Shown piece by piece: positions 1 to 56,738 of a stretch of DNA of 56,738 nt. The stretch's first letter is position 1. Every line of letters begins with the position of its first letter. The notes under the pieces were generated by a model that saw only the letters and a list, made by a program, of their open reading frames with translations, ran no database searches and was not told the DNA's origin. The stretch is taken from assembly GCA_002315195.1 (NCBI GenBank), contig DCGD01000118.1, positions 1-56,738 on the forward strand. Direction: 5' to 3'. A program made the translations under genes and the position numbers. Source of the DNA: Prevotellaceae bacterium UBA1787. Lineage in GTDB: Bacteria; Bacteroidota; Bacteroidia; Bacteroidales; Bacteroidaceae.

Positions 1-1003
1 ATTGGGTCTGCTTAGAGAGTGCCAACTTGAAATCCTCCCAACTTTCAACACCTTTGAAATTTCCACCATTTGAGATAATGAAATTAATTATACTTTCAAT
101 AGTGTCGTTGGGATCATCAATGTTGGCAAAGAGAAGATCAAGACATTCTTTATCCTCATCGTTCTCAAAGAGGTATTTGTATTGGAATGCTTTTCCAACT
201 TCCATACGGTTCTTTATGACCTCTTCCTTTTCGTATGTATATGCTGTATAATCCTTAGAATAAGGATAGAAATACTTCACTTGTTGAAATGGCTTCAACT
301 CAAGTCCAAGTTTTTCATAGACTGGGCGAATTTCATCCAACTCATTATGGCGTTCGTTCATTTGATCAATTTTTAGCAAGTCTGTTCCCTTCACATTCAT
401 CATAATGAAAGCAACCGATTCATTTTCACGCTTGCTCATAACATCTTGTGTCGCCTTCATAAGAAACATCGCATAACTCGTCTTTGAGGCCAAACCTGAA
501 ATACCGCTAATATTGAGATGAGCTCCTTCGGGACCTATAAGGAAATGGGAATTAAAATGTACGGGAAGTGTCTGTTTGTTCTTGCCATCATACATTTCCA
601 TGTAACCGGCAGGGAGAGGATTCTTCACGTCATTTAATCCAAGCGCTTCCATTATTTGTTCCTCGGTTGCAAGATAAACCTTACGTCCTTCTTGAACAGG
701 AATAAAGATGTTGTTGTCATTACCAACAACCTTGCACTTGACATAATTCATACCGATACGTTCTGTATAAGCAGATGCGTCTACGTCACCAAAGTCACTT
801 GAAATATAACCTGCAAGTGCACTTGGGCTATCCGTCATGTGAGAGATTTCTTCTACTATTCCATAAGTTTTGGAATTTTCAACATGTTCAACAACAACCA
901 CGTCAAATGGTTTCAGTTTCAAGTCTTTCTTTGTCCAAAAAGTAAACTCCTCAATGGTTGAAGGTTGTTTTTCGGTTGCTATAATTTTGCCTATAGTATC
1001 CAT
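1..1003 (-). CDS. HerA-like ATPase, C-terminus cut by window edge
   Basis: Read directly from the reverse strand; the ATG is at 1003-1001, 12 bases after the stop of the NurA gene, and the frame stays open to base 1 (334 codons visible). Residues ~33-115 look like the HAS-barrel of HerA-type hexameric DNA translocases (tyrosine-glycine-valine style strand KTYGIVEEI at ~45-53). A P-loop-like segment follows at 162-176 (HLNISGISGLASKTS). It is not a standard Walker A: the lysine-threonine pair K174-T175 is kept, but the preceding glycine is serine and the loop is one residue longer. HerA proteins work with NurA nucleases in DNA end resection or, in bacteria, in anti-phage pairs; the adjacent NurA gene supports this. 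Function is inferred from family and context. The Walker B and arginine finger regions lie outside the window. Confidence 0.75.
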   Translation of the reverse strand, partial: MDTIGKIIATEKQPSTIEEFTFWTKKDLKLKPFDVVVVEHVENSKTYGIVEEISHMTDSPSALAGYISSDFGDVDASAYTERIGMNYVKCKVVGNDNNIFIPVQEGRKVYLATEEQIMEALGLNDVKNPLPAGYMEMYDGKNKQTLPVHFNSHFLIGPEGAHLNISGISGLASKTSYAMFLMKATQDVMSKRENESVAFIMMNVKGTDLLKIDQMNERHNELDEIRPVYEKLGLELKPFQQVKYFYPYSKDYTAYTYEKEEVIKNRMEVGKAFQYKYLFENDEDKECLDLLFANIDDPNDTIESIINFIISNGGNFKGVESWEDFKLALSKQTQ

Positions 1004-1015
1004 CTTCTATGTTGA

Positions 1016-2188
1016 TTAAAATAAGTTCAAAAAATAGTAGTCACTCGTGAATCGGCTTTTGCAATAACATTCGGTCATATAAACTGGATAGAGATGATTT
1101 GCCCACCTTGCATCAGATCCATAACAAACGGGATTTCGTTCGTTGATGATGTTTGCAGATATATTGTCAATCTCATCAGTTGACAAACCATATTGAGTTT
1201 CGTTTCCTGTCATGAGCATTTTTTCGACCTTTACGATTCCAGAGTATGGGGTATCCGTATGTTTCCTGTCTTTGATTCTTATGTACCATATTGCGAAAGT
1301 AACATTCCCCCATTGCTCACCTGGCTTCCACAGAAATGCTGGTGTTCGATGATACAGTGGCAATCTTGCAATCGCACCTGCATTACTTTGGTCTTTAGCA
1401 TCTCGCATGAGGTTAGGGTTGAACTTTTTCGAAACGCCTACGACGTGGCGGAAATTGTTGCGAATGCGCGCAATCTCTTTGAAATCGCCAGTTTTCATCG
1501 GCTTATATTGGATAGAACCGTCCTTTATCAAATAACTATCCTGATTTAAGAGGTGTTTGCTCATAAGAACGGAGACAATGCGTTTCTCGCAATCTACCAT
1601 CTCGTCCTGTATCTTTGCGATACCTTTGTTTTCGAGTGTTTCACGGCCTTCGAGTTTTGTCTGATAATAGAGTATCTTTTCAAGATGAACCTTTTCTGAA
1701 TGTAATGTTGGATGTTCTTTGATTTTATTGCAAAGATTACGGAAAAATATATCGGGATCAATACCTTCCCCATTTGCTTTTACTGGAAGACACAAAACAC
1801 TATAAGCTTCTTCTTCAACTTTATGAAAACCAACAAATCTACCGTCATCATCTACATCCCTACCACAACATGTTACTGCTATTTGACCGCCTACAATAGG
1901 ATATACCTTTTTGTCATACTGAATATCATCCAATTTATATACTTTTCGTGAACCATCCAGAAAATACTTGAATAGCGGAGGACCCTGCATACATAGTTTT
2001 GCTTTTTGAGCCAAGTCACGAGGTTTTGATTCCTTTACTTCCTCTGCATATTCCTTTAGGTTAATATATGTTTCCTCCTGTATCTCGTACTCTATAATAG
2101 GTACCTTCGCTTCATCAAAACTATACTTGAATGATGTGAAACATTCACCTTCAGTTGCCTCTTCTAAAAATTTCAATATTCTGCCCAT
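1016..2188 (-). CDS. NurA-domain nuclease
   Basis: 390 residues. The NurA RNase H-like fold is indicated by three motifs in the right order: FLDGSRK with the first catalytic aspartate D78, LIKDGSIQY with D223, and a late strand GIVKVEK with E322, followed by a C-terminal YPVYMTECYCKSRF helix that resembles the family's closing segment. NurA proteins are 5'-3' exonuclease/endonucleases that bind HerA hexamers. The HerA-like gene starts 12 bases downstream, so the two are almost certainly co-transcribed and form a complex. It lies 66 bases after the P-type ATPase gene with no clear promoter in between, so its transcription may be shared. Several cysteines (C107, C108 in TCCGR) are present but no zinc motif is obvious. 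Family call is good; role in defence versus repair is open. Confidence 0.72.
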   Translation of the reverse strand: MGRILKFLEEATEGECFTSFKYSFDEAKVPIIEYEIQEETYINLKEYAEEVKESKPRDLAQKAKLCMQGPPLFKYFLDGSRKVYKLDDIQYDKKVYPIVGGQIAVTCCGRDVDDDGRFVGFHKVEEEAYSVLCLPVKANGEGIDPDIFFRNLCNKIKEHPTLHSEKVHLEKILYYQTKLEGRETLENKGIAKIQDEMVDCEKRIVSVLMSKHLLNQDSYLIKDGSIQYKPMKTGDFKEIARIRNNFRHVVGVSKKFNPNLMRDAKDQSNAGAIARLPLYHRTPAFLWKPGEQWGNVTFAIWYIRIKDRKHTDTPYSGIVKVEKMLMTGNETQYGLSTDEIDNISANIINERNPVCYGSDARWANHLYPVYMTECYCKSRFTSDYYFLNLF

Positions 2189-2254
2189 GACTTTTTATAG
2201 GTTATTTTTTCACTGAAATTTCCTAAATGTAAAATCAATCTGCGGATTTAAGGA

Positions 2255-4873
2255 TTACAATTTCAATCGTGCCAGTTCGCCGCCCCAAAGCACGAGCGAT
2301 GTTCCTCCCCACAGAATGCCCCATGTCAGAAAGTCCATTGGTGCGACGCGCAGAATGTTTCCACCCAAGCAGACCATGAGCACCTGGCACACTGCAATGA
2401 AACCCAGCACAAGGAGCAGTCCCTTGCATGATTTGAGTTTGTGGAAAGCACTATGACCGCTACCCCATGCTTTGGCATTGAGCAAATTCCAAAATTGCAG
2501 CAAGACGAAAGTCGTAAAAATGATGGTTAATCCCGAGAGGCTGACGAGGTTTTTTGAACCCGTAATCAGCGAGGAATCAAAATGGAACATGAGAGCCAGC
2601 ATTACTGCGGTGAAACATGTGGTGGAAGCGATGATGTGGCACACAAGCGCCTTGTCGATGATAAAATCGGAAGGTTTTCTTGGTTTGGCTCTCATCACCT
2701 TCATCGACGGAGGAATAGTAGCCAATGCCAGCGAAGCGAATGCATCCATGATGAGGTTAATCCAGAGAATTTGCGTGACGGTAAGTGGCATTTCATCGCA
2801 CAGCAGCGAACCGGCAAGCGTGATTATCAAGACGGTAAGGCCAATGGACAACTGATAGCCCAGGAATCTCTGTATGTTCTTGTAAAGACTGCGTCCCCAT
2901 GCAATCGCATTGACAATGGAAACGAAACTACCATCAATGAGCGTGATGTCGCTGGCTTCCTTGGCCGCCGCGGTGTCGTTTCCCTTGGAGAGTCCCACCT
3001 GGGCGCATTTCAAGGTAGGAACATCTCCGATGCAGTCTCCGGTCACCGCCACCAGCTCCCCTCTTTTCTGCAAAAGTTGTACCAAGCGCAATTTGTCCAT
3101 GGGACGTGCGCCGCACATAATCTTTAGATGGGCTATTCGCTGCATGGCTTCTTCGTCGGACAAAGCGGCAAATTCCTCGCCCGAGATGATTTGTTCTTCA
3201 TGCTGAAGTCTTCTGTTCCACAATCCAATACGCTTGGCGATTTCAATTGCCGTCCCGGCCGTGTCACCCGTAACGATTTTCACCGACGTTCCCGCCTTGA
3301 GACAGGTTCCGATGGCAGAAGGTACTTCCCGTCTGATAGGATCGCTGATGCCGCATATTCCCACCAACTGCGGTCCACCTTTCAAAAATTCTTCAATGGT
3401 TTGCGTACTGTCGTTGCTTACCATGAGTTGTGCAAAAGCAAGGGTTTTCATGGCTTTCTTTTGCCACTTGGCCAGTGCAAGATTGGCCTTGGCAGTGTTT
3501 TCCTCATTATGTTTGCACAAGGACATAACCACGTCGGGTGAACCTTTGACAAAAAGTATAGAATTGCCGTCATTGCCCGTTACGAGCGAAGCCATGAACC
3601 TGCGCTCCGGGCTGAAAGGCAGTCGTTCTTTTACGATGTAGGCATTGCGGATTGTTTTGTAGTTTTCTCCATTTTTGCCAAGGTGCAGGAGCAGCGCTGT
3701 TTCGATAGGGTCGCCCAAGGGCCGAATATGCTCATTGTCTATTTCTTCAAAGTCGGCTGTGGAGTTAATGGCCATGTTGATGGTCATGTTTCTATCATCG
3801 TTCGTGAAAGAGAGGGTTTCACAAACCTCCATTTTGTTTTCGGTAAGCGTACCGGTCTTGTCTGTACAAATGACGGTAATGGTTCCCATCGTTTCGCAGG
3901 CGTGTTTGCGTCTTACGAGCGTGTTGGTTTTCAACATTCGTCTCATGTTGAGTGCCAGGTTGAGCGTCACAGTCATTGGCAAGCCTTCGGGTACTGCCAT
4001 CACGATGAGCGCGACGGCAAGCATGAAATTGCGGAGTACAATTAGGACAATGTCCAACCAAGGTACGCCATGTGAAGAAGTAAAATCCAAATAGCGTGTG
4101 ATACCCATCCATGTGCTGATGGCAAACACCAAAACGGCAATAGCAATCGATGTTTTGCTGATGACATTGACCAGGTGCTTAAGTTGTTGGTTCATGGACG
4201 TATCCATTTCCTTCTCAACGCTTTTCCGATTAGAAGGATTTTCCCTTTCGGTTTGGTCGCCCACGGCATCCACCACCATTTCCGCGTTTCCGGTCAGAAT
4301 TATGGTTGAGCGCAATAGACGATTAGGTGCATAGGTGGAACTCTTTGTGTCCTCAGTCCTTACCGATTTTTGGCCGGCGGCTTCTCCCGTCAGTTTAGAT
4401 TCGTCAACGGTCAGTTGTTTTGAAAAGACAATATAGCCATCGGCGGGCACTTCGTCTCCCTGCTTAAGCAAAACCACATCACCGACCACCAATTCGTTTT
4501 GTGACACCAACATGACATTGCCATCACGTCTCACGGTTGCAACGGAATCTTTGTCCAACGCCTTCAATGCAGCCAACTTGCGTATAGCGTCATATTCAAA
4601 ATAAAAGCCGATGCCAGTGGTCAAAAATACCGCAAGCATGATGCCGACCGTTTCTATATACTCGTTTTCAAGGATACCGATGACCAATGACAAAAAAGCC
4701 GCCAAAAGCAGAATCCTTATGACAGGTTCGTTCCATTTGTCAAGGTAAAGTTTCCAAAGTGATGGACAACCGAGGGAGTTGGGACGGTTGCTGCCATGTA
4801 GGGTTCGCGACAAGGTCACTTCTTCCGCTGTCAGTCCCTTGTGGTGCATTGTCGGGGAGTTGTATGTATCCAT
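2255..4873 (-). CDS. P-type calcium-transporting ATPase, PMCA type, with altered hinge motif
   Basis: 872 residues, inner-membrane cation pump. The order is standard: an N-terminal cation-ATPase domain, helices M1-M2 (~50-95), actuator domain with TGEA at 162-165, M3-M4 with PEGLP at 295-299, phosphorylation site DKTGTLT with D338, nucleotide-binding domain with KGSPD, the P-domain hinge, then M5-M10 with the ion-site helix LWINLIMDAF that keeps the N and D of calcium pumps. Two motifs deviate. TGES reads TGEA, which is tolerated in this subfamily, and the usually invariant TGDGxNDxPAL hinge reads T611-G-D-C-I-G-D617, so the Gly and Asn are replaced by C614 and G616 while both Asp remain. Substrate is probably Ca2+. 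Whether the pump is fully active is uncertain. A TAnnTTTG box lies 18 bases upstream. Confidence 0.88.
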   Translation of the reverse strand: MDTYNSPTMHHKGLTAEEVTLSRTLHGSNRPNSLGCPSLWKLYLDKWNEPVIRILLLAAFLSLVIGILENEYIETVGIMLAVFLTTGIGFYFEYDAIRKLAALKALDKDSVATVRRDGNVMLVSQNELVVGDVVLLKQGDEVPADGYIVFSKQLTVDESKLTGEAAGQKSVRTEDTKSSTYAPNRLLRSTIILTGNAEMVVDAVGDQTERENPSNRKSVEKEMDTSMNQQLKHLVNVISKTSIAIAVLVFAISTWMGITRYLDFTSSHGVPWLDIVLIVLRNFMLAVALIVMAVPEGLPMTVTLNLALNMRRMLKTNTLVRRKHACETMGTITVICTDKTGTLTENKMEVCETLSFTNDDRNMTINMAINSTADFEEIDNEHIRPLGDPIETALLLHLGKNGENYKTIRNAYIVKERLPFSPERRFMASLVTGNDGNSILFVKGSPDVVMSLCKHNEENTAKANLALAKWQKKAMKTLAFAQLMVSNDSTQTIEEFLKGGPQLVGICGISDPIRREVPSAIGTCLKAGTSVKIVTGDTAGTAIEIAKRIGLWNRRLQHEEQIISGEEFAALSDEEAMQRIAHLKIMCGARPMDKLRLVQLLQKRGELVAVTGDCIGDVPTLKCAQVGLSKGNDTAAAKEASDITLIDGSFVSIVNAIAWGRSLYKNIQRFLGYQLSIGLTVLIITLAGSLLCDEMPLTVTQILWINLIMDAFASLALATIPPSMKVMRAKPRKPSDFIIDKALVCHIIASTTCFTAVMLALMFHFDSSLITGSKNLVSLSGLTIIFTTFVLLQFWNLLNAKAWGSGHSAFHKLKSCKGLLLVLGFIAVCQVLMVCLGGNILRVAPMDFLTWGILWGGTSLVLWGGELARLKL

Positions 4874-4890
4874 GGTTGTATATTAATATG

Positions 4891-4898
4891 CAAAGTTA
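4891..4898 (-). promoter_or_regulatory. Candidate -7 promoter box for the P-type ATPase gene
   Basis: Reverse strand reads TAACTTTG, an exact match to the Bacteroidetes -7 box TAnnTTTG, about 18 bases before the ATG at 4873. No good -33 TTTG is seen at the usual spacing, so this is a partial match. Confidence 0.5.
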
Positions 4899-4964
4899 CT
4901 TGGTTTTTGAGATAAAAAAAGTTGAATGGTGACAATCCTTTTCCGCAAGCCATATAACCAACCA

Positions 4965-6221
4965 TCATTCCAGTGTGAAAATCATGCTGCCTGTGGATTT
5001 TGCGATGATGTGTACGCCTGTTACATCCACAAAAGTGTTGTCTGTAAACAGGTTTCCGCTTTTTTCCACTATGTGGATTGAGCGGAACAGAAAATCTTTT
5101 GGAAGGGCGATATTCATATTGCAAGTTTTCTTGGCGTTGATGAATACGGCGTCTTTCCCATTCAGTATTCCGCTGTAGGCAAAGAAAAACTCATTGTCCG
5201 CAATGGGTTGATGGAAGAAAGTGTAGCTACCGTTGCATACAAACTCCTTGCCGGCGATGTTTTCCACTCCGTTCATAATGTGGTGATAGCACTTGCCGTA
5301 ACTGCGGTTGAATATCCAACTGTCAGGCTTGATCAGCGCATGGTCGCCCAGTTTGTTGGGATAGAGATAGACGCCTTGATAGGTCCCTTTCGTCTTGTTA
5401 CATTCAATGAAACGGTTAAACAGGGGGTACGCCGACTTGGGGAAGACATCGGTGGCTTTTTTTTCTTCCGTCCAGTCCGTGAACTTGCCGTTGGGTGTCA
5501 TGATGTATTCTTCGTTTTCAAACATGGATTGCAGGCAGTAGTAATGTGCAACCGTGTTTGTGGTCGTATCTGAAATTTTTTGGCGAACGGATATTTCAAT
5601 GGTATTTTTTCGTATGGAATACACAGCCGTTTCCGTTGAGAGAGGCACTGAAAGGATGGTATCTCCTGTCTTTGGAGCAAATGCGGGGTCGAAGATAGTA
5701 TTGACCACCTCCAACATGATGTGGTTGCACCGCACTTTCTTTCCAACCGTCATGTCGTACCCATCGGCGCAACAACTGTATGATTTGTTCCTTGCCGTCA
5801 TAAATATGGGATGAGAATCAGCGTTTTCATCGGGGTAATGGTGGTTGGCTCCACACCATCCCCCTTTGTGCATGGCCATTGGTCCGATGTTGTCTGAACT
5901 GGTGGCATTGATGTATGTGATGCCTTCTCCAGTGCGGATGCCCTTCGTGTCCGATGACTTGCGGTCGCTTACCATGCGATAGCCGACACGATAGAACGTA
6001 TAGAGGCTGTTCGCCATGCATTTCTTGAACCAATAAGTAGTTTCCACTCCCTGCTTGTCAAGGTAGGCCACATAGAAATTCTCTCCGTCGGCATCCAACT
6101 CGGCGCAGAGACAACCATTGTTTTCCTGGCAACTTTCGGAGTTTCTTTCTCCCCAAGCCTTTTGGTAGGAAAACATGTACGCAAGCGCACAGCACAATAA
6201 TAATGTCTTTAGAATATTCAT
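4965..6221 (-). CDS. Secreted protein of unknown function
   Basis: 418 residues. The N-terminus MNILKTLLLCCALAYMF is a typical export signal, with probable cleavage near residues 20-25 (SYQKAWGE). The mature part is rich in aromatic residues and starts with a cysteine cluster (SCQENNGCLC), suggesting disulfides. Many short strands with Tyr, Trp, Gly and Asn suggest an all-beta fold, but I do not recognise a family. It is upstream of, and in the same direction as, the P-type ATPase with a 91-base gap that carries its own promoter box, so they need not share a transcript. The -7 box for this gene sits only 4 bases before the ATG (see promoter entry), so its mRNA may have almost no leader. No function is proposed. 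Confidence 0.7.
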   Translation of the reverse strand: MNILKTLLLCCALAYMFSYQKAWGERNSESCQENNGCLCAELDADGENFYVAYLDKQGVETTYWFKKCMANSLYTFYRVGYRMVSDRKSSDTKGIRTGEGITYINATSSDNIGPMAMHKGGWCGANHHYPDENADSHPIFMTARNKSYSCCADGYDMTVGKKVRCNHIMLEVVNTIFDPAFAPKTGDTILSVPLSTETAVYSIRKNTIEISVRQKISDTTTNTVAHYYCLQSMFENEEYIMTPNGKFTDWTEEKKATDVFPKSAYPLFNRFIECNKTKGTYQGVYLYPNKLGDHALIKPDSWIFNRSYGKCYHHIMNGVENIAGKEFVCNGSYTFFHQPIADNEFFFAYSGILNGKDAVFINAKKTCNMNIALPKDFLFRSIHIVEKSGNLFTDNTFVDVTGVHIIAKSTGSMIFTLE

Positions 6222-6225
6222 GTTG

Positions 6226-6254
6226 CAAAATTACATTTTTTGTCGGAAAATCAA
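6226..6254 (-). promoter_or_regulatory. Candidate promoter for the 4965-6221 gene (possibly leaderless)
   Basis: Reverse strand: a -33-like CTTGA (TTG at 6254-6252), 18 bases, then TAATTTTG at 6233-6226, an exact TAnnTTTG box. The box ends only 4 bases before the ATG at 6221-6219, so transcription would begin at or next to the start codon. Confidence 0.5.
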
Positions 6255-6425
6255 GAATAAACAGAAAACAAAGATGTTTGTTTCCTTGTCCTAAAAGCGA
6301 TGTACAGAATCAAATAAAAGTGGTTCATTCATGAAATGGCAGGGTTGGTGTTGTAAATTTGCCACGTAATGTGGCTATGAGACTATTTATTTAAACTTGG
6401 AAAAAGGTTGTGTTGAATTATTTCG

Positions 6426-6433
6426 TATATTTG
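6426..6433 (+). promoter_or_regulatory. Candidate -7 promoter box for the first GH39-like gene
   Basis: TATATTTG matches TAnnTTTG exactly, 36 bases before the ATG at 6470. TTG trinucleotides occur about 10-15 bases upstream, but none has the usual ~19-base spacing. Confidence 0.55.
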
Positions 6434-6469
6434 TACGTGTAAGAAATATCAATATAAAAAAGTTTAGAA

Positions 6470-7861
6470 ATGAAAAAGATTTGGTGCTTGTTACCTGCAT
6501 TATTTCTTGCAGCCGTAACGTGTTTAGCAGAGATTACAGTTTTTCCTTCCGAGATTGTCGGTCCCATCAAACCCATGAACGGTGTCAATAACGGTCCCAA
6601 ATATAAGGGAAATGACCAGCAGCGCGAGAATATAGACACTTATCGTCATGCCCACATCCCGTTCGCCCGTACGCATGATGCTGTTTACGAAGAGGCTTAC
6701 GGAAACGAACACACCGTGGACATTTCAGGCATATTCCGGGATTTTGACAAAGACGCCAACGATCCCAAGTCATACGATTTTACGTTGACGGACGTTTATT
6801 TGAAAACCATCCGCGATGCCGGGACGGAAGTGTTCTTCAGATTGGGTCAAAGTATGCAGACCACTGTCAAGAAATACTATGTATATCCTCCGAAAGATTA
6901 CAAGAAATGGGCGGTGATATGTGAGCATATCATACGGCATTACAATGAAGGGTGGGCGGATGGTTTCAAATGGAACATCCGATATTGGGAAATATGGAAC
7001 GAGGCGGATTTGGGCGCTTATAACGAGGCATGGAAGAAGGACCCTCGTGCATGGGGTGGTACGGAAGAAATGTTCCATGAATTTTACGCCGTCGCGGCCA
7101 AACACTTGAAATCATGTTTCCCAAACTTGAAGATAGGCGGTCCTTCACTTGCCGCTTACTTTGATTGGGGTGAGCGTTTTCTTGCCAAAATGGAGAAAGA
7201 GAATGTGCCTATGGACTTTTTCTCATGGCATCACTATGGGAACAGTCCAAGTCTCATGGTCGCAAAGGCGGATTCCGTACGTCAAATGATGGATGCGCAT
7301 GGATACAAGAATGCCGAATCCATTCTGAATGAATGGCAATATTTGAGAAATTGGACTGACGAGTTCCGATATACCGCAAAAACCTTACCGAGGATGAAGG
7401 GTGCCGCCTATGTGGCAACGGCAATGAGCAAGTGTCAGGATGCACCCGTTGACGCAATGATGTACTATGACGCCCGCATACAGACACTGTGGAACGGATT
7501 GTTCGATTTGCGTACCCTTGCGCCGACAAAAACCTATTATTCCATCTATGCATGGTCAAGGATAAGCCGTTACGGCAAACAAATCAAGTCGGAGGTAAAG
7601 GATGACGAGGACATCAGCGTAACGGCGGCGGCTGATGATTTTGGTAAAGTCGCCATCATGGTGACGCGCTACAATGAAGACAACAATGTCTGCACTTTGA
7701 AGGAGGTCAAGATCAATGCGGGGATGCCGCTTCCAACTGAGGTGATAGGACATTTGACTGACGAGGATCATACTTATACAGAGGTCATCCTGGACGTTGA
7801 TAAAGATGGGAAAATACAACTTAAACTCCAGCCCAATGCTGTCGTGGTTATTGAGATATAG
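6470..7861 (+). CDS. Secreted glycoside hydrolase, GH39-like (clan GH-A), copy 1
   Basis: 463 residues with a signal peptide (MKKIWCLLPALFLAAVTCLA). The rest is a (beta/alpha)8 barrel of the GH39 beta-xylosidase / iduronidase type. The acid/base glutamate is in YWEIWNEAD (E178) and the probable nucleophile in SILNEWQY (E288), about 110 residues apart as expected for clan GH-A retaining enzymes. A short beta domain follows (~380-463). A second copy with the same architecture begins 56 bases downstream, so this is a tandem duplication and the two are probably on one transcript. The substrate cannot be told from the sequence; xylosides or uronic-acid-containing glycans are the family norm. The mature protein starts near E21 and no lipoprotein cysteine is present, so a periplasmic location is likely. 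Confidence 0.78.
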   Translation: MKKIWCLLPALFLAAVTCLAEITVFPSEIVGPIKPMNGVNNGPKYKGNDQQRENIDTYRHAHIPFARTHDAVYEEAYGNEHTVDISGIFRDFDKDANDPKSYDFTLTDVYLKTIRDAGTEVFFRLGQSMQTTVKKYYVYPPKDYKKWAVICEHIIRHYNEGWADGFKWNIRYWEIWNEADLGAYNEAWKKDPRAWGGTEEMFHEFYAVAAKHLKSCFPNLKIGGPSLAAYFDWGERFLAKMEKENVPMDFFSWHHYGNSPSLMVAKADSVRQMMDAHGYKNAESILNEWQYLRNWTDEFRYTAKTLPRMKGAAYVATAMSKCQDAPVDAMMYYDARIQTLWNGLFDLRTLAPTKTYYSIYAWSRISRYGKQIKSEVKDDEDISVTAAADDFGKVAIMVTRYNEDNNVCTLKEVKINAGMPLPTEVIGHLTDEDHTYTEVILDVDKDGKIQLKLQPNAVVVIEI

Positions 7862-7917
7862 CCAGGGGCAGGACGCATTGTTACATTTTAAAGTATAAGA
7901 ATAATAATAAGTTTGTC

Positions 7918-9303
7918 ATGAAAAAGATTTGTTTATTGCAAGTGTTTCTTTTTGCCGCACTCTCGGCTTTTGCAGACATTACGGTTTTTCCTTCTGAATC
8001 AATAGGGCCCATAAAGCCCATGCATGGGGTAAATAACGGCCCTCAGAAAAGTGGAGAAGGCCAGCAGCGCGAAAATTTCGACAGTTATCGTCATGCGCGC
8101 ATACCATTCGCACGCACGCACGACTCTTCCTACGAAGAGGTCTATGGAAGTGAGCATACCGTGGATGTCACCGCCATTTTCCGTGACTTTGACAAAGACG
8201 CCAACGACCCAAAATCATACGATTTTACGCTGACGGACCATTACCTTGCAACTATCCGCGAAGCAGGGACGGAGGTGTTTTACAGATTGGGTCAGAGAAT
8301 ACAAAATGCCGCCAAGAAATACGACATCTATCCTCCGAAAAGTTACAAGAAATGGGCGGTTATCTGTGAACACATCATACGTCATTACAACGAAGGCTGG
8401 GCGGACGGCTTCAAATGGAACATTCGGTATTGGGAAATTTGGAACGAGGCGGATTTGGCGGCTTACTGGGAAGCGTGGAAATATGACCCCCGCACTTGGG
8501 GTGGCACGGAAGAGATGTTCCATGAGTTCTATGCCACTGCGGCAAAGCACCTGAAGAAATGTTTCCCCGACCTCAAGATTGGCGGTCCCGCCCTTGCCGG
8601 CTATGAAGATTGGGGAGAACGCTTTCTTGCCCAAATGGAAAAAAAGAAAGTGCCCATGGACTTTTTCTCATGGCATCAATATACGAGACATCCGAACGAA
8701 ATAGCCAGCCGTGCCGAGCGCATGAGAAAGATGCTGGATGATCATGGTTATAAGGATACTGAATCCATTTTGGACGAATGGCAATATCTGAGAGGATGGA
8801 CAGATGAGTTTCTTTATACCGCGAAAACCTTGCCGGAAATCAAGGCCGCTGCATTCTGCGCCATGGTGATGAGCAAGTGCCAGGATGCCCCGGTGGATAT
8901 ACTGATGTACTATGACGCCCGCATACAGACACTTTGGAACGGATTGTTCGATTTGCGTACCCTTGCCCCGACAAAAACCTATTATTCCATCTACGCCTGG
9001 TCCCAGATGGCGCGTTACGGAAAACAAATCAAATCTGAAATCAAGGATGAAACTGACGTTTATGCCGTTGCCGCTACCGACGGAAATGGAAAGATGGCCA
9101 TTCTGGTGACACGTTACAATGAGGATGACAACGTCTGTGCGCTAAAGAAAGTCCAGGTCGATGCGGGCATGTCACTTCCGTCTGAGGTAAGAGGCTATCT
9201 GACGGATGACGACCACATTTATACTCAAGTTCCGTTGGACGTAAAGGATGGCAAGATACAACTGACGTTGCAACCCAATGCTTTCATCGTGATTGAGATA
9301 TAG
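7918..9303 (+). CDS. Secreted glycoside hydrolase, GH39-like (clan GH-A), copy 2
   Basis: 461 residues, co-linear with the preceding gene along its whole length and clearly a paralogue. It has its own signal peptide (MKKICLLQVFLFAALSAFA), the acid/base motif YWEIWNEAD (~E177) and the nucleophile motif SILDEWQY (~E287). The main differences lie in loops after the barrel strands: SWHQYTRHP replaces SWHHYGNSP, and YWEAWKYDP replaces YNEAWKKDP. Those loops line the active site of GH39 enzymes, so the copies may differ in substrate or chain-end preference. A ~95-base block near 8903-8997 is almost identical to copy 1 (see findings). No promoter is seen in the 56-base gap. Periplasmic location and substrate are inferred. 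Confidence 0.78.
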   Translation: MKKICLLQVFLFAALSAFADITVFPSESIGPIKPMHGVNNGPQKSGEGQQRENFDSYRHARIPFARTHDSSYEEVYGSEHTVDVTAIFRDFDKDANDPKSYDFTLTDHYLATIREAGTEVFYRLGQRIQNAAKKYDIYPPKSYKKWAVICEHIIRHYNEGWADGFKWNIRYWEIWNEADLAAYWEAWKYDPRTWGGTEEMFHEFYATAAKHLKKCFPDLKIGGPALAGYEDWGERFLAQMEKKKVPMDFFSWHQYTRHPNEIASRAERMRKMLDDHGYKDTESILDEWQYLRGWTDEFLYTAKTLPEIKAAAFCAMVMSKCQDAPVDILMYYDARIQTLWNGLFDLRTLAPTKTYYSIYAWSQMARYGKQIKSEIKDETDVYAVAATDGNGKMAILVTRYNEDDNVCALKKVQVDAGMSLPSEVRGYLTDDDHIYTQVPLDVKDGKIQLTLQPNAFIVIEI

Positions 9304-9433
9304 CAAAAACAGAATTAAGGACGTCGGACGCGTTGCTGTCAAACATCCGAGAAACATCCTCATTGGTTGCGGAGTTCAAAAGAGAAAGCAATGCCAATTT
9401 CCGATGACATAATATAGAAAAGATTAATAAGAA

Positions 9434-10378
9434 ATGGAAGGAAGAATTTCACAATTGTTTGGGATTAAATATCCTGTCGTAGCAGGAGGAATGGTATGGT
9501 GCAGCGGTTGGCGATTGGCTGCGGCCGTGAGTGAGGCAGGTGGATTGGGATTGATAGGAGCGGGGTCCATGACTCCGGAAGTTCTGCAGGAACACATCCG
9601 CAAATGCAAGGCAGCCACCCAAAAGCCTTTTGGTGTAAATGTACCATTGATGCGTCCCGGCACGGAGAAGATCATGGAGATAATAGCGGAAGAGGGGGTA
9701 AGCGCTGCGTTTACGTCAGCGGGAAGTCCCAAGAAATGGACGAAGTGGCTGCATGAGCATGGCGTGAAAGTGGTTCATGTGGTTTCGTCTTCGTTGTTTG
9801 CCAAAAAATGTGAGGATGCCGGGGTAGATGCCGTAGTGGCTGAAGGTTTTGAAGCGGGAGGACATAACGGACGTGAGGAAACAACAACCCTTTGCCTTAT
9901 TCCGTCCGTCCGAAAGGCAACCGCGCTGCCTCTGTTCGCGGCGGGAGGCATAGCAACCGGCGAAGCAATGCTTGCCGTTCAGGCGTTAGGTGCGGAAGGC
10001 GTGCAGATAGGCACGCGCTTTGCCCTTACGCAGGAGAGTTCCGCCAGCGACGCTTTCAAAAACCTATGTCTCAATCTCAATGAAGGCGATACGAAACTTT
10101 TGCTGAGAAAACTGTCGCCCACCCGTCTTGTCAAAGGTGGGTTCCGCGATATGATTGAGGCGGCCGAAAATCGTGGTGCCGACGGCGAAGAATTGCTGAA
10201 AATCATTGGCATAGGGAAGACCAAGTTGGGCATATTTGAAGGAGACCTTGAAAATGGCGAGCTGGAGATAGGACAAGTGACGGGAGTGCTTAAAGGATTT
10301 CCCATACAGACCGTCGCGGAAGTTTTTGACGACCTTATCAGTGGGTATCAAGCTGCAAAGCGGAGATTGTCCATTTAG
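9434..10378 (+). CDS. Nitronate monooxygenase family flavoprotein (NMO / FabK-like)
   Basis: 314 residues, soluble FMN-binding TIM barrel. Family marks in order are PVVAGGMVWCSGWRLAAAVSEAGGLGLIG at the N-terminus (cited here by its ends, ~residues 14-42), the EAGGHNG loop (~145) that carries the catalytic-type histidine of nitronate monooxygenases, and the phosphate-binding GGIATGEAM and GAEGVQIGTRFALTQE segments. The same fold includes enoyl-ACP reductase FabK, so the exact reaction (nitronate oxidation or an enoyl reduction) cannot be separated by eye. The aminopeptidase P gene begins 32 bases downstream and the carbonic anhydrase-like gene follows, so a three-gene operon is likely. No promoter box was found in the 130 bases upstream. 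Confidence 0.8.
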   Translation: MEGRISQLFGIKYPVVAGGMVWCSGWRLAAAVSEAGGLGLIGAGSMTPEVLQEHIRKCKAATQKPFGVNVPLMRPGTEKIMEIIAEEGVSAAFTSAGSPKKWTKWLHEHGVKVVHVVSSSLFAKKCEDAGVDAVVAEGFEAGGHNGREETTTLCLIPSVRKATALPLFAAGGIATGEAMLAVQALGAEGVQIGTRFALTQESSASDAFKNLCLNLNEGDTKLLLRKLSPTRLVKGGFRDMIEAAENRGADGEELLKIIGIGKTKLGIFEGDLENGELEIGQVTGVLKGFPIQTVAEVFDDLISGYQAAKRRLSI

Positions 10379-10409
10379 ATGTTCCACATTAACGGATGAA
10401 ATAGAAGAA

Positions 10410-12191
10410 ATGAACAAGACTGACGTATTACAACATGTCCGGCTGCTTCGTGAATTCATGGAACAGCATGGACTGAAGGCTTTCGTAGTCCCAAGCACCG
10501 ACGCCCATGGAAGTGAATATGTACCATCACATTGGGAGTCGCGCAAATGGCTGAGCGGTTTTGACGGCAGTGCCGGTACGGCTGTCGTCACCATGAACGA
10601 GGCTGCGCTTTGGACGGATTCCCGTTACTTCATTGCAGCCGAATTACAATTGAAAGACACGCCTTTCCAATTGATGAAAGAACGTGTGCCGGGTACGCCC
10701 GACATGGCGGAGTGGTTGTGCAAGCAGTTGGAAAAAGGGGATGTAGTCGGCATTGACGGACATGTGTTTGATGTCGCTGAGGCTGAAGCGTTGCAAAAAG
10801 AACTGCGTGCGCATGGCATTCTGTTGGAAAACAGATACGACCCCATGGAAACCATTTGGCAAGAACGCCCCGCCATTCCAACCTCTGAAATCCATGTTCA
10901 TCCTTTGAGGTACGCCGGTGAGTCGGTAGCATCAAAACTGGAGCGTTTGAGAAACAAATTGAAGAAACTTCGGTGCGATGCCATGATGGTGAGCGCATTG
11001 GACGAAATCGCATGGTTGTTGAACCTTCGCGGCAATGACGTTCGCTGCAATCCTGTTTTTGTGGCATACTGCTTGGTCAAGCCTCATGAAACCATGCTCT
11101 TTATCTCAAAAGAGAAACTCTCCCCGTCTGTTCAAAAAATGCTCATGCAACAGGGCATGATTATTCTCCCTTACGAAAGTGCTGAAATCACGTTGCGGAA
11201 TATGCAGGATGTTCGCCTCCTGCTTCCGAGAGGCACCAATGCGGCTATCAGGGAAGCCTCCTCGCAATGTATCGTAACCATGTGTCCCTCTCCGATAGCG
11301 GAAATGAAAGCGGTGAAAAATGACAAGGAGATTGATGGTTTTCACAATGCCATGCTCCGAGATGGCGTGGCCATGGTGAAATTCCTGAGATGGCTGAAAC
11401 CTGCCGTGGCAGTCGGAGGTGTCACGGAAATGGGCATAGGACGAAAACTGGCGGCCTTGCGCGCGGAACAGCCACTTTTCAAAGATATAAGTTTTGACAC
11501 CATCGCGGCATACAAGGCGCACGGTGCGATTGTCCATTATGAGGCGTCGGAGGAAACAGACCTCGAACTAAAGCCGGAAGGTTTGCTGCTGTTGGACAGC
11601 GGCGCCCAATATTTGGATGGGACGACGGACATTACGAGGACAATAGCGCTCGGTACGCCTACCGAAGAGGAGAAACACGTATATACATTGGTTTTAAAGG
11701 GACATATAGCCCTGAGCAGAATGAAGTTTCCCAAGGGAAGCAGTGGAACGCAATTGGATTCAGCGGCTCGTTATGCCATGTGGCAGGAAGGTTACAATTA
11801 CGGACACGGTACGGGGCACGGTGTGGGTTCCTATCTCAACGTCCATGAAGGCCCGCACCAGATACGCATGAATTATGCACCGGCTTCCATTGTGGCAGGT
11901 ATGACGGTGACCGATGAGCCGGGAATCTACTTGGAGGGAAAGTTCGGTGTGCGCATTGAAAACACCTTGTTGTCCATTCCGTTCAAGACCACGGAATTTG
12001 GGGAGTTCCTTGGGTTTGAACCATTGACTCTTTGCCCCATCGATACCGCACCCATTGACAAAGCGATGATGACCCCAGTCGAAGTGGAATGGCTCAATGA
12101 TTATCATGCGGAAGTGCGGAGCAAACTCTTGCCTTTGCTGGATGATGCAGAAAACAAGCAGTGGCTCATGGAAGCCACTCAATCCATATAA
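10410..12191 (+). CDS. Xaa-Pro aminopeptidase (M24B, aminopeptidase P)
   Basis: 593 residues from the ATG at 10410. An in-frame upstream ATG at 10326 lies inside the previous gene and is rejected; MNKTDVLQHVRLLREFM is the expected family start. Two creatinase-type N-terminal domains (~1-310) precede the pita-bread catalytic domain. The dinuclear metal site is complete: the two Asp in LLLDSGAQYLDGTTDITRT, the His in HGTGHGVGSYLNVHEGP, the Glu in VTDEPGIYLEG and the last Glu in VRIENTLL. The length fits the long, three-domain APP type found in Bacteroidetes and eukaryotic cytosol. It removes N-terminal residues next to proline. No signal peptide, so cytoplasmic. Spaced 13 bases before the carbonic anhydrase-like gene. 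Confidence 0.92.
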   Translation: MNKTDVLQHVRLLREFMEQHGLKAFVVPSTDAHGSEYVPSHWESRKWLSGFDGSAGTAVVTMNEAALWTDSRYFIAAELQLKDTPFQLMKERVPGTPDMAEWLCKQLEKGDVVGIDGHVFDVAEAEALQKELRAHGILLENRYDPMETIWQERPAIPTSEIHVHPLRYAGESVASKLERLRNKLKKLRCDAMMVSALDEIAWLLNLRGNDVRCNPVFVAYCLVKPHETMLFISKEKLSPSVQKMLMQQGMIILPYESAEITLRNMQDVRLLLPRGTNAAIREASSQCIVTMCPSPIAEMKAVKNDKEIDGFHNAMLRDGVAMVKFLRWLKPAVAVGGVTEMGIGRKLAALRAEQPLFKDISFDTIAAYKAHGAIVHYEASEETDLELKPEGLLLLDSGAQYLDGTTDITRTIALGTPTEEEKHVYTLVLKGHIALSRMKFPKGSSGTQLDSAARYAMWQEGYNYGHGTGHGVGSYLNVHEGPHQIRMNYAPASIVAGMTVTDEPGIYLEGKFGVRIENTLLSIPFKTTEFGEFLGFEPLTLCPIDTAPIDKAMMTPVEVEWLNDYHAEVRSKLLPLLDDAENKQWLMEATQSI

Positions 12192-12204
12192 ATACATATC
12201 AAAA

Positions 12205-12756
12205 ATGGCATTAATCAAGAAAATACGCGGTTTAGAACCGCAATTTGGAAAAAATTGCTACCTTGCAGAGAATGCCACGGTAGTGGGTGACGTTGTGATG
12301 GGAGACCAATGCAGCGTATGGTTCAACACCATTGTGCGTGGTGATGTAAATTATATCAAGATAGGTGATCGCGTCAACATTCAAGATGGAACATGTCTGC
12401 ACACTCTCTACCAAAAGGCGGCAATTGAAATTGGAAACGATGTAACCATTGGGCACAACGTGACCATACATGGTGCAAAGATTCAGGATGGCGCACTCAT
12501 CGGAATGGGGGCTACGCTCTTGGACGATTGCGTCATTGGCAAGGGCGCCATTATTGCCGCCGGCGCTTTGGTACTGAAGAAAACTATTGTCGGTGATGGC
12601 GAACTGTGGGGGGGCGTTCCCGCAAAGTTCATCAAGAAAGTGGACCCTGAACAATCCAAGGAATTGAACATTGGAATAGCTTCCCACTATATCATGTATT
12701 CCAAATGGTTCACCGATGAAAATCCCGAAACGCTCATCAACCCTTCGGAAGAGTAG
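12205..12756 (+). CDS. Gamma-carbonic anhydrase family protein
   Basis: 183 residues from the ATG at 12205 (MALIKKIRGLEPQFGKN). An in-frame ATG at 12097 lies within the aminopeptidase gene and is rejected. The protein is a left-handed beta-helix trimer with hexapeptide repeats. The three zinc-binding histidines of the family are all present: one in DGTCLHTL and two in TIGHNVTIHG; the following GMGATLLD turn is also typical (YrdA / CaiE / Cam group). It probably binds Zn or Fe at subunit interfaces; carbonic anhydrase activity is possible but many members have none shown. It is the last gene of a probable operon with the NMO-type and aminopeptidase genes. The only hairpin seen downstream is 150 bases away (12910-12938). 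Confidence 0.88.
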   Translation: MALIKKIRGLEPQFGKNCYLAENATVVGDVVMGDQCSVWFNTIVRGDVNYIKIGDRVNIQDGTCLHTLYQKAAIEIGNDVTIGHNVTIHGAKIQDGALIGMGATLLDDCVIGKGAIIAAGALVLKKTIVGDGELWGGVPAKFIKKVDPEQSKELNIGIASHYIMYSKWFTDENPETLINPSEE

Positions 12757-12909
12757 GATATTCCAAAAGGTCGTTTGGTAGGTGAATGGTGGCAATCATG
12801 TTTTTCAGGTCGGGGCTTCGGCTTTTGAGGCACTTGTCATGGCGTCATCGCTTTTGCCAAAGGGCAAACGCTAAAGTTGAGTAAATGCTTTTGAACCACA
12901 AAGTTTCAA

Positions 12910-12938
12910 AGAGAGGAGCTGTTTTTCAGTTCCTCTCT
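12910..12938. terminator. Hairpin, possible terminator
   Basis: AGAGAGGAGCTG pairs with CAGTTCCTCTCT (one G-U pair) around a TTTTT loop. It is 150 bases past the carbonic anhydrase-like stop and has no T-tract after it on the plus strand, so terminator function is uncertain. Confidence 0.35.
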
Positions 12939-13167
12939 TAGGTGTTGCGTCTGATTTGTGATGTACTTATGTTTTGGTTTTTCAAATGCAGGGTAGTTCC
13001 AAACAACCATTATGAACAGGGTGTGGAAACCTTGAACGCAAGCCTTAGTTGAAATTCGTGAAAAAATTGTCTTTCGAATTCAACAGTTATGGAATACAAT
13101 GACATCAGTAACTTGAATGTACATTTCAATGATTTTTTGGCCGATTGTGCAATTTATGCCCCAACCA

Positions 13168-13199
13168 TTGCCACATCCCATACTTTCTTTGTAATTTCG
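13168..13199 (+). promoter_or_regulatory. Weak candidate promoter for the 13241 gene
   Basis: TTG at 13168-13170, 21 bases, then TAATTTCG at 13192-13199, one mismatch from TAnnTTTG. It lies inside the longer version of the reading frame and so supports the ATG at 13241 as start. Confidence 0.35.
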
Positions 13200-13240
13200 C
13201 CGCTAATTTGAATTTTTATCAACCCAAAACATTAACTATC

Positions 13241-14146
13241 ATGAAAAATCTATTCAAAATTGGAGTCATCGTACTCAGCCTTTTTATGAGCAGTACGGTT
13301 CAGGGAAAGACGCAGAAAAGTGACATTACCATCGGTACCATCGTCTATAATCTTGATGATATTGACGCACGTTTCAAGGAGCTCCACGATGCTGGCTTTA
13401 CATCATGTGAAATCAATTACAGCAGCAAGAAATGCACAGCCGAACTCGCAAAGCAGATTCGAGAGGCGTCAACCAAATATCAAATCAAGGTAACGACCGT
13501 TGTTGGAGTCCCGGGCAGCAAGAGCGAATGGAATTTCAAAAAAGGACCTTCCACTATCGGACTTGTACCAGCGGATGAACGTGAGGCGAAGATTGCAGCG
13601 TATCATAACATGATAGACTTCTGCGTTGCAGCCGGCGTACCGGCCATGCATTCACATTTCGGCTTCATACCCGTAGATCCTTCCAGTCAGCAGTACCTTG
13701 ATTTCATTGCTGCAATGAAGGGGTTGGCACAATATGCCAAGGAACACAATACGCTCATATATTTTGAAACGGGTCAGGAAACTCCTGTCACCTTGATCCG
13801 CACAATCAAGGATATTGGTATGGGCAACTGTTTCATCAATTGCGACCTTGCCAATCTGTTGATGTATGGCAACGCCAACTCCCTTGATGCTGTCAAGCAG
13901 TTCGGTCCGTTGGTCAAGGAATTTCATGCCAAAGATGGCAAATATCCCAAGTTTGACAATCCATACGAACTTGGTTCCGAGGTGCCCATTCCCACGGGTG
14001 ACGTAGATTTTCCAGGAGTCATCCAAGAACTCAAGCGTGTTGGTTTCAAGGGCGCCGTTACCATTGAATGTGAGTTGAATGGATCTAAACTTGATTATCT
14101 TGTCAAGACTCGCAAGTATCTGCAGAAACTGATAGACAAGAAATAA
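13241..14146 (+). CDS. Exported sugar phosphate isomerase/epimerase-like TIM barrel
   Basis: 301 residues from the ATG at 13241, chosen because it begins a signal peptide (MKNLFKIGVIVLSLFMSSTVQG); the in-frame ATG at 13145 precedes a candidate promoter. The fold is the AP endonuclease 2 / xylose isomerase-like TIM barrel. Four metal-site positions of that fold can be seen in order: Glu in IYFETGQE, Asp in NCDLANL, His in EFHAKDG and Glu in VTIECEL. Exported members are common in Bacteroidetes, often near glycoside hydrolases, and act on sugars or inositols, but the substrate is unknown. It stands alone on the plus strand and is followed by a strong bidirectional hairpin. Confidence 0.82.
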   Translation: MKNLFKIGVIVLSLFMSSTVQGKTQKSDITIGTIVYNLDDIDARFKELHDAGFTSCEINYSSKKCTAELAKQIREASTKYQIKVTTVVGVPGSKSEWNFKKGPSTIGLVPADEREAKIAAYHNMIDFCVAAGVPAMHSHFGFIPVDPSSQQYLDFIAAMKGLAQYAKEHNTLIYFETGQETPVTLIRTIKDIGMGNCFINCDLANLLMYGNANSLDAVKQFGPLVKEFHAKDGKYPKFDNPYELGSEVPIPTGDVDFPGVIQELKRVGFKGAVTIECELNGSKLDYLVKTRKYLQKLIDKK

Positions 14147-14171
14147 ACAGTATGTAGAGATTGGTCAATAA

Positions 14172-14199
14172 AAAGGGTAGGTTGCGTAACCTACCCTTT
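14172..14199. terminator. Bidirectional intrinsic terminator
   Basis: Perfect 12-bp stem AAAGGGTAGGTT / AACCTACCCTTT with loop GCGT, between the convergent genes ending at 14146 and 14217. A-rich on one side and T-rich on the other, so it can serve both. Confidence 0.8.
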
Positions 14200-14216
14200 A
14201 TGTTCAACGTGTGTTT

Positions 14217-15029
14217 TCAGAACACGAGAACGGAATTGGCGACGGTGCGTTCGCGTTTGTCGGAAGGGTTGTTTAGAATACCGCTTTTCTTGGTCCAAAT
14301 TATGGAGGAACCGCCTCCGTCAAGGTTGAGGGCGTCCGTGGCTTTCATACATTTGCAGAAATGCTCCAGTTCGGGAATGGTCATGCCTTCGGCCACGCCT
14401 TTGTGACGTCCATCAACGACTATGAGAAACAGATGGTTTTTCTTTGTCAGCATGACGGCGGTGCGGGGATGCCTCCTTGGGTCATTGCCGGATTGTTGTG
14501 CCGTAGCAACGCTCTTTCCGTTCAAAATGAGCAAAGGGCCTGACACCATGATGGATTTTCCGGAAGGGTCGTATGCCTTTTCTTTTTCAGGGCTCCATCC
14601 AATGATGCTTACTTTTTTACCGTCCATTTCGATGGCACCGTCACTTCGCGGGTCACCTGTCCATCCTGCCACGTCCCCTTTTCGGGCAATGTAGCAGACA
14701 CTGCCTCCTTCGCGCATGTCAAAGAAAGTGCCGTTGACTGCGGCAACTGCGTTTTCCTTTTTTGCATGTTCCGTGGTCAGTTCGCGCCCGTCATGTACAC
14801 ATACGTCCGCCGTGTGTTTCTTCAATTTCACATCAACGATGTAGATGTCTTGAGGAGCGCCGTAGAGAGATGTGAAACTGGCGTGGAGAGAGCGTAGTCC
14901 CTTGGTTTGTTTCTCCTTGTGCCATTTGGTTTTTACAATCAGTAGGGAGTCGCTTTTTGTCTGTGCAGCGATGCTGAGAGGTAGCACCAGCAGTAAACTC
15001 CAAATGAAGAGCAATTTTTTTGTGTGCAT
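14217..15029 (-). CDS. Exported phosphodiester glycosidase family protein (NAGPA / DUF2233)
   Basis: 270 residues with signal peptide MHTKKLLFIWSLLLVLPLSIAA. The NAGPA domain fills the rest: AAVNGTFFD (~95), the DPRRHPRTAVML segment (~180), then VDGRHKGVAEGMTIPEL and LNLDGGGSS, which is the most conserved stretch of the family. The family contains the mammalian enzyme that uncovers mannose-6-phosphate by removing GlcNAc from a phosphodiester, and bacterial exported proteins of mostly unknown substrate, some thought to act on wall polymers. It is the last gene of a three-gene unit: its ATG follows the beta-barrel gene by 12 bases, and that gene overlaps the DEAD-box helicase gene. A terminator hairpin lies just downstream. 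Confidence 0.85.
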   Translation of the reverse strand: MHTKKLLFIWSLLLVLPLSIAAQTKSDSLLIVKTKWHKEKQTKGLRSLHASFTSLYGAPQDIYIVDVKLKKHTADVCVHDGRELTTEHAKKENAVAAVNGTFFDMREGGSVCYIARKGDVAGWTGDPRSDGAIEMDGKKVSIIGWSPEKEKAYDPSGKSIMVSGPLLILNGKSVATAQQSGNDPRRHPRTAVMLTKKNHLFLIVVDGRHKGVAEGMTIPELEHFCKCMKATDALNLDGGGSSIIWTKKSGILNNPSDKRERTVANSVLVF

Positions 15030-15041
15030 ATCTTTTGTCTG

Positions 15042-15713
15042 TTAAAGGTTGGAAAGTTTATACGCTACGGTCAGGACATAACAGAAATTTTTCCCTCCCT
15101 GTGTGCTTGTGTTGGTAAGCCCCCAATCCACGGAAAGTCCCGCGGAATACTGTCTGTTGATTTCGTAACTGGCTGAAATTTGGAAGCCCATGTCAAAACG
15201 GTGCATACCGGCCTGTGAAAACGTGGGGTGCGTATGATAAAGTCGTTCAACGCCTTCACGGTCGGGGTCGCCATTGGTCTTCACTTTTCCTCCAACACCG
15301 TATGCCAGGTAAGGTCCGGCACTGAGACAAAGGTAGTGCGGGCGCGACAAGGGAATGTAATAGTTCACCAATAAGGGTATCTCGATGTAGTTGGCATTGC
15401 TGGTCACACTCATCTTGCCCATCAGTATGTTCCCTTCCTCATCCAGCACCGGGTCTCCGTATTCGTCATAGATGATGACATCCTTGTCCTTGTCTTTCCA
15501 TCCCTTGGCGAAGAAATAAAGGCCGGTTTCAAAGCCCCATAGGTTGGCGAATTCCCATTCATAGCTTGCACCCAGTTTGAATGCCCCGACTTCATGTGTG
15601 GAGTTGCCGATATGGGAAGCCAGTCCACCTCCGAATTTGAAGATGACGTTCTGTGCTTGTGAAAAGTGGCACAATACAAAGGCGATAACGATAATAGACA
15701 ACAATCTTTTCAT
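15042..15713 (-). CDS. Outer-membrane beta-barrel protein
   Basis: 223 residues with signal peptide MKRLLSIIVIAFVLCHFSQA. The mature part alternates short hydrophobic and aromatic strands with turns (FKFGGGLASHIG, FETGLYFFAKGW, IEIPLLVNYYIPL, LCLSAGPYLAYGVGG, and a last strand VLTVAYKLSNL), the pattern of an eight-stranded outer-membrane barrel of the PorT / OMP_b-brl_2 type common in Bacteroidetes. Loop DEYGDPVLDEEGN is acidic and probably surface exposed. Its start codon overlaps the stop of the helicase gene (ATGA, 4-base overlap), so translation is probably coupled. The pairing of a barrel with an RNA helicase has no obvious functional meaning. No ligand can be inferred. Confidence 0.8.
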   Translation of the reverse strand: MKRLLSIIVIAFVLCHFSQAQNVIFKFGGGLASHIGNSTHEVGAFKLGASYEWEFANLWGFETGLYFFAKGWKDKDKDVIIYDEYGDPVLDEEGNILMGKMSVTSNANYIEIPLLVNYYIPLSRPHYLCLSAGPYLAYGVGGKVKTNGDPDREGVERLYHTHPTFSQAGMHRFDMGFQISASYEINRQYSAGLSVDWGLTNTSTQGGKNFCYVLTVAYKLSNL

Positions 15714-17692
15714 TTTCTTTTCTTTTTTCGGTTTGTTTTTGCCCAGCCTTCCTCCGAAAAGTCGGGTGCCTCTCCTTTTAACTCAAACCTGCCCTTGTTT
15801 CCCCTCATGAGTTCCATCCAGTCGTCTTTCCTGAATTTTCTTTTGGTGGGAGTTTCGTGGTTTTTAGTTTTTTCAGGCTTGGATTTTGTGGTATGTTCCT
15901 TTTTGGAAGCGTCTTTTTCCTTACGTGAAAAACCACGTTCAGAATCTTGTTTTCCGCTGCGTTTGCGCTCGGATGTGTTTTTGCTACCGCTACGCTTGCC
16001 GTCTCTTTCCCGTTTGTCATTGTCGCCGTGCCTTTTTGGAGCGCTGCCGTCTTCGGAGGTGCGTTCTACGGGGATGCGCCTGCCGTTCTTGTCAAATACC
16101 TCGCGCATGGCGGCTTCCACGATGTCTGCGTCCTTTTCAGGAACTTCAAAGAAAGAAAAAGAATTTTTCAGGTCTATGCGTCCCACCTCAATGTTGTCAG
16201 TCGTGTAGCGATTGAGTGTGCCGATGATTTCCCGTGCATAGAAATTATCGCGTTTGCCGGCGCCGAAATAGAAGCGGACGTAACCATCTTCCGCCTTTAC
16301 GGATTCACCTTGTTTGGTTTCGGTTTTGTTTTTCTTTTTGCCGCCCCGCGCCTGCTCCCCGGGCAATTGTGGGTCTTTTATTTCCGGTTCGTTGGCATAG
16401 TAAGCGAGGAAACGTCCGAAAGTGAGTCCGACGAAGCGTTTGATAAGTTCTTCCTTGTCCAACCATTCCAGTTTTCTCATGGTGTCAGGAAGGAAAGGTT
16501 CGATTTGCTGTTCGTCAATTTGAACGCGTTCCAGTTTGTCAATGGCGCGGTACAGTTGTTTCGTGCATATTTCGTGGGGCGTAGGCAAGGTCTTCTTGAC
16601 GAAATCCTTTCCGATGGTTTTCTCGATGGTGCGGACTTTCCCCTTTTCGCGCAGGTGAATGATGCAGATGCTCGTGCCTTTCTTCCCCGCGCGGCCGGTA
16701 CGCCCACTGCGGTGTGTATAGTTTTCCACGTCATCGGGAAGTCCGTAGTTGATGACATGGGTGAGGTCGTCCACGTCCAGACCGCGTGCCGCTACGTCGG
16801 TTGCGACGAGCAACTGTGTATGGTGCTGACGGAATTTCTGCATGGCAAGGTCGCGTGCGGCTTGGCTCAACTCTCCGTGCAAGGCTTCCGCGTTATAGCC
16901 GTCCTGAATGAGTTTGTCAGCCACTTCCTGCGTTTCAATGCGCGTACGGCAGAAGACGATGGCGAAGATTTTAGGATAGTAATCCACAACTCGTTTCAAT
17001 GCGAGATATTTGTCTTTGGCTTGTACCAGATAATATTCATGGTTTACCAGTTCCGCTCCTTCATTGCGAGAACCCACAACAATCTCCTTGGGATTGTGCA
17101 GGTAGTTTTGTGCAATCTTCTCAATCTCCTTGCTCATGGTCGCTGAGAAAAGCAGCGTATTCCGGTCGTCAGGAACACCGGCAAGGATGGCGTCAATGCT
17201 TTCCGAGAAACCCATGTTCAGCATCTCATCCGCTTCATCCAGGACCACGGTGCGTACTTTGTCCAATTTGGCGGCGCCGCGTTCCATCAAGTCAATTAAT
17301 CTTCCCGGAGTAGCCACGATAATATGAACGCCTTTCTTTAGGGCGCGGATTTGGGTTTCTATGCTTGCTCCTCCATAAACGGGGAGAATGTGCAGACCTT
17401 CCACCCAGGCGGAAAAGTCCTTTAAGTCGCCTGCAATCTGCAGACACAATTCACGTGTGGGACAGATGACGATGGCCTGCGTGCTGTTGTTTTCAATATC
17501 GATTCTCTGGATGACGGGTAACCCGTAGGCTGCAGTCTTTCCTGTCCCGGTCTGGGCCAAGGCGATGACATCGTTGCGCTCTCCCAGCAGATAGGGGATA
17601 ACTACTTCTTGAACGGGCATTGGGTTTACGAATCCCAAGGCTTCAATGGCTTGCAAAAGGGGTTTACTTACTCCTAATTCTTCAAAAGTCAT
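15710..17692 (-). CDS. DEAD-box ATP-dependent RNA helicase (DeaD/CsdA-like)
   Basis: 660 residues. All helicase motifs are intact and in order: Q motif with F3-E-E-L and Q27, motif I AQTGTGKTAA, Ia PTRELCLQI, Ib TPGRLIDL, II VLDEADEML, III SAT, V ATDVAARGLDV, VI HRSGRTGRAG. After the two RecA-like domains (~1-370) there is a DbpA-type RNA-binding fold (~465-540, VRFYFGAGKRDNFYAREIIGTL) and a long Lys/Arg/Ser-rich tail (~550-660), as in cold-shock helicases that act in ribosome assembly and mRNA decay. It heads a unit with the beta-barrel and NAGPA genes. A -7 box lies 50 bases upstream of the ATG, separating it from the GH36 gene. Confidence 0.93.
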   Translation of the reverse strand: MTFEELGVSKPLLQAIEALGFVNPMPVQEVVIPYLLGERNDVIALAQTGTGKTAAYGLPVIQRIDIENNSTQAIVICPTRELCLQIAGDLKDFSAWVEGLHILPVYGGASIETQIRALKKGVHIIVATPGRLIDLMERGAAKLDKVRTVVLDEADEMLNMGFSESIDAILAGVPDDRNTLLFSATMSKEIEKIAQNYLHNPKEIVVGSRNEGAELVNHEYYLVQAKDKYLALKRVVDYYPKIFAIVFCRTRIETQEVADKLIQDGYNAEALHGELSQAARDLAMQKFRQHHTQLLVATDVAARGLDVDDLTHVINYGLPDDVENYTHRSGRTGRAGKKGTSICIIHLREKGKVRTIEKTIGKDFVKKTLPTPHEICTKQLYRAIDKLERVQIDEQQIEPFLPDTMRKLEWLDKEELIKRFVGLTFGRFLAYYANEPEIKDPQLPGEQARGGKKKNKTETKQGESVKAEDGYVRFYFGAGKRDNFYAREIIGTLNRYTTDNIEVGRIDLKNSFSFFEVPEKDADIVEAAMREVFDKNGRRIPVERTSEDGSAPKRHGDNDKRERDGKRSGSKNTSERKRSGKQDSERGFSRKEKDASKKEHTTKSKPEKTKNHETPTKRKFRKDDWMELMRGNKGRFELKGEAPDFSEEGWAKTNRKKKRK

Positions 17693-17741
17693 AAAGATGG
17701 TAAAATGATTACTGGAAATTACGGTAATTATAAATAAACTG

Positions 17742-17749
17742 CAAAGTTA
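17742..17749 (-). promoter_or_regulatory. Candidate -7 promoter box for the DEAD-box helicase gene
   Basis: Reverse strand reads TAACTTTG, an exact TAnnTTTG match, 50 bases before the ATG at 17692. No convincing -33 box. Confidence 0.5.
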
Positions 17750-17796
17750 CTATCTTTATTGTTGGCATTGCGGCTTTTGCTGCATAAATTATCAGG

Positions 17797-19803
17797 TTAT
17801 TTTGTTTTTTCGTAAAAAACAAGTTTGTAAGTACGCGCGGACTTGAAAGTGAGGATTTGTCTCTCCAATTCCGAACCTTTCATGGTAGAGGCGCCGCCCT
17901 CGAAAGACTCCACTTTATAAGTACAGTCAGCGTCAATGCCGTGCAGTTTCAATGGAAATGTTTCTTCCCTACAATCTTGGCGTCGGAATATCAAAAAGAA
18001 TCCTTTACCTTTTGCGTTGTCGTTGAGTTGATAACCACAAAATAAGTCAGAACCCTCATGTGTGTTGTCTGTGAGCGCATAGAAATCGCCAAAATACAGT
18101 TGTCGGATGCGGTCGGTGACACTCAGCATGGAGTGGAACCACGCAATCTCTTTTTCATCAGGTTCGCGCTTCAGTATCATGCCGTTGAAATCAGAAGGTG
18201 TGAATACGGTGCTGGCACCCAGGCGACTCAGAAAAGCGTATGTATCAAAAACGGGAACGGTAAAGGTTTCTCCTCCGGTAAAGGGTATGTAAGGTGTGGA
18301 ATTAAGGGTGATGTTCTGTGTCAGTTCATCGCAGTTAGGGAACATGTGGGCGTCGTCACGGCAATAACTTTGGGCGCGTGACATCATTTCAATGTCCATG
18401 CGCGTGCCACCGCTGGCACAATTCTCAAAGAGAAGGTTTGGGAAACGTTGGTGGAGTGCATCCCAAAAAGCATAAAGGCCATTGATGTGCTTGATTTCCG
18501 ATACTCCTTTTCTGTCCTCTGCATCGGTGTCGCGCCAAATGGGCAGGGGATTGCAGTTGAAATCCTGTCGGTAGATGTCGATGCCGCTTTCTCGTATGTT
18601 GCGCGACACTTCGTCCACAGCCCATTTCAAGGCATCGGGATTTCCAAGGTCCAGGAGGAAACAATGGTCGGAAGGGTTGTTCCTTGTTCGGTGGAAGAAT
18701 TCCGGATGCTGCTTCACGATGGGTGCGTTGATGGTGGCGCGTTCGGGTTCAAACCATAGCAGAAAGCGCATGCCGGCCTTGTGGGCGGCGTCGGACACTT
18801 TCTTCAGGTTGCCGTCGGGATGGGTTTTGGTATTGATGCGCCAGTCGCCTACCCATTCCGCCCAATCCGGTCCGCAATTGGAGTCCTGTGTCAGTTCGCG
18901 CGGGGCACCATACCAGTTGGCATCTACCCAAAAAACATCAAAGGGAACTTTGAACCGTTTGGAAAACTTGATGATTTTGAGCATGTTCTCGTCGGTTTTG
19001 TTGCCTCCGCTTGCAGTAACAGGCAACCAAGGACGTACCAAGTCGCCTTTGGCGTCGCGGGGTGACTTGTGGTTGATGATGAAACGGTGAAACTCAACCA
19101 AACCATCTTCAACAGGCCTGTTTCGCCGTTCGTAAATGACGGTATAGGGCATTGCGAAACATTCCCCCGGCAACATTTTGAAATGAGAATCCAACATACC
19201 CAAAGTGAGCTGGTATTCTTTGGCGAACTGCATATCGGCACGCCAGGTGCCGGTCCATCCAACGGCGATTTCCAAACCGTTGAGTGGGCTGAAGTCAACG
19301 CCGAAATAAGGTAGCCACGCAGCCGAACGACCTTCTTCCGATGTCATGTGAAGCCAGTCGCACTCATGGCGTCGCATCAATTGCACATCCTGGTGACAGA
19401 AATCGGTATAAGTGGTCCTGGACCCTGTGATGCGCCGTATCTTGACACTGTTGGCGTTGCAGGCTTGTGAGAGACTCAGTGATTTGAAATCGTCGATAAT
19501 GGCAGTAGGTTCGCTGCTGAGGCATTGCAGGGAGGGGCGTATTTCCGTGACGGGACAGTCAGCATAACGACGGTTGACAACCGAGAGGCGCAACTTGCCA
19601 TCGGGTGACGTATAGGTTGTCTGCGTTGTTTCATCGTTGATGTGGGTTTCTGTCGGTGACCACTTTTCAGGCGAGAAAGGTTCACCGTTGTATTTGAATG
19701 AGATGCTGCAAGAATAGGTTAAATCAGACGTTTCCGCTTTTGCACAGATGGTTGCGAGTAGCAGTAGCAAGACCTGCATACATTTTCCGGGTAAATTTTT
19801 CAT
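17797..19803 (-). CDS. Exported GH36-family glycoside hydrolase (alpha-galactosidase-like)
   Basis: 668 residues from the ATG at 19803. A frame extension to 19884 would run through a well-formed promoter and is rejected. Signal peptide MKNLPGKCMQVLLLLLATICAKA. An N-terminal beta-sandwich (~25-260) is followed by the TIM barrel: VDANWYG, MRFLLWFEPERA, then IDIYRQDFN with the expected nucleophile Asp at the GH36 position (usually KWDMN), and ENCASGGTRMD...SYCRDD with the acid/base Asp. A C-terminal beta domain closes the protein. The YRQDFN variant occurs in a branch of GH36-like proteins whose substrates are less known, so alpha-galactosidase activity is probable but not certain. The gene is divergent from the 1718-residue repeat protein. 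Confidence 0.83.
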   Translation of the reverse strand: MKNLPGKCMQVLLLLLATICAKAETSDLTYSCSISFKYNGEPFSPEKWSPTETHINDETTQTTYTSPDGKLRLSVVNRRYADCPVTEIRPSLQCLSSEPTAIIDDFKSLSLSQACNANSVKIRRITGSRTTYTDFCHQDVQLMRRHECDWLHMTSEEGRSAAWLPYFGVDFSPLNGLEIAVGWTGTWRADMQFAKEYQLTLGMLDSHFKMLPGECFAMPYTVIYERRNRPVEDGLVEFHRFIINHKSPRDAKGDLVRPWLPVTASGGNKTDENMLKIIKFSKRFKVPFDVFWVDANWYGAPRELTQDSNCGPDWAEWVGDWRINTKTHPDGNLKKVSDAAHKAGMRFLLWFEPERATINAPIVKQHPEFFHRTRNNPSDHCFLLDLGNPDALKWAVDEVSRNIRESGIDIYRQDFNCNPLPIWRDTDAEDRKGVSEIKHINGLYAFWDALHQRFPNLLFENCASGGTRMDIEMMSRAQSYCRDDAHMFPNCDELTQNITLNSTPYIPFTGGETFTVPVFDTYAFLSRLGASTVFTPSDFNGMILKREPDEKEIAWFHSMLSVTDRIRQLYFGDFYALTDNTHEGSDLFCGYQLNDNAKGKGFFLIFRRQDCREETFPLKLHGIDADCTYKVESFEGGASTMKGSELERQILTFKSARTYKLVFYEKTK

Positions 19804-19841
19804 GATTAAATTAACAATTAACAAATTAACAGTGGGTGTGA

Positions 19842-19872
19842 CAAAATTACGACATTGTGAACGAATGACAAA
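19842..19872 (-). promoter_or_regulatory. Promoter of the GH36 gene
   Basis: Reverse strand shows TTTG (19872-19869), exactly 19 bases, then TAATTTTG (19849-19842): both Bacteroidetes sigma boxes at standard spacing. The transcript would start near 19836, giving a ~33-base leader before the ATG at 19803. Confidence 0.75.
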
Positions 19873-20062
19873 ACTTTTCTGCAAAAGAACAAGAGAGTAG
19901 AAGAAAAGTTGTCTTTGTCGCCTTTGATAATGCTACGCCAATGCCAATGCCAAAGACCAAAAGCTGGCATTGTGTGAAATCATGCAGAATGAAAAGGAAT
20001 CATGATGGGGGTATTTTTTCTCATTTTTATTATGTTATAGATGTTGTGCGAAAAATTTTTCA

Positions 20063-20070
20063 TATATTTG
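20063..20070 (+). promoter_or_regulatory. Candidate -7 promoter box for the triple-module protein
   Basis: TATATTTG matches TAnnTTTG, with a TTG at 20044-20046 (16-base spacing). It lies 68 bases before the ATG at 20138. Confidence 0.6.
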
Positions 20071-20137
20071 CAGCCAAACAAATAAGAAATATAGTAACGT
20101 AAAAATATTGTTTATTTTTTTTTTAATTGTTGAGCGA

Positions 20138-23100
20138 ATGAGAAAGTTTTTTACTCTTTCCACATTGCTGATGATATGCAGCATGTGGTGCTTACACGCA
20201 AATGCAATATGGGTAAAGGGCGATCAGATTGAATGTGATCAGTTTGCTTCTGGTCAAAAGATTGTCCTTGAAAACGCCAGCACGCCCGATGCTTACGGCA
20301 TGTATTGGGCGGGTCCCGAGATGCATTCGGGAAAAATCACTGCCGACTGTGTATTCCTTTTGACAACAGGCCCGAAGGATGTTTACGGAGAACCTACGTT
20401 CTATCTTAGACAATCCTCTTCACGCCTTTATGTCAAGGGAAACAGTGGCAGCAAGAAGTTCACCTTGGTTGAAAGTCGTGATGATGCTTCCACTTTCACG
20501 CCTTATTGTGCAGGAGACTCCGCCGAGAGCAATCCAAGCAGCACGGCAATAGAAGGTTGGGATTTCCATTCAGTTTGTTTTGCCAATCGCATAGTCAATA
20601 CCAATGGCAAAGTAAAGACATATTGGATTTCCAACAACTATACACAGTTGCAGTCTGTGTTCAGGGAACAGCGTTATACGATAGCATGGAATGTTTACAG
20701 TGTAACGGAAGACCGTTCCAAGAAGGCTGAACTTGGAGAGTATCTTGAAGAGTTGGATGAAAACACGGGTTTCCGCGGTGACAACAGTCCCGGCGACTTG
20801 CCTTCAGAACTTGTCAAGTCTTACAAGGACTTGATTTCCAATGCCAAAAAGGCATACAAGGATGGAAACAAGTCGGATGCCGAATATGGTAAGATTCTTC
20901 AGGAACTCAAGGACACCCAGGCGGATTTAAAGAACCATATCATTCCTTTGACCGACGGTTACTACTACATCATGAGTGCTTTTGACGGGTTCATGCAGAA
21001 GCAAGGTGTAGAAATGGCAATGTACCGCAACAATGGTGAACTCCGTTATTGCAAGATAGACGAGACGGATGACAAGTTTGTATTCAAACTCACCAAGCAG
21101 CAGTCGGGAAACTGGGCCATATTGAATTGCAAGGATTTTACTTACATCAGTACCAGTGGTGACCGCCAAAAATTGGGAGGAACTGAAAAACTCGAAGTAG
21201 AGCAGATTATTGAGCAGGCAACCGCATGGAACGGGCGCTGGTTCATTTCCAACACCAAGAATACGCAGCACTATGTGCCCGACAACAACCAATTTGGTAC
21301 GACTGCGGATTACACCGTATTCAACATGCCTGACATCTACGGCTCATATAACTCCAATGATCCCAACAATACCGCATACGGATGGCATACATGGTATTTC
21401 AAGCCCGTAACGAACGAGGAAGTATTGAAGAAGGTGCAGAAAAACAACAAGACAGAAGAAGACAAGCAGTTGCAGGCACTGTGTACCGAGGCGAAGGGGC
21501 TTTACAAGGAATTGTTCACTTACGACATCGATACCAACAAACCATTGATAACCGAGGCGGATGATGATGATCCGGAGCATTGCCAGTATTCTTCCAATGC
21601 GAAGATGCCAGACGAAGGTACAACCAATTGGGGACGCTACAAAAACCTCATTGATGGTGATCCCGCTACGTATTTCATTTCTTTGCATAATCAGAAACAT
21701 TGGTTACCGGAAGATTTCCACTATTTGCAGGCAGATTTGAAGGACAATCCGGTGGCCAGTTTCGCATTTGATTTCAAGAAATCAACCACATGGCCCACAT
21801 TCATTTGGCAAGATCTTGCCATTTGGGCAACAAATGACACAACTGATGCCAGCAGTTGGGTTCTCGTTGATGAACTCAAGGGGCTTGATACCCAAGCCGC
21901 AGGTTACATGTCGCCGGTAGTGGTAATGGACAAGGCATATCAGTATATACGAATTTCCGTAACATACAGTCCGCGCGAACTTATGGTAGGAAAAGGCTAT
22001 TCATTCGCTGTGGGTGAACTACAATTCTATCCCGCCGCACTCAATGAAACCACCTCTCGTTACTACAAGGTCTCCGGAATGAAGGAAGCCGCTGACAAGA
22101 TGAAGACCTTGATTGATGCCGCACAGGAGAAGATAGACAATCATACGACAACAGCCGAGGACATCAAGGCGATGAAAGACGCCATTCAGGCAGTAAAGGA
22201 TGCCGATCAGGCAACTGAATTCAAGAAAGAGTTGGATAAGGCTGTCAATGAAACATCAACCGACTACCGCGCAGACGGAACACCGGGTGATATCACCAAC
22301 GAAGTCAAGGAATATCTTCTCAAGGGTATCGAGGACGCCAAAGCCGTTGTCAATGGGGAAGAAAAAACTGCGGCAGAATACAAGGAAGCGATTGCAAAGT
22401 TCCAAGCAGTACGCGACAGTGTCAAGAGAGCCATTGTACCTTTGACCGAAGGCTACTATTATATAATGAGTGCATTCGATGGTTTCAAGGCTAAGCAGGG
22501 TGTTGAAATGGCTATGTACAAGAATAACGGTCAGCTTCGCTATTGCGCCCTCGACGGAAGCAAGGCACAGTTCGTGTTCAAATTGGCTCAACTGCCTTCC
22601 GGCAACTGGACCATCCAGAACGGCAGTGACTATGCATTCATCAATACAAGTGCAAGTGCCAAGGCAATAGAAAGTTCTGAACTGCCAAGCGCTGAACAAA
22701 TCATTCAGCTCGCCACCAATTGGAACGGTCGCTGGACCATTGCCAACACCGCTAACGAGCAGCACTATGTTCCCGACAACAACCAGTTCGGCACCACCGC
22801 TGATTACACCGTATTCAACATTCCTGACATCTACGGCAACTACAACGCCAACGATCCCGCAAGTCAGGCTTACGGTTGGCAGACTTGGTATTTCAAGCCC
22901 GTAACAGACAAAGAACTTATCGCTGAAATCGAAAAGAACGCCGTGAGCATAGAGGACAAGATGATACCAGTTCTTGCAGACTCAGCCAAGAACATCTTCA
23001 AGGAAATGCTTGTTTATACTATCAGTGAAAACGGTTTGATTACCAACGCTGACGATGAATCGGCAGATTGTCAGTTCTCTTCCAATGCGAAGATGCCTGA

Positions 23101-25294
23101 TGAGGGCGACACCAACTGGGGACGCTACGCTTATCTCCTTGATGGTGATCCTTTCACCTATTTCATCTCCGTGCACAACCAGAAGCACATGAAGCCGGCA
23201 GAGTTCCATTACATCCAGGTGGATTTGAAGAGCAATCCAGTTTCCGCATTCCAGTTGAAATACAAGAACTCAACCAAGTGGCCGACTTTTGCCATCAAGA
23301 ATTTGGATGTCTATGCAACTAATGATACAACCGATGCAGGAAATTGGAAGTTGATAGAACAGTTCAAGAACATCTCCGAGAACGATGATCCTATCATTGA
23401 CATGGATCAGGCATATCAGTTCATCCGCTTCTCAGTATCCGCTACGGCCAACTCTTTGAAGGTTGGTGAAGGATATTCATTCTCTATCGGAGAATTCCAG
23501 TTATACGGTGCAACAAGAGACTTTGAAAGTCCAATGTGCCTATATACATCCATCGAAAACCTGAAAGAAAAGACAGACTATATGCTGGCGCTTTCAGACT
23601 CCTTGTTGCAAGTAGCAGCCAAGAAGGAAACAAAGGTTGAAGATGTGAATCTGCTCAGGGCAGCCATAGAGAATGTACTTGTATGCAGAAACAAGGGACT
23701 TCTCAATGAATTGCTCGCAAATGCTCCCAAACCTGAAGAATTCCGCGGTGATGGCACCCCTGGTGACATACCATCAGAAATCAAGGGCAATTATGAAACA
23801 ACTTATCAGGCAGCCAATTTAGCCGTGGCAGCCGAGAAGAGTTCCAGTGATTTGGAAAAAGCCGGAATGGATTTCTCTGCTTCAATTGAGGCTGTCCAAA
23901 ACGGTATCGTTCCTTTGACGGAAGGTTATTATTACATCATGAGTGCTTATGACGGGTTCAAGGCAAAGCAAGGTGTGGAAATGGCCATGTACCGCAACAA
24001 TGGTGAACTACGTTACTGTGCGCTTGATGAAACACAGGGTAAGTTTGTATTCAAGTTAAGGAAGATTGAGGAAGGCAAATGGAGCATCCAGAACTACAGC
24101 GACTACACTTATATCAACACCAGTGCAAGTGCCAAGAAGATTGAATGTTCCAATTTCCAGGAGAACGCTCAGCTCATAGCACCATCAGATAATTGGCTAA
24201 ATCGTTGGACTATTGCCAATACGGCCAACGAACAGCACTATGTACCAGACAACAACCAGTTCGGCACCACCGCTGATTACACCGTATTCAACATACCTGA
24301 CATTTACAGCAGTTACAATGCAAATGATCCAGCAAGCCCTGCTTATGGTTGGCAGACATGGTATTTCAAGCAAGTAACCGATGCTGAACTCATCGCCAAA
24401 CTTGAAAAGAGTTACAAGAGTGACCTTGACAAGCAACTCGAAGCACTCGTAGATACGGCTGCTCAAGTGTATGCTGAACAGTTCAACTATGATGTCAATA
24501 TGCAGAAGGCACTTATCACCAATGCCGATGACGATTCTGAAAATTGTCAGTTCTCTTCCAATGCGAAGATGCCGGATGAGGGTGAAACCAATTGGGGACG
24601 CTATGCTTACCTGCTTGATGGTGATCCGTTCACCTATTTCATTTCCGTACACAACCAGAAGCACATGAAGCCGACAGAGTTCCACTATATCCAGGTGGAT
24701 CTCCAAAGCAATCCGGTAGATGCATTCCAATTCGCATACAAGAATTCCACCAAGTGGCCGACATTTGCGATGAAGAACGTTGATGTATATGTTAGCAACG
24801 ATACAACCGACGCCCAGGGTTGGACACTCGTCAAGAACATCCAAAACATCACCGAAGACAATGTACCAGTCATTGTAATGGATAAGGCTTACCGTTACAT
24901 CCGCTTCTCGGTATCCGCTACGGCAAACTCCCTGAAGGTAGGTGCAGGTTATTCATTCTCCATCGGTGAGTTCCAGATTTATCCGGCAGAACTTAACCAG
25001 ACGTCATCTCCATACTATCGCATTGATGGCATGAAGGAACTCGCAGACGGCATGAAACAGTTGGCAGAAGAAGATCTTGAAATCGTCAAGGAACGCGCGA
25101 CCACTCAGGACAACATTGACGAATTGCGTGCGGCTATCGATGCAGTAAGAGAATTGCATGTCACCAGTGCAAAGGCAACGACGTCGGACGTAAAGGAAGA
25201 TGGCAAGATTTATGGTCTTGACGGAGTGGAACGCACCAAACTCGGCAAGGGCTTCAATATTGTAGATGGAAAAGTAATCAATGTTACCAAGTAA
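20138..25294 (+). CDS. Large secreted protein with three tandem ~495-residue modules
   Basis: 1718 residues from the ATG at 20138, which begins a signal peptide (MRKFFTLSTLLMICSMWCLHANA); the ATG 30 bases upstream is less likely. After an N-terminal segment (~25-210), three homologous modules start near residues 212, 710 and 1202. Each has (a) a short helical, FIVAR-like linker opening with RGDGTPGD-type sequence, (b) a beta-rich domain beginning PLTEGYYYIMSA and containing QHYVPDNNQFGTTADYTVFN, and (c) a discoidin (F5/8C)-like domain with SNAKMPDEG..NWGRY..LIDGDP and a closing YSFSIGEFQ strand. Discoidin domains usually bind glycans, so a surface adhesin or glycan-binding role is likely. No catalytic motif is seen. 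The last ~35 residues (IYGLDGVERTKLGKGFNIVDG) match the short tail common in secreted Prevotella proteins. Confidence 0.8.
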   Translation: MRKFFTLSTLLMICSMWCLHANAIWVKGDQIECDQFASGQKIVLENASTPDAYGMYWAGPEMHSGKITADCVFLLTTGPKDVYGEPTFYLRQSSSRLYVKGNSGSKKFTLVESRDDASTFTPYCAGDSAESNPSSTAIEGWDFHSVCFANRIVNTNGKVKTYWISNNYTQLQSVFREQRYTIAWNVYSVTEDRSKKAELGEYLEELDENTGFRGDNSPGDLPSELVKSYKDLISNAKKAYKDGNKSDAEYGKILQELKDTQADLKNHIIPLTDGYYYIMSAFDGFMQKQGVEMAMYRNNGELRYCKIDETDDKFVFKLTKQQSGNWAILNCKDFTYISTSGDRQKLGGTEKLEVEQIIEQATAWNGRWFISNTKNTQHYVPDNNQFGTTADYTVFNMPDIYGSYNSNDPNNTAYGWHTWYFKPVTNEEVLKKVQKNNKTEEDKQLQALCTEAKGLYKELFTYDIDTNKPLITEADDDDPEHCQYSSNAKMPDEGTTNWGRYKNLIDGDPATYFISLHNQKHWLPEDFHYLQADLKDNPVASFAFDFKKSTTWPTFIWQDLAIWATNDTTDASSWVLVDELKGLDTQAAGYMSPVVVMDKAYQYIRISVTYSPRELMVGKGYSFAVGELQFYPAALNETTSRYYKVSGMKEAADKMKTLIDAAQEKIDNHTTTAEDIKAMKDAIQAVKDADQATEFKKELDKAVNETSTDYRADGTPGDITNEVKEYLLKGIEDAKAVVNGEEKTAAEYKEAIAKFQAVRDSVKRAIVPLTEGYYYIMSAFDGFKAKQGVEMAMYKNNGQLRYCALDGSKAQFVFKLAQLPSGNWTIQNGSDYAFINTSASAKAIESSELPSAEQIIQLATNWNGRWTIANTANEQHYVPDNNQFGTTADYTVFNIPDIYGNYNANDPASQAYGWQTWYFKPVTDKELIAEIEKNAVSIEDKMIPVLADSAKNIFKEMLVYTISENGLITNADDESADCQFSSNAKMPDEGDTNWGRYAYLLDGDPFTYFISVHNQKHMKPAEFHYIQVDLKSNPVSAFQLKYKNSTKWPTFAIKNLDVYATNDTTDAGNWKLIEQFKNISENDDPIIDMDQAYQFIRFSVSATANSLKVGEGYSFSIGEFQLYGATRDFESPMCLYTSIENLKEKTDYMLALSDSLLQVAAKKETKVEDVNLLRAAIENVLVCRNKGLLNELLANAPKPEEFRGDGTPGDIPSEIKGNYETTYQAANLAVAAEKSSSDLEKAGMDFSASIEAVQNGIVPLTEGYYYIMSAYDGFKAKQGVEMAMYRNNGELRYCALDETQGKFVFKLRKIEEGKWSIQNYSDYTYINTSASAKKIECSNFQENAQLIAPSDNWLNRWTIANTANEQHYVPDNNQFGTTADYTVFNIPDIYSSYNANDPASPAYGWQTWYFKQVTDAELIAKLEKSYKSDLDKQLEALVDTAAQVYAEQFNYDVNMQKALITNADDDSENCQFSSNAKMPDEGETNWGRYAYLLDGDPFTYFISVHNQKHMKPTEFHYIQVDLQSNPVDAFQFAYKNSTKWPTFAMKNVDVYVSNDTTDAQGWTLVKNIQNITEDNVPVIVMDKAYRYIRFSVSATANSLKVGAGYSFSIGEFQIYPAELNQTSSPYYRIDGMKELADGMKQLAEEDLEIVKERATTQDNIDELRAAIDAVRELHVTSAKATTSDVKEDGKIYGLDGVERTKLGKGFNIVDGKVINVTK
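20771..25170 (+). repeat. Three tandem intragenic repeat units, ~1.48 kb each
   Basis: Units begin near 20771, 22265 and 23741 (periods 1494 and 1476 bases). Similarity is strong enough that DNA stretches are nearly the same, for example around 21270-21340, 22760-22830 and 24235-24305 (QHYVPDNNQFGTTADYTVFN). Units 2 and 3 are closer to each other than to unit 1, which suggests a second, later duplication. Confidence 0.85.
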
Positions 25295-25322
25295 CATTAT
25301 TTCCACCAAATCTGAATAATTG

Positions 25323-25354
25323 GCATCCGTCTCACCGAGGCGGATGCTTTTTTT
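25323..25354 (+). terminator. Intrinsic terminator of the triple-module gene
   Basis: GCATCCG (25323-25329 region) pairs with CGGATGC, with CACCGAGG in the loop region, followed by seven T. It starts about 28 bases after the stop at 25294. Confidence 0.8.
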
Positions 25355-25388
25355 GTTTGAAACAGATAAAACTGAGCAAATTTATTTA

Positions 25389-25416
25389 TTGTTAAAAGGA
25401 AAAATTTTTATTTTTG
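25389..25416 (+). promoter_or_regulatory. Promoter of the FAD/Fe-S oxidoreductase gene
   Basis: TTG at 25389-25391, 17 bases, then TATTTTTG at 25409-25416 (exact TAnnTTTG). The ATG follows at 25441, giving a leader of about 18 bases. Confidence 0.6.
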
Positions 25417-25440
25417 CAATGCACAACAGGACAGTAACGC

Positions 25441-28350
25441 ATGAACCATTCAAAATTTCTCAAGGAAATTCGAGTTTTCATACCCGAAGAACGCATATAC
25501 ACAGATGCGTTAAGAAGGCTGGCATGGGGAACAGATGCCAGTTTTTATCGTTTGACACCCAAGGTTGTCATTCGCAGTGAAAATGAAGCGGAAATAACCC
25601 GCTTGCTGCGCATGGCTACGAAATACAAGGTTCCCGTGACGTTCAGAGCGGCCGGTACCAGCCTGTCGGGTCAATCCATCAGCGATTCCGTCTTGATAGT
25701 GGCAGGGAAAAACTGGGAAAATTATCATATATCGCAGGATTGTTCCACTATTACCTTGCAACCCGGTCTTACAGGGGGCAGGGTAAATACGTTGCTGGCA
25801 CCGCATCATCGAAAGTTGGGACCTGACCCCGCTTCCATAAAGAGTGCCATGGTGGGTGGCATTGTCATGAACAATGCATCCGGCATGAATTGTGGCACTC
25901 ATGCCAACAGTGACCGAACGTTGATTTCCGCACGTATGGTATTGGTCGATGGGACAGTCCTGGACACGGGAGATGAAGAAAGCAAAGCCACTTTCAGGGC
26001 AACGCATCCTGAGATAGTTGCGGAAATACAAAAACTCCGTCAGGAAGTGATGGCAAACAGCGCTCTTCGCGAACGCATACGACACAAATATTCCATCAAG
26101 AACGTGACGGGACTTAACCTTAGACCGCTTATCTGCTACGATGATCCTTTTGACATCATGGCACATCTGATGGTTGGTTCAGAAGGAACACTGGCATTCC
26201 TTTCCGAGGTGACATTACGAACCGTAGCGGATTTGCCGCGAAAAGCAAGCGCCATGATTTATTTTCCCACTTTGAAATCCGCATGTGAAGGCGTGGTAAG
26301 AATGAAAACGCTTCTTACCGATGAAAGCGAGGACAGAGCGGATAATTTGGTGGTCAAAAGTGCTGAGATGCTGGATTGGAAATCACTTTCTTCCGTAGAT
26401 GACGAACATTATCTTCAATGGAAAGAAAAAAAAGGTGACAAGGAAGCAGAAGGCTTGACGGCGGTTCTCACAGAGGTAAAAGCCAATAGTCAGGAACGCT
26501 TGGAATGTTACATCCGTCAGGTTTCGGATGTTCTGAAGGACATACCCGTGGCTGTACCAATTCATTTTACGGATAACCTAAAAGAATATGCGCCTCTTTG
26601 GGCGATTCGTTCGGGAATTTTTCCAAGTGTGGGAGGCACCCGAAAGCCCGGTACCACTTGTTTGATTGAAGATATTGCTTTCCATACGGAAGACCTTCCT
26701 GAAGCTACCGTGAAATTGCAGAAACTTTTGGCACAACATGGTTACGACGATGCTTGCATCTATGGACATGCACTTGAGGGCAATTACCATTTCATCATCA
26801 ATCAGTCGTTCCAAACCCAGGAAGACGCCGCCCGCTATGAGGCTTTGATGGAAGATGTGAAAAGACTGGTGGTTGACGAGTTTGACGGTTCTTTGAAAGC
26901 CGAACATGGTACAGGCCGCAACATGGCTCCATACGTCGCATACGAATGGGGAGAAGAAGCCTTCGGAATCATGCGTAGAATAAAGGCTGTATTTGATCCC
27001 GAAGGATTATTGAATCCCGGTGTAATCTTTAACGATGACCCACATTGTCACCTCCAGAATTTCAAACCCCTCCCTTTGTTGGGAAAGAAAGAAACATACG
27101 AAAGTCGCAAGGCAATTTTCGACAGAATCAACCGTTGCATAGAATGTGGTTTTTGTGAAGTGAATTGTCTTACCTGCGGATTGACGCTTTCTTCCCGTCA
27201 ACGTATTGCTTTGCAGCGGGAAATGGCACGTTTGGAAGAGGAAGATGCAACACAATTGGACTCCCTTAGGAAACTGTACGATTATGCAGGTGAAGCCACT
27301 TGCGCCGGAGACGGTTTGTGTGCGACTTCATGTCCGATGGGCATCAATACGGGTGACTTGACCCATCTGATACGTCAGGACAAATTGCCCAAAGACAGTT
27401 TCGCTTATGCTGTGGGCGGTTTCGCATCCAAGCATCTGCATGGAATCAAGAATGTTTTGCGTCCATTGCTCGCTACCGCTCACTTTGCTCATGCTGCTTT
27501 GGGAGATAAGAATATGGCATTTTTGGCCGAAGGCTTGCATAAAGTAGGTATTCCACTTTGGACAAAGGCGATGCCGTTGGGTTGCAATGCGTCCAAGTTG
27601 GCACAGCGCGTACAACTGCCACGAAACAACAAGGTCGTATATTTTCCCAGTTGCATAAACCAAGTCATGGGAACGTCAGCCGCAGACAAACACCGCAGAC
27701 CGTTGACGGATGAGATGTTGCAATTGTTGCAGAAATGCCACTATGAAGTCATATTCCCCAAAAATATGGACAATCTTTGCTGTGGAACCATTTGGGAAAG
27801 TAAGGGCATGCCCGAAATGGCTGACCAAAAGAGCAAAGAATTGGAAAATGCGCTGTGGGAAGCCAGTGAAGAAGGGCGCTACCCGGTGTTGTGTGACCAA
27901 AGTCCTTGTCTTCAGCGAATGCGCCAAACCATCAAGAAGATGAGACTATACGAGCCGGCAGAGTTTATTGAGACATTCCTTGTGGATAATCTTGAGTTCC
28001 ATCCCATGGAGCGCAAAATTGCCTTGCATGTGACATGTTCCATGCGTAAGATGGGATTGGCAGATACCATTCTCCGTCTTGCAAGGCGTTGTGCCACCAC
28101 AGTCATAGTGCCCGAGGAAATCGGTTGTTGCGGCTTCGCCGGTGACAAGGGTTTCACGCATCCGGAAGTAAACAAATACGCACTGAGAAAACTGCGCCCG
28201 CAGATAGAGAAGGCTGGTGTGGAGGAAGGTTACAGTAACAGCCGTACTTGTGAGATAGGGCTAACAACCAACTCTGGTGTAACCTATCGTTCCATTGTCT
28301 ATTTGGTAAATGAATGTACAACTTTTAAGAAACAGTCAAGTGATCAGTAA
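25441..28350 (+). CDS. FAD-binding and Fe-S-binding oxidoreductase (D-lactate/glycolate dehydrogenase type)
   Basis: 969 residues, a fusion of three parts usually found as separate GlcD and GlcF-like subunits. Residues ~40-220 are the FAD-binding PCMH fold (VTFRAAGTSLSGQS), ~230-530 the FAD-linked oxidase C-terminal domain (FDGSLKAEHGTGRNMAPY). Next come two 4Fe-4S motifs, CIECGFCEVNC (~563) and CAGDGLCATSCP (~620). Two CCG-type cysteine domains follow (FPSCINQ..CCGTIWESKG and HVTCSMRK..CCGFAGDKGF). The first Fe-S motif lacks the usual Pro after the fourth Cys. It probably oxidises a 2-hydroxyacid such as D-lactate and passes electrons to the quinone pool or another carrier. Cytoplasmic or membrane-associated; no signal peptide. 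The acyltransferase gene overlaps its 3' end by 41 bases. Confidence 0.9.
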   Translation: MNHSKFLKEIRVFIPEERIYTDALRRLAWGTDASFYRLTPKVVIRSENEAEITRLLRMATKYKVPVTFRAAGTSLSGQSISDSVLIVAGKNWENYHISQDCSTITLQPGLTGGRVNTLLAPHHRKLGPDPASIKSAMVGGIVMNNASGMNCGTHANSDRTLISARMVLVDGTVLDTGDEESKATFRATHPEIVAEIQKLRQEVMANSALRERIRHKYSIKNVTGLNLRPLICYDDPFDIMAHLMVGSEGTLAFLSEVTLRTVADLPRKASAMIYFPTLKSACEGVVRMKTLLTDESEDRADNLVVKSAEMLDWKSLSSVDDEHYLQWKEKKGDKEAEGLTAVLTEVKANSQERLECYIRQVSDVLKDIPVAVPIHFTDNLKEYAPLWAIRSGIFPSVGGTRKPGTTCLIEDIAFHTEDLPEATVKLQKLLAQHGYDDACIYGHALEGNYHFIINQSFQTQEDAARYEALMEDVKRLVVDEFDGSLKAEHGTGRNMAPYVAYEWGEEAFGIMRRIKAVFDPEGLLNPGVIFNDDPHCHLQNFKPLPLLGKKETYESRKAIFDRINRCIECGFCEVNCLTCGLTLSSRQRIALQREMARLEEEDATQLDSLRKLYDYAGEATCAGDGLCATSCPMGINTGDLTHLIRQDKLPKDSFAYAVGGFASKHLHGIKNVLRPLLATAHFAHAALGDKNMAFLAEGLHKVGIPLWTKAMPLGCNASKLAQRVQLPRNNKVVYFPSCINQVMGTSAADKHRRPLTDEMLQLLQKCHYEVIFPKNMDNLCCGTIWESKGMPEMADQKSKELENALWEASEEGRYPVLCDQSPCLQRMRQTIKKMRLYEPAEFIETFLVDNLEFHPMERKIALHVTCSMRKMGLADTILRLARRCATTVIVPEEIGCCGFAGDKGFTHPEVNKYALRKLRPQIEKAGVEEGYSNSRTCEIGLTTNSGVTYRSIVYLVNECTTFKKQSSDQ

Positions 28351-29461
28351 ACCTCATTATTTATTATTGGATGGGCTTCGGGGTGTAGCCGCATTGATGG
28401 TATTGCTCTATCATCTCAATGAAGCCGTAGCCTTCGCAGCCGGAGCATCGGAACAGCAACTTTTCCATGGATTCCTTGGTGTGGATTTCTTTTTCATCCT
28501 CAGTGGTTTTGTCATGGGATATGCTTACGATGACCGATGGAATGTTATGAGTACGGGTCAGTTTATCAAACGCCGACTTATCCGACTTCATCCCATGGTT
28601 GTGTTCGGAGTTGTCATCGGTGTAATCTGTTTTGCCATTCAGGGATTTACCAACTGGAATGGTGAACGTGCGACAACGGGTGTTCTCATGATAGCGGTTT
28701 TGCTTGCCATGTGTATGTTGCCCGTGTCACAAAATCTTGATGTCCGGGGAAATACGGAAGCTTTCCCTATCAACGGCCCTCATTGGTCATTGTTCTTTGA
28801 ATATATCGGAAGTTTGCTCTATGCGCTATGTATTCGCAAGATGAAAACAAAATACCTTGTGTGTCTTGTGGTGTGCCCTGCCATTGCCATGCTTTTGATA
28901 AATTTGCAAGACCCTTCATACGGAATAGCTTACGGATGGAGCAGTGAACCCATGAACATGCTGAAAGGCTTTCTTCGCATGCTCTATGGTTATCCGATGG
29001 GCTTGCTGCTTGCGCGTCTTTATCGTCATTGGCAACCTTCTTCCATACATAAATTCCCCATTTTTGCATTGTGCAGCCTTTTGCTGATAGCCTTGTTCAG
29101 TGTGCCGAGTATGACATCGGTTCATCCAAACATCAAGGTGTGGTATGAACTCTTCTGCATAGTTGTTGCCTTTCCATGTGTTTTGCTTTTTGCCGCACGC
29201 GGAAATGCGGAAGGTTTCAACCGAAAGGTGGTTAGTTTCCTGGGACGCTTGAGCTATCCACTCTATGCCATACATTATCCGTTCATCTATCTCTACATTC
29301 ATTGGATAAACACCCAACAGCATCCTTTCGGGACTTGGGAATGGGCGACGCCGATAGCAGTAGCGGTATTAAGCATCATATTGGCGACTTTAGCGCTTAT
29401 CTTCTATGACGAACCATTACGCCGCCGCTTGAGCAAGCGTTTTTTGAGCGAAGTACATTAA
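28310..29461 (+). CDS. Membrane acyltransferase 3 family protein
   Basis: 383 residues. The protein has about ten hydrophobic helices and the family N-terminus: LDGLRGVAALMVLLYHLNEA with the catalytic-type His in LLYHL (~36) and the GVDFFFILSGFVMGY helix. It is an integral inner-membrane enzyme that moves acyl groups (often acetyl) onto sugars of surface polysaccharide, LPS or another acceptor. The annotated ATG overlaps the upstream gene by 41 bases; a GTG at 28340 would shorten the overlap and cannot be excluded. The overlap suggests coupled translation with the oxidoreductase, though no common pathway is obvious. A strong hairpin lies 70 bases after the stop. Confidence 0.85.
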   Translation: MNVQLLRNSQVISKPHYLLLDGLRGVAALMVLLYHLNEAVAFAAGASEQQLFHGFLGVDFFFILSGFVMGYAYDDRWNVMSTGQFIKRRLIRLHPMVVFGVVIGVICFAIQGFTNWNGERATTGVLMIAVLLAMCMLPVSQNLDVRGNTEAFPINGPHWSLFFEYIGSLLYALCIRKMKTKYLVCLVVCPAIAMLLINLQDPSYGIAYGWSSEPMNMLKGFLRMLYGYPMGLLLARLYRHWQPSSIHKFPIFALCSLLLIALFSVPSMTSVHPNIKVWYELFCIVVAFPCVLLFAARGNAEGFNRKVVSFLGRLSYPLYAIHYPFIYLYIHWINTQQHPFGTWEWATPIAVAVLSIILATLALIFYDEPLRRRLSKRFLSEVH

Positions 29462-29533
29462 CTCGGAAGTATTGCGATCTTCACTTTCGGCAGGAGATGC
29501 AAATGATGCGGATTGGCTTGAACAGAAATGTGT

Positions 29534-29573
29534 GAACAAGAAGGAGGTGGGTTTTCCCGCCTCCTTCTTGTTC
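29534..29573. terminator. Bidirectional intrinsic terminator
   Basis: An 18-bp inverted repeat (GAACAAGAAGGAGGTGGG with CCCGCCTCCTTCTTGTTC, one G-U pair) around a TTTT loop, between the convergent acyltransferase (ends 29461) and GH20 (ends 29588) genes. Confidence 0.85.
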
Positions 29574-29599
29574 AATTGTTCAATTGTTCAATTGTTCAA
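29570..29599. repeat. 8-bp tandem repeat GTTCAATT, 3.75 copies
   Basis: GTTCAATT repeats three times and a fourth unit is partial. The array abuts the terminator stem and contains the TGA stop codon (29590-29588) of the GH20 gene. Confidence 0.9.
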
Positions 29600-31078
29600 A
29601 ACAGGTTCCAAAGGTATTTCTTCAAAATACAACCCCGTATGTTTGGAATCCTTGAGTCCCATGTCCCATCCCACTTGGCGCAGATGCGTCTGAACGTAAC
29701 TGCTGTATGGATAGTCGGCGCATTTTGGATTTGCATTCCAACAAACATTGGACAGATGCGTATAGATTTGAACCAGATCGTTACCGAAAAAATGATGCCA
29801 AAGTGTTCCAAGAACACCATATAACCCCACTTTCTGTGCATACGAGCCTTGTGAATCGATGCCGGAAACGTCATACCATGGACAGGTAAGCACATCATAA
29901 CCCAAACGCATGAAATAATCAAGTGTGGGGTAAGCCGTTTTGGCACTGCCGTAATACCAGTCGCAGATAATGATATCCTTGGGTAATGTATTGGCTGCTG
30001 ATGCCGTTTGGGTGTTGCCGTTGGCATAGAAACCATTCCAGCGTTTGTCACCGCGTTCAAGTAGCATGTCATGCCACATCATGCTTCGCGCACCAAGCGA
30101 AGTGATGGTGCTGTTGATGGCTTTCAGATGGTTGAGGAACAGTTCGGAATATGGTACGGACAGACACTCGGGACAACTTGGGGAATCTGCTTCATCACAA
30201 CCAATGTGGAAGTAAGGTGGTTGTCCGAAAGCCTTGTGCAATTCTTTGATGAGTGCAACAATCAGTTTCAGAGTTTCAGGATTGCTCAAGCACCAGTTCC
30301 AACCTGCGGCAGGTTCAAATAGAGGTTGGTACTTTGGGGAAAAATCGAGCCCGGCATGTTTGCCCGCCAAACTTCGGCTCATAGTGGCATGTCCGAAAAC
30401 ATTCAATTGTGGAATCAAGGTTATGCCAAGGTCATCGGCAATTTTCTTGATGCGTGCGATTTCTTTCTTTGTCATGCTACCATCTTCCCATCCGTACCAG
30501 GGAGCCACATCACTGCGGAAGGAACCCCATGGCTCAATGACGGCATAATTGAGTTTGTAATAGGCAGCGAGACGCACAAGCCGTTCTATTTGTTGAGGGT
30601 CTGTTTCGTGGAACCAACAGATGTGAATGCCGCGAAAACTCGTTACGCTGAAGTCTGAAATCTCCGTGCGAGGCACTATCCAACCTTCAATACTCTTTGT
30701 GCCCCTGGCAGGCATGACTATCTGACGGAGCGAATAGAGCGCATAACGAACCCCTTGAAGAGTGGATGCCTTAATTTGAATCTCATTGTTGTAGGTACGG
30801 AGTTTATAGGCGTCGGAAGAAAGTTGTTCTGAATTTTTTCCTACTGTCACCGTAGGGGCGTATTTACCATACCAGGATTTAAGGTGTTTTTCTGCCCAGG
30901 TGGCAGCCAACGGATCGGGACATTCAATGACGACATTCTTGAGTGCATAGTACTCAGTAGCGCTGATGTCACATTCCTGCGGTTGTGGACAGATACGTGG
31001 CACGAGTCCTTGTCCGGCAACGAAATTGGTACAATAGGATAGAATGATTGCAATAAAGGGTAATTTCAGTTTACTCAT
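29588..31078 (-). CDS. Exported GH20 family beta-N-acetylhexosaminidase-like protein
   Basis: 496 residues from the ATG at 31078 (MSKLKLPFIAIILSYCTNFVAG), which gives a clean signal peptide; the in-frame ATG at 31150 does not. A GH20b N-terminal domain (~30-145, including IKASTLQGVRYALYSLRQI) precedes the TIM barrel. The barrel has FRGIHICWFHE, PQLNVFGHATMSRS and the catalytic Asp-Glu pair in FHIGCDEAD, as in substrate-assisted GH20 enzymes. IICDWYYGS and a late LGTLWHH strand, possible sugar-binding aromatics, are also present. It likely cleaves terminal GlcNAc/GalNAc from host or dietary glycans in the periplasm. The stop codon falls within an 8-bp tandem repeat. It shares direction with GH97 upstream but is separated from it by 351 bases and a candidate promoter. 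Confidence 0.83.
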   Translation of the reverse strand: MSKLKLPFIAIILSYCTNFVAGQGLVPRICPQPQECDISATEYYALKNVVIECPDPLAATWAEKHLKSWYGKYAPTVTVGKNSEQLSSDAYKLRTYNNEIQIKASTLQGVRYALYSLRQIVMPARGTKSIEGWIVPRTEISDFSVTSFRGIHICWFHETDPQQIERLVRLAAYYKLNYAVIEPWGSFRSDVAPWYGWEDGSMTKKEIARIKKIADDLGITLIPQLNVFGHATMSRSLAGKHAGLDFSPKYQPLFEPAAGWNWCLSNPETLKLIVALIKELHKAFGQPPYFHIGCDEADSPSCPECLSVPYSELFLNHLKAINSTITSLGARSMMWHDMLLERGDKRWNGFYANGNTQTASAANTLPKDIIICDWYYGSAKTAYPTLDYFMRLGYDVLTCPWYDVSGIDSQGSYAQKVGLYGVLGTLWHHFFGNDLVQIYTHLSNVCWNANPKCADYPYSSYVQTHLRQVGWDMGLKDSKHTGLYFEEIPLEPVLNN

Positions 31079-31429
31079 GGTTTCTGTACATTTGGTAAGT
31101 TGTAAGTCAATTGTTCGGAAATGATTGGGATTCTGTATTATGAATAACATCCGTGATGATTGAAGTTAAAGTAAACAGCGTATTGGCAAAACTAATAAAA
31201 GCCATGAAAGACCAGTTCATTCAAGGAATATAGGGTAATGCACAATATGTGGGCTTTGTTTCAATACAGTGGGCGGTTTGTTTCCGGTCACTTGATGTTC
31301 TGCTGCAACCATTGTATATATTTGAAGGTAAACGTCTATCGTCCGTTGTTGCATTCAACATAATTTTTCAGTCGGAACATGACTTTTCCATTGAAATCTC
31401 GGAAGACAGTGAAGATAGGATAGAAGCAG
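31079..31429. other. Intergenic region, 351 bases, between GH97 and GH20
   Basis: Contains a -7 box for the GH20 gene (31187-31194). A short GCAGTT/AACTGC inverted repeat overlaps the GH97 stop. No gene or clear terminator otherwise. Confidence 0.6.
31187..31194 (-). promoter_or_regulatory. Candidate -7 promoter box for the GH20 gene
   Basis: Reverse strand TAGTTTTG matches TAnnTTTG, 108 bases before the ATG at 31078. No good -33 box, and the leader would be ~100 bases. Confidence 0.4.
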
Positions 31430-33373
31430 TTATGGTTCCAAAACTGCAGCGTATCCTCCGTTTCTGACCATCTTTACATTCACTTTAGTTCCGTTGTTTA
31501 CGGTTGAGTGCTTGCACACATAGTCCATGGCGATTGTACCGGCGTTTATACCATCTTCAAAACTTGTCATCTTGTAGTTCTTGCTGTTTGGAAGGAAATC
31601 AAAAGAGATTTCGAGGTTACGTTCTTTTGTATTTGTCATACCACCGATGTACCATTTTTCTCCGCTTCTCTTCGCCGTGATGCAGTATTCTCCAGCTTTC
31701 GCTGCGAGTACGCGGGTTTCGTCCCAATTTACGGGCACACTGGTGAGGTAATCGCGGCAGTCAGGCCATTTGTCATATCTGCAAGGATTATCCATAAGCA
31801 TTTGTAGATTGCTTTCAAAGAGGACGAAAAGAGCCATGTTGTAGGCCTTCGTGCCCACACCGGAGCAGATGGGTCGGTTCCCGTGGTGGCGTTCCGGCTG
31901 GTAGCAAAGCATGGAACCGGGTGTATAGTCCATGGGACCTACGGCGTTGCGGATAAATGGAAACCATACGCTGTTCTCAGGCTTGCAGCTGCCATTGTAT
32001 TCCATGCCTCTAACGCCTTCGTAGGTCAGAATATTGGGGTATTTGTAGTCAAGTCCGCTGGGATGAAATGCCCCGTGGAAATCCACAAAGATATGATGCT
32101 TGGCTGCTTCCTTTGCCACTCGCTCATAGAAATTAATCATCCATTGGTCCTGGCGGTCCATGAAATCTATCTTGACACCCTTGATACCCCATTTTTCAAA
32201 GACTTCAAAAAGGTTCATGTTGTGCTCAACGGTCAGCCAGGGAAGCCATACAATGATGCCGACACCCTTACTCTTGCCATATTCGATAAGTTGCGGGAGA
32301 TGAACTTCGGGGTTTGTCTTGAAGGGATCACGGGTATTCAGAGCCCAACCTTCGTCCATGAGCATGTATTTCACTCCATTTCTTGACGCAAAATCAACAA
32401 AATACTTGTAAGTGTCAAGGTTTATTCCGCTTTTGAACGTTACGTCCGCACCATAGGGAATACCGTTCAGCCAGTCCCAACATGTTTGACCCACTTTTAT
32501 CCAGTCAGTATTTCCTATTGCATTGGCGGGGGCAAGACGCACCGGCATTTCGTTTTCCGCCAACTTGCGGTCATCTTGTGTAATTAGCATGTATCTCCAA
32601 GGGAAGGATCGCGTGCCAGTCGTCTTGGCGATGTAGTCCGCCTCTTTCAGAATTTTCTGGCTTCGGTCGCCTGAGTCCTCATATTCAAGTGGATTCTTGG
32701 GATGAACGGCAGTCATTGAGTTGTTGGCATTTCCTTTGAGGAATGTTCCGGGATAGTCGAAGAGGTCGAATTCACTGATAAGCATTTTTTGTTCCTCGCC
32801 CATCACGAGGACAGGCAGTTCGGACATCTTGTCCTCTCGTTTCCATTCATCGCTGTTTACGATTGTATAGTTTTCCTCACAACTTGTCTTGAATCCGCCC
32901 GGTTGTTGCAGAACAAGGCGGTTTTTTTCAGATAGTTGAAAGGTGATGTCTTCTGCTAAAATTTCGATGTCACCCTTCAGCGCGGTCATGAAGCGATATG
33001 CTATGCCGTCGTTGTAAATTCTCCATTCAATCTTGTAGCCGCCTTTCATGTTCATTGTCAGCAGCGTATAATCGTTTGTTGTCTTGCTGTTTTTCAATGG
33101 ATGGATGGGCGTAATCGTTTCCTTTACGTTTTGTACATTCTTGTTCTTCAAGGACGGATTTTCACCCAGCGTCAAGTTGCGTAGTGAGAGTGCAAGGTGA
33201 CTCTGTTTGAGAAGGGTTTCCCCATGACTTACTACATCGTAGTAGATGCGGTCGGATAGGGTGATGTTTACTTGAATTTGTTTATCGGGGCTGGAAGCGG
33301 ACAAAGTCTTGTTCGCTGAGGCAGCAAGGCTGAACATTAATAGAAAAGCCATTGAAAGAAATTTGGTTTTCAT
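31430..33373 (-). CDS. Exported GH97 family alpha-glycosidase, probably retaining (alpha-galactosidase type)
   Basis: 647 residues from the ATG at 33373 (signal peptide MKTKFLSMAFLLMFSLAASA); the in-frame extension to 33469 is rejected for lack of a signal. An N-terminal beta-super-sandwich (~25-280) carries SFPWRYMLI, then the TIM barrel with YMLMDEGWA, IIVWLPWLTVEHNM, GVKIDFMDRQDQ and VDFHGAFHPSG, and a C-terminal beta domain. GH97 contains inverting alpha-glucosidases (SusB), which have a catalytic Glu at the HE position, and retaining enzymes, where it is Gly and the nucleophile is an Asp in the KxDFM strand. Here the sequence shows KIDFMD and HG, so a retaining, alpha-galactosidase-like mechanism is the better call. 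Ca2+ dependence is usual for the family. Confidence 0.88.
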   Translation of the reverse strand: MKTKFLSMAFLLMFSLAASANKTLSASSPDKQIQVNITLSDRIYYDVVSHGETLLKQSHLALSLRNLTLGENPSLKNKNVQNVKETITPIHPLKNSKTTNDYTLLTMNMKGGYKIEWRIYNDGIAYRFMTALKGDIEILAEDITFQLSEKNRLVLQQPGGFKTSCEENYTIVNSDEWKREDKMSELPVLVMGEEQKMLISEFDLFDYPGTFLKGNANNSMTAVHPKNPLEYEDSGDRSQKILKEADYIAKTTGTRSFPWRYMLITQDDRKLAENEMPVRLAPANAIGNTDWIKVGQTCWDWLNGIPYGADVTFKSGINLDTYKYFVDFASRNGVKYMLMDEGWALNTRDPFKTNPEVHLPQLIEYGKSKGVGIIVWLPWLTVEHNMNLFEVFEKWGIKGVKIDFMDRQDQWMINFYERVAKEAAKHHIFVDFHGAFHPSGLDYKYPNILTYEGVRGMEYNGSCKPENSVWFPFIRNAVGPMDYTPGSMLCYQPERHHGNRPICSGVGTKAYNMALFVLFESNLQMLMDNPCRYDKWPDCRDYLTSVPVNWDETRVLAAKAGEYCITAKRSGEKWYIGGMTNTKERNLEISFDFLPNSKNYKMTSFEDGINAGTIAMDYVCKHSTVNNGTKVNVKMVRNGGYAAVLEP

Positions 33374-33719
33374 GTGTATTGAATTTGAGTTATTAACAAT
33401 TTTACATACAGTTTTTCCACAATTGAACAATACATCTATTGCTTTTTCCACATAGTGCAAGTCTGGCATTGAAGAAATTCATATAAGAAAGCTGATTAGA
33501 CAAACTGAGAAACCATTCATGTGTTCACTTCAGATAGGAGTCCACTATAAAAGTATTTTTGTAAAAAATGAGTATTGATAATCAATATTTACAAATCCAA
33601 AAATCAAAAATTTTAATTTATTCAAGAAGGCACATTCATGAATGACAACAACTGTCCAATAAGTTTATTGACCTCAACAATAGTTGGAATAAGAGGTCAG
33701 GCGTTGTTCATGGTGGCAT
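33374..33719. other. Intergenic region, 346 bases, AT-rich
   Basis: Between the GH97 start and the DUF3467 stop. No gene, RNA or strong hairpin is visible. An isolated TATTTTTG on the plus strand near 33552 has no gene to serve. ATTCATGAAT is a 10-bp palindrome near 33635. Confidence 0.55.
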
Positions 33720-34028
33720 TCACGCCTCGCCTTTAGGAAGTTTGAAGGGTGTGGCGGTTCGGGATGCGTTGTCGTGCAAATCTATTTTTCCGAATGCGGA
33801 TTCGTATTTGTTGATGTTGTCCTGAAGAGCGAACAGAAGCCGTTTTGCATGTTCGGGTGCTATAACAACGCGTGTGGCAAGTTTCGGTTTTTGACGGTTT
33901 GGTGTCATGCGCAGGAAATCGAATATGAATTCAGCGCTTGAATGGGTGATTAAAGCAAGGTTTGAATATACACCATCTTCCAATTCCGGGTTAAAGTCAA
34001 TCTGCAATTCTTGTTTGTTGTTTTCCAT
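33720..34028 (-). CDS. DUF3467 family protein
   Basis: 102 residues, small and soluble, no signal peptide. It fits the DUF3467 family over its length: an acidic start ending in FNPELEDGVYSNLALITHSSAEFIFDF (ends cited; ~12-38), then FLRMTPNRQKPKLATRV and APEHAKRLLFALQDNI. Family members are widespread in bacteria, are about 100 residues long and have no established function. The gene is divergent from gltX across a 235-base gap and has its own -7 box, so it is probably a single-gene unit. Confidence 0.85.
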   Translation of the reverse strand: MENNKQELQIDFNPELEDGVYSNLALITHSSAEFIFDFLRMTPNRQKPKLATRVVIAPEHAKRLLFALQDNINKYESAFGKIDLHDNASRTATPFKLPKGEA

Positions 34029-34053
34029 TTTTTTTACTACGTTTTATTTTCCG

Positions 34054-34061
34054 CAAATTTA
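34054..34061 (-). promoter_or_regulatory. Candidate -7 promoter box for the DUF3467 gene
   Basis: Reverse strand TAAATTTG matches TAnnTTTG, 26 bases before the ATG at 34028. Confidence 0.55.
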
Positions 34062-34234
34062 GTGTTTTTTGTGACAATGGAGACTGCATACAATGAAAAA
34101 AACGACAAAGCAATAGTGTAATCGGAAAATGTAAACAGTTGTTCAAAGTGCTGATATCTTATTGAGTCGGGAAAAAATTAAAAAGAAATGTTGATAATGA
34201 GAATATTTCCGCGTATTAATTCGTCTTTTTTATG

Positions 34235-34242
34235 TAATTTTG
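34235..34242 (+). promoter_or_regulatory. Candidate -7 promoter box for gltX
   Basis: TAATTTTG matches TAnnTTTG, 22 bases before the ATG at 34264. The -33 region has no clear TTTG. Confidence 0.55.
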
Positions 34243-34263
34243 CAGTCTTAATTTTACATTTCG

Positions 34264-35790
34264 ATGGAGCAACAGAAAATCCGCGTGCGCTTTGCGCCCA
34301 GTCCTACGGGACCTCTACATATTGGTGGTGTTCGTACCGCCCTTTTTAATTATCTTTTCGCCCGTTCTCATGGTGGAAAAATGATATTTCGGATTGAAGA
34401 CACCGACACCAATCGCTTCGTACCAGGCGCCGAAGACTATATTTTGGAAAGTTTTCGTTGGTTGGGCATACATTTTGATGAGGGCGTAAGTTTCGGTGGT
34501 GACAAGGGACCCTATCGTCAGTCGGAACGCAAGGAGATATACAAAAAATACGTGAAGTTGTTGTTGGACTCAGGCAAGGCGTATTATGCTTTTGATACCC
34601 CGGAAGAACTGGAACGTAAACGCGAAGAAACCCAAAATTTCCAATATGACGCAAAGACACGCCTATCCATGCGCAACTCTCTTAGTATGCCTGAGGAAGA
34701 AGTGGAGCGGCTGATTGCTGACGGTGAACAATTTGTTGTTCGTTTCAAAATTCAACCGGGTGTAGATGTCCATGTAAATGACATGATACGCGGTGACGTA
34801 AAAATCAATTCTTCCATCTTGGATGACAAAGTACTTTATAAGTCCGCAGACGAACTGCCTACATATCATCTCGCCAATATCGTGGATGACCACTTAATGG
34901 AAATTACGCACGTCATACGTGGAGAGGAGTGGTTGCCTTCAGCCCCCCTTCATGTGTTGTTGTATCGCGCATTCGGTTGGGAAGATACAATGCCGAGGTT
35001 CGCCCACTTGCCATTGCTGCTCAAACCAGATGGGAAGGGGAAATTAAGCAAGCGTGACGGCGACCGTTTGGGTTTCCCGGTATTTCCTTTGCAATGGCAC
35101 GACCCAAAGTCAGGTGAAATCAGTTCTGGTTTTCGTGAAAATGGTTATTTCCCCGAGGCTGTCATCAATTTTCTTGCATTGTTGGGATGGAATCCAGGAA
35201 CAGAACAGGAATTGTTCAGCATGGAAGAGTTGATACAACAATTCGATTTGAATAAATGCAGCAAGGCTGGCGCAAAATTTGATTTTGTTAAGGGAACGTG
35301 GTTCAACCATGAGTACATTCTTCGCAAGCGAGATGAAGAGGTAGCGCTGAAATTTGACGAAATCCTGAAAGCCAATGGTATTGACGAACCCATAGAACGG
35401 GTGGTCAAAGTGGTTGGAATGATGAAGAATCGCGTCAATTTCGTAAAGGAGTTGTGGCCGCTTTGCAAGTTCTTTTTCGTCGCTCCTGATAGTTACGACG
35501 AAAAAACCGTGAAAAAACGGTGGAAGCAGGATTCTCCGGAAACCATGGAAGCACTTGCCGAAATACTCGAAAGTCTTGACGATTTCAGTATTCAATGTCA
35601 GGAAGCCGCCGTCATGAAATGGATTGAAGACAATGGCCTGCATACTGGAAATGTGATGAATGCCTTTCGCTTGACCCTCGTCGGTGCGGGTGTAGGACCT
35701 CACATGTTCGATATTTCCGCTTTTCTTGGCAAGCAAGAAACACTTCTTCGAATGAGAAGGGCTATGAGTGTTTTGAAGGTGAAAGCATAG
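34264..35790 (+). CDS. gltX: Glutamyl-tRNA synthetase
   Basis: 508 residues, class I aminoacyl-tRNA synthetase that charges tRNA-Glu. The HIGH-type motif is [17 protein letters not shown] at the N-terminus and the KMSKS-type motif is [15 protein letters not shown] (~259), both in the form usual for Bacteroidetes. The catalytic domain holds the RIEDTDTNR and [13 protein letters not shown] segments. A helical anticodon-binding domain follows (~330-508). Length is normal. The waaA gene begins at the base after the stop codon, so the two are co-transcribed and possibly translationally coupled. Confidence 0.97.
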
Positions 35791-37059
35791 ATGATTTATC
35801 CCAAGAATACTATGTACACTTTTGCAATCTATATTTATATGGTATGCGCCAGTATTGCAGCCATATTCAACAAAAAGGCTCGTCTTATGGTACAAGGACA
35901 TCGCAAGGTGTTTGACGTATTGCGAAACAATATCGATCCAACGGCGAGATATATTTGGGTACATGTTGCATCATTGGGCGAATTTGAGCAGGGGAGATGT
36001 TTGATTGAGAAAATAAAGAAGACTTATCCTCAATATCGTATTATTTTGACTTTTTTTTCCCCCTCCGGCTATACGGTTCGTAAAAATTATCCATACGCAG
36101 ACATTGTATGCTATCTTCCATTCGATACGAAACGCAATGCCTCAAAATTCCTGCAGTTGGCTCGTCCCTGTGTGGCTTTTTTCATCAAGTATGAGTTTTG
36201 GCAGAATTATCTTACATTGCTCAGCGAAAGAGGTGTTCCTACATACAGTGTATCGAGTATTTTCCGTCCAGATCAGTTGTTCTTTCGCTGGTATGGAAAA
36301 CACTATTCCAATGTTCTGAAATGTTTTACACATTTGTTTGTTCAAAACGAAATTTCGCGTGACTTGTTGCGTGGAATAGGAATTGACAATGTGACAATTA
36401 CAGGAGATACGCGTTTCGATCGTGTCATTGAAATTGCAAATTCCGCGAAACGAAACGCAATATGCGATGTTTTCGTGAAGGGTCTTAAAGAAGATGAATA
36501 TTTGTTGGTGGCAGGTAGCACGTGGCCTCAGGATGAGAAGATTTTGTTTAATTATTTCAATCATCATCCAAAGCAGAAACTCATCATCGCCCCTCATGTT
36601 GTATCGGAGAAGCATTTGGATGATATTGACAATATGCTGGGTCGTCCCGCCGTTCGTTATTCATCGGCTTCAGTGGAAAGCGTGCATAAATCCGATTGCC
36701 TAATCATTGACAGTTATGGAATGCTCTCGTCTATTTATGCATACGGAAAGATGGCATACATTGGTGGAGGATTTGGTGCGGGCATCCATAATGTGCCCGA
36801 GGCGGCAGTACATGGTTTGCCTGTTGTGATAGGTCCAAGGAACAAGAATTTCAAAGAGGCTCGTGAACTCATTGAAATTGGTGGATGCTTCGAAATCAAT
36901 ACAGAACAGGATTACGAGGCGGTCGTGGAAAAACTATCGATGGACAAAGAATTTTGTCGAAAAGCAGGTAATGCCAGTGCTTCGTATATCAGAGATAATG
37001 CTGGGGCTGTTGAGCATGTTTTCAAAGCGATAAACTTTGTCAATGTACCAAGGATGTAG
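35791..37059 (+). CDS. waaA: 3-deoxy-D-manno-octulosonic acid transferase (Kdo transferase)
   Basis: 422 residues. A GT30-type glycosyltransferase that adds Kdo to lipid A precursors at the inner membrane. An N-terminal hydrophobic anchor (~8-27) precedes WVHVASLGEFEQG, whose Glu is the family's catalytic base, then FIKYEFWQNYL, VAGSTWPQDE and the GGGFGAGIHNVPEAAVHGLPVVIGP nucleotide-sugar segment (ends cited, ~326-350), all characteristic. The frame starts directly after the gltX stop; an ATG at 35812 (MYTFAIYIYM) is an equally good start and would place the membrane anchor at the N-terminus. The stop codon is part of a hairpin (37052-37075). Confidence 0.93.
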   Translation: MIYPKNTMYTFAIYIYMVCASIAAIFNKKARLMVQGHRKVFDVLRNNIDPTARYIWVHVASLGEFEQGRCLIEKIKKTYPQYRIILTFFSPSGYTVRKNYPYADIVCYLPFDTKRNASKFLQLARPCVAFFIKYEFWQNYLTLLSERGVPTYSVSSIFRPDQLFFRWYGKHYSNVLKCFTHLFVQNEISRDLLRGIGIDNVTITGDTRFDRVIEIANSAKRNAICDVFVKGLKEDEYLLVAGSTWPQDEKILFNYFNHHPKQKLIIAPHVVSEKHLDDIDNMLGRPAVRYSSASVESVHKSDCLIIDSYGMLSSIYAYGKMAYIGGGFGAGIHNVPEAAVHGLPVVIGPRNKNFKEARELIEIGGCFEINTEQDYEAVVEKLSMDKEFCRKAGNASASYIRDNAGAVEHVFKAINFVNVPRM

Positions 37060-37075
37060 GAATCCTTCCACATCC
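37052..37075. terminator. Hairpin overlapping the waaA stop, possible bidirectional terminator
   Basis: GGATGT-A-GGAA-TCC-TTCC-ACATCC folds with one bulged A. It lies between the convergent genes ending at 37059 and 37143. The T-tract is poor. Confidence 0.5.
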
Positions 37076-37142
37076 TAAAATGTTTTCGACCGAAATCATT
37101 GCGTTTTTCTTGACTGAATAGTTTGCATCAACAAGTTTTGTG

Positions 37143-37898
37143 TTACTTGATTATCAGAATTGGTGACAGGACAATCTTAATGGCTTTGCTGAGTTCGCTT
37201 TTGTCATTGGACTTAAAATTTTCCTGAACATCTTCAAAACTCAGATATGGTATTGAGTCCAATAACATTTTGACTCCTTTAGGTGTAATGTCGGAATTGC
37301 TGTTGACGAGTTTTAATAGAATGCTGATACCATCATAATAGAATCGCTTTTCTCCGCGTACAATCTCACTGTCCTTGGCGGAGAATAGGCAGTTGCGTAT
37401 TGCCTCTGAGTTTTCTGGGGTTATATCAATTTGATAGAGATGACATTCACCTTGGGGGATGAATTTTACGGTGTTTCCCTGTTGCAAGTGTTTTTTGCTC
37501 TCATCGTTCAAATTAATTACCAACACATAATTGTTGGCCAAGGCTGTAACATAATCAAAATAAGTAGGTTGTTGTTGGCGTTCAGTGGGAATACGTTGAG
37601 TCAGAATGTCTAATGTCATTCCTTCATCGAGGTTGTAGCCGAGGAGTTTGTTAACAATGTTTTTCCCTATGTTCAACTCGTTTAGGAATGCCGTGGTGGA
37701 TTGACAATGAGCATGGTTGGAAAGTTCCGTATTTTCAATTTCGTTTGTCAAAAACTTGCTCAGGTCATATTGAAAAGGAATGGCATCGTCTTTGATTACG
37801 GTTAGGCCAATCAAGCCTTTGTTAGAATCCGCCATAGCACGATGGTTAAATCCAAAGGACAACAATCCAATTAATATAGTGAATATTGCTTTTCCCAT
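37143..37898 (-). CDS. Exported protein of unknown function, downstream of the SbcC-like gene
   Basis: 251 residues with a signal-like N-terminus (MGKAIFTILIGLLSFGFNHRAMA). The mature part (~24-251) is mixed alpha/beta with no cysteine cluster, repeat or catalytic motif that I recognise. Segments such as GLTVIKDDAIPFQYDLSKFL and NYVLVINLNDESKKHLQ look like ordinary globular sequence. It starts 34 bases after the SbcC-like stop in the same direction with no promoter box, so it is probably the last gene of that transcript. An exported protein in a transcript with a DNA-repair-type pair is odd; it may instead be a remnant of the upstream envelope genes (DsbD, C1B peptidase). No function is proposed. 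Confidence 0.65.
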   Translation of the reverse strand: MGKAIFTILIGLLSFGFNHRAMADSNKGLIGLTVIKDDAIPFQYDLSKFLTNEIENTELSNHAHCQSTTAFLNELNIGKNIVNKLLGYNLDEGMTLDILTQRIPTERQQQPTYFDYVTALANNYVLVINLNDESKKHLQQGNTVKFIPQGECHLYQIDITPENSEAIRNCLFSAKDSEIVRGEKRFYYDGISILLKLVNSNSDITPKGVKMLLDSIPYLSFEDVQENFKSNDKSELSKAIKIVLSPILIIK

Positions 37899-37932
37899 TT
37901 TCAGACGAATTTGATTGTGAATACGTTATGCA

Positions 37933-40900
37933 TTATTTTTTTTTTAACAACATAGACAAAGATTTTCCTTTGTTGGAACTGTTGATTTGTATGTGTTGGG
38001 AAATACGACAGCATGTTTGTGAAGAATTATGGATTATACCTATCTTTTGCTGTGGGTTCTGAAGGTTAAGTAGTGTTTCTATTGCTATCTCAAGATTATC
38101 GTTGTCCAGTGTATCGAGTCCACCATAGATGAAATAACTCCCTATGGTATTGCCTTTTGCATATACGGAAGACAAGCCTAATGCGAGTGCAAGACTGATG
38201 GTGAAGGTTTCGCCTTGTGTTAGAGTATTGATGTTTCGAATTTGGTCCAACATGTCACGGTCTATGACGTCAAGGTTGAGGGATGAAGGTTCGCAACGGA
38301 GTCGATAACGTGAATTCATATCCGAAAGATGTTGATTTGCAAATCCTACGAGGACGGAAAACATGATAGTTTGCGTTATTTTCCTGAAAGTATTACCATC
38401 AGAACTTCCGATTGTGTCATTCAGTTTTTCCCAATTGTCCAATTGATGCTTCAATTTTTCTTTAATTGGTATATAATGTTCAATGTCTATAAGAGATTGT
38501 TGATGCAACTTAAGACTGAGTTTCTTTTCCTCTATTGAAATTTGGTTTTCTTTTAATTTGGATTCAATTTGAATCAGTTTGGTTTTAAGCACCGGTTCAC
38601 TTTCTTCGTTGTTTTCGTTGGGCATATCTGTATCCTGCCTCAGTTCAGCAATTCTCCTCTGTAAGGCTTCGCCATGATATTCTGCTCTCTGCAATTTGTC
38701 TTTTGCGCATGACAGCTCATTTCTAATGGCATTCCAATCATGTGGTTCATCGAAAAATTTTGCCAATTCAAAATACTGCAGTGTAGAGTTGTCTCTGTTG
38801 AATCGTGATATTTCAATGTCCAAATCAGAGCGTATTTTAAGCAAGTCATTTTCATAATCTTTTTTTTGCACCTCAAGAATGTTCAGTTCACCTTTGATGT
38901 TTTGGACAAGCGCGGATATTGTATTGTATGCGATGTGGCATTTTTGTTCCTCCTCTTTATTTTTTTGGATAATGTCTTTCATCTCTTGTTTTGTATCTTC
39001 CAAACCTTTGTCTCCAAAGATTTTTCTGAGTTCCATTTTGTGGTGTTCTATAGCAAGTTGTTTGGCGTTGATATTGCTTATTATTTTCCCGATGAGTTGT
39101 TGTTTTTCTTCGATATCGTGAATAATGACATTAATTTTTTCTTGAAGTCTGAATTCCTCAAATTCTTCTTCTTGAATATTTTTTTTGGTGTTATGCCATG
39201 TTTCAGCCGTTTCAGAAAGATATTGGATGAATGCTACATGATCTTTTGTCCATAACGTTTTCCAGAAGGGAATCGTAATGACGTTGTTCATCGAGTTTTG
39301 CAAACTTTCAAAATAAGTCTTGTATCCGTCAATGCGTTTTTCGATGTCAGATAGTTGGTTTTCCAATACTCCAATGTTGGTTTCGTATTTCGAAATTTTC
39401 ATTTTAAGGTCCAAAATTGCTTCTTCTTTTTTTACGATGTTGGTGTGCAGTTCGTTGATGGCTTCTTGGTGGCTATTGTATGTGTCCAAATCGTTCTGTG
39501 CTTTACAAATTTCATGAACTGAGTTCGCATGCAGTTGCTTAATGAGAATTTTACGGTTATTGCGGTTGATGGAGGGTGAACAACCGACAAAAGTTGTATT
39601 CATGTTTTCAAAGTCCTTCCAACCCATGATTTCGTTGGATAGGGTTTGCTCAATTTTCTTTTTTTCCTGGTAAGCCAGTTCCAATTGACCGATCTCCTTT
39701 GCCAGCGTTCTTTGCATTTCTTCCAATTTCATGCGTGATTGGTGTTCTCTTGACTGGATATTCTCGAATTCTATTTCTATAGCGGTCAGTTTGGGCAAGC
39801 GTTCATGTTCTGTTTCCGCATGATAAGGGTGGTGCATGCTTCCACAAATGGGACATATTGTTCCTTCTTTTAGTTTGTAACGCAATTCTGTGGTTTTTTC
39901 ACTCTGCCCAATAATATGTGTTGTCTTTCTAATTTCAAGTTCCTCGCAAAGAATTGCGTTTTGGGACTCTTGCTTTGCAATATCTTTTTGAAGTTGTTCA
40001 ATGACTCTTGTGCGTTTTTGGATTTCTTGTTTTTTTTCTTCCAGTTCATCGTTGCTGTCTTCAATGCGTTGCCATTGAAGTAAGGCACTTTTCGCTTTGT
40101 GTTGTGTGTTTTGCAAGCGATCCAACCTCAAAATCAGGTCTTGAACTTTTATGCCTTGGTTGGCTTGTATGTGAATGAGAAGTTCGTCTTTCAAAGTGTT
40201 GATTTGAGTATCCAAATGTAAAGATTCCTTTTTCAGTTTGTCTACCATGGATTTGTCAACTTGAATTTCTTGCCGTATAGAATCAATATTCTTCTTCATG
40301 GCAATTGTCTCCTTGTCGATTTCATACATTTTATCCAATTGCACTTTAACGTATTCTATCTGCTCAATCAATCTGCGATGAAGAGCCAAGGCATTGATTC
40401 TCTGTATGTCCTTTTTTTTCTTTTCAACTAGTTCCTTGAGCAGGTTTTCTTCTGCAGATAGATTTTGTTGTTTTTTTTGCAGATTTTCTTGATTGTTATC
40501 CCGGTCTGCTTTGTTAAGTGTTATATCTTCTTCAATGATTAGGATTTGTCCTTGCAAGTAGTGTCCCGTGTTGAAAAGTGCTTCTTTGATTTGGAATGCT
40601 TCCTCTGATTCTTCCAGACGGTTCAATGCGGTTTCAAGGCTGCTAGTTGCCTTTTGTAGGGCAATTGTTTGTGTTTGAAGAAGGTCACGTTTTTTTGCAA
40701 TTCTTTCTTCAAGATTGCCGATGTTACATTCAATGTTTTTTATTTGGAAATATGCTTTGCTGAAAACTTGTATAACGTCGAACCGTTCAAGCATTTGTTG
40801 TTTGCCAAACAAAGCATTGTATTGTTTTCGCGCTTCAGCGAGCAAATGCTTTTGTTTTTCATATTGTGCCTGAACTTTTTTGTACTTTTCGTGCCATTGC

Positions 40901-41667
40901 AATTTTCGTGTTATTTCTTTAATCGCTTCTTCATCGCACGTTTGTGCACCTTGCTCTAAGGTAAGGTCGTTCTCTATCTTTCTTAGGGTGTCATCGTCAA
41001 AAGTTCGTGTTGTAATGCCATTTATCGTTTCCAACACTTTGTTGTACTCAGCTCTTGATTTGTTTGTTTCTTCATATATTCTTTTAGAAATGTTTCCGTA
41101 CACTTCAGTTCCTGTCAAGTGTTCCAAAATAAGATATTTGTCATCTTGTTTTGATTGGAGGAAAGTGGCAAATTCTTTTTGAGCGAGGATCACTGTTTTT
41201 GTAAACTGATTGTAGGAAAGATGAGTGAGTTGTACTATAAGGTCGTCTATTATCTTAGCGTCAAATTCTTTCTTAGTGGGTTCAATCTGCCTTAATGTTC
41301 GTTTAATTGCATAGTTGGATGAATTGGAGAGTTTGATGCTCCAACTTGCTTCAAACACATTACCATTGATTAAGGAAAAAATGATGGAACAATTACCTTC
41401 AGAACTGCCCTTGTGTAAAATGTCGTTTACATTTTTCTGTGATGATGTTTTGAGGAGTTCGTTTTCTGTTTTCATAATAATTGTTCCATCAAAATAAGGT
41501 GTGCGGTTGTACAATGCCAGGCAAATGGCATCAATCAGAAAATCACTTGTGTTTTTTCCGATAATGGCGTAAAGCCCGGTGGATTTCAATGGCTCTTTTG
41601 TAAAATCAATAATCTGTTCTCCTTCGATTGAAGATATATTTCGTAGTGTAATTCTCTCTATTTTCAT
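37933..41667 (-). CDS. SbcC-like (Rad50 family) protein with degenerate ATPase motifs
   Basis: 1244 residues, uninterrupted. The N-terminus follows SbcC closely (MKIERITLRNISSIEG; IDFTKEPL; DAICLALYNRTP; VILAQKEFATFL; LEHLTGTEVYG). Two long coiled coils flank a zinc hook CPICG (C605, C608). The C-terminal lobe (~1145-1244) is also recognisable. But the ATPase motifs are lost. Walker A, usually GPTGAGKST, reads G37-K-N-T-S-D-F and is two residues shorter, with no GK[ST]. The signature LSGGE reads LTQGE (1149-1153). Walker B FIDEGFGTLD reads FIYGGLDTLD (Y1181, G1182). The switch ISH reads IHN (H1213, N1214). The Q-loop Gln and D-loop LD remain. SbcC normally uses ATP to control SbcD nuclease on DNA ends; this protein most likely cannot hydrolyse ATP. 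A tether or regulatory role is inferred. The region is visibly AT-rich. Confidence 0.88.
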   Translation of the reverse strand: MKIERITLRNISSIEGEQIIDFTKEPLKSTGLYAIIGKNTSDFLIDAICLALYNRTPYFDGTIIMKTENELLKTSSQKNVNDILHKGSSEGNCSIIFSLINGNVFEASWSIKLSNSSNYAIKRTLRQIEPTKKEFDAKIIDDLIVQLTHLSYNQFTKTVILAQKEFATFLQSKQDDKYLILEHLTGTEVYGNISKRIYEETNKSRAEYNKVLETINGITTRTFDDDTLRKIENDLTLEQGAQTCDEEAIKEITRKLQWHEKYKKVQAQYEKQKHLLAEARKQYNALFGKQQMLERFDVIQVFSKAYFQIKNIECNIGNLEERIAKKRDLLQTQTIALQKATSSLETALNRLEESEEAFQIKEALFNTGHYLQGQILIIEEDITLNKADRDNNQENLQKKQQNLSAEENLLKELVEKKKKDIQRINALALHRRLIEQIEYVKVQLDKMYEIDKETIAMKKNIDSIRQEIQVDKSMVDKLKKESLHLDTQINTLKDELLIHIQANQGIKVQDLILRLDRLQNTQHKAKSALLQWQRIEDSNDELEEKKQEIQKRTRVIEQLQKDIAKQESQNAILCEELEIRKTTHIIGQSEKTTELRYKLKEGTICPICGSMHHPYHAETEHERLPKLTAIEIEFENIQSREHQSRMKLEEMQRTLAKEIGQLELAYQEKKKIEQTLSNEIMGWKDFENMNTTFVGCSPSINRNNRKILIKQLHANSVHEICKAQNDLDTYNSHQEAINELHTNIVKKEEAILDLKMKISKYETNIGVLENQLSDIEKRIDGYKTYFESLQNSMNNVITIPFWKTLWTKDHVAFIQYLSETAETWHNTKKNIQEEEFEEFRLQEKINVIIHDIEEKQQLIGKIISNINAKQLAIEHHKMELRKIFGDKGLEDTKQEMKDIIQKNKEEEQKCHIAYNTISALVQNIKGELNILEVQKKDYENDLLKIRSDLDIEISRFNRDNSTLQYFELAKFFDEPHDWNAIRNELSCAKDKLQRAEYHGEALQRRIAELRQDTDMPNENNEESEPVLKTKLIQIESKLKENQISIEEKKLSLKLHQQSLIDIEHYIPIKEKLKHQLDNWEKLNDTIGSSDGNTFRKITQTIMFSVLVGFANQHLSDMNSRYRLRCEPSSLNLDVIDRDMLDQIRNINTLTQGETFTISLALALGLSSVYAKGNTIGSYFIYGGLDTLDNDNLEIAIETLLNLQNPQQKIGIIHNSSQTCCRISQHIQINSSNKGKSLSMLLKKK

Positions 41668-41859
41668 TAATAGTCAGATGTTTGGTAATTGTTAAGCGAT
41701 AACTCTTAGATGTTTTAGAATTAGGCTATCTTTTAGTTTGTTTCCATCTTGGTTTCTTTTTTGCAGTAATGTTGACTCCTTCATTGGTCATAACGATTGC
41801 ACGTCATACCTTATTAATGAAACCAAATTGTCGATTGCATGTCAGTCTTACTTTTTCGT

Positions 41860-43098
41860 TTAATCAATTTTTATTTTTGATTCTTCATCTCTTTTGATTT
41901 CGGCAAACAATTTTGAAATCTCATCGGGTATTTCTTCATTGTATCGTTTTTGATATAATGCTCTGACGATTTTGGCGGGATTGATTTTTCGCAAGTCCCC
42001 TAGATTGCTGATGTTTTCAGTGTCGCCACGTCTTTGCCCATTTGCATCTGTGCGAATTGCCCTGCATAGATGTATGGCTCTCTCTTTGGAAGCGTGTATT
42101 ATTAAATTGCTGTTTTTAGCATTGGCTGTCGTTTCGTTAAGTTTGATTTCCACATAAGGCCAGTCGGAGGTATCGGCATTATTGCGAATTTTAGAAAAAC
42201 TTGAGAGAGATTCGATGATTTGGTCGGATGTAGTACTACCTATTTCCGGGATGGAAATCAAACGGCGAAGCGGTGTGTATTCAATTTTGTTAATGCTGAC
42301 ACGCTTATCGACTATTTCAATTTTCATGACAGAATGTCCATAATCTTTTTCCGAAAACGACAAAGGAAGGATGCTTCCCCCGTAACGGATGTTTTCTTGG
42401 TTGTTGATGCATTGTTCTTTATGCAGAAGTCCAAGTGCCGCGTATGCGACGTCTGTTCCCAAATGATTTACATTGACGAAATTGTAATTTCCAATGTCGT
42501 TAATTTTTTGTTCTTCTATGGTAATTGTCGCCCCCGCTGCGTAAATATTTGCCATTAAAACTATAGGTGCATTTTGGTCGTATAGTTTCCGGGCTTTTTG
42601 TATCACTTGGTTGATAAACAATTGTGTACCTTCATTTGTGGTAACTCCTCGTTTCAAATCTTTTGTGCGCAGGAAAGGGATGGCTGCAACAACAGCGTCG
42701 CAATTGTTATTTGATTGAATCGGTATAATCAATTCTTCAAGTAGTGCTGTGTTTTTTTCATCGTATTGAACGGTACCTCTTACATGAATGTTCAGGCATC
42801 CAAGCGTTGATCTTAAGGCTTCCAAGTCCAAAGACGAGTCATGATTGCCTGCTGTCAGGACGATTTTCATCTTGGGGACGAAAGAAATAGCTTGGGTCAG
42901 AAAATTGAACAACAAACGCTTGGAAGATGCGGAAGGATTGGCATTGTTGAAAATGTTGCCATTTATCAGCAACGTATCAGGTACTTCTTGTTGAATGATG
43001 TCAATAAACCATTTGAAGAAGTGTTCAAATTCTTTTTCACGGTTATAACCATAAAATGTGTCTTCGAGATGCCAGTCGGAAGTATGTAGTAATTTCAT
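41860..43098 (-). CDS. SbcD-like (Mre11 family) protein lacking three metal ligands
   Basis: 412 residues. Alignment with SbcD runs end to end: LHTSDWHLEDTFYGY, LINGNIFNNANPS, LTAGNHDSSLDLEALR, AIPFLRTKDL, LMANIYAAGA, YAALGLLHKEQ, IRYGGSILPLSFSE and a C-terminal region. In active SbcD/Mre11 two Mn2+ ions are held by D8, H10, D48, the NH pair, H184, H221 and H223 (E. coli numbering). Here D8, H10, N85-H86 and the last His (H226) remain, but D48 is N48, H184 is N184 and the first His of GHxH is L224. The bridging aspartate is among those lost, so nuclease activity is unlikely. It lies 15 bases after dsbD and 192 bases before the SbcC-like gene; canonical sbcDC genes usually touch. The matching loss in its partner points to a shared, non-catalytic role. 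Confidence 0.88.
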   Translation of the reverse strand: MKLLHTSDWHLEDTFYGYNREKEFEHFFKWFIDIIQQEVPDTLLINGNIFNNANPSASSKRLLFNFLTQAISFVPKMKIVLTAGNHDSSLDLEALRSTLGCLNIHVRGTVQYDEKNTALLEELIIPIQSNNNCDAVVAAIPFLRTKDLKRGVTTNEGTQLFINQVIQKARKLYDQNAPIVLMANIYAAGATITIEEQKINDIGNYNFVNVNHLGTDVAYAALGLLHKEQCINNQENIRYGGSILPLSFSEKDYGHSVMKIEIVDKRVSINKIEYTPLRRLISIPEIGSTTSDQIIESLSSFSKIRNNADTSDWPYVEIKLNETTANAKNSNLIIHASKERAIHLCRAIRTDANGQRRGDTENISNLGDLRKINPAKIVRALYQKRYNEEIPDEISKLFAEIKRDEESKIKID

Positions 43099-43113
43099 GC
43101 TGCAAAATTGAAG

Positions 43114-45168
43114 TTATTGAATTGGTGCATATTTAGCCAACGCTTCTTTTAGGAACTGGAGGAACGAAGGAACATTCTCATCGAAGCCGTATGTTCTTGT
43201 AAGAGGGTGACCGGTATGGTCGACTGTTACATAAAACGGTTGAGCATTCGCCCCGAATTTTGTGCGTTGTAGATAACTCCACTTGTCACCGATGGTGCGC
43301 AGTTTGCGCTCCTTTCCATTTTCCATGACAGTAATCGGTTTGGGAAGTGCGGTTTTGTCATCTACATACAGTGATATTAATATGAAGTCGTTGTTTAGCG
43401 TTTTGGCTACAATTTCATCATTCCATACCGCCATTTCCATTTTTCTGCAGTTTACGCATCCATACCCGGTGAAATCAAGGAGTACCGGTTTCCCATTTTT
43501 AGTGGCATAAGCCATACCTGCTTCAAAATCTTTGAATTGTGGTTCAACGCTTTGTTTGCCCAGGCGAAAGTCCTGAGTATAGGTTGGAGGTGCGAATGCG
43601 CTGATGGCTTTTAGAGGCGCTCCCCATAGTCCGGGCACCAAATATATGGCGAAAGCCAGGGAACATAACCCGAGCATGAAACGTGAAACACTTGTATATT
43701 CTGTTTTTTCATCATTTGGAAAGTGCAATTTGCCGAGTAGATACCAACCGAGCAAGAAGAAAAGGACGATCCAAAGTGAGAGGAAGACTTCGCGGTCAAG
43801 GACGTGCCAACCGTATGTCAAGTCTGCTACTGAGAGAAATTTAAGAGAAAAGGCAAGTTCGATGAAACCCAAAGTTACTTTAATGACGTTCATCCATCCT
43901 CCGCCATGAGGCATTTTCTTCATCCAAGAGGGGAAGAGGGCGAAAACGCTGAAAGGCAAAGCAAGACTGATGGCAAACCCAGTCATTCCGACAAATGGGG
44001 CGAGAATATTGTTTTTTGTTGAAATTTCAACTAAGAGAAAACCTATGATGGGACCGGTACAGCTGAAAGATACAAGTACCAGTGTAAACGCCATTAGAAA
44101 CAGACTGAGCAAGCCCGTGAGGGAGTCGGCTTTGTTGTTCACCTTGTTTGTCCATGAAGAAGGAAGGGTGATTTCAAATGCGCCGAGAAAACTTGTCCCG
44201 AAGAGTACGAGCAAGACAAAGAAAAACAAGTTGAACACCGCGTTGGTACTCATGTCGTTCAATGCGCTTGCACCTTTAGAACTGAGTAACGTAATCAAAA
44301 GTCCAGTTCCAACATAAATGACCATAATTGACAAACCGTACATGATGGCGTCTTGGACGGCGCGTTTGCGGTTTTTGTTTCGGTGGAGGAAGAAACTTAC
44401 AGTCATGGGTATGATAGGCCATACGCATGGTGTCAACAATGCCAACAAACCTCCCAACAATCCCAAGCCGAAAATAATGAGCAGATTCTTGTTTTGGGTG
44501 GAATTGTTGTCAAAGGCGGATAACTCTTGGATAACCGGTTGCCATAACGAAGCCGAATCCAATGTTGATGAAGCAATTGATGCTGTTGCGCTGTCTGTTT
44601 TGGCAAGTTGGTTTGTGATGCCAAGAGAGTCAGAGGTTTTGTCTTGAGTTTGCGTTTCGGAAGTGTCTTCATTTTCATTGCCTGACTCCATGATGTTTTT
44701 TTTGTCGGGACCGTCTTTACCGCTGATGGAGAATTCCACTTGAGAAGGGGGAATGCAGTTCTCATCATTGCATGCTCCGTATTCGAGATACCCTTTGCTT
44801 TGGTAAGAAGGGGCGGTTAGTTTTAGAATCTGATGAAATTCCGCCGTGTTCTCAAAGAAACGTACGTTCATGTTAAATACTGGATCGAAACTCTCCATTT
44901 CGCTTGAAGCGGGTTTGAGTTTTCCGTCCAATTCCATTCCTTCATGCTGTTCAACATGCAATGATGCCGCAGTGGGTCCTCCGCTGAGTTCGGTGGAATA
45001 TACATGCCATCCTTCTTCTATCACACCTTTGAAAATCAATTCGATGTGAGCGTTGTCTATGCGTTTGGTCTCAACATTGAATTTCACGGGTTCTTGCAAT
45101 TGGCCTTTTATGCTGCCGTAGGGAATTACACAAAGCAGACACAGAAAGATACGGTAGAAGTGTTTCAT
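43114..45168 (-). CDS. dsbD: Thiol:disulfide interchange protein DsbD
   Basis: 684 residues with signal peptide MKHFYRIFLCLLCVIPYGS. Three parts are visible. First is an N-terminal DsbD-alpha immunoglobulin-like domain (~25-150) with the cysteine pair in YGACNDENCIPP. Next is an eight-helix membrane domain (~230-520) with the functional cysteines in LLTPCVWPIIP and SFSCTGPIIG. Last is a thioredoxin domain (~545-684) with active site FTGYGCVNCRKME. All redox cysteines are present, so it should carry electrons from cytoplasmic thioredoxin to the periplasm. It lies 43 bases after the C1B peptidase gene and 15 bases before the SbcD-like gene, probably on one transcript. An asparagine/threonine-rich linker (~155-225) separates the first two domains. 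Confidence 0.92.
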   Translation of the reverse strand: MKHFYRIFLCLLCVIPYGSIKGQLQEPVKFNVETKRIDNAHIELIFKGVIEEGWHVYSTELSGGPTAASLHVEQHEGMELDGKLKPASSEMESFDPVFNMNVRFFENTAEFHQILKLTAPSYQSKGYLEYGACNDENCIPPSQVEFSISGKDGPDKKNIMESGNENEDTSETQTQDKTSDSLGITNQLAKTDSATASIASSTLDSASLWQPVIQELSAFDNNSTQNKNLLIIFGLGLLGGLLALLTPCVWPIIPMTVSFFLHRNKNRKRAVQDAIMYGLSIMVIYVGTGLLITLLSSKGASALNDMSTNAVFNLFFFVLLVLFGTSFLGAFEITLPSSWTNKVNNKADSLTGLLSLFLMAFTLVLVSFSCTGPIIGFLLVEISTKNNILAPFVGMTGFAISLALPFSVFALFPSWMKKMPHGGGWMNVIKVTLGFIELAFSLKFLSVADLTYGWHVLDREVFLSLWIVLFFLLGWYLLGKLHFPNDEKTEYTSVSRFMLGLCSLAFAIYLVPGLWGAPLKAISAFAPPTYTQDFRLGKQSVEPQFKDFEAGMAYATKNGKPVLLDFTGYGCVNCRKMEMAVWNDEIVAKTLNNDFILISLYVDDKTALPKPITVMENGKERKLRTIGDKWSYLQRTKFGANAQPFYVTVDHTGHPLTRTYGFDENVPSFLQFLKEALAKYAPIQ

Positions 45169-45211
45169 GAAAGATTGGATTTGTGCGTTTTAAGCGAGTG
45201 TTACAGACATT

Positions 45212-46609
45212 TTAGAAATCTCCTTGATACAAGGGGTCCCATGCCGGAAGCAGAATAGGTTTCTGCTTGGAAAGATTTTTCAGTTTTTCGGGAACGTATT
45301 TCTTTTCAACTACAATACGGAAAACGTATTCTGAAAACCATTTGTCAGACATGATGATGTGCCCATTGTAGCCGGAAGCAGAACCCCAACTGTTCTCTAC
45401 CATCCATTTGCGCGGCTTTCCGTCGAGGAGATCGACGGCCATGAGGGTCATGGCATGAGAGGAAGCGCTGGCGAACGTCTTGATGCGTTGTGCTTTGTCC
45501 ATTGGAAAAGTAGTGCCTATGACGTCGGCATAGTTGTAGTTTGATGGGTCGCTGTAGCCGGTGGTGGAATTATAGAATTTGCCGACATCGCAGGAGAGAT
45601 ACAGCATCGTACTGTCTTTGATACTGCTGATGGCCATTGGTTTAATCTCTTCCATAGGTATGTTGAGGAATATCCAGTTCTTTCCGTCATATACATGTCG
45701 GTCAAGGTCAATCTCATAGGTTTTGTAGTAGGGACGCGATGGGTCGTTCATGAAGAGGAGATAGTTGTCTTGAAGGTCATCGCCTATGTATTCCTGGTAG
45801 AATGATTGCGGAGTGTATTCTTTTGTGTCAATTGGTTTGCCTGTCGTGTTGGTGCGTGTCCAAGTGAATTTCAAGGGAGGTTGTCCGAGGCAGCGAACAA
45901 GAATGGCATACAATTCATCCATCATTTTCTGCTTTTCTTCAACAAGCATGGTGTTTTTTGCGCCTTTGTCGGCTTTCTCGCGTAGAATGAGTCCGAATTC
46001 GCGTAATTTCTCTTTGACAAGCATAGAATAAGTGGATGTGTTTTCCGAACAGAAAGTTTCGGGCATACATTCTGCCGGGACGACACCATATTTCATGATG
46101 AGGTCGGATACGCCCGTGAATTGCCCTCCATCGCTGAGCGGATTTTTGAAAAGCCAATCGACGGTTCGGTCATCCATGGGTAATTTTGCTTTGTCAATGA
46201 CAGACTGTAGAAAAAGGTTGCATTTTTCCAGTTGGTCGTAGAAAGAAACGTAGTTGTGGGATAGTGTAAACGCTCCCAGCCCATAGCGTTGAATCATCTT
46301 CGCCCTTAACACATTAAGCCCCGTGAACAACCAGCATCGTCCACTCTTTTTTTGGTCGGTTATGCCCTTTGACTTGATTTCATGGGAGAAATAAGCGCCC
46401 CCGGGGATCATGTTGGCATTGGCAGTCGCAAGTTGCTTTATTCCATTGACATGGATTGCCCCTTCAAGGGCGCGTTGGTTGTTGCTGTCGGAGGCGTCGT
46501 GGGCTTCACGCGCTTGTTGTAGCATTTGTGCCGTAATGCCTTTTTCCTGTGCCCGGGCTGTGGAAATGAGAACAAAGGAAAGGACGAGGGTGATGATGTG
46601 CTTTGCCAT
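45212..46609 (-). CDS. Exported C1B-family cysteine peptidase (bleomycin hydrolase-like)
   Basis: 465 residues with a signal peptide (MAKHIITLVLSFVLISTARAQ). The papain-type catalytic residues are present: Cys in QKKSGRCWLFTGLN (~95), His in SSHAMTLMAVD (~390) and Asn in WMVENSWGS (~412). The order and length match bleomycin hydrolase / PepC aminopeptidases (C1B), which are normally cytoplasmic hexamers; Bacteroidetes often have exported versions. The enzyme probably trims peptides in the periplasm. It sits between the CoA transferase (85 bases upstream, with a terminator-like hairpin) and dsbD (43 bases downstream). Co-transcription with dsbD is likely. Confidence 0.87.
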   Translation of the reverse strand: MAKHIITLVLSFVLISTARAQEKGITAQMLQQAREAHDASDSNNQRALEGAIHVNGIKQLATANANMIPGGAYFSHEIKSKGITDQKKSGRCWLFTGLNVLRAKMIQRYGLGAFTLSHNYVSFYDQLEKCNLFLQSVIDKAKLPMDDRTVDWLFKNPLSDGGQFTGVSDLIMKYGVVPAECMPETFCSENTSTYSMLVKEKLREFGLILREKADKGAKNTMLVEEKQKMMDELYAILVRCLGQPPLKFTWTRTNTTGKPIDTKEYTPQSFYQEYIGDDLQDNYLLFMNDPSRPYYKTYEIDLDRHVYDGKNWIFLNIPMEEIKPMAISSIKDSTMLYLSCDVGKFYNSTTGYSDPSNYNYADVIGTTFPMDKAQRIKTFASASSHAMTLMAVDLLDGKPRKWMVENSWGSASGYNGHIIMSDKWFSEYVFRIVVEKKYVPEKLKNLSKQKPILLPAWDPLYQGDF

Positions 46610-46634
46610 AATGTGTGTATAGTTTTAAACAAAT

Positions 46635-46675
46635 GGGGGATGCAGAGGTGGAACATCCGCTTTTCTGCATCCTCC
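46635..46675 (-). terminator. Terminator-like hairpin after the CoA transferase gene
   Basis: GGGGGATGCAG (46635-46645) pairs with CTGCATCCTCC (46665-46675) with one G-U pair, and a smaller inner hairpin is possible. On the minus strand it is followed by ATTTGTTT, a modest T-tract. It separates this gene from the C1B peptidase gene. Confidence 0.55.
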
Positions 46676-46694
46676 TCTTATGTGGAGTTTGGAA

Positions 46695-48209
46695 TTAATC
46701 CTTGATGTATTCGCTCCAGTCTGTAAGGCGCATGTCGCCTTTGCGACGGAATGTGTCGTGCATTGCGAACGCGGCGGAGAGTACATGGTGAACCTCACCT
46801 CCGTATTTCTTCGCGATTTCGAGATATTCATTTAGCATCGGGCGGTAGTCTGGATGGGCTACGGCAATCATGCGGCGGGCGCGTTCCATGTCACCAATTC
46901 CTCGGAGGTCCGCAACACCATATTCAGTGATGACCGCGTCAACGAAATGGCTGGTATGGTCTATATGGGAACAGAAAGGAACGATGGAACTGATTTTTCC
47001 GTCTTTGGTTGTGGAACCGCAACTGAAAATGCTGAGGTAGGCATTGTTGGTGAAGTCAGCGGATCCGCCAATGCCGTTCATCATCTTGGTGCCGCTGATT
47101 TTCGTGGAATTAACGTGACCATAGATGTCTGCTTCAATGGCGGTATTCATGGCGCAAACGCCGATGCGGGCTATGACTTCGGGGTTGTTTGATATTTCGC
47201 TTGGACGCATCACAAGGCGTTTCTTGAAGAATTCGATGTTGCTGTAAATTTTCTGTAGTGCTTCATCTGTAATGGTAAGCGAGCAGGCGGAAGCGCCAGT
47301 CACGCGTCCGCTGAGCAGAAGGTCAACCGCTGAGTTTTGGAACACTTCAGTGTAAATTCCGAAGTTTGGTATTTCCTTGCATTCGCCCATTGCAGCCAAT
47401 ACGGCATTGGCCGTGGAGCCCACGCCGGATTGCATGTTAAGGAATGTCTTTGGGATAAGTCCATTGCGAAGATTGTAAAGCAGGAAGTCAGCCACGTTTT
47501 GTCCGATGCAGTCCGTTGTCGGGCTTGGATTGGTGAATGAACGTGCTTCGTCTGCTGTGTCACATTCCACGACACCCTTGATCTTCTCAGCCGGTACCTC
47601 AATGTAAGGCACGCCTATGCGGTCCATGGGACCGGAAATGTTTACCGGGGTACGGTTGGGATGGTATTCAATCTCGTAGATGTCGTGCATACCGCGCATT
47701 TTTCCAGCGTGGTGAAGATTGTATTCCAAAATGATGCCTTTCTTTGCCATACGGCAAACCGTAGGCGAGATGCCGACAGCCGCGGTAAGATACAACTGAG
47801 CCTTGTCACCAACAACGTCAATGTCACTTACTTCGATGATGGCCCAGTCCACGTTTCCAAGGTTTCCCTGACGAAGTTGGGTCGCCATGTTGGAAAGGTT
47901 CATATCCTGGTATTCGAATTCGCAATTGTTCACATGGCGGCGGAAATCAGGGTTGGTCGTATATGGGGCGCGGTAGTTGATCGCCTGTGCATTTGCCATG
48001 TCGCCATCGCAGCTCTGTCCCGTGCTGGCACCCGTATAAATATTAACTTTGAAAGGCTCGCCTTGAGCGTGCAGTTGGGATGCGCGTTCCGCCAATGCGT
48101 GAGGTACTTGTTTGGGGACGCCGGCAGGTGTAAAACCGCTCAGACCGATGTTGTCTCCATTCTGAATCATCGCAGCAGCTTCTGCCGCTGATAACTTGTT
48201 AAATTCCAT
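46695..48209 (-). CDS. Acetyl-CoA hydrolase/transferase family protein (succinate CoA transferase type)
   Basis: 504 residues from the ATG at 48209 (MEFNKLSAAEAAAMIQNG). The frame extends to 48512, but that part crosses the promoter and an opposite gene, so it is rejected. Class I CoA transferase fold in two halves. Marks include GFTPAGVPKQVPHAL, YTGASTGQSCDG, IEVSDIDVVGD, the catalytic Glu in FGIYTEVFQNS and the oxyanion/CoA-binding GGSADFTNNAYLSIF. The family includes acetate/succinate CoA transferases (Cat1, AarC), which in Bacteroidales shuttle CoA between succinate, acetate and propionate during fermentation. Cytoplasmic. A perfect -7 box is 50 bases upstream of the ATG. Confidence 0.9.
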   Translation of the reverse strand: MEFNKLSAAEAAAMIQNGDNIGLSGFTPAGVPKQVPHALAERASQLHAQGEPFKVNIYTGASTGQSCDGDMANAQAINYRAPYTTNPDFRRHVNNCEFEYQDMNLSNMATQLRQGNLGNVDWAIIEVSDIDVVGDKAQLYLTAAVGISPTVCRMAKKGIILEYNLHHAGKMRGMHDIYEIEYHPNRTPVNISGPMDRIGVPYIEVPAEKIKGVVECDTADEARSFTNPSPTTDCIGQNVADFLLYNLRNGLIPKTFLNMQSGVGSTANAVLAAMGECKEIPNFGIYTEVFQNSAVDLLLSGRVTGASACSLTITDEALQKIYSNIEFFKKRLVMRPSEISNNPEVIARIGVCAMNTAIEADIYGHVNSTKISGTKMMNGIGGSADFTNNAYLSIFSCGSTTKDGKISSIVPFCSHIDHTSHFVDAVITEYGVADLRGIGDMERARRMIAVAHPDYRPMLNEYLEIAKKYGGEVHHVLSAAFAMHDTFRRKGDMRLTDWSEYIKD

Positions 48210-48258
48210 TTCGAATAGTTTTATTTTAGAATTGAATGTTCTTTGCACTAATGACTTG

Positions 48259-48266
48259 CAAAGATA
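48259..48266 (-). promoter_or_regulatory. -7 promoter box of the CoA transferase gene
   Basis: Reverse strand TATCTTTG, the commonest form of TAnnTTTG in strongly expressed Bacteroidetes genes. The leader would be ~43 bases. The CAAA at 48279-48282 is too close to serve as -33. Confidence 0.65.
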
Positions 48267-48306
48267 CGATTTTATTATCAAAACACAGTATAATTTGAAA
48301 GGATTA

Positions 48307-48337
48307 CTTGAAGTGTCAATTATTTTTATCAAATTTG
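48307..48337 (+). promoter_or_regulatory. Candidate promoter for the DUF3472 gene
   Basis: CTTG (48307-48310), 19 bases, then CAAATTTG (48330-48337), one mismatch from TAnnTTTG at standard spacing. The ATG follows at 48357. Confidence 0.5.
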
Positions 48338-48356
48338 CAACATAAAACATCATATC

Positions 48357-51300
48357 ATGATAAGGAAATTCATATTGCTTTCGGTGTTGTTGTGCAGTGC
48401 CGAATACACGTGTTCCCAAAATTACAATGCAAAGGTTGATACTTTGTGGGGAAATTATTGTTACAGAGAGGTGAAGGGAAACCCGGACCGTGGTACTGCT
48501 CGCCAAAAGCAAGCATTAAGTCCATGGCCTTCGGATAGCAGGACGAAAATGGTGTACTACGTGCGTATTCCTTCAGGGAAAGTCAAGGCGGAGGCTTGCC
48601 TTACTACCAAGGCCGGAAAAACCGCGAGTTTGGACTTGGTTCTTACAGCGGCCCAAAGTGGCGATACGCTCTTGACCCATACAGCCACAGCGAGCGACAA
48701 AGGAAAGTTCAATCGGATATTGTTGATACCCGACATGGCGATTGCCAATGACACGTGGTATCGCCTGGAACTTTCGTGCAAGTCGGGAGGTTCTACCATT
48801 GCATCGTTTGAACATATCCTCTTTTACCGCGAGAGCCGCAATGCAGTCGTTCCGAGCGAAATCTTCATGGCGCCAAGTACGCATCTTTGGACGTGGAGTT
48901 CAAGTTATCCGGATGCCCCGAAAGGGGAGTCTTACGATTGGTGCTATCAAGAAGTGATGATGCCAAGCGAGTGGGAGCGCGTGAATACATACGCCATGTC
49001 CTTGGGTATATTGAGTGGTTACATGGGTATCCAAAGTGTGTCGGGACCCACCAATTCCACTTACAACAATTTCAATCACAATGTGTTGTTTTCCATGTGG
49101 GATAATGGTGATGTGGACAAGGATCCCAATTTGCCCGAATATTTGAAATCGGGTGCCTTGGATGCCGGCAAGAACGTGGCCATCAATCGTTTTCGTGCGG
49201 AAGGCACGGGAGTTCAGGCCATGATGTCGAATGGAAGTTTTTGGGAACCGGACAATTGGGTGCAGTTCATAGCCTGCTGTCGCCCCGAGAACATTGACGT
49301 GAGTGTCGTAGAAGGCGGAAAGGAAAAAGTCATCAAATATCAGAACACGATTGTTACTGCATGGTACAAGATGGCCAAGGAGAAAGAGTGGCACTACATT
49401 GCCACCCATCGTGAAAGCGGAAAGAACCATTATTTCTCCGGTTGGTATTCGTTTCTTGAAAATTTCTCCGATCTGGGCGGAAACTTGAAGCACCGCGCTT
49501 ATTTCCGCAAGGGTTACATGCGTTCCATGGCGAGTGGAAAATGGTACAACCGCAATGGTGTGACATACGGTCATACGCAAGGAACCGGTGAACGTAATTC
49601 AAGAAACGACTATGGTCACGGTGCTTCCACGTTTTCAGCAAATTGCTTCTATTTGGAAAGTGGAGGATATGGCGACAAGAATGACAGCGCCAATTACGTG
49701 CCGCTTGCCGTGGAGGACGAATGTGTCGATACAATCAACCTGTCCGCTCTTTTGGACCGCGTAGACCAAGCGGTAATCAAAGACAAATCCAAGGAGATAG
49801 AGTCAATGCTGTCAGGGATTTCTTCTCTTGAGGGGTTCAAGGGCATGGCTTCAAGTCTCATCCAAAACGCCAATACGTTCAACAACTATGCCATTGAATC
49901 TCTGTCAGAGTTGGCTACGGTCTATGCCGGGGGGACTTGTACCGACGCCACGAGTTTGAAGAGTGCCATAGAGAACGTTGGAAAAGGAGAGATACCTTTG
50001 AAATACAGCGTTGTACAGTCCAAGGAAAACATAGGAACTTTTCGGTCCTATCAACTTTATAACGCCAATGGACTCGGTGTTGTATGTGGAACAATTCAGG
50101 ACGACATCAAGATGCTTACAGTCGGAAAGGAAAAGAATGATGCAACGTCTCCGATGCCCTTTGCCAGCGTGACAAATGCTGATAACAATTGGATGATTAT
50201 CCGTTCAGAGCGTTACAACAAGTATTATCTTTTCAATATGGGATTGGGGATGTATCTCGATTTGTCGCAAGGTACGTTGCTCAGTGAAACGCCTGTTCCC
50301 GTAGTACTGACGTTGAAGAGCAGTGGCTTGTTTTACATTTCACAGGGTTCATATTATTTGTGTGTCAATCCATCGTCACAAACCGGGACCATTACGCGCA
50401 GCACCTCCAAGACGAATGTGGGATGCACGTTTGAAATACGTGACAACATAGCCATGCAGCCCGATGAGGCAAAGACTTTTGAATTGTTGAATGTCGTTGA
50501 GCAGAACAGCAAGAACGAAGAAACGCTATCCACACTTTCGGCTTACTTGAATTTGTCGGAAGGAACTGTCGGTGGTTTTAGGAATGAGGCGGACAAGCAG
50601 GCAATTCGTGACATATACAATGGGGGAAAGTATCCTGAATCGGACAAACAGCGCTTGCTCGATGCCGTAAACAAGGCCCCACGCCTGGAACTTGAACCAG
50701 GGGCTAAACTCTATCGTTTTCGCAATGCAACGGAAACGTATGCCAAAATTGCTTATTTGGCGGTTGCCCGCGACTCGTCCCTCAGCAACGGCAAGTCCAC
50801 CTATAAGCCGGAGCAGTTGTGGCAACTGAAACCGACGGACGCCGGCGGTTATGTTGTCTGTTCACAAGGTACGGCATTGAACAACATACCGACCCAGTCA
50901 AACATCAAGGTGAGAGTGGCTCCTAAACAATGTGCGTCCAATGCGTACGTCAGTCCATTGGGTGTGGCGAAATACGCCATAGGAGCCTATTCCTATGCTC
51001 CGTACGGAATAAGGGCCAACACGGCGACGGGACTGACCTGTGCGGAGACTACGGTAAGCGAAGCGCAATGGTATATAGAAGAAGCGCCTACGGCGGTTGT
51101 TTCCATAGGTCAGTCGGGCGTGACGGCGTACTGTGCTGATTTCGATTTTGTCTTGAAGGAGGATTTGGAGGCTTACATTGGTGACGGCATAGATGAAAAC
51201 GGAACATTGACGTTGAAGAAATTGTCAGGTGACACGGTATTCGCGCGCACACCCGTCATTCTGAAAGGAAATGCGGGGAAGCAATACAACGTTGCGATAT

Positions 51301-51653
51301 TGCCTCCATCTGCTACGACAGGCTCCGGGGTGTCTGTTTTGAGGGGAACACTCTTGACGCAATCCAACATGGAGTCAGGGTCTTATTTCATCCTCTCTAC
51401 GTCAAGTATAGAACCGATCATGGTTCCGTCCTCTACCAAGACCATAGCCATGAATCAGGTATATGTTCTTAGGGAAAATGTTCCCGCCGGACTGGAACAG
51501 CTTACGTTGAAATTCTCCGGCGCCACGGATGTAAAAGTAACTGTCGCAGACAAAGATACCGAAGGTGTGGACTACGACTTGTCCGGACGCAGAGCAACGC
51601 AAAATACAAAGGGAATAATCATCAACAAGGAACGTAAAGAATGGCATAAGTAA
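48357..51653 (+). CDS. Secreted DUF3472-containing multidomain protein
   Basis: 1098 residues with signal peptide MIRKFILLSVLLCSAEYTCSQ. Residues ~25-160 form a DUF5077-like beta domain and ~165-440 a DUF3472 domain (WTWSSSYPDAPKGESYDWCY, YMGIQSVSGPT, FSMWDNGDVDKDPN; ends with YLESGGYGD). After a helical linker (~450-545) comes a beta-rich region (~550-700) with repeated short strands of trefoil type (YYLFNMGLGMYLDLS, FYISQGSYYLCVNP). A further helical linker and beta region follow. The C-terminus has VDYDLSGRRATQNTKGIIINKE, the tail seen on many secreted Prevotella proteins. Function is unknown; DUF3472 proteins are usually found in polysaccharide-using Bacteroidetes, so glycan binding is a reasonable inference. 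The esterase gene starts 3 bases after the stop. Confidence 0.8.
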   Translation: MIRKFILLSVLLCSAEYTCSQNYNAKVDTLWGNYCYREVKGNPDRGTARQKQALSPWPSDSRTKMVYYVRIPSGKVKAEACLTTKAGKTASLDLVLTAAQSGDTLLTHTATASDKGKFNRILLIPDMAIANDTWYRLELSCKSGGSTIASFEHILFYRESRNAVVPSEIFMAPSTHLWTWSSSYPDAPKGESYDWCYQEVMMPSEWERVNTYAMSLGILSGYMGIQSVSGPTNSTYNNFNHNVLFSMWDNGDVDKDPNLPEYLKSGALDAGKNVAINRFRAEGTGVQAMMSNGSFWEPDNWVQFIACCRPENIDVSVVEGGKEKVIKYQNTIVTAWYKMAKEKEWHYIATHRESGKNHYFSGWYSFLENFSDLGGNLKHRAYFRKGYMRSMASGKWYNRNGVTYGHTQGTGERNSRNDYGHGASTFSANCFYLESGGYGDKNDSANYVPLAVEDECVDTINLSALLDRVDQAVIKDKSKEIESMLSGISSLEGFKGMASSLIQNANTFNNYAIESLSELATVYAGGTCTDATSLKSAIENVGKGEIPLKYSVVQSKENIGTFRSYQLYNANGLGVVCGTIQDDIKMLTVGKEKNDATSPMPFASVTNADNNWMIIRSERYNKYYLFNMGLGMYLDLSQGTLLSETPVPVVLTLKSSGLFYISQGSYYLCVNPSSQTGTITRSTSKTNVGCTFEIRDNIAMQPDEAKTFELLNVVEQNSKNEETLSTLSAYLNLSEGTVGGFRNEADKQAIRDIYNGGKYPESDKQRLLDAVNKAPRLELEPGAKLYRFRNATETYAKIAYLAVARDSSLSNGKSTYKPEQLWQLKPTDAGGYVVCSQGTALNNIPTQSNIKVRVAPKQCASNAYVSPLGVAKYAIGAYSYAPYGIRANTATGLTCAETTVSEAQWYIEEAPTAVVSIGQSGVTAYCADFDFVLKEDLEAYIGDGIDENGTLTLKKLSGDTVFARTPVILKGNAGKQYNVAILPPSATTGSGVSVLRGTLLTQSNMESGSYFILSTSSIEPIMVPSSTKTIAMNQVYVLRENVPAGLEQLTLKFSGATDVKVTVADKDTEGVDYDLSGRRATQNTKGIIINKERKEWHK

Positions 51654-51656
51654 GTT

Positions 51657-52790
51657 ATGAGAAGAACATTATTTTTTTTATTTACAATTATTGCATTTGG
51701 CGTTTTGTCTCATGCAAGAGGTTTGACTCGTAAAGCATCGGAAGAGGCAGCGGCAAAGGTGGTCAGCCAGTGGAAAACGGAAAAAGCAGCCATCCTCAAG
51801 GTGAACGAACAGGAGAAAGCCATTCGCCAGGGAGAACTTACCATGAAATACCACTATACCATATTTGGCGAAGAACCAAAGGACGGGCGCAGTCTTTGGA
51901 TTTCGTTGCATGGTGGAGGCAGTGCTCCGCAAGAACTAAACGACAGCCAATGGGAAAATCAAAAACGTCTTTACAAGCCGGCCGAAGGTCTTTACTTGTC
52001 TCCCCGCGCACCGTGGAATGATTGGGACATGTGGTTCAAGTCTCCCATTGACCCCATGTTCGAGGAACTTATCCAAACGCTTGTGGTTACGCAGAATGTG
52101 AATCCCGACAAAGTGTATTTGATGGGTTATTCAGCAGGTGGTGATGGCGTGTGGCGTCTTGCCCCGCGTCTTGCGGACCACTGGGCAGCCGCATCCATGA
52201 TGGCCGGACATCCGGGCGAAATCCAACTGCTGAACGTGCGAAATCTTCCTTTTACCATCTGGGTAGGTGAATTGGACGAGGCGTTCAAAAGAAACGAGGA
52301 GACAAGAACAAGAGGGTTGCTGTTGGATTCCCTGCACCAACAAGATCCTGAGGGATATGTGCACGAATGGCACGTGGTGGAGGGAATGGCTCATTGGATG
52401 AAGCTGAAGGATTCCGCGGCTGTTCCTTGGATGGCTCAGTTCAAGCGCAATCCCTATCCTTCCAAGATTGTTTGGCGGCAGGAAACGGTATTGCGCAAGA
52501 TGTTTTATTGGCTTCAGGCTCCAACGGACGAATTGAAGCATGGGAAAAAAGTAATTGCGGAAATCAAGGGAAATGACATCGTCATTGAACATTGTGACTA
52601 CACTTCATTGACAATTTACCTGAACGACAAAGTGGTCAATCTTAACAAGTCCGTAAAGGTAATCATGGATGGAAAAGTCATATTCAAGGGCAAGCTAAAC
52701 CGCACGGAAGAAAATATCCGAAAGACGTTGAACGAAAGAAACGATCCAAGTTACGTCTTTCCTTGTATCCTGGAACTAAAGACTTTGTAG
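51657..52790 (+). CDS. Secreted alpha/beta-hydrolase (esterase-like)
   Basis: 377 residues with signal peptide MRRTLFFLFTIIAFGVLSHA. The alpha/beta-hydrolase fold is shown by WISLHGGGSAPQEL (oxyanion region, ~80), the nucleophile elbow LMGYSAGGDGVW with Ser in GYSAGG (~160), VGELDEAF with a likely catalytic Asp (~208) and a late His in EGMAHWMK (~245). A C-terminal beta extension (~275-377) may aid substrate binding. The family includes feruloyl/acetyl esterases and PHB depolymerase-like enzymes, so a role in removing acyl groups from plant glycans is possible. The gene follows the DUF3472 gene by three bases, so they are one transcript and may act on the same substrate. Confidence 0.83.
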   Translation: MRRTLFFLFTIIAFGVLSHARGLTRKASEEAAAKVVSQWKTEKAAILKVNEQEKAIRQGELTMKYHYTIFGEEPKDGRSLWISLHGGGSAPQELNDSQWENQKRLYKPAEGLYLSPRAPWNDWDMWFKSPIDPMFEELIQTLVVTQNVNPDKVYLMGYSAGGDGVWRLAPRLADHWAAASMMAGHPGEIQLLNVRNLPFTIWVGELDEAFKRNEETRTRGLLLDSLHQQDPEGYVHEWHVVEGMAHWMKLKDSAAVPWMAQFKRNPYPSKIVWRQETVLRKMFYWLQAPTDELKHGKKVIAEIKGNDIVIEHCDYTSLTIYLNDKVVNLNKSVKVIMDGKVIFKGKLNRTEENIRKTLNERNDPSYVFPCILELKTL

Positions 52791-52932
52791 TGAGACGATG
52801 TTTTTTTCAGTCAAAACCATAAGCAGAATCATTTATTAGTGCGAAAAATGCAGTTGTGAAGTTTTTCGACTCATTGACTTTGTTTCCATGGTTCACCCAG
52901 CAAAGTTTGCGAAACAAGGATTTGTAAACAAA

Positions 52933-52959
52933 TAGGGGATGGTTTTATTCCATCCCCTA
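52933..52959. terminator. Bidirectional intrinsic terminator
   Basis: Perfect 10-bp stem TAGGGGATGG / CCATCCCCTA with loop TTTTATT, in the 271-base gap between convergent genes ending at 52790 and 53062. Confidence 0.75.
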
Positions 52960-53061
52960 CGTCATTTTCAGTGAGCCGTCAATTATGAATCAGAAATCTA
53001 TTTTTGTCCTATTTCATTATGGCGAAGAATTAAAGGGGGACTGGGTCAAAGGAATGTGAGG

Positions 53062-54759
53062 TTAGAAACTCACTTTCCTTGTTTCCTTTCCGTCGTTGAT
53101 GAACAGTACCCTATGTTGGAGGAGCATTTCTTGAAGGTTCAGTTCCCCGCGAGGGCATTGCTTGAGCAACCGTCCATTGGCATCGTATATCGTCACGATG
53201 TCTGCGGCATCGCTCTGTTGGAGGTCGGGAAGCGTGATGGCGGAAATCCATCCGGGGTTGTTTTCCTTTATGAGTTCCAACGTACCGTTGTTCTTTTTCA
53301 GTATGTAACTTGTGTTGATGGAGTCGGTGGCGCAAGAAGGTTGCCAGGTGGTTTCATTGTTGTTTTTTGAACCTATGTAAATGCGGTATGTTCCATTGGC
53401 AAGGCTGTTGGTGGAAATGTTCTTTGAGTTGAGGGAGATGCCGCTTGCTATTGGAATCTTTGCGTTCATGATACTCAAGGCAAATTGTTCTTCATCGTTG
53501 TCAGCAACAAGAGCTATTTTTCCATTGAAATCTTCCAGTTCAAGATTGTATAAAGTGGTCTTAAATTCAAGTAGGACGGTATTCTGAATATGAGCGGGAA
53601 CTTTTTGGACGGTGATGTCCAATGAATTGCCGAGTGTCATGCGTGAAGCAGGCACGCGTGCGGGTTCCTCAGGATTTATGTAAATCATTTCGTGACTTGA
53701 AGAAAATTCGAATGTTTGAGGATTGAGCAGAGACAAGTCATAATACCCATCGTCCAAGCCTTCCCATCCCCAATTTACCGACACCAAGCCTTCCTCATCG
53801 TAACCATCAAGAATAAAGGCATGCCCTCCGCCCGTGTAGGCGTCAGCACCGCAGTATATCAGGGGATGCTCTTCTGACAAGAAACGGTAAATCATGTTGT
53901 TCCAATCTTTTTTGGGGTAGGATAGATGATGGAAATATTGGACGTTGTTGTAGCCGAGGTATTTGATAAGTCCCAAGGCTGAATGGCAGAAGGAAGTACT
54001 GGTTCCAGTGTCTCCATATTGGGAATAAAAGGCAATGCCGCAGTGCGCCATCAATTTCGCTACGGCGTTGCGCGCTTTCTCCGAACTGGATTTATTGTAT
54101 GAATCCGTCATGGAGGCGAAGTCGAACTCAACGCCTTCGAATTTTGCGGACACGATCCCTCCCTCAACCGTTTCACATTCGTACGACACGGAATCTTTCC
54201 CGCTTACGGAGGCGGAATAATATTTCAGTACTTGAGCGGTGGCGGTAGCGGTACATCCAGTAAGGCAGGGTCTGCCTGTAACAATCGAACGCGGGCATAG
54301 ATTGTTGTAGGGAGTGTCTTGTCCCCATTTCGTTTGTATCAACGAAGCCACTTTGGGTTCGGCATCATCAGGGATGACATTCGTTTCCAATGTTCTGCTT
54401 TCGTTGGTCATGTGTTCCGTGACCTTAACTGCTTGTTCCAACCACCAGTTGAAACTTTCAGAGTGTTCTGCGCTGAAAGTACTTTTTGAATATCCGAGTA
54501 CGGGACGTAGGTTGTCGTCGGTCGTCATGATGACAAAACCATCGCCATCCGAGGGTCCATAAACGCAAACGGAGGGTGAGGGTGAGGCAAGGCAAACGGG
54601 TGCGGTTTGAGTTGTGGAGGATTGAAAAGGTTTGCTGGAAAACACTTTGCCTCGCAGCGTATTCGCCGCAATGTTCTGTAATTCTTGTATGGTGCGTTGG
54701 TGTGCGTTGGTTGAAAGTACAAGTGAAAAAAGAAAGATGAAGAGGAGGAAATGTTTCAT
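53062..54759 (-). CDS. Secreted C10-family cysteine protease (streptopain-like)
   Basis: 565 residues from the ATG at 54759 (MKHFLLFIFLFSLVLSTNA, a signal peptide); an ATG at 54777 would add six residues. A Spi-type propeptide (~20-150) ends near NVIPDDAEPKVASLIQTKWGQ. The peptidase domain has Cys in CLTGCTATATAQVLKYY (~176) and His in GGHAFILDGYDEEG, followed by VNWGWEGLDDGYYDLSLL, the hallmark of SpeB and of interpain/periodontain-type enzymes in Prevotella and Porphyromonas. A C-terminal beta region (~385-565) ends with IYDANGRLLKQ, a form found in secretion-related tails. It is a likely extracellular protease that degrades host proteins. It lies 98 bases downstream of the ABC permease. 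Confidence 0.88.
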   Translation of the reverse strand: MKHFLLFIFLFSLVLSTNAHQRTIQELQNIAANTLRGKVFSSKPFQSSTTQTAPVCLASPSPSVCVYGPSDGDGFVIMTTDDNLRPVLGYSKSTFSAEHSESFNWWLEQAVKVTEHMTNESRTLETNVIPDDAEPKVASLIQTKWGQDTPYNNLCPRSIVTGRPCLTGCTATATAQVLKYYSASVSGKDSVSYECETVEGGIVSAKFEGVEFDFASMTDSYNKSSSEKARNAVAKLMAHCGIAFYSQYGDTGTSTSFCHSALGLIKYLGYNNVQYFHHLSYPKKDWNNMIYRFLSEEHPLIYCGADAYTGGGHAFILDGYDEEGLVSVNWGWEGLDDGYYDLSLLNPQTFEFSSSHEMIYINPEEPARVPASRMTLGNSLDITVQKVPAHIQNTVLLEFKTTLYNLELEDFNGKIALVADNDEEQFALSIMNAKIPIASGISLNSKNISTNSLANGTYRIYIGSKNNNETTWQPSCATDSINTSYILKKNNGTLELIKENNPGWISAITLPDLQQSDAADIVTIYDANGRLLKQCPRGELNLQEMLLQHRVLFINDGKETRKVSF

Positions 54760-54857
54760 GTGATGTATTTTAGCCATATGTGATGTTCATTTGGTACAGT
54801 AGGTCACCCGGAGAAATGCAAGCCGGAATTAGTATGATTTGGTCTTTTCACCATGCT

Positions 54858-56075
<1,218 letters not shown>

Positions 56076-56099
56076 GTCTTTGTATTGTTTGTTGGTGGG

Positions 56100-56738
56100 T
56101 CAATCCACGGGTTTCGGGAGATTTTCAAGTGCTTTGGCGGCTGATAGAATGTTGTTGTTAACTCTGTCTTCCTGGATCATTCCGTCCCGGAGTGTGATGG
56201 TGCGGCTGCTGTACAAGGCAATGTCGGGATTGTGTGTGACGAAGATGATGGTACGTCCATCGGCATGGAGTCGTTGGAACAGCACGAGCATCTCGAAGGA
56301 GGTTCGCGTGTCGAGATTTCCCGTAGCTTCGTCGGCGAGCAGGATAGTGGGGTCATTGACCAGGGCGCGTGCTATGGCGACGCGCTGCATCTGTCCTCCC
56401 GACATTTGGTTGCTTTTGTGATAGAGGCGGTCTCCCAAACCTACGGATTCCAAAGCCTTGATGGCCGCGTTCTTGCGCCGCGAGGCATTGTACTGCTTGT
56501 TGTAAATGAGGGGCAGTTCCACGTTCTCGACTGCCGTGGTTTTGGGCAGCAGGTTGTAGTTTTGGAAAACAAAGCCAATCTTTTGGTTTCTAAGTTTGGC
56601 CCGTTGCCTTTTGCTCATGGTTTTCACGGGGATGCCGTCCAGGTAGTATTCACCGCTGGTAGGGGTGTCGAGACAGCCCAGCTGGTTCAGGAGGGTGGAT
56701 TTGCCGGAACCGGAGGTGCCCATGATGGTTACAAATTC
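56100..56738 (-). CDS. ABC transporter ATP-binding protein (MacB/LolD type), N-terminus cut by window edge
   Basis: 213 codons visible; the frame is open to the right edge and the N-terminal part lies outside (the residues before M are EFVTI). Walker A GTSGSGKSTLL, Q-loop GFVFQNYNLLPKTTAVENVELPL (ends cited), signature MSGGQMQRVAIARAL, Walker B ILLADEATGNLD and switch His in FVTHNPD are all present. The VFQNYNLLP and TAVENVELPL phrases are typical of the MacB/LolD group. It powers the adjacent permease at the inner membrane. Confidence 0.92.
   Translation of the reverse strand, partial: EFVTIMGTSGSGKSTLLNQLGCLDTPTSGEYYLDGIPVKTMSKRQRAKLRNQKIGFVFQNYNLLPKTTAVENVELPLIYNKQYNASRRKNAAIKALESVGLGDRLYHKSNQMSGGQMQRVAIARALVNDPTILLADEATGNLDTRTSFEMLVLFQRLHADGRTIIFVTHNPDIALYSSRTITLRDGMIQEDRVNNNILSAAKALENLPKPVD

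Follow-up and report, generated by a model that had tools for sequence, protein, structure and literature searches.

The DNA analysed here (the window) is a stretch of 56,738 nucleotides, contig DCGD01000118.1 of Prevotellaceae bacterium UBA1787 (assembly GCA_002315195.1). Its reverse strand carries adjacent homologs of the two SbcCD (Mre11/Rad50) genes, both with open frames and with neither stops nor frameshifts (Table 1). The sbcD and sbcC frames touch or overlap at many intact loci, and gaps of more than 100 bases also occur at two further loci (L002 and L157).

Table 1. Features of the sbcD-sbcC locus, with positions counted from the first nucleotide of the window
Feature	Position	Strand	Observation
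gltX (+), kdtA (+), 251-aa protein (-)	34264..37898	.	Same order beside intact sbcDC in G337 (L193)
SbcC/Rad50-like gene	37933..41667	-	1244 aa; catalytically dead heads, coil and hook kept
Switch His, lost	38023..38037	-	IIHNS vs IISHT; His one position off
Walker B and next loop, lost	38104..38136	-	YFIYGGLDTLD vs LFIDEGFGNLD; Asp-Glu replaced by Tyr-Gly
Signature motif, lost	38209..38223	-	LTQGE vs LSGGE
Zinc hook CPICGSMHH, kept	39829..39855	-	9/9 hook columns
Q-loop Gln163, kept	41179..41181	-	Motif-column alignment
Walker A, lost	41524..41559	-	GKNTS--DFLIDAI vs GxTGxGKSTLLDAI; 2-residue deletion, without GKS/T
sbcD-sbcC gap, 192 bases	41668..41859	-	Gap in G020 is 182
SbcD/Mre11-like gene	41860..43098	-	412 aa; 3/8 metal/catalytic columns replaced, fold predicted intact
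SbcD H224 to L	42427..42429	-	Column alignment
SbcD H184 to N	42547..42549	-	Column alignment
SbcD D48 to N	42955..42957	-	Column alignment

The SbcD-like protein matches the family profile TIGR00619 at 165.9 bits (cut-off 77.65) and aligns in sequence with E. coli SbcD over 1-252. Its AlphaFold2 model (pLDDT 90.4) has the Mre11 phosphoesterase fold, and the top Foldseek match of the model is E. coli SbcCD (6s6v, E 1.2e-23); against the SbcD chain of the SbcCD structures, the TM score is 0.71 over 422 alignment columns including gaps. The C-terminal Pfam domain SbcD_C is below threshold (15 bits, cut-off 24.4), versus 29.8 bits in the sister protein. Five of the eight ligand or catalytic columns are retained (D8, H10, N85, H86 and H226), and N51 occupies another position where Asp is expected. 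Among the best 120 of 651 SbcD matches, ligands are replaced only in the window protein, and one protein, P0170, bears a deletion.

The alignment of the SbcC-like protein with its E. coli counterpart spans residues 1-279 and 1027-1231; the middle piece is weak. The first-pass annotation had claimed that catalytic residues are replaced in both full-length partners and that the zinc hook and the Q-loop Gln survive; column alignment bears this out for SbcD N48, N184 and L224, for the SbcC Walker A, Walker B and signature motifs, and for the hook and Q163. Its further claim that the switch His is missing stands only in part, as the position expected from IISHTx is lost, but a His lies one residue away (IIHNSS), and the loss is thus alignment-dependent. 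Only 7 of the 20 catalytic columns are kept, against 91 of the 122 other conserved head columns (p=0.0011); the same test in three other dead proteins gave p values of 0.015, 0.07 and 0.43. Retention of conserved columns differs mildly between the window head and coil (p=0.037), and for the non-catalytic head columns against the coil, p is 0.15. Among the best 120 of 1071 SbcC matches, catalytic residues are replaced only in the window protein and P0022, while P0006 and P0021 end before the C-terminal motifs. The window protein is counted within each list of 120; the residue check covered all 120 proteins of both lists, and the motif-column alignment covered 48 SbcC and 79 SbcD proteins (60 of the 79 are displayed).

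Two Pfam domains, AAA_23 and SbcC_Walker_B, are recognised in the intact sister P0002 but not in the window SbcC. Its top NCBIfam match is PRK10246 at 207 bits (cut-off 750), and TIGR00618 scores 120 bits (cut-off 478.5). Because the intact long-form proteins P0002, P0004 and P0005 also fall below both cut-offs (289-310 and 219-237 bits, respectively), these thresholds do not discriminate, and missing them speaks neither for nor against SbcCD membership.

The closest relative of the window pair, P0002/P0122, shares 53/55% identity and has all catalytic motifs. In G337 (L193), the order sbcD-sbcC-hyp-kdtA-gltX is found with intact catalytic motifs, and the neighboring gltX, kdtA and 251-aa protein of the window share 77% (over 151 aa), 54% and 32% identity with their G337 counterparts. 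Given this intact closest relative and the intact pair at the same locus, the window pair is a dead ortholog rather than a paralog or a sequencing error. Intact orthologs, which the first-pass annotation had taken, if close, as a sign of a sequencing error or a local mutant, were thus found, but at 53-55% identity they are far too distant to imply a sequencing error. A sequencing or assembly artefact is hardly credible, as it would have to account for many in-frame replacements over two genes with no frameshift, for a window protein counted on two contigs, and for relatives that show losses of this kind.

Besides the window protein, eight full-length long-form SbcCs count as dead or partly dead: G020, G004, G344, G345, G348, G338, G343 (partly) and P0022. 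All eight keep a CxxC hook and a full-length arm, and the replacing residues differ. The Q-loop Gln is retained in G020, G338, G343 and P0022 and gone in G004, G344, G345 and G348. SbcD ligands are broken in G020, G348 and G345 and kept in G004, G344, G338 and G343. Since four of the eight observed partners of dead or partly dead SbcCs keep all SbcD ligands (the P0022 partner is not among them), SbcC seems to fail before SbcD. These partners, together with the five columns left in the window SbcD, would also suit an altered active site, in which SbcD acts with one metal and SbcC binds nucleotide differently. Nevertheless, Asp48 and two His are gone together with the SbcC nucleotide motifs, and because the replacing residues vary by lineage, no new conserved site emerges. 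We regard a working altered site as highly improbable.

Catalysis of full-length SbcC has been lost separately at least six times, if it is not regained. Four dead proteins fall at four places in the phylogeny, and a single dead clade is rejected by the AU test; in the group of the window itself, five changes are forced, and there is a dead clade of three species. That L004, L190 and L191 form one clade of dead SbcCs supports the persistence of such proteins across species. The 96-row tree omits both L111 pieces (the stop-interrupted sbcC of G033) and duplicate loci, and the 45-row tree was built from rows selected from it by hand. The recurrence of the loss was absent from the first-pass annotation, as was the large headless branch described below.

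Relative-rate tests, which count dead-only against sister-only changes, show that the heads evolved approximately 3-12 times faster in nine dead proteins than in their intact sisters. The coil evolved at 0.7-1.8 times the sister rate in eight of the nine and at approximately 2.5 times in the window. The counts for head and for coil plus hook, respectively, were 100:10 and 136:55 (window), 163:14 and 130:71 (G348), 103:17 and 94:87 (G344), 110:19 and 88:93 (G345), 116:14 and 78:74 (G004), 122:20 and 116:76 (G338), 95:24 and 83:121 (G343), 110:21 and 85:89 (G020), and 104:35 and 139:102 (P0022); these rows share sisters (five use L001) and are not fully independent. Four intact controls had no head/coil bias (p 0.33-0.88). 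The window SbcD is also accelerated 2- to 4-fold against its sister (64:29 and 99:27 in two tests). Unlike the coils of the other dead proteins, the window coil is accelerated together with its SbcD, which fits partly relaxed constraint.

This acceleration in coil and SbcD as well as in the heads favors slow decay, in which SbcCD is dispensable, constraint on it is fading, and the window genes are on their way out, their frames still open by chance. The low G+C of sbcC and sbcD (36.6 and 39.0%; eight other genes of the window range from 38.6 to 47.2%) points the same way, as does the frequent absence of the complex: of 149 genomes sampled from the order, 90 gave no match to SbcC (at most four first-look candidates were scored per genome, and canonical copies may be under-counted). 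However, if all excess change in the window lineage were neutral, 11-14 stops would be expected, or 5-6 from the head excess alone, and none is seen. The open frames are therefore probably not a matter of luck, in agreement with the initial argument that random decay would have broken them. All nine hook columns are kept, and full-length dead genes persist in the three-species clade, where the pair L190/L191 has a dN of 0.415 below a dS of 2.575 in the N-terminal head (dS is saturated in the other regions). Purifying selection on the headless relatives also argues against slow decay, which we judge unlikely, while giving it more weight than any other alternative.

These headless relatives of SbcC (L015, P0241-P0360 and L138-L144) have the homologous arm and hook without heads. 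An arm-only match occurs in 113 of 121 genomes of one genus (at most five first-look candidates scored per genome) and in 10 of 58 genomes of another. Both hook cysteines are invariant among 44 aligned headless proteins. The dN/dS is 0.04 in the sole close pair (L015/L016), 0.07-0.11 in three near-saturated pairs, and 0.22-0.27 in three hookless pairs. No Pfam domain was found in the four headless proteins scanned, and no SbcD lies beside the headless genes at the loci examined. The structural model of a headless protein has a low pTM (0.31) and was used solely to see that no head stands in place of the lost ones. Both best trees place five changes to the headless form; when only the well-supported branches of the careful tree are counted, two are required. 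One headless clade is rejected by AU tests, although long branches (L143 and L144) are involved; there were at least two origins, and their exact number is uncertain. The losses in full-length SbcC come in addition to these. A group of P0022 with L145-147 had 94% SH-aLRT in a quick tree; it is absent from the careful tree, and the direct dead-to-headless series that it would have suggested was rejected.

In 11 of the 121 genomes (canonical copies may be under-counted here too), and in G062 and G018, a canonical short-form SbcC occurs together with the arm-only protein. This co-occurrence would suit a model in which the window pair regulates an active SbcCD encoded at another place in its genome, or acts as a dominant-negative partner of it. 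Yet a search of seven other genomes with a dead SbcC (G020, G348, G344, G345, G338, G343 and G004), which may be incomplete, turned up no second SbcC and no second SbcD scoring over the family cut-off; in the scans concerned, all SbcC candidates were scored, except in five genomes where 11 of 12-14 were. Moreover, the window pair lies at the ancestral locus and is therefore not a duplicate. Such a regulator is very improbable, only marginally less so than an altered active site. The initial proposal that selection maintains a non-catalytic complex is partly supported, by intact frames, preferential loss of catalytic columns in the window and dead SbcCs across species; its regulator option is not supported.

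The reading we prefer, and consider probable, is that the arm has a tether-like role independent of ATPase and nuclease and that the window encodes, at the original locus, a pseudo-SbcCD of full length. The bacterium, a member of the Bacteroidota, would still carry its original sbcDC at the same locus, both enzymes having become pseudo-enzymes. An SbcC2-SbcD2-like particle most likely still forms, given the predicted Mre11 fold of SbcD and a hook expected to dimerise SbcC via zinc; it would be incapable of an ATP-driven clamp cycle or of cutting DNA. Selection may keep mainly the long antiparallel coiled coil and zinc hook, which would serve as a homodimeric tether or scaffold measuring some tens of nanometers, with the heads persisting as folded, non-catalytic end pieces. 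For the window pair itself, we infer assembly, tethering and continued working. In the family, the shift would be a repeated one, with SbcC catalysis lost first and SbcD afterwards, and with other lineages becoming headless and leaving a coil-plus-hook protein.

Recurrent loss in relatives, down to arm and hook alone, points to a separate function of the arm. Our estimate is evenly balanced on the broader proposal that, in these Bacteroidota, the unit under selection is the long-form SbcC arm rather than the nuclease-ATPase engine. It would be a zinc-hook-joined rod with its own structural role, as a tether or scaffold for the chromosome, a repair site or the cell, from which the engine has been repeatedly stripped, first of ATPase, then of nuclease, then of heads. 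As long as heads and arm are joined in one protein, it is difficult to test what Mre11/Rad50 arms and hooks do beyond holding the heads together. These related bacteria offer a natural series from intact complexes through dead ATPases with an intact nuclease site and doubly dead pairs to headless proteins, and the arm-only protein makes arm-only function directly testable.

No description of a dead or headless bacterial SbcC was found among the matches listed from the open-licence PubMed Central literature. With E. coli SbcCD (6s6v, 7yzo and 6s85), the window shares homologous SbcD and SbcC heads, the SbcD fold and the zinc hook; it lacks Walker A, Walker B, the signature, the switch His position and three SbcD ligands, and its SbcC is longer (1244 versus 1048 aa). 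Of the defining traits of SbcCD/Mre11-Rad50 nucleases, it has adjacent SbcD and SbcC homologs, a predicted Mre11 phosphoesterase fold and a CxxC zinc hook in a long coiled coil, but not the SbcD ligand and catalytic residues or the SbcC Walker A, Walker B and signature motifs. Identity as Lamassu LmuB was rejected, the profile match being weak (32.1 bits) and the SbcD-like partner having no PADLOC hit. Archaea-specific SMC-related proteins likewise have a zinc hook between coils and, according to their description, keep Walker A and B (PMC9389158); the window SbcC matches their NCBIfam profile weakly (20 bits, cut-off 300), and this identity was also rejected. The headless family has the homologous arm and hook in common with the window SbcC, whose heads are full-length though dead. 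Polymerase B-subunits, which have an Mre11-like phosphoesterase fold, have lost catalysis and been retained as a structural part; unlike them, the window SbcD has a Rad50-like arm as its partner.

Both genes of the window pair run from end to end with neither a stop codon nor a frameshift, as the first-pass annotation had described, and alignment with relatives bears out the residue changes that it had listed. In the SbcC-like protein, Walker A reads GKNTS--DFLIDAI (GxTGxGKSTLLDAI in relatives), Walker B YFIYGG (LFIDEG), the signature LTQGE (LSGGE) and the switch IIHNSS (IISHTx); the protein retains its Q-loop Gln and its CPICGSMHH hook. In the SbcD-like protein, N48, N184 and L224 are replacements, and D8, H10, N85, H86 and H226 are kept. 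Among the top 120 SbcC sequences (of 1071 hits) and the top 120 SbcD sequences (of 651), both sets counting the window, replaced residues occur besides the window only in P0022, another full-length SbcC with replaced nucleotide motifs; P0006, P0021 and P0170 have a truncation or a deletion.

Features of the window and of arm-only loci in relatives' genomes
Feature	Location	Strand	Remarks
SbcC-like frame	window 37933-41667	minus	1244 aa
SbcD-like frame	window 41860-43098	minus	412 aa; upstream of the SbcC-like frame
251-aa protein	window 37143-37898		no Pfam match; conserved downstream of sbcC in G337
Low-G+C stretch	window 36001-44000		38-39%; other 4-kb bins of the window 43-50%
1728-aa frame	window 20108-25294		no Pfam match
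C10-family peptidase	window 53062-54777		with I69 (Spi-type) inhibitor domain
Headless protein	L015:9803-12493		coil plus zinc hook; genus of G012
670-aa hookless version	L145:5980-7965, L146:5983-7983, L147:579-2591		heads and hook-distal arm lost; frame open in three genomes

NCBIfam names the two proteins SbcC (PRK10246, 207 bits; cut-off 750) and SbcD (TIGR00619, 165.9 bits; cut-off 77.65), and the SbcC heads align to E. coli SbcC (1-279 and 1027-1231). The missed SbcC cut-off carries little information, because the intact long-form P0002, P0004 and P0005 also miss it (289-310 bits). More telling is the Pfam contrast with the closest relatives: AAA_23 and SbcC_Walker_B match P0002 and not the window SbcC, and SbcD_C scores 29.8 bits in P0122 and a sub-threshold 15 bits in the window SbcD (cut-off 24.4). 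P0002 and P0122 (53 and 55% identity), each the top relative in its own search, carry every motif and probably lie on one contig, since both records give 19,614 bases as their longest contig. In G337, a relative's genome, an intact sbcD-sbcC is followed, in the window's order, by counterparts of its 251-aa protein (32% identity), kdtA (54%) and gltX (77% across the 151 aa compared). This common gene order indicates that the window pair sits at the ancestral locus and is not an added paralog. The window GltX, which serves to place the organism, is 76-77% identical to its best full-length relatives, one genome among them being labelled Alloprevotella.

Loss of the motifs recurs. With a profile built from nine SbcCs, further full-length proteins with replaced nucleotide motifs (hereafter dead) were found in G020 (on a 2.92 Mb contig), G004, G338, G344, G345 and G348, and a partly dead one, retaining Walker A and the switch His, in G343. 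Six of these genomes (all but G020) belong to the genus of G001, which numbers 19 genomes and is home to the window's nearest relatives among those searched. The CxxC hook is present in all eight further dead or partly dead SbcCs, P0022 included; the Q-loop Gln is present in G020, G338, G343 and P0022 and lost in G004, G344, G345 and G348. An SbcD partner was seen for eight dead or partly dead SbcCs, window counted: its ligand columns are broken in the window, G020, G345 and G348, and all eight columns are present in G004 (scored on an N-terminal piece carrying every ligand column), G338, G343 and G344. Among relatives' loci examined for both genes, no intact SbcC adjoins a ligand-broken SbcD. 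Because SbcD ligands stay whole in half of the dead pairs and the converse is not seen, SbcC seems to fail before SbcD. Neither a second SbcC nor a second SbcD above cut-off was found in the seven other dead-SbcC genomes (G020, G004, G338, G343-G345, G348), whose assemblies may be incomplete. Separately, a single stop codon interrupts an otherwise intact long-form sbcC at L111 (G033).

Dead rows occupy four separate positions in a tree built on the coil region from 45 rows, chosen by hand out of 96, and the AU test rejects their union in one clade (p 2e-69). For the window's group, a 23-row tree requires five changes of state, and placing its seven dead rows other than G020 in one clade is likewise rejected (AU p 9e-158). 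There the window row and the G348 row are each joined to an intact SbcC; G004, G344 and G345 form a single dead clade (100/100) with the intact G001 as sister; G338 and G343 lie nearby in unsettled branch order, with G020 falling outside. Provided that lost catalysis is never regained, the window's group has seen at least five full-length losses; P0022, placed elsewhere among the 45 rows, adds a sixth.

Relative rates show an acceleration biased towards the heads. Changes unique to the dead row against those unique to its intact sister number, for head and for coil plus hook, 110:21 and 85:89 in G020, 104:35 and 139:102 in P0022, 163:14 and 130:71 in G348, 103:17 and 94:87 in G344, 110:19 and 88:93 in G345, 116:14 and 78:74 in G004, 122:20 and 116:76 in G338, and 95:24 and 83:121 in G343; five rows use the common sister L001 and are thus not fully independent. 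None of four intact controls has a head bias (p 0.33-0.88). The window SbcC has a clear one (100:10 and 136:55; p 4e-5), and its SbcD gives 64:29, or 99:27 with another outgroup. Relative to its sister, the window keeps 7/20 conserved catalytic columns, 91/122 other head columns and 41/48 in coil plus hook. The comparison of catalytic with other head columns gives p 0.0011 for the window, 0.015 for G004, 0.07 for G020 and 0.43 for P0022; all head columns compared with coil plus hook give p 0.037 for the window and <0.001 for each of those three relatives.

The window pair itself may be in residual decay: its SbcC coil has changed about 2.5-fold faster than that of the sister, which makes the window the weak point of a pseudo-SbcCD reading. 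Against a short-lived pseudogene counts the dead state lasting through the three-species clade. Moreover, were all excess changes in the window neutral, they should have produced 11-14 stops, and those in the heads alone 5-6; none is seen (P about 1e-6 to 1e-5, and 0.003-0.007 for the heads). Translation through both window proteins was therefore probably under selection for much of the divergence.

The same profile also found headless proteins, arms without heads, matching within about positions 184-1101 of 1250. The genus of G006 has headless open frames of about 860-1050 aa in 7 of 58 genomes and the hookless version in a further three. Two of those seven, L143 and L144, keep 12 and 21 of 145 conserved head columns, and other tabulated headless rows 0-3. 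The genus of G012 shows arm-only matches in 113 of 121 genomes, 107 covering most of the arm (two as two pieces) and six partial (G097, G099, G146, G164, G169, G177); sequence was inspected for 17 of these loci, and canonical SbcC coexists in 11 of the 121 genomes. Among 149 genomes sampled across the whole order, with up to four candidates scored per genome, an arm-only match occurs only in G012. An SbcC match is absent in 90 of them on the same scoring, and the SbcCD complex seems often to be absent in this order. SbcD was not found in 8 of 12 headless genomes (G012, G013, G023, G043, G037, G017, G042, G041; 24 genomes searched); G054 and G057 give weak matches under the cut-off, and in G062 and G018 SbcD adjoins their canonical SbcC. 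Pfam gives no domain in the four headless proteins scanned, and source names among 120 listed of 450 matches are few: hypothetical protein, SbcCD ATPase subunit and chromosome segregation ATPase. An AF2 model of one consists entirely of helix, interrupted at conserved positions, and contains no head.

The two hook cysteines do not vary among the 44 aligned headless proteins. Dead and headless relatives are under purifying selection. Between L190 and L191, loci of the dead clade, dN is 0.415 in the N-head (dS 2.575, near saturation), 0.349 in the coil and 0.40 in the C-head (dS saturated in both). Coil dN/dS is 0.04 by NG86 (YN00 0.084) for the headless L015/L016, 0.07-0.11 in three headless pairs (NG86; dS near 2) and 0.22-0.27 in three hookless pairs (NG86), one headless or hookless pair being saturated; intact coils give 0.09-0.19 in six pairs, a seventh being saturated. 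A hisS-like gene adjoins 10 of 16 headless loci of one genus, and nrdD-like or nrdG-like genes, named by eye from sequence, adjoin the L138-L142 group; such differing neighbourhoods agree with separate origins. HTH-regulator-like, AlkD-like and purA-like genes, also named by eye, lie near G012-genus headless genes.

The AF2 model of the window SbcD (pLDDT 90.4; 46 sequences) has the phosphoesterase core and C-terminal strands and helices, and among solved structures it best matches E. coli SbcD in SbcCD (6s6v, E 1.2e-23, TM 0.71). The protein may still sit on an SbcC head. By analogy with SMC-like arms, the arm would form a rod tens of nanometres long. The window complex would assemble through SbcD and through the hook, would neither hydrolyse ATP nor cut, and could act as a tether or scaffold. 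PMC6969161 describes the Rad50 hook as a constitutive dimerisation module. We regard a non-catalytic pseudo-SbcCD with such a role as reasonably probable, at slightly reduced confidence because the window SbcD_C match is sub-threshold and the rate tests share sisters. Among the matches listed by searches of the open-licence literature, several of them cut to the top-ranked papers, there was no description of a catalytically dead or headless bacterial SbcC. Mre11/Rad50 itself is known; what would be new are its pseudo-enzyme and arm-only versions.
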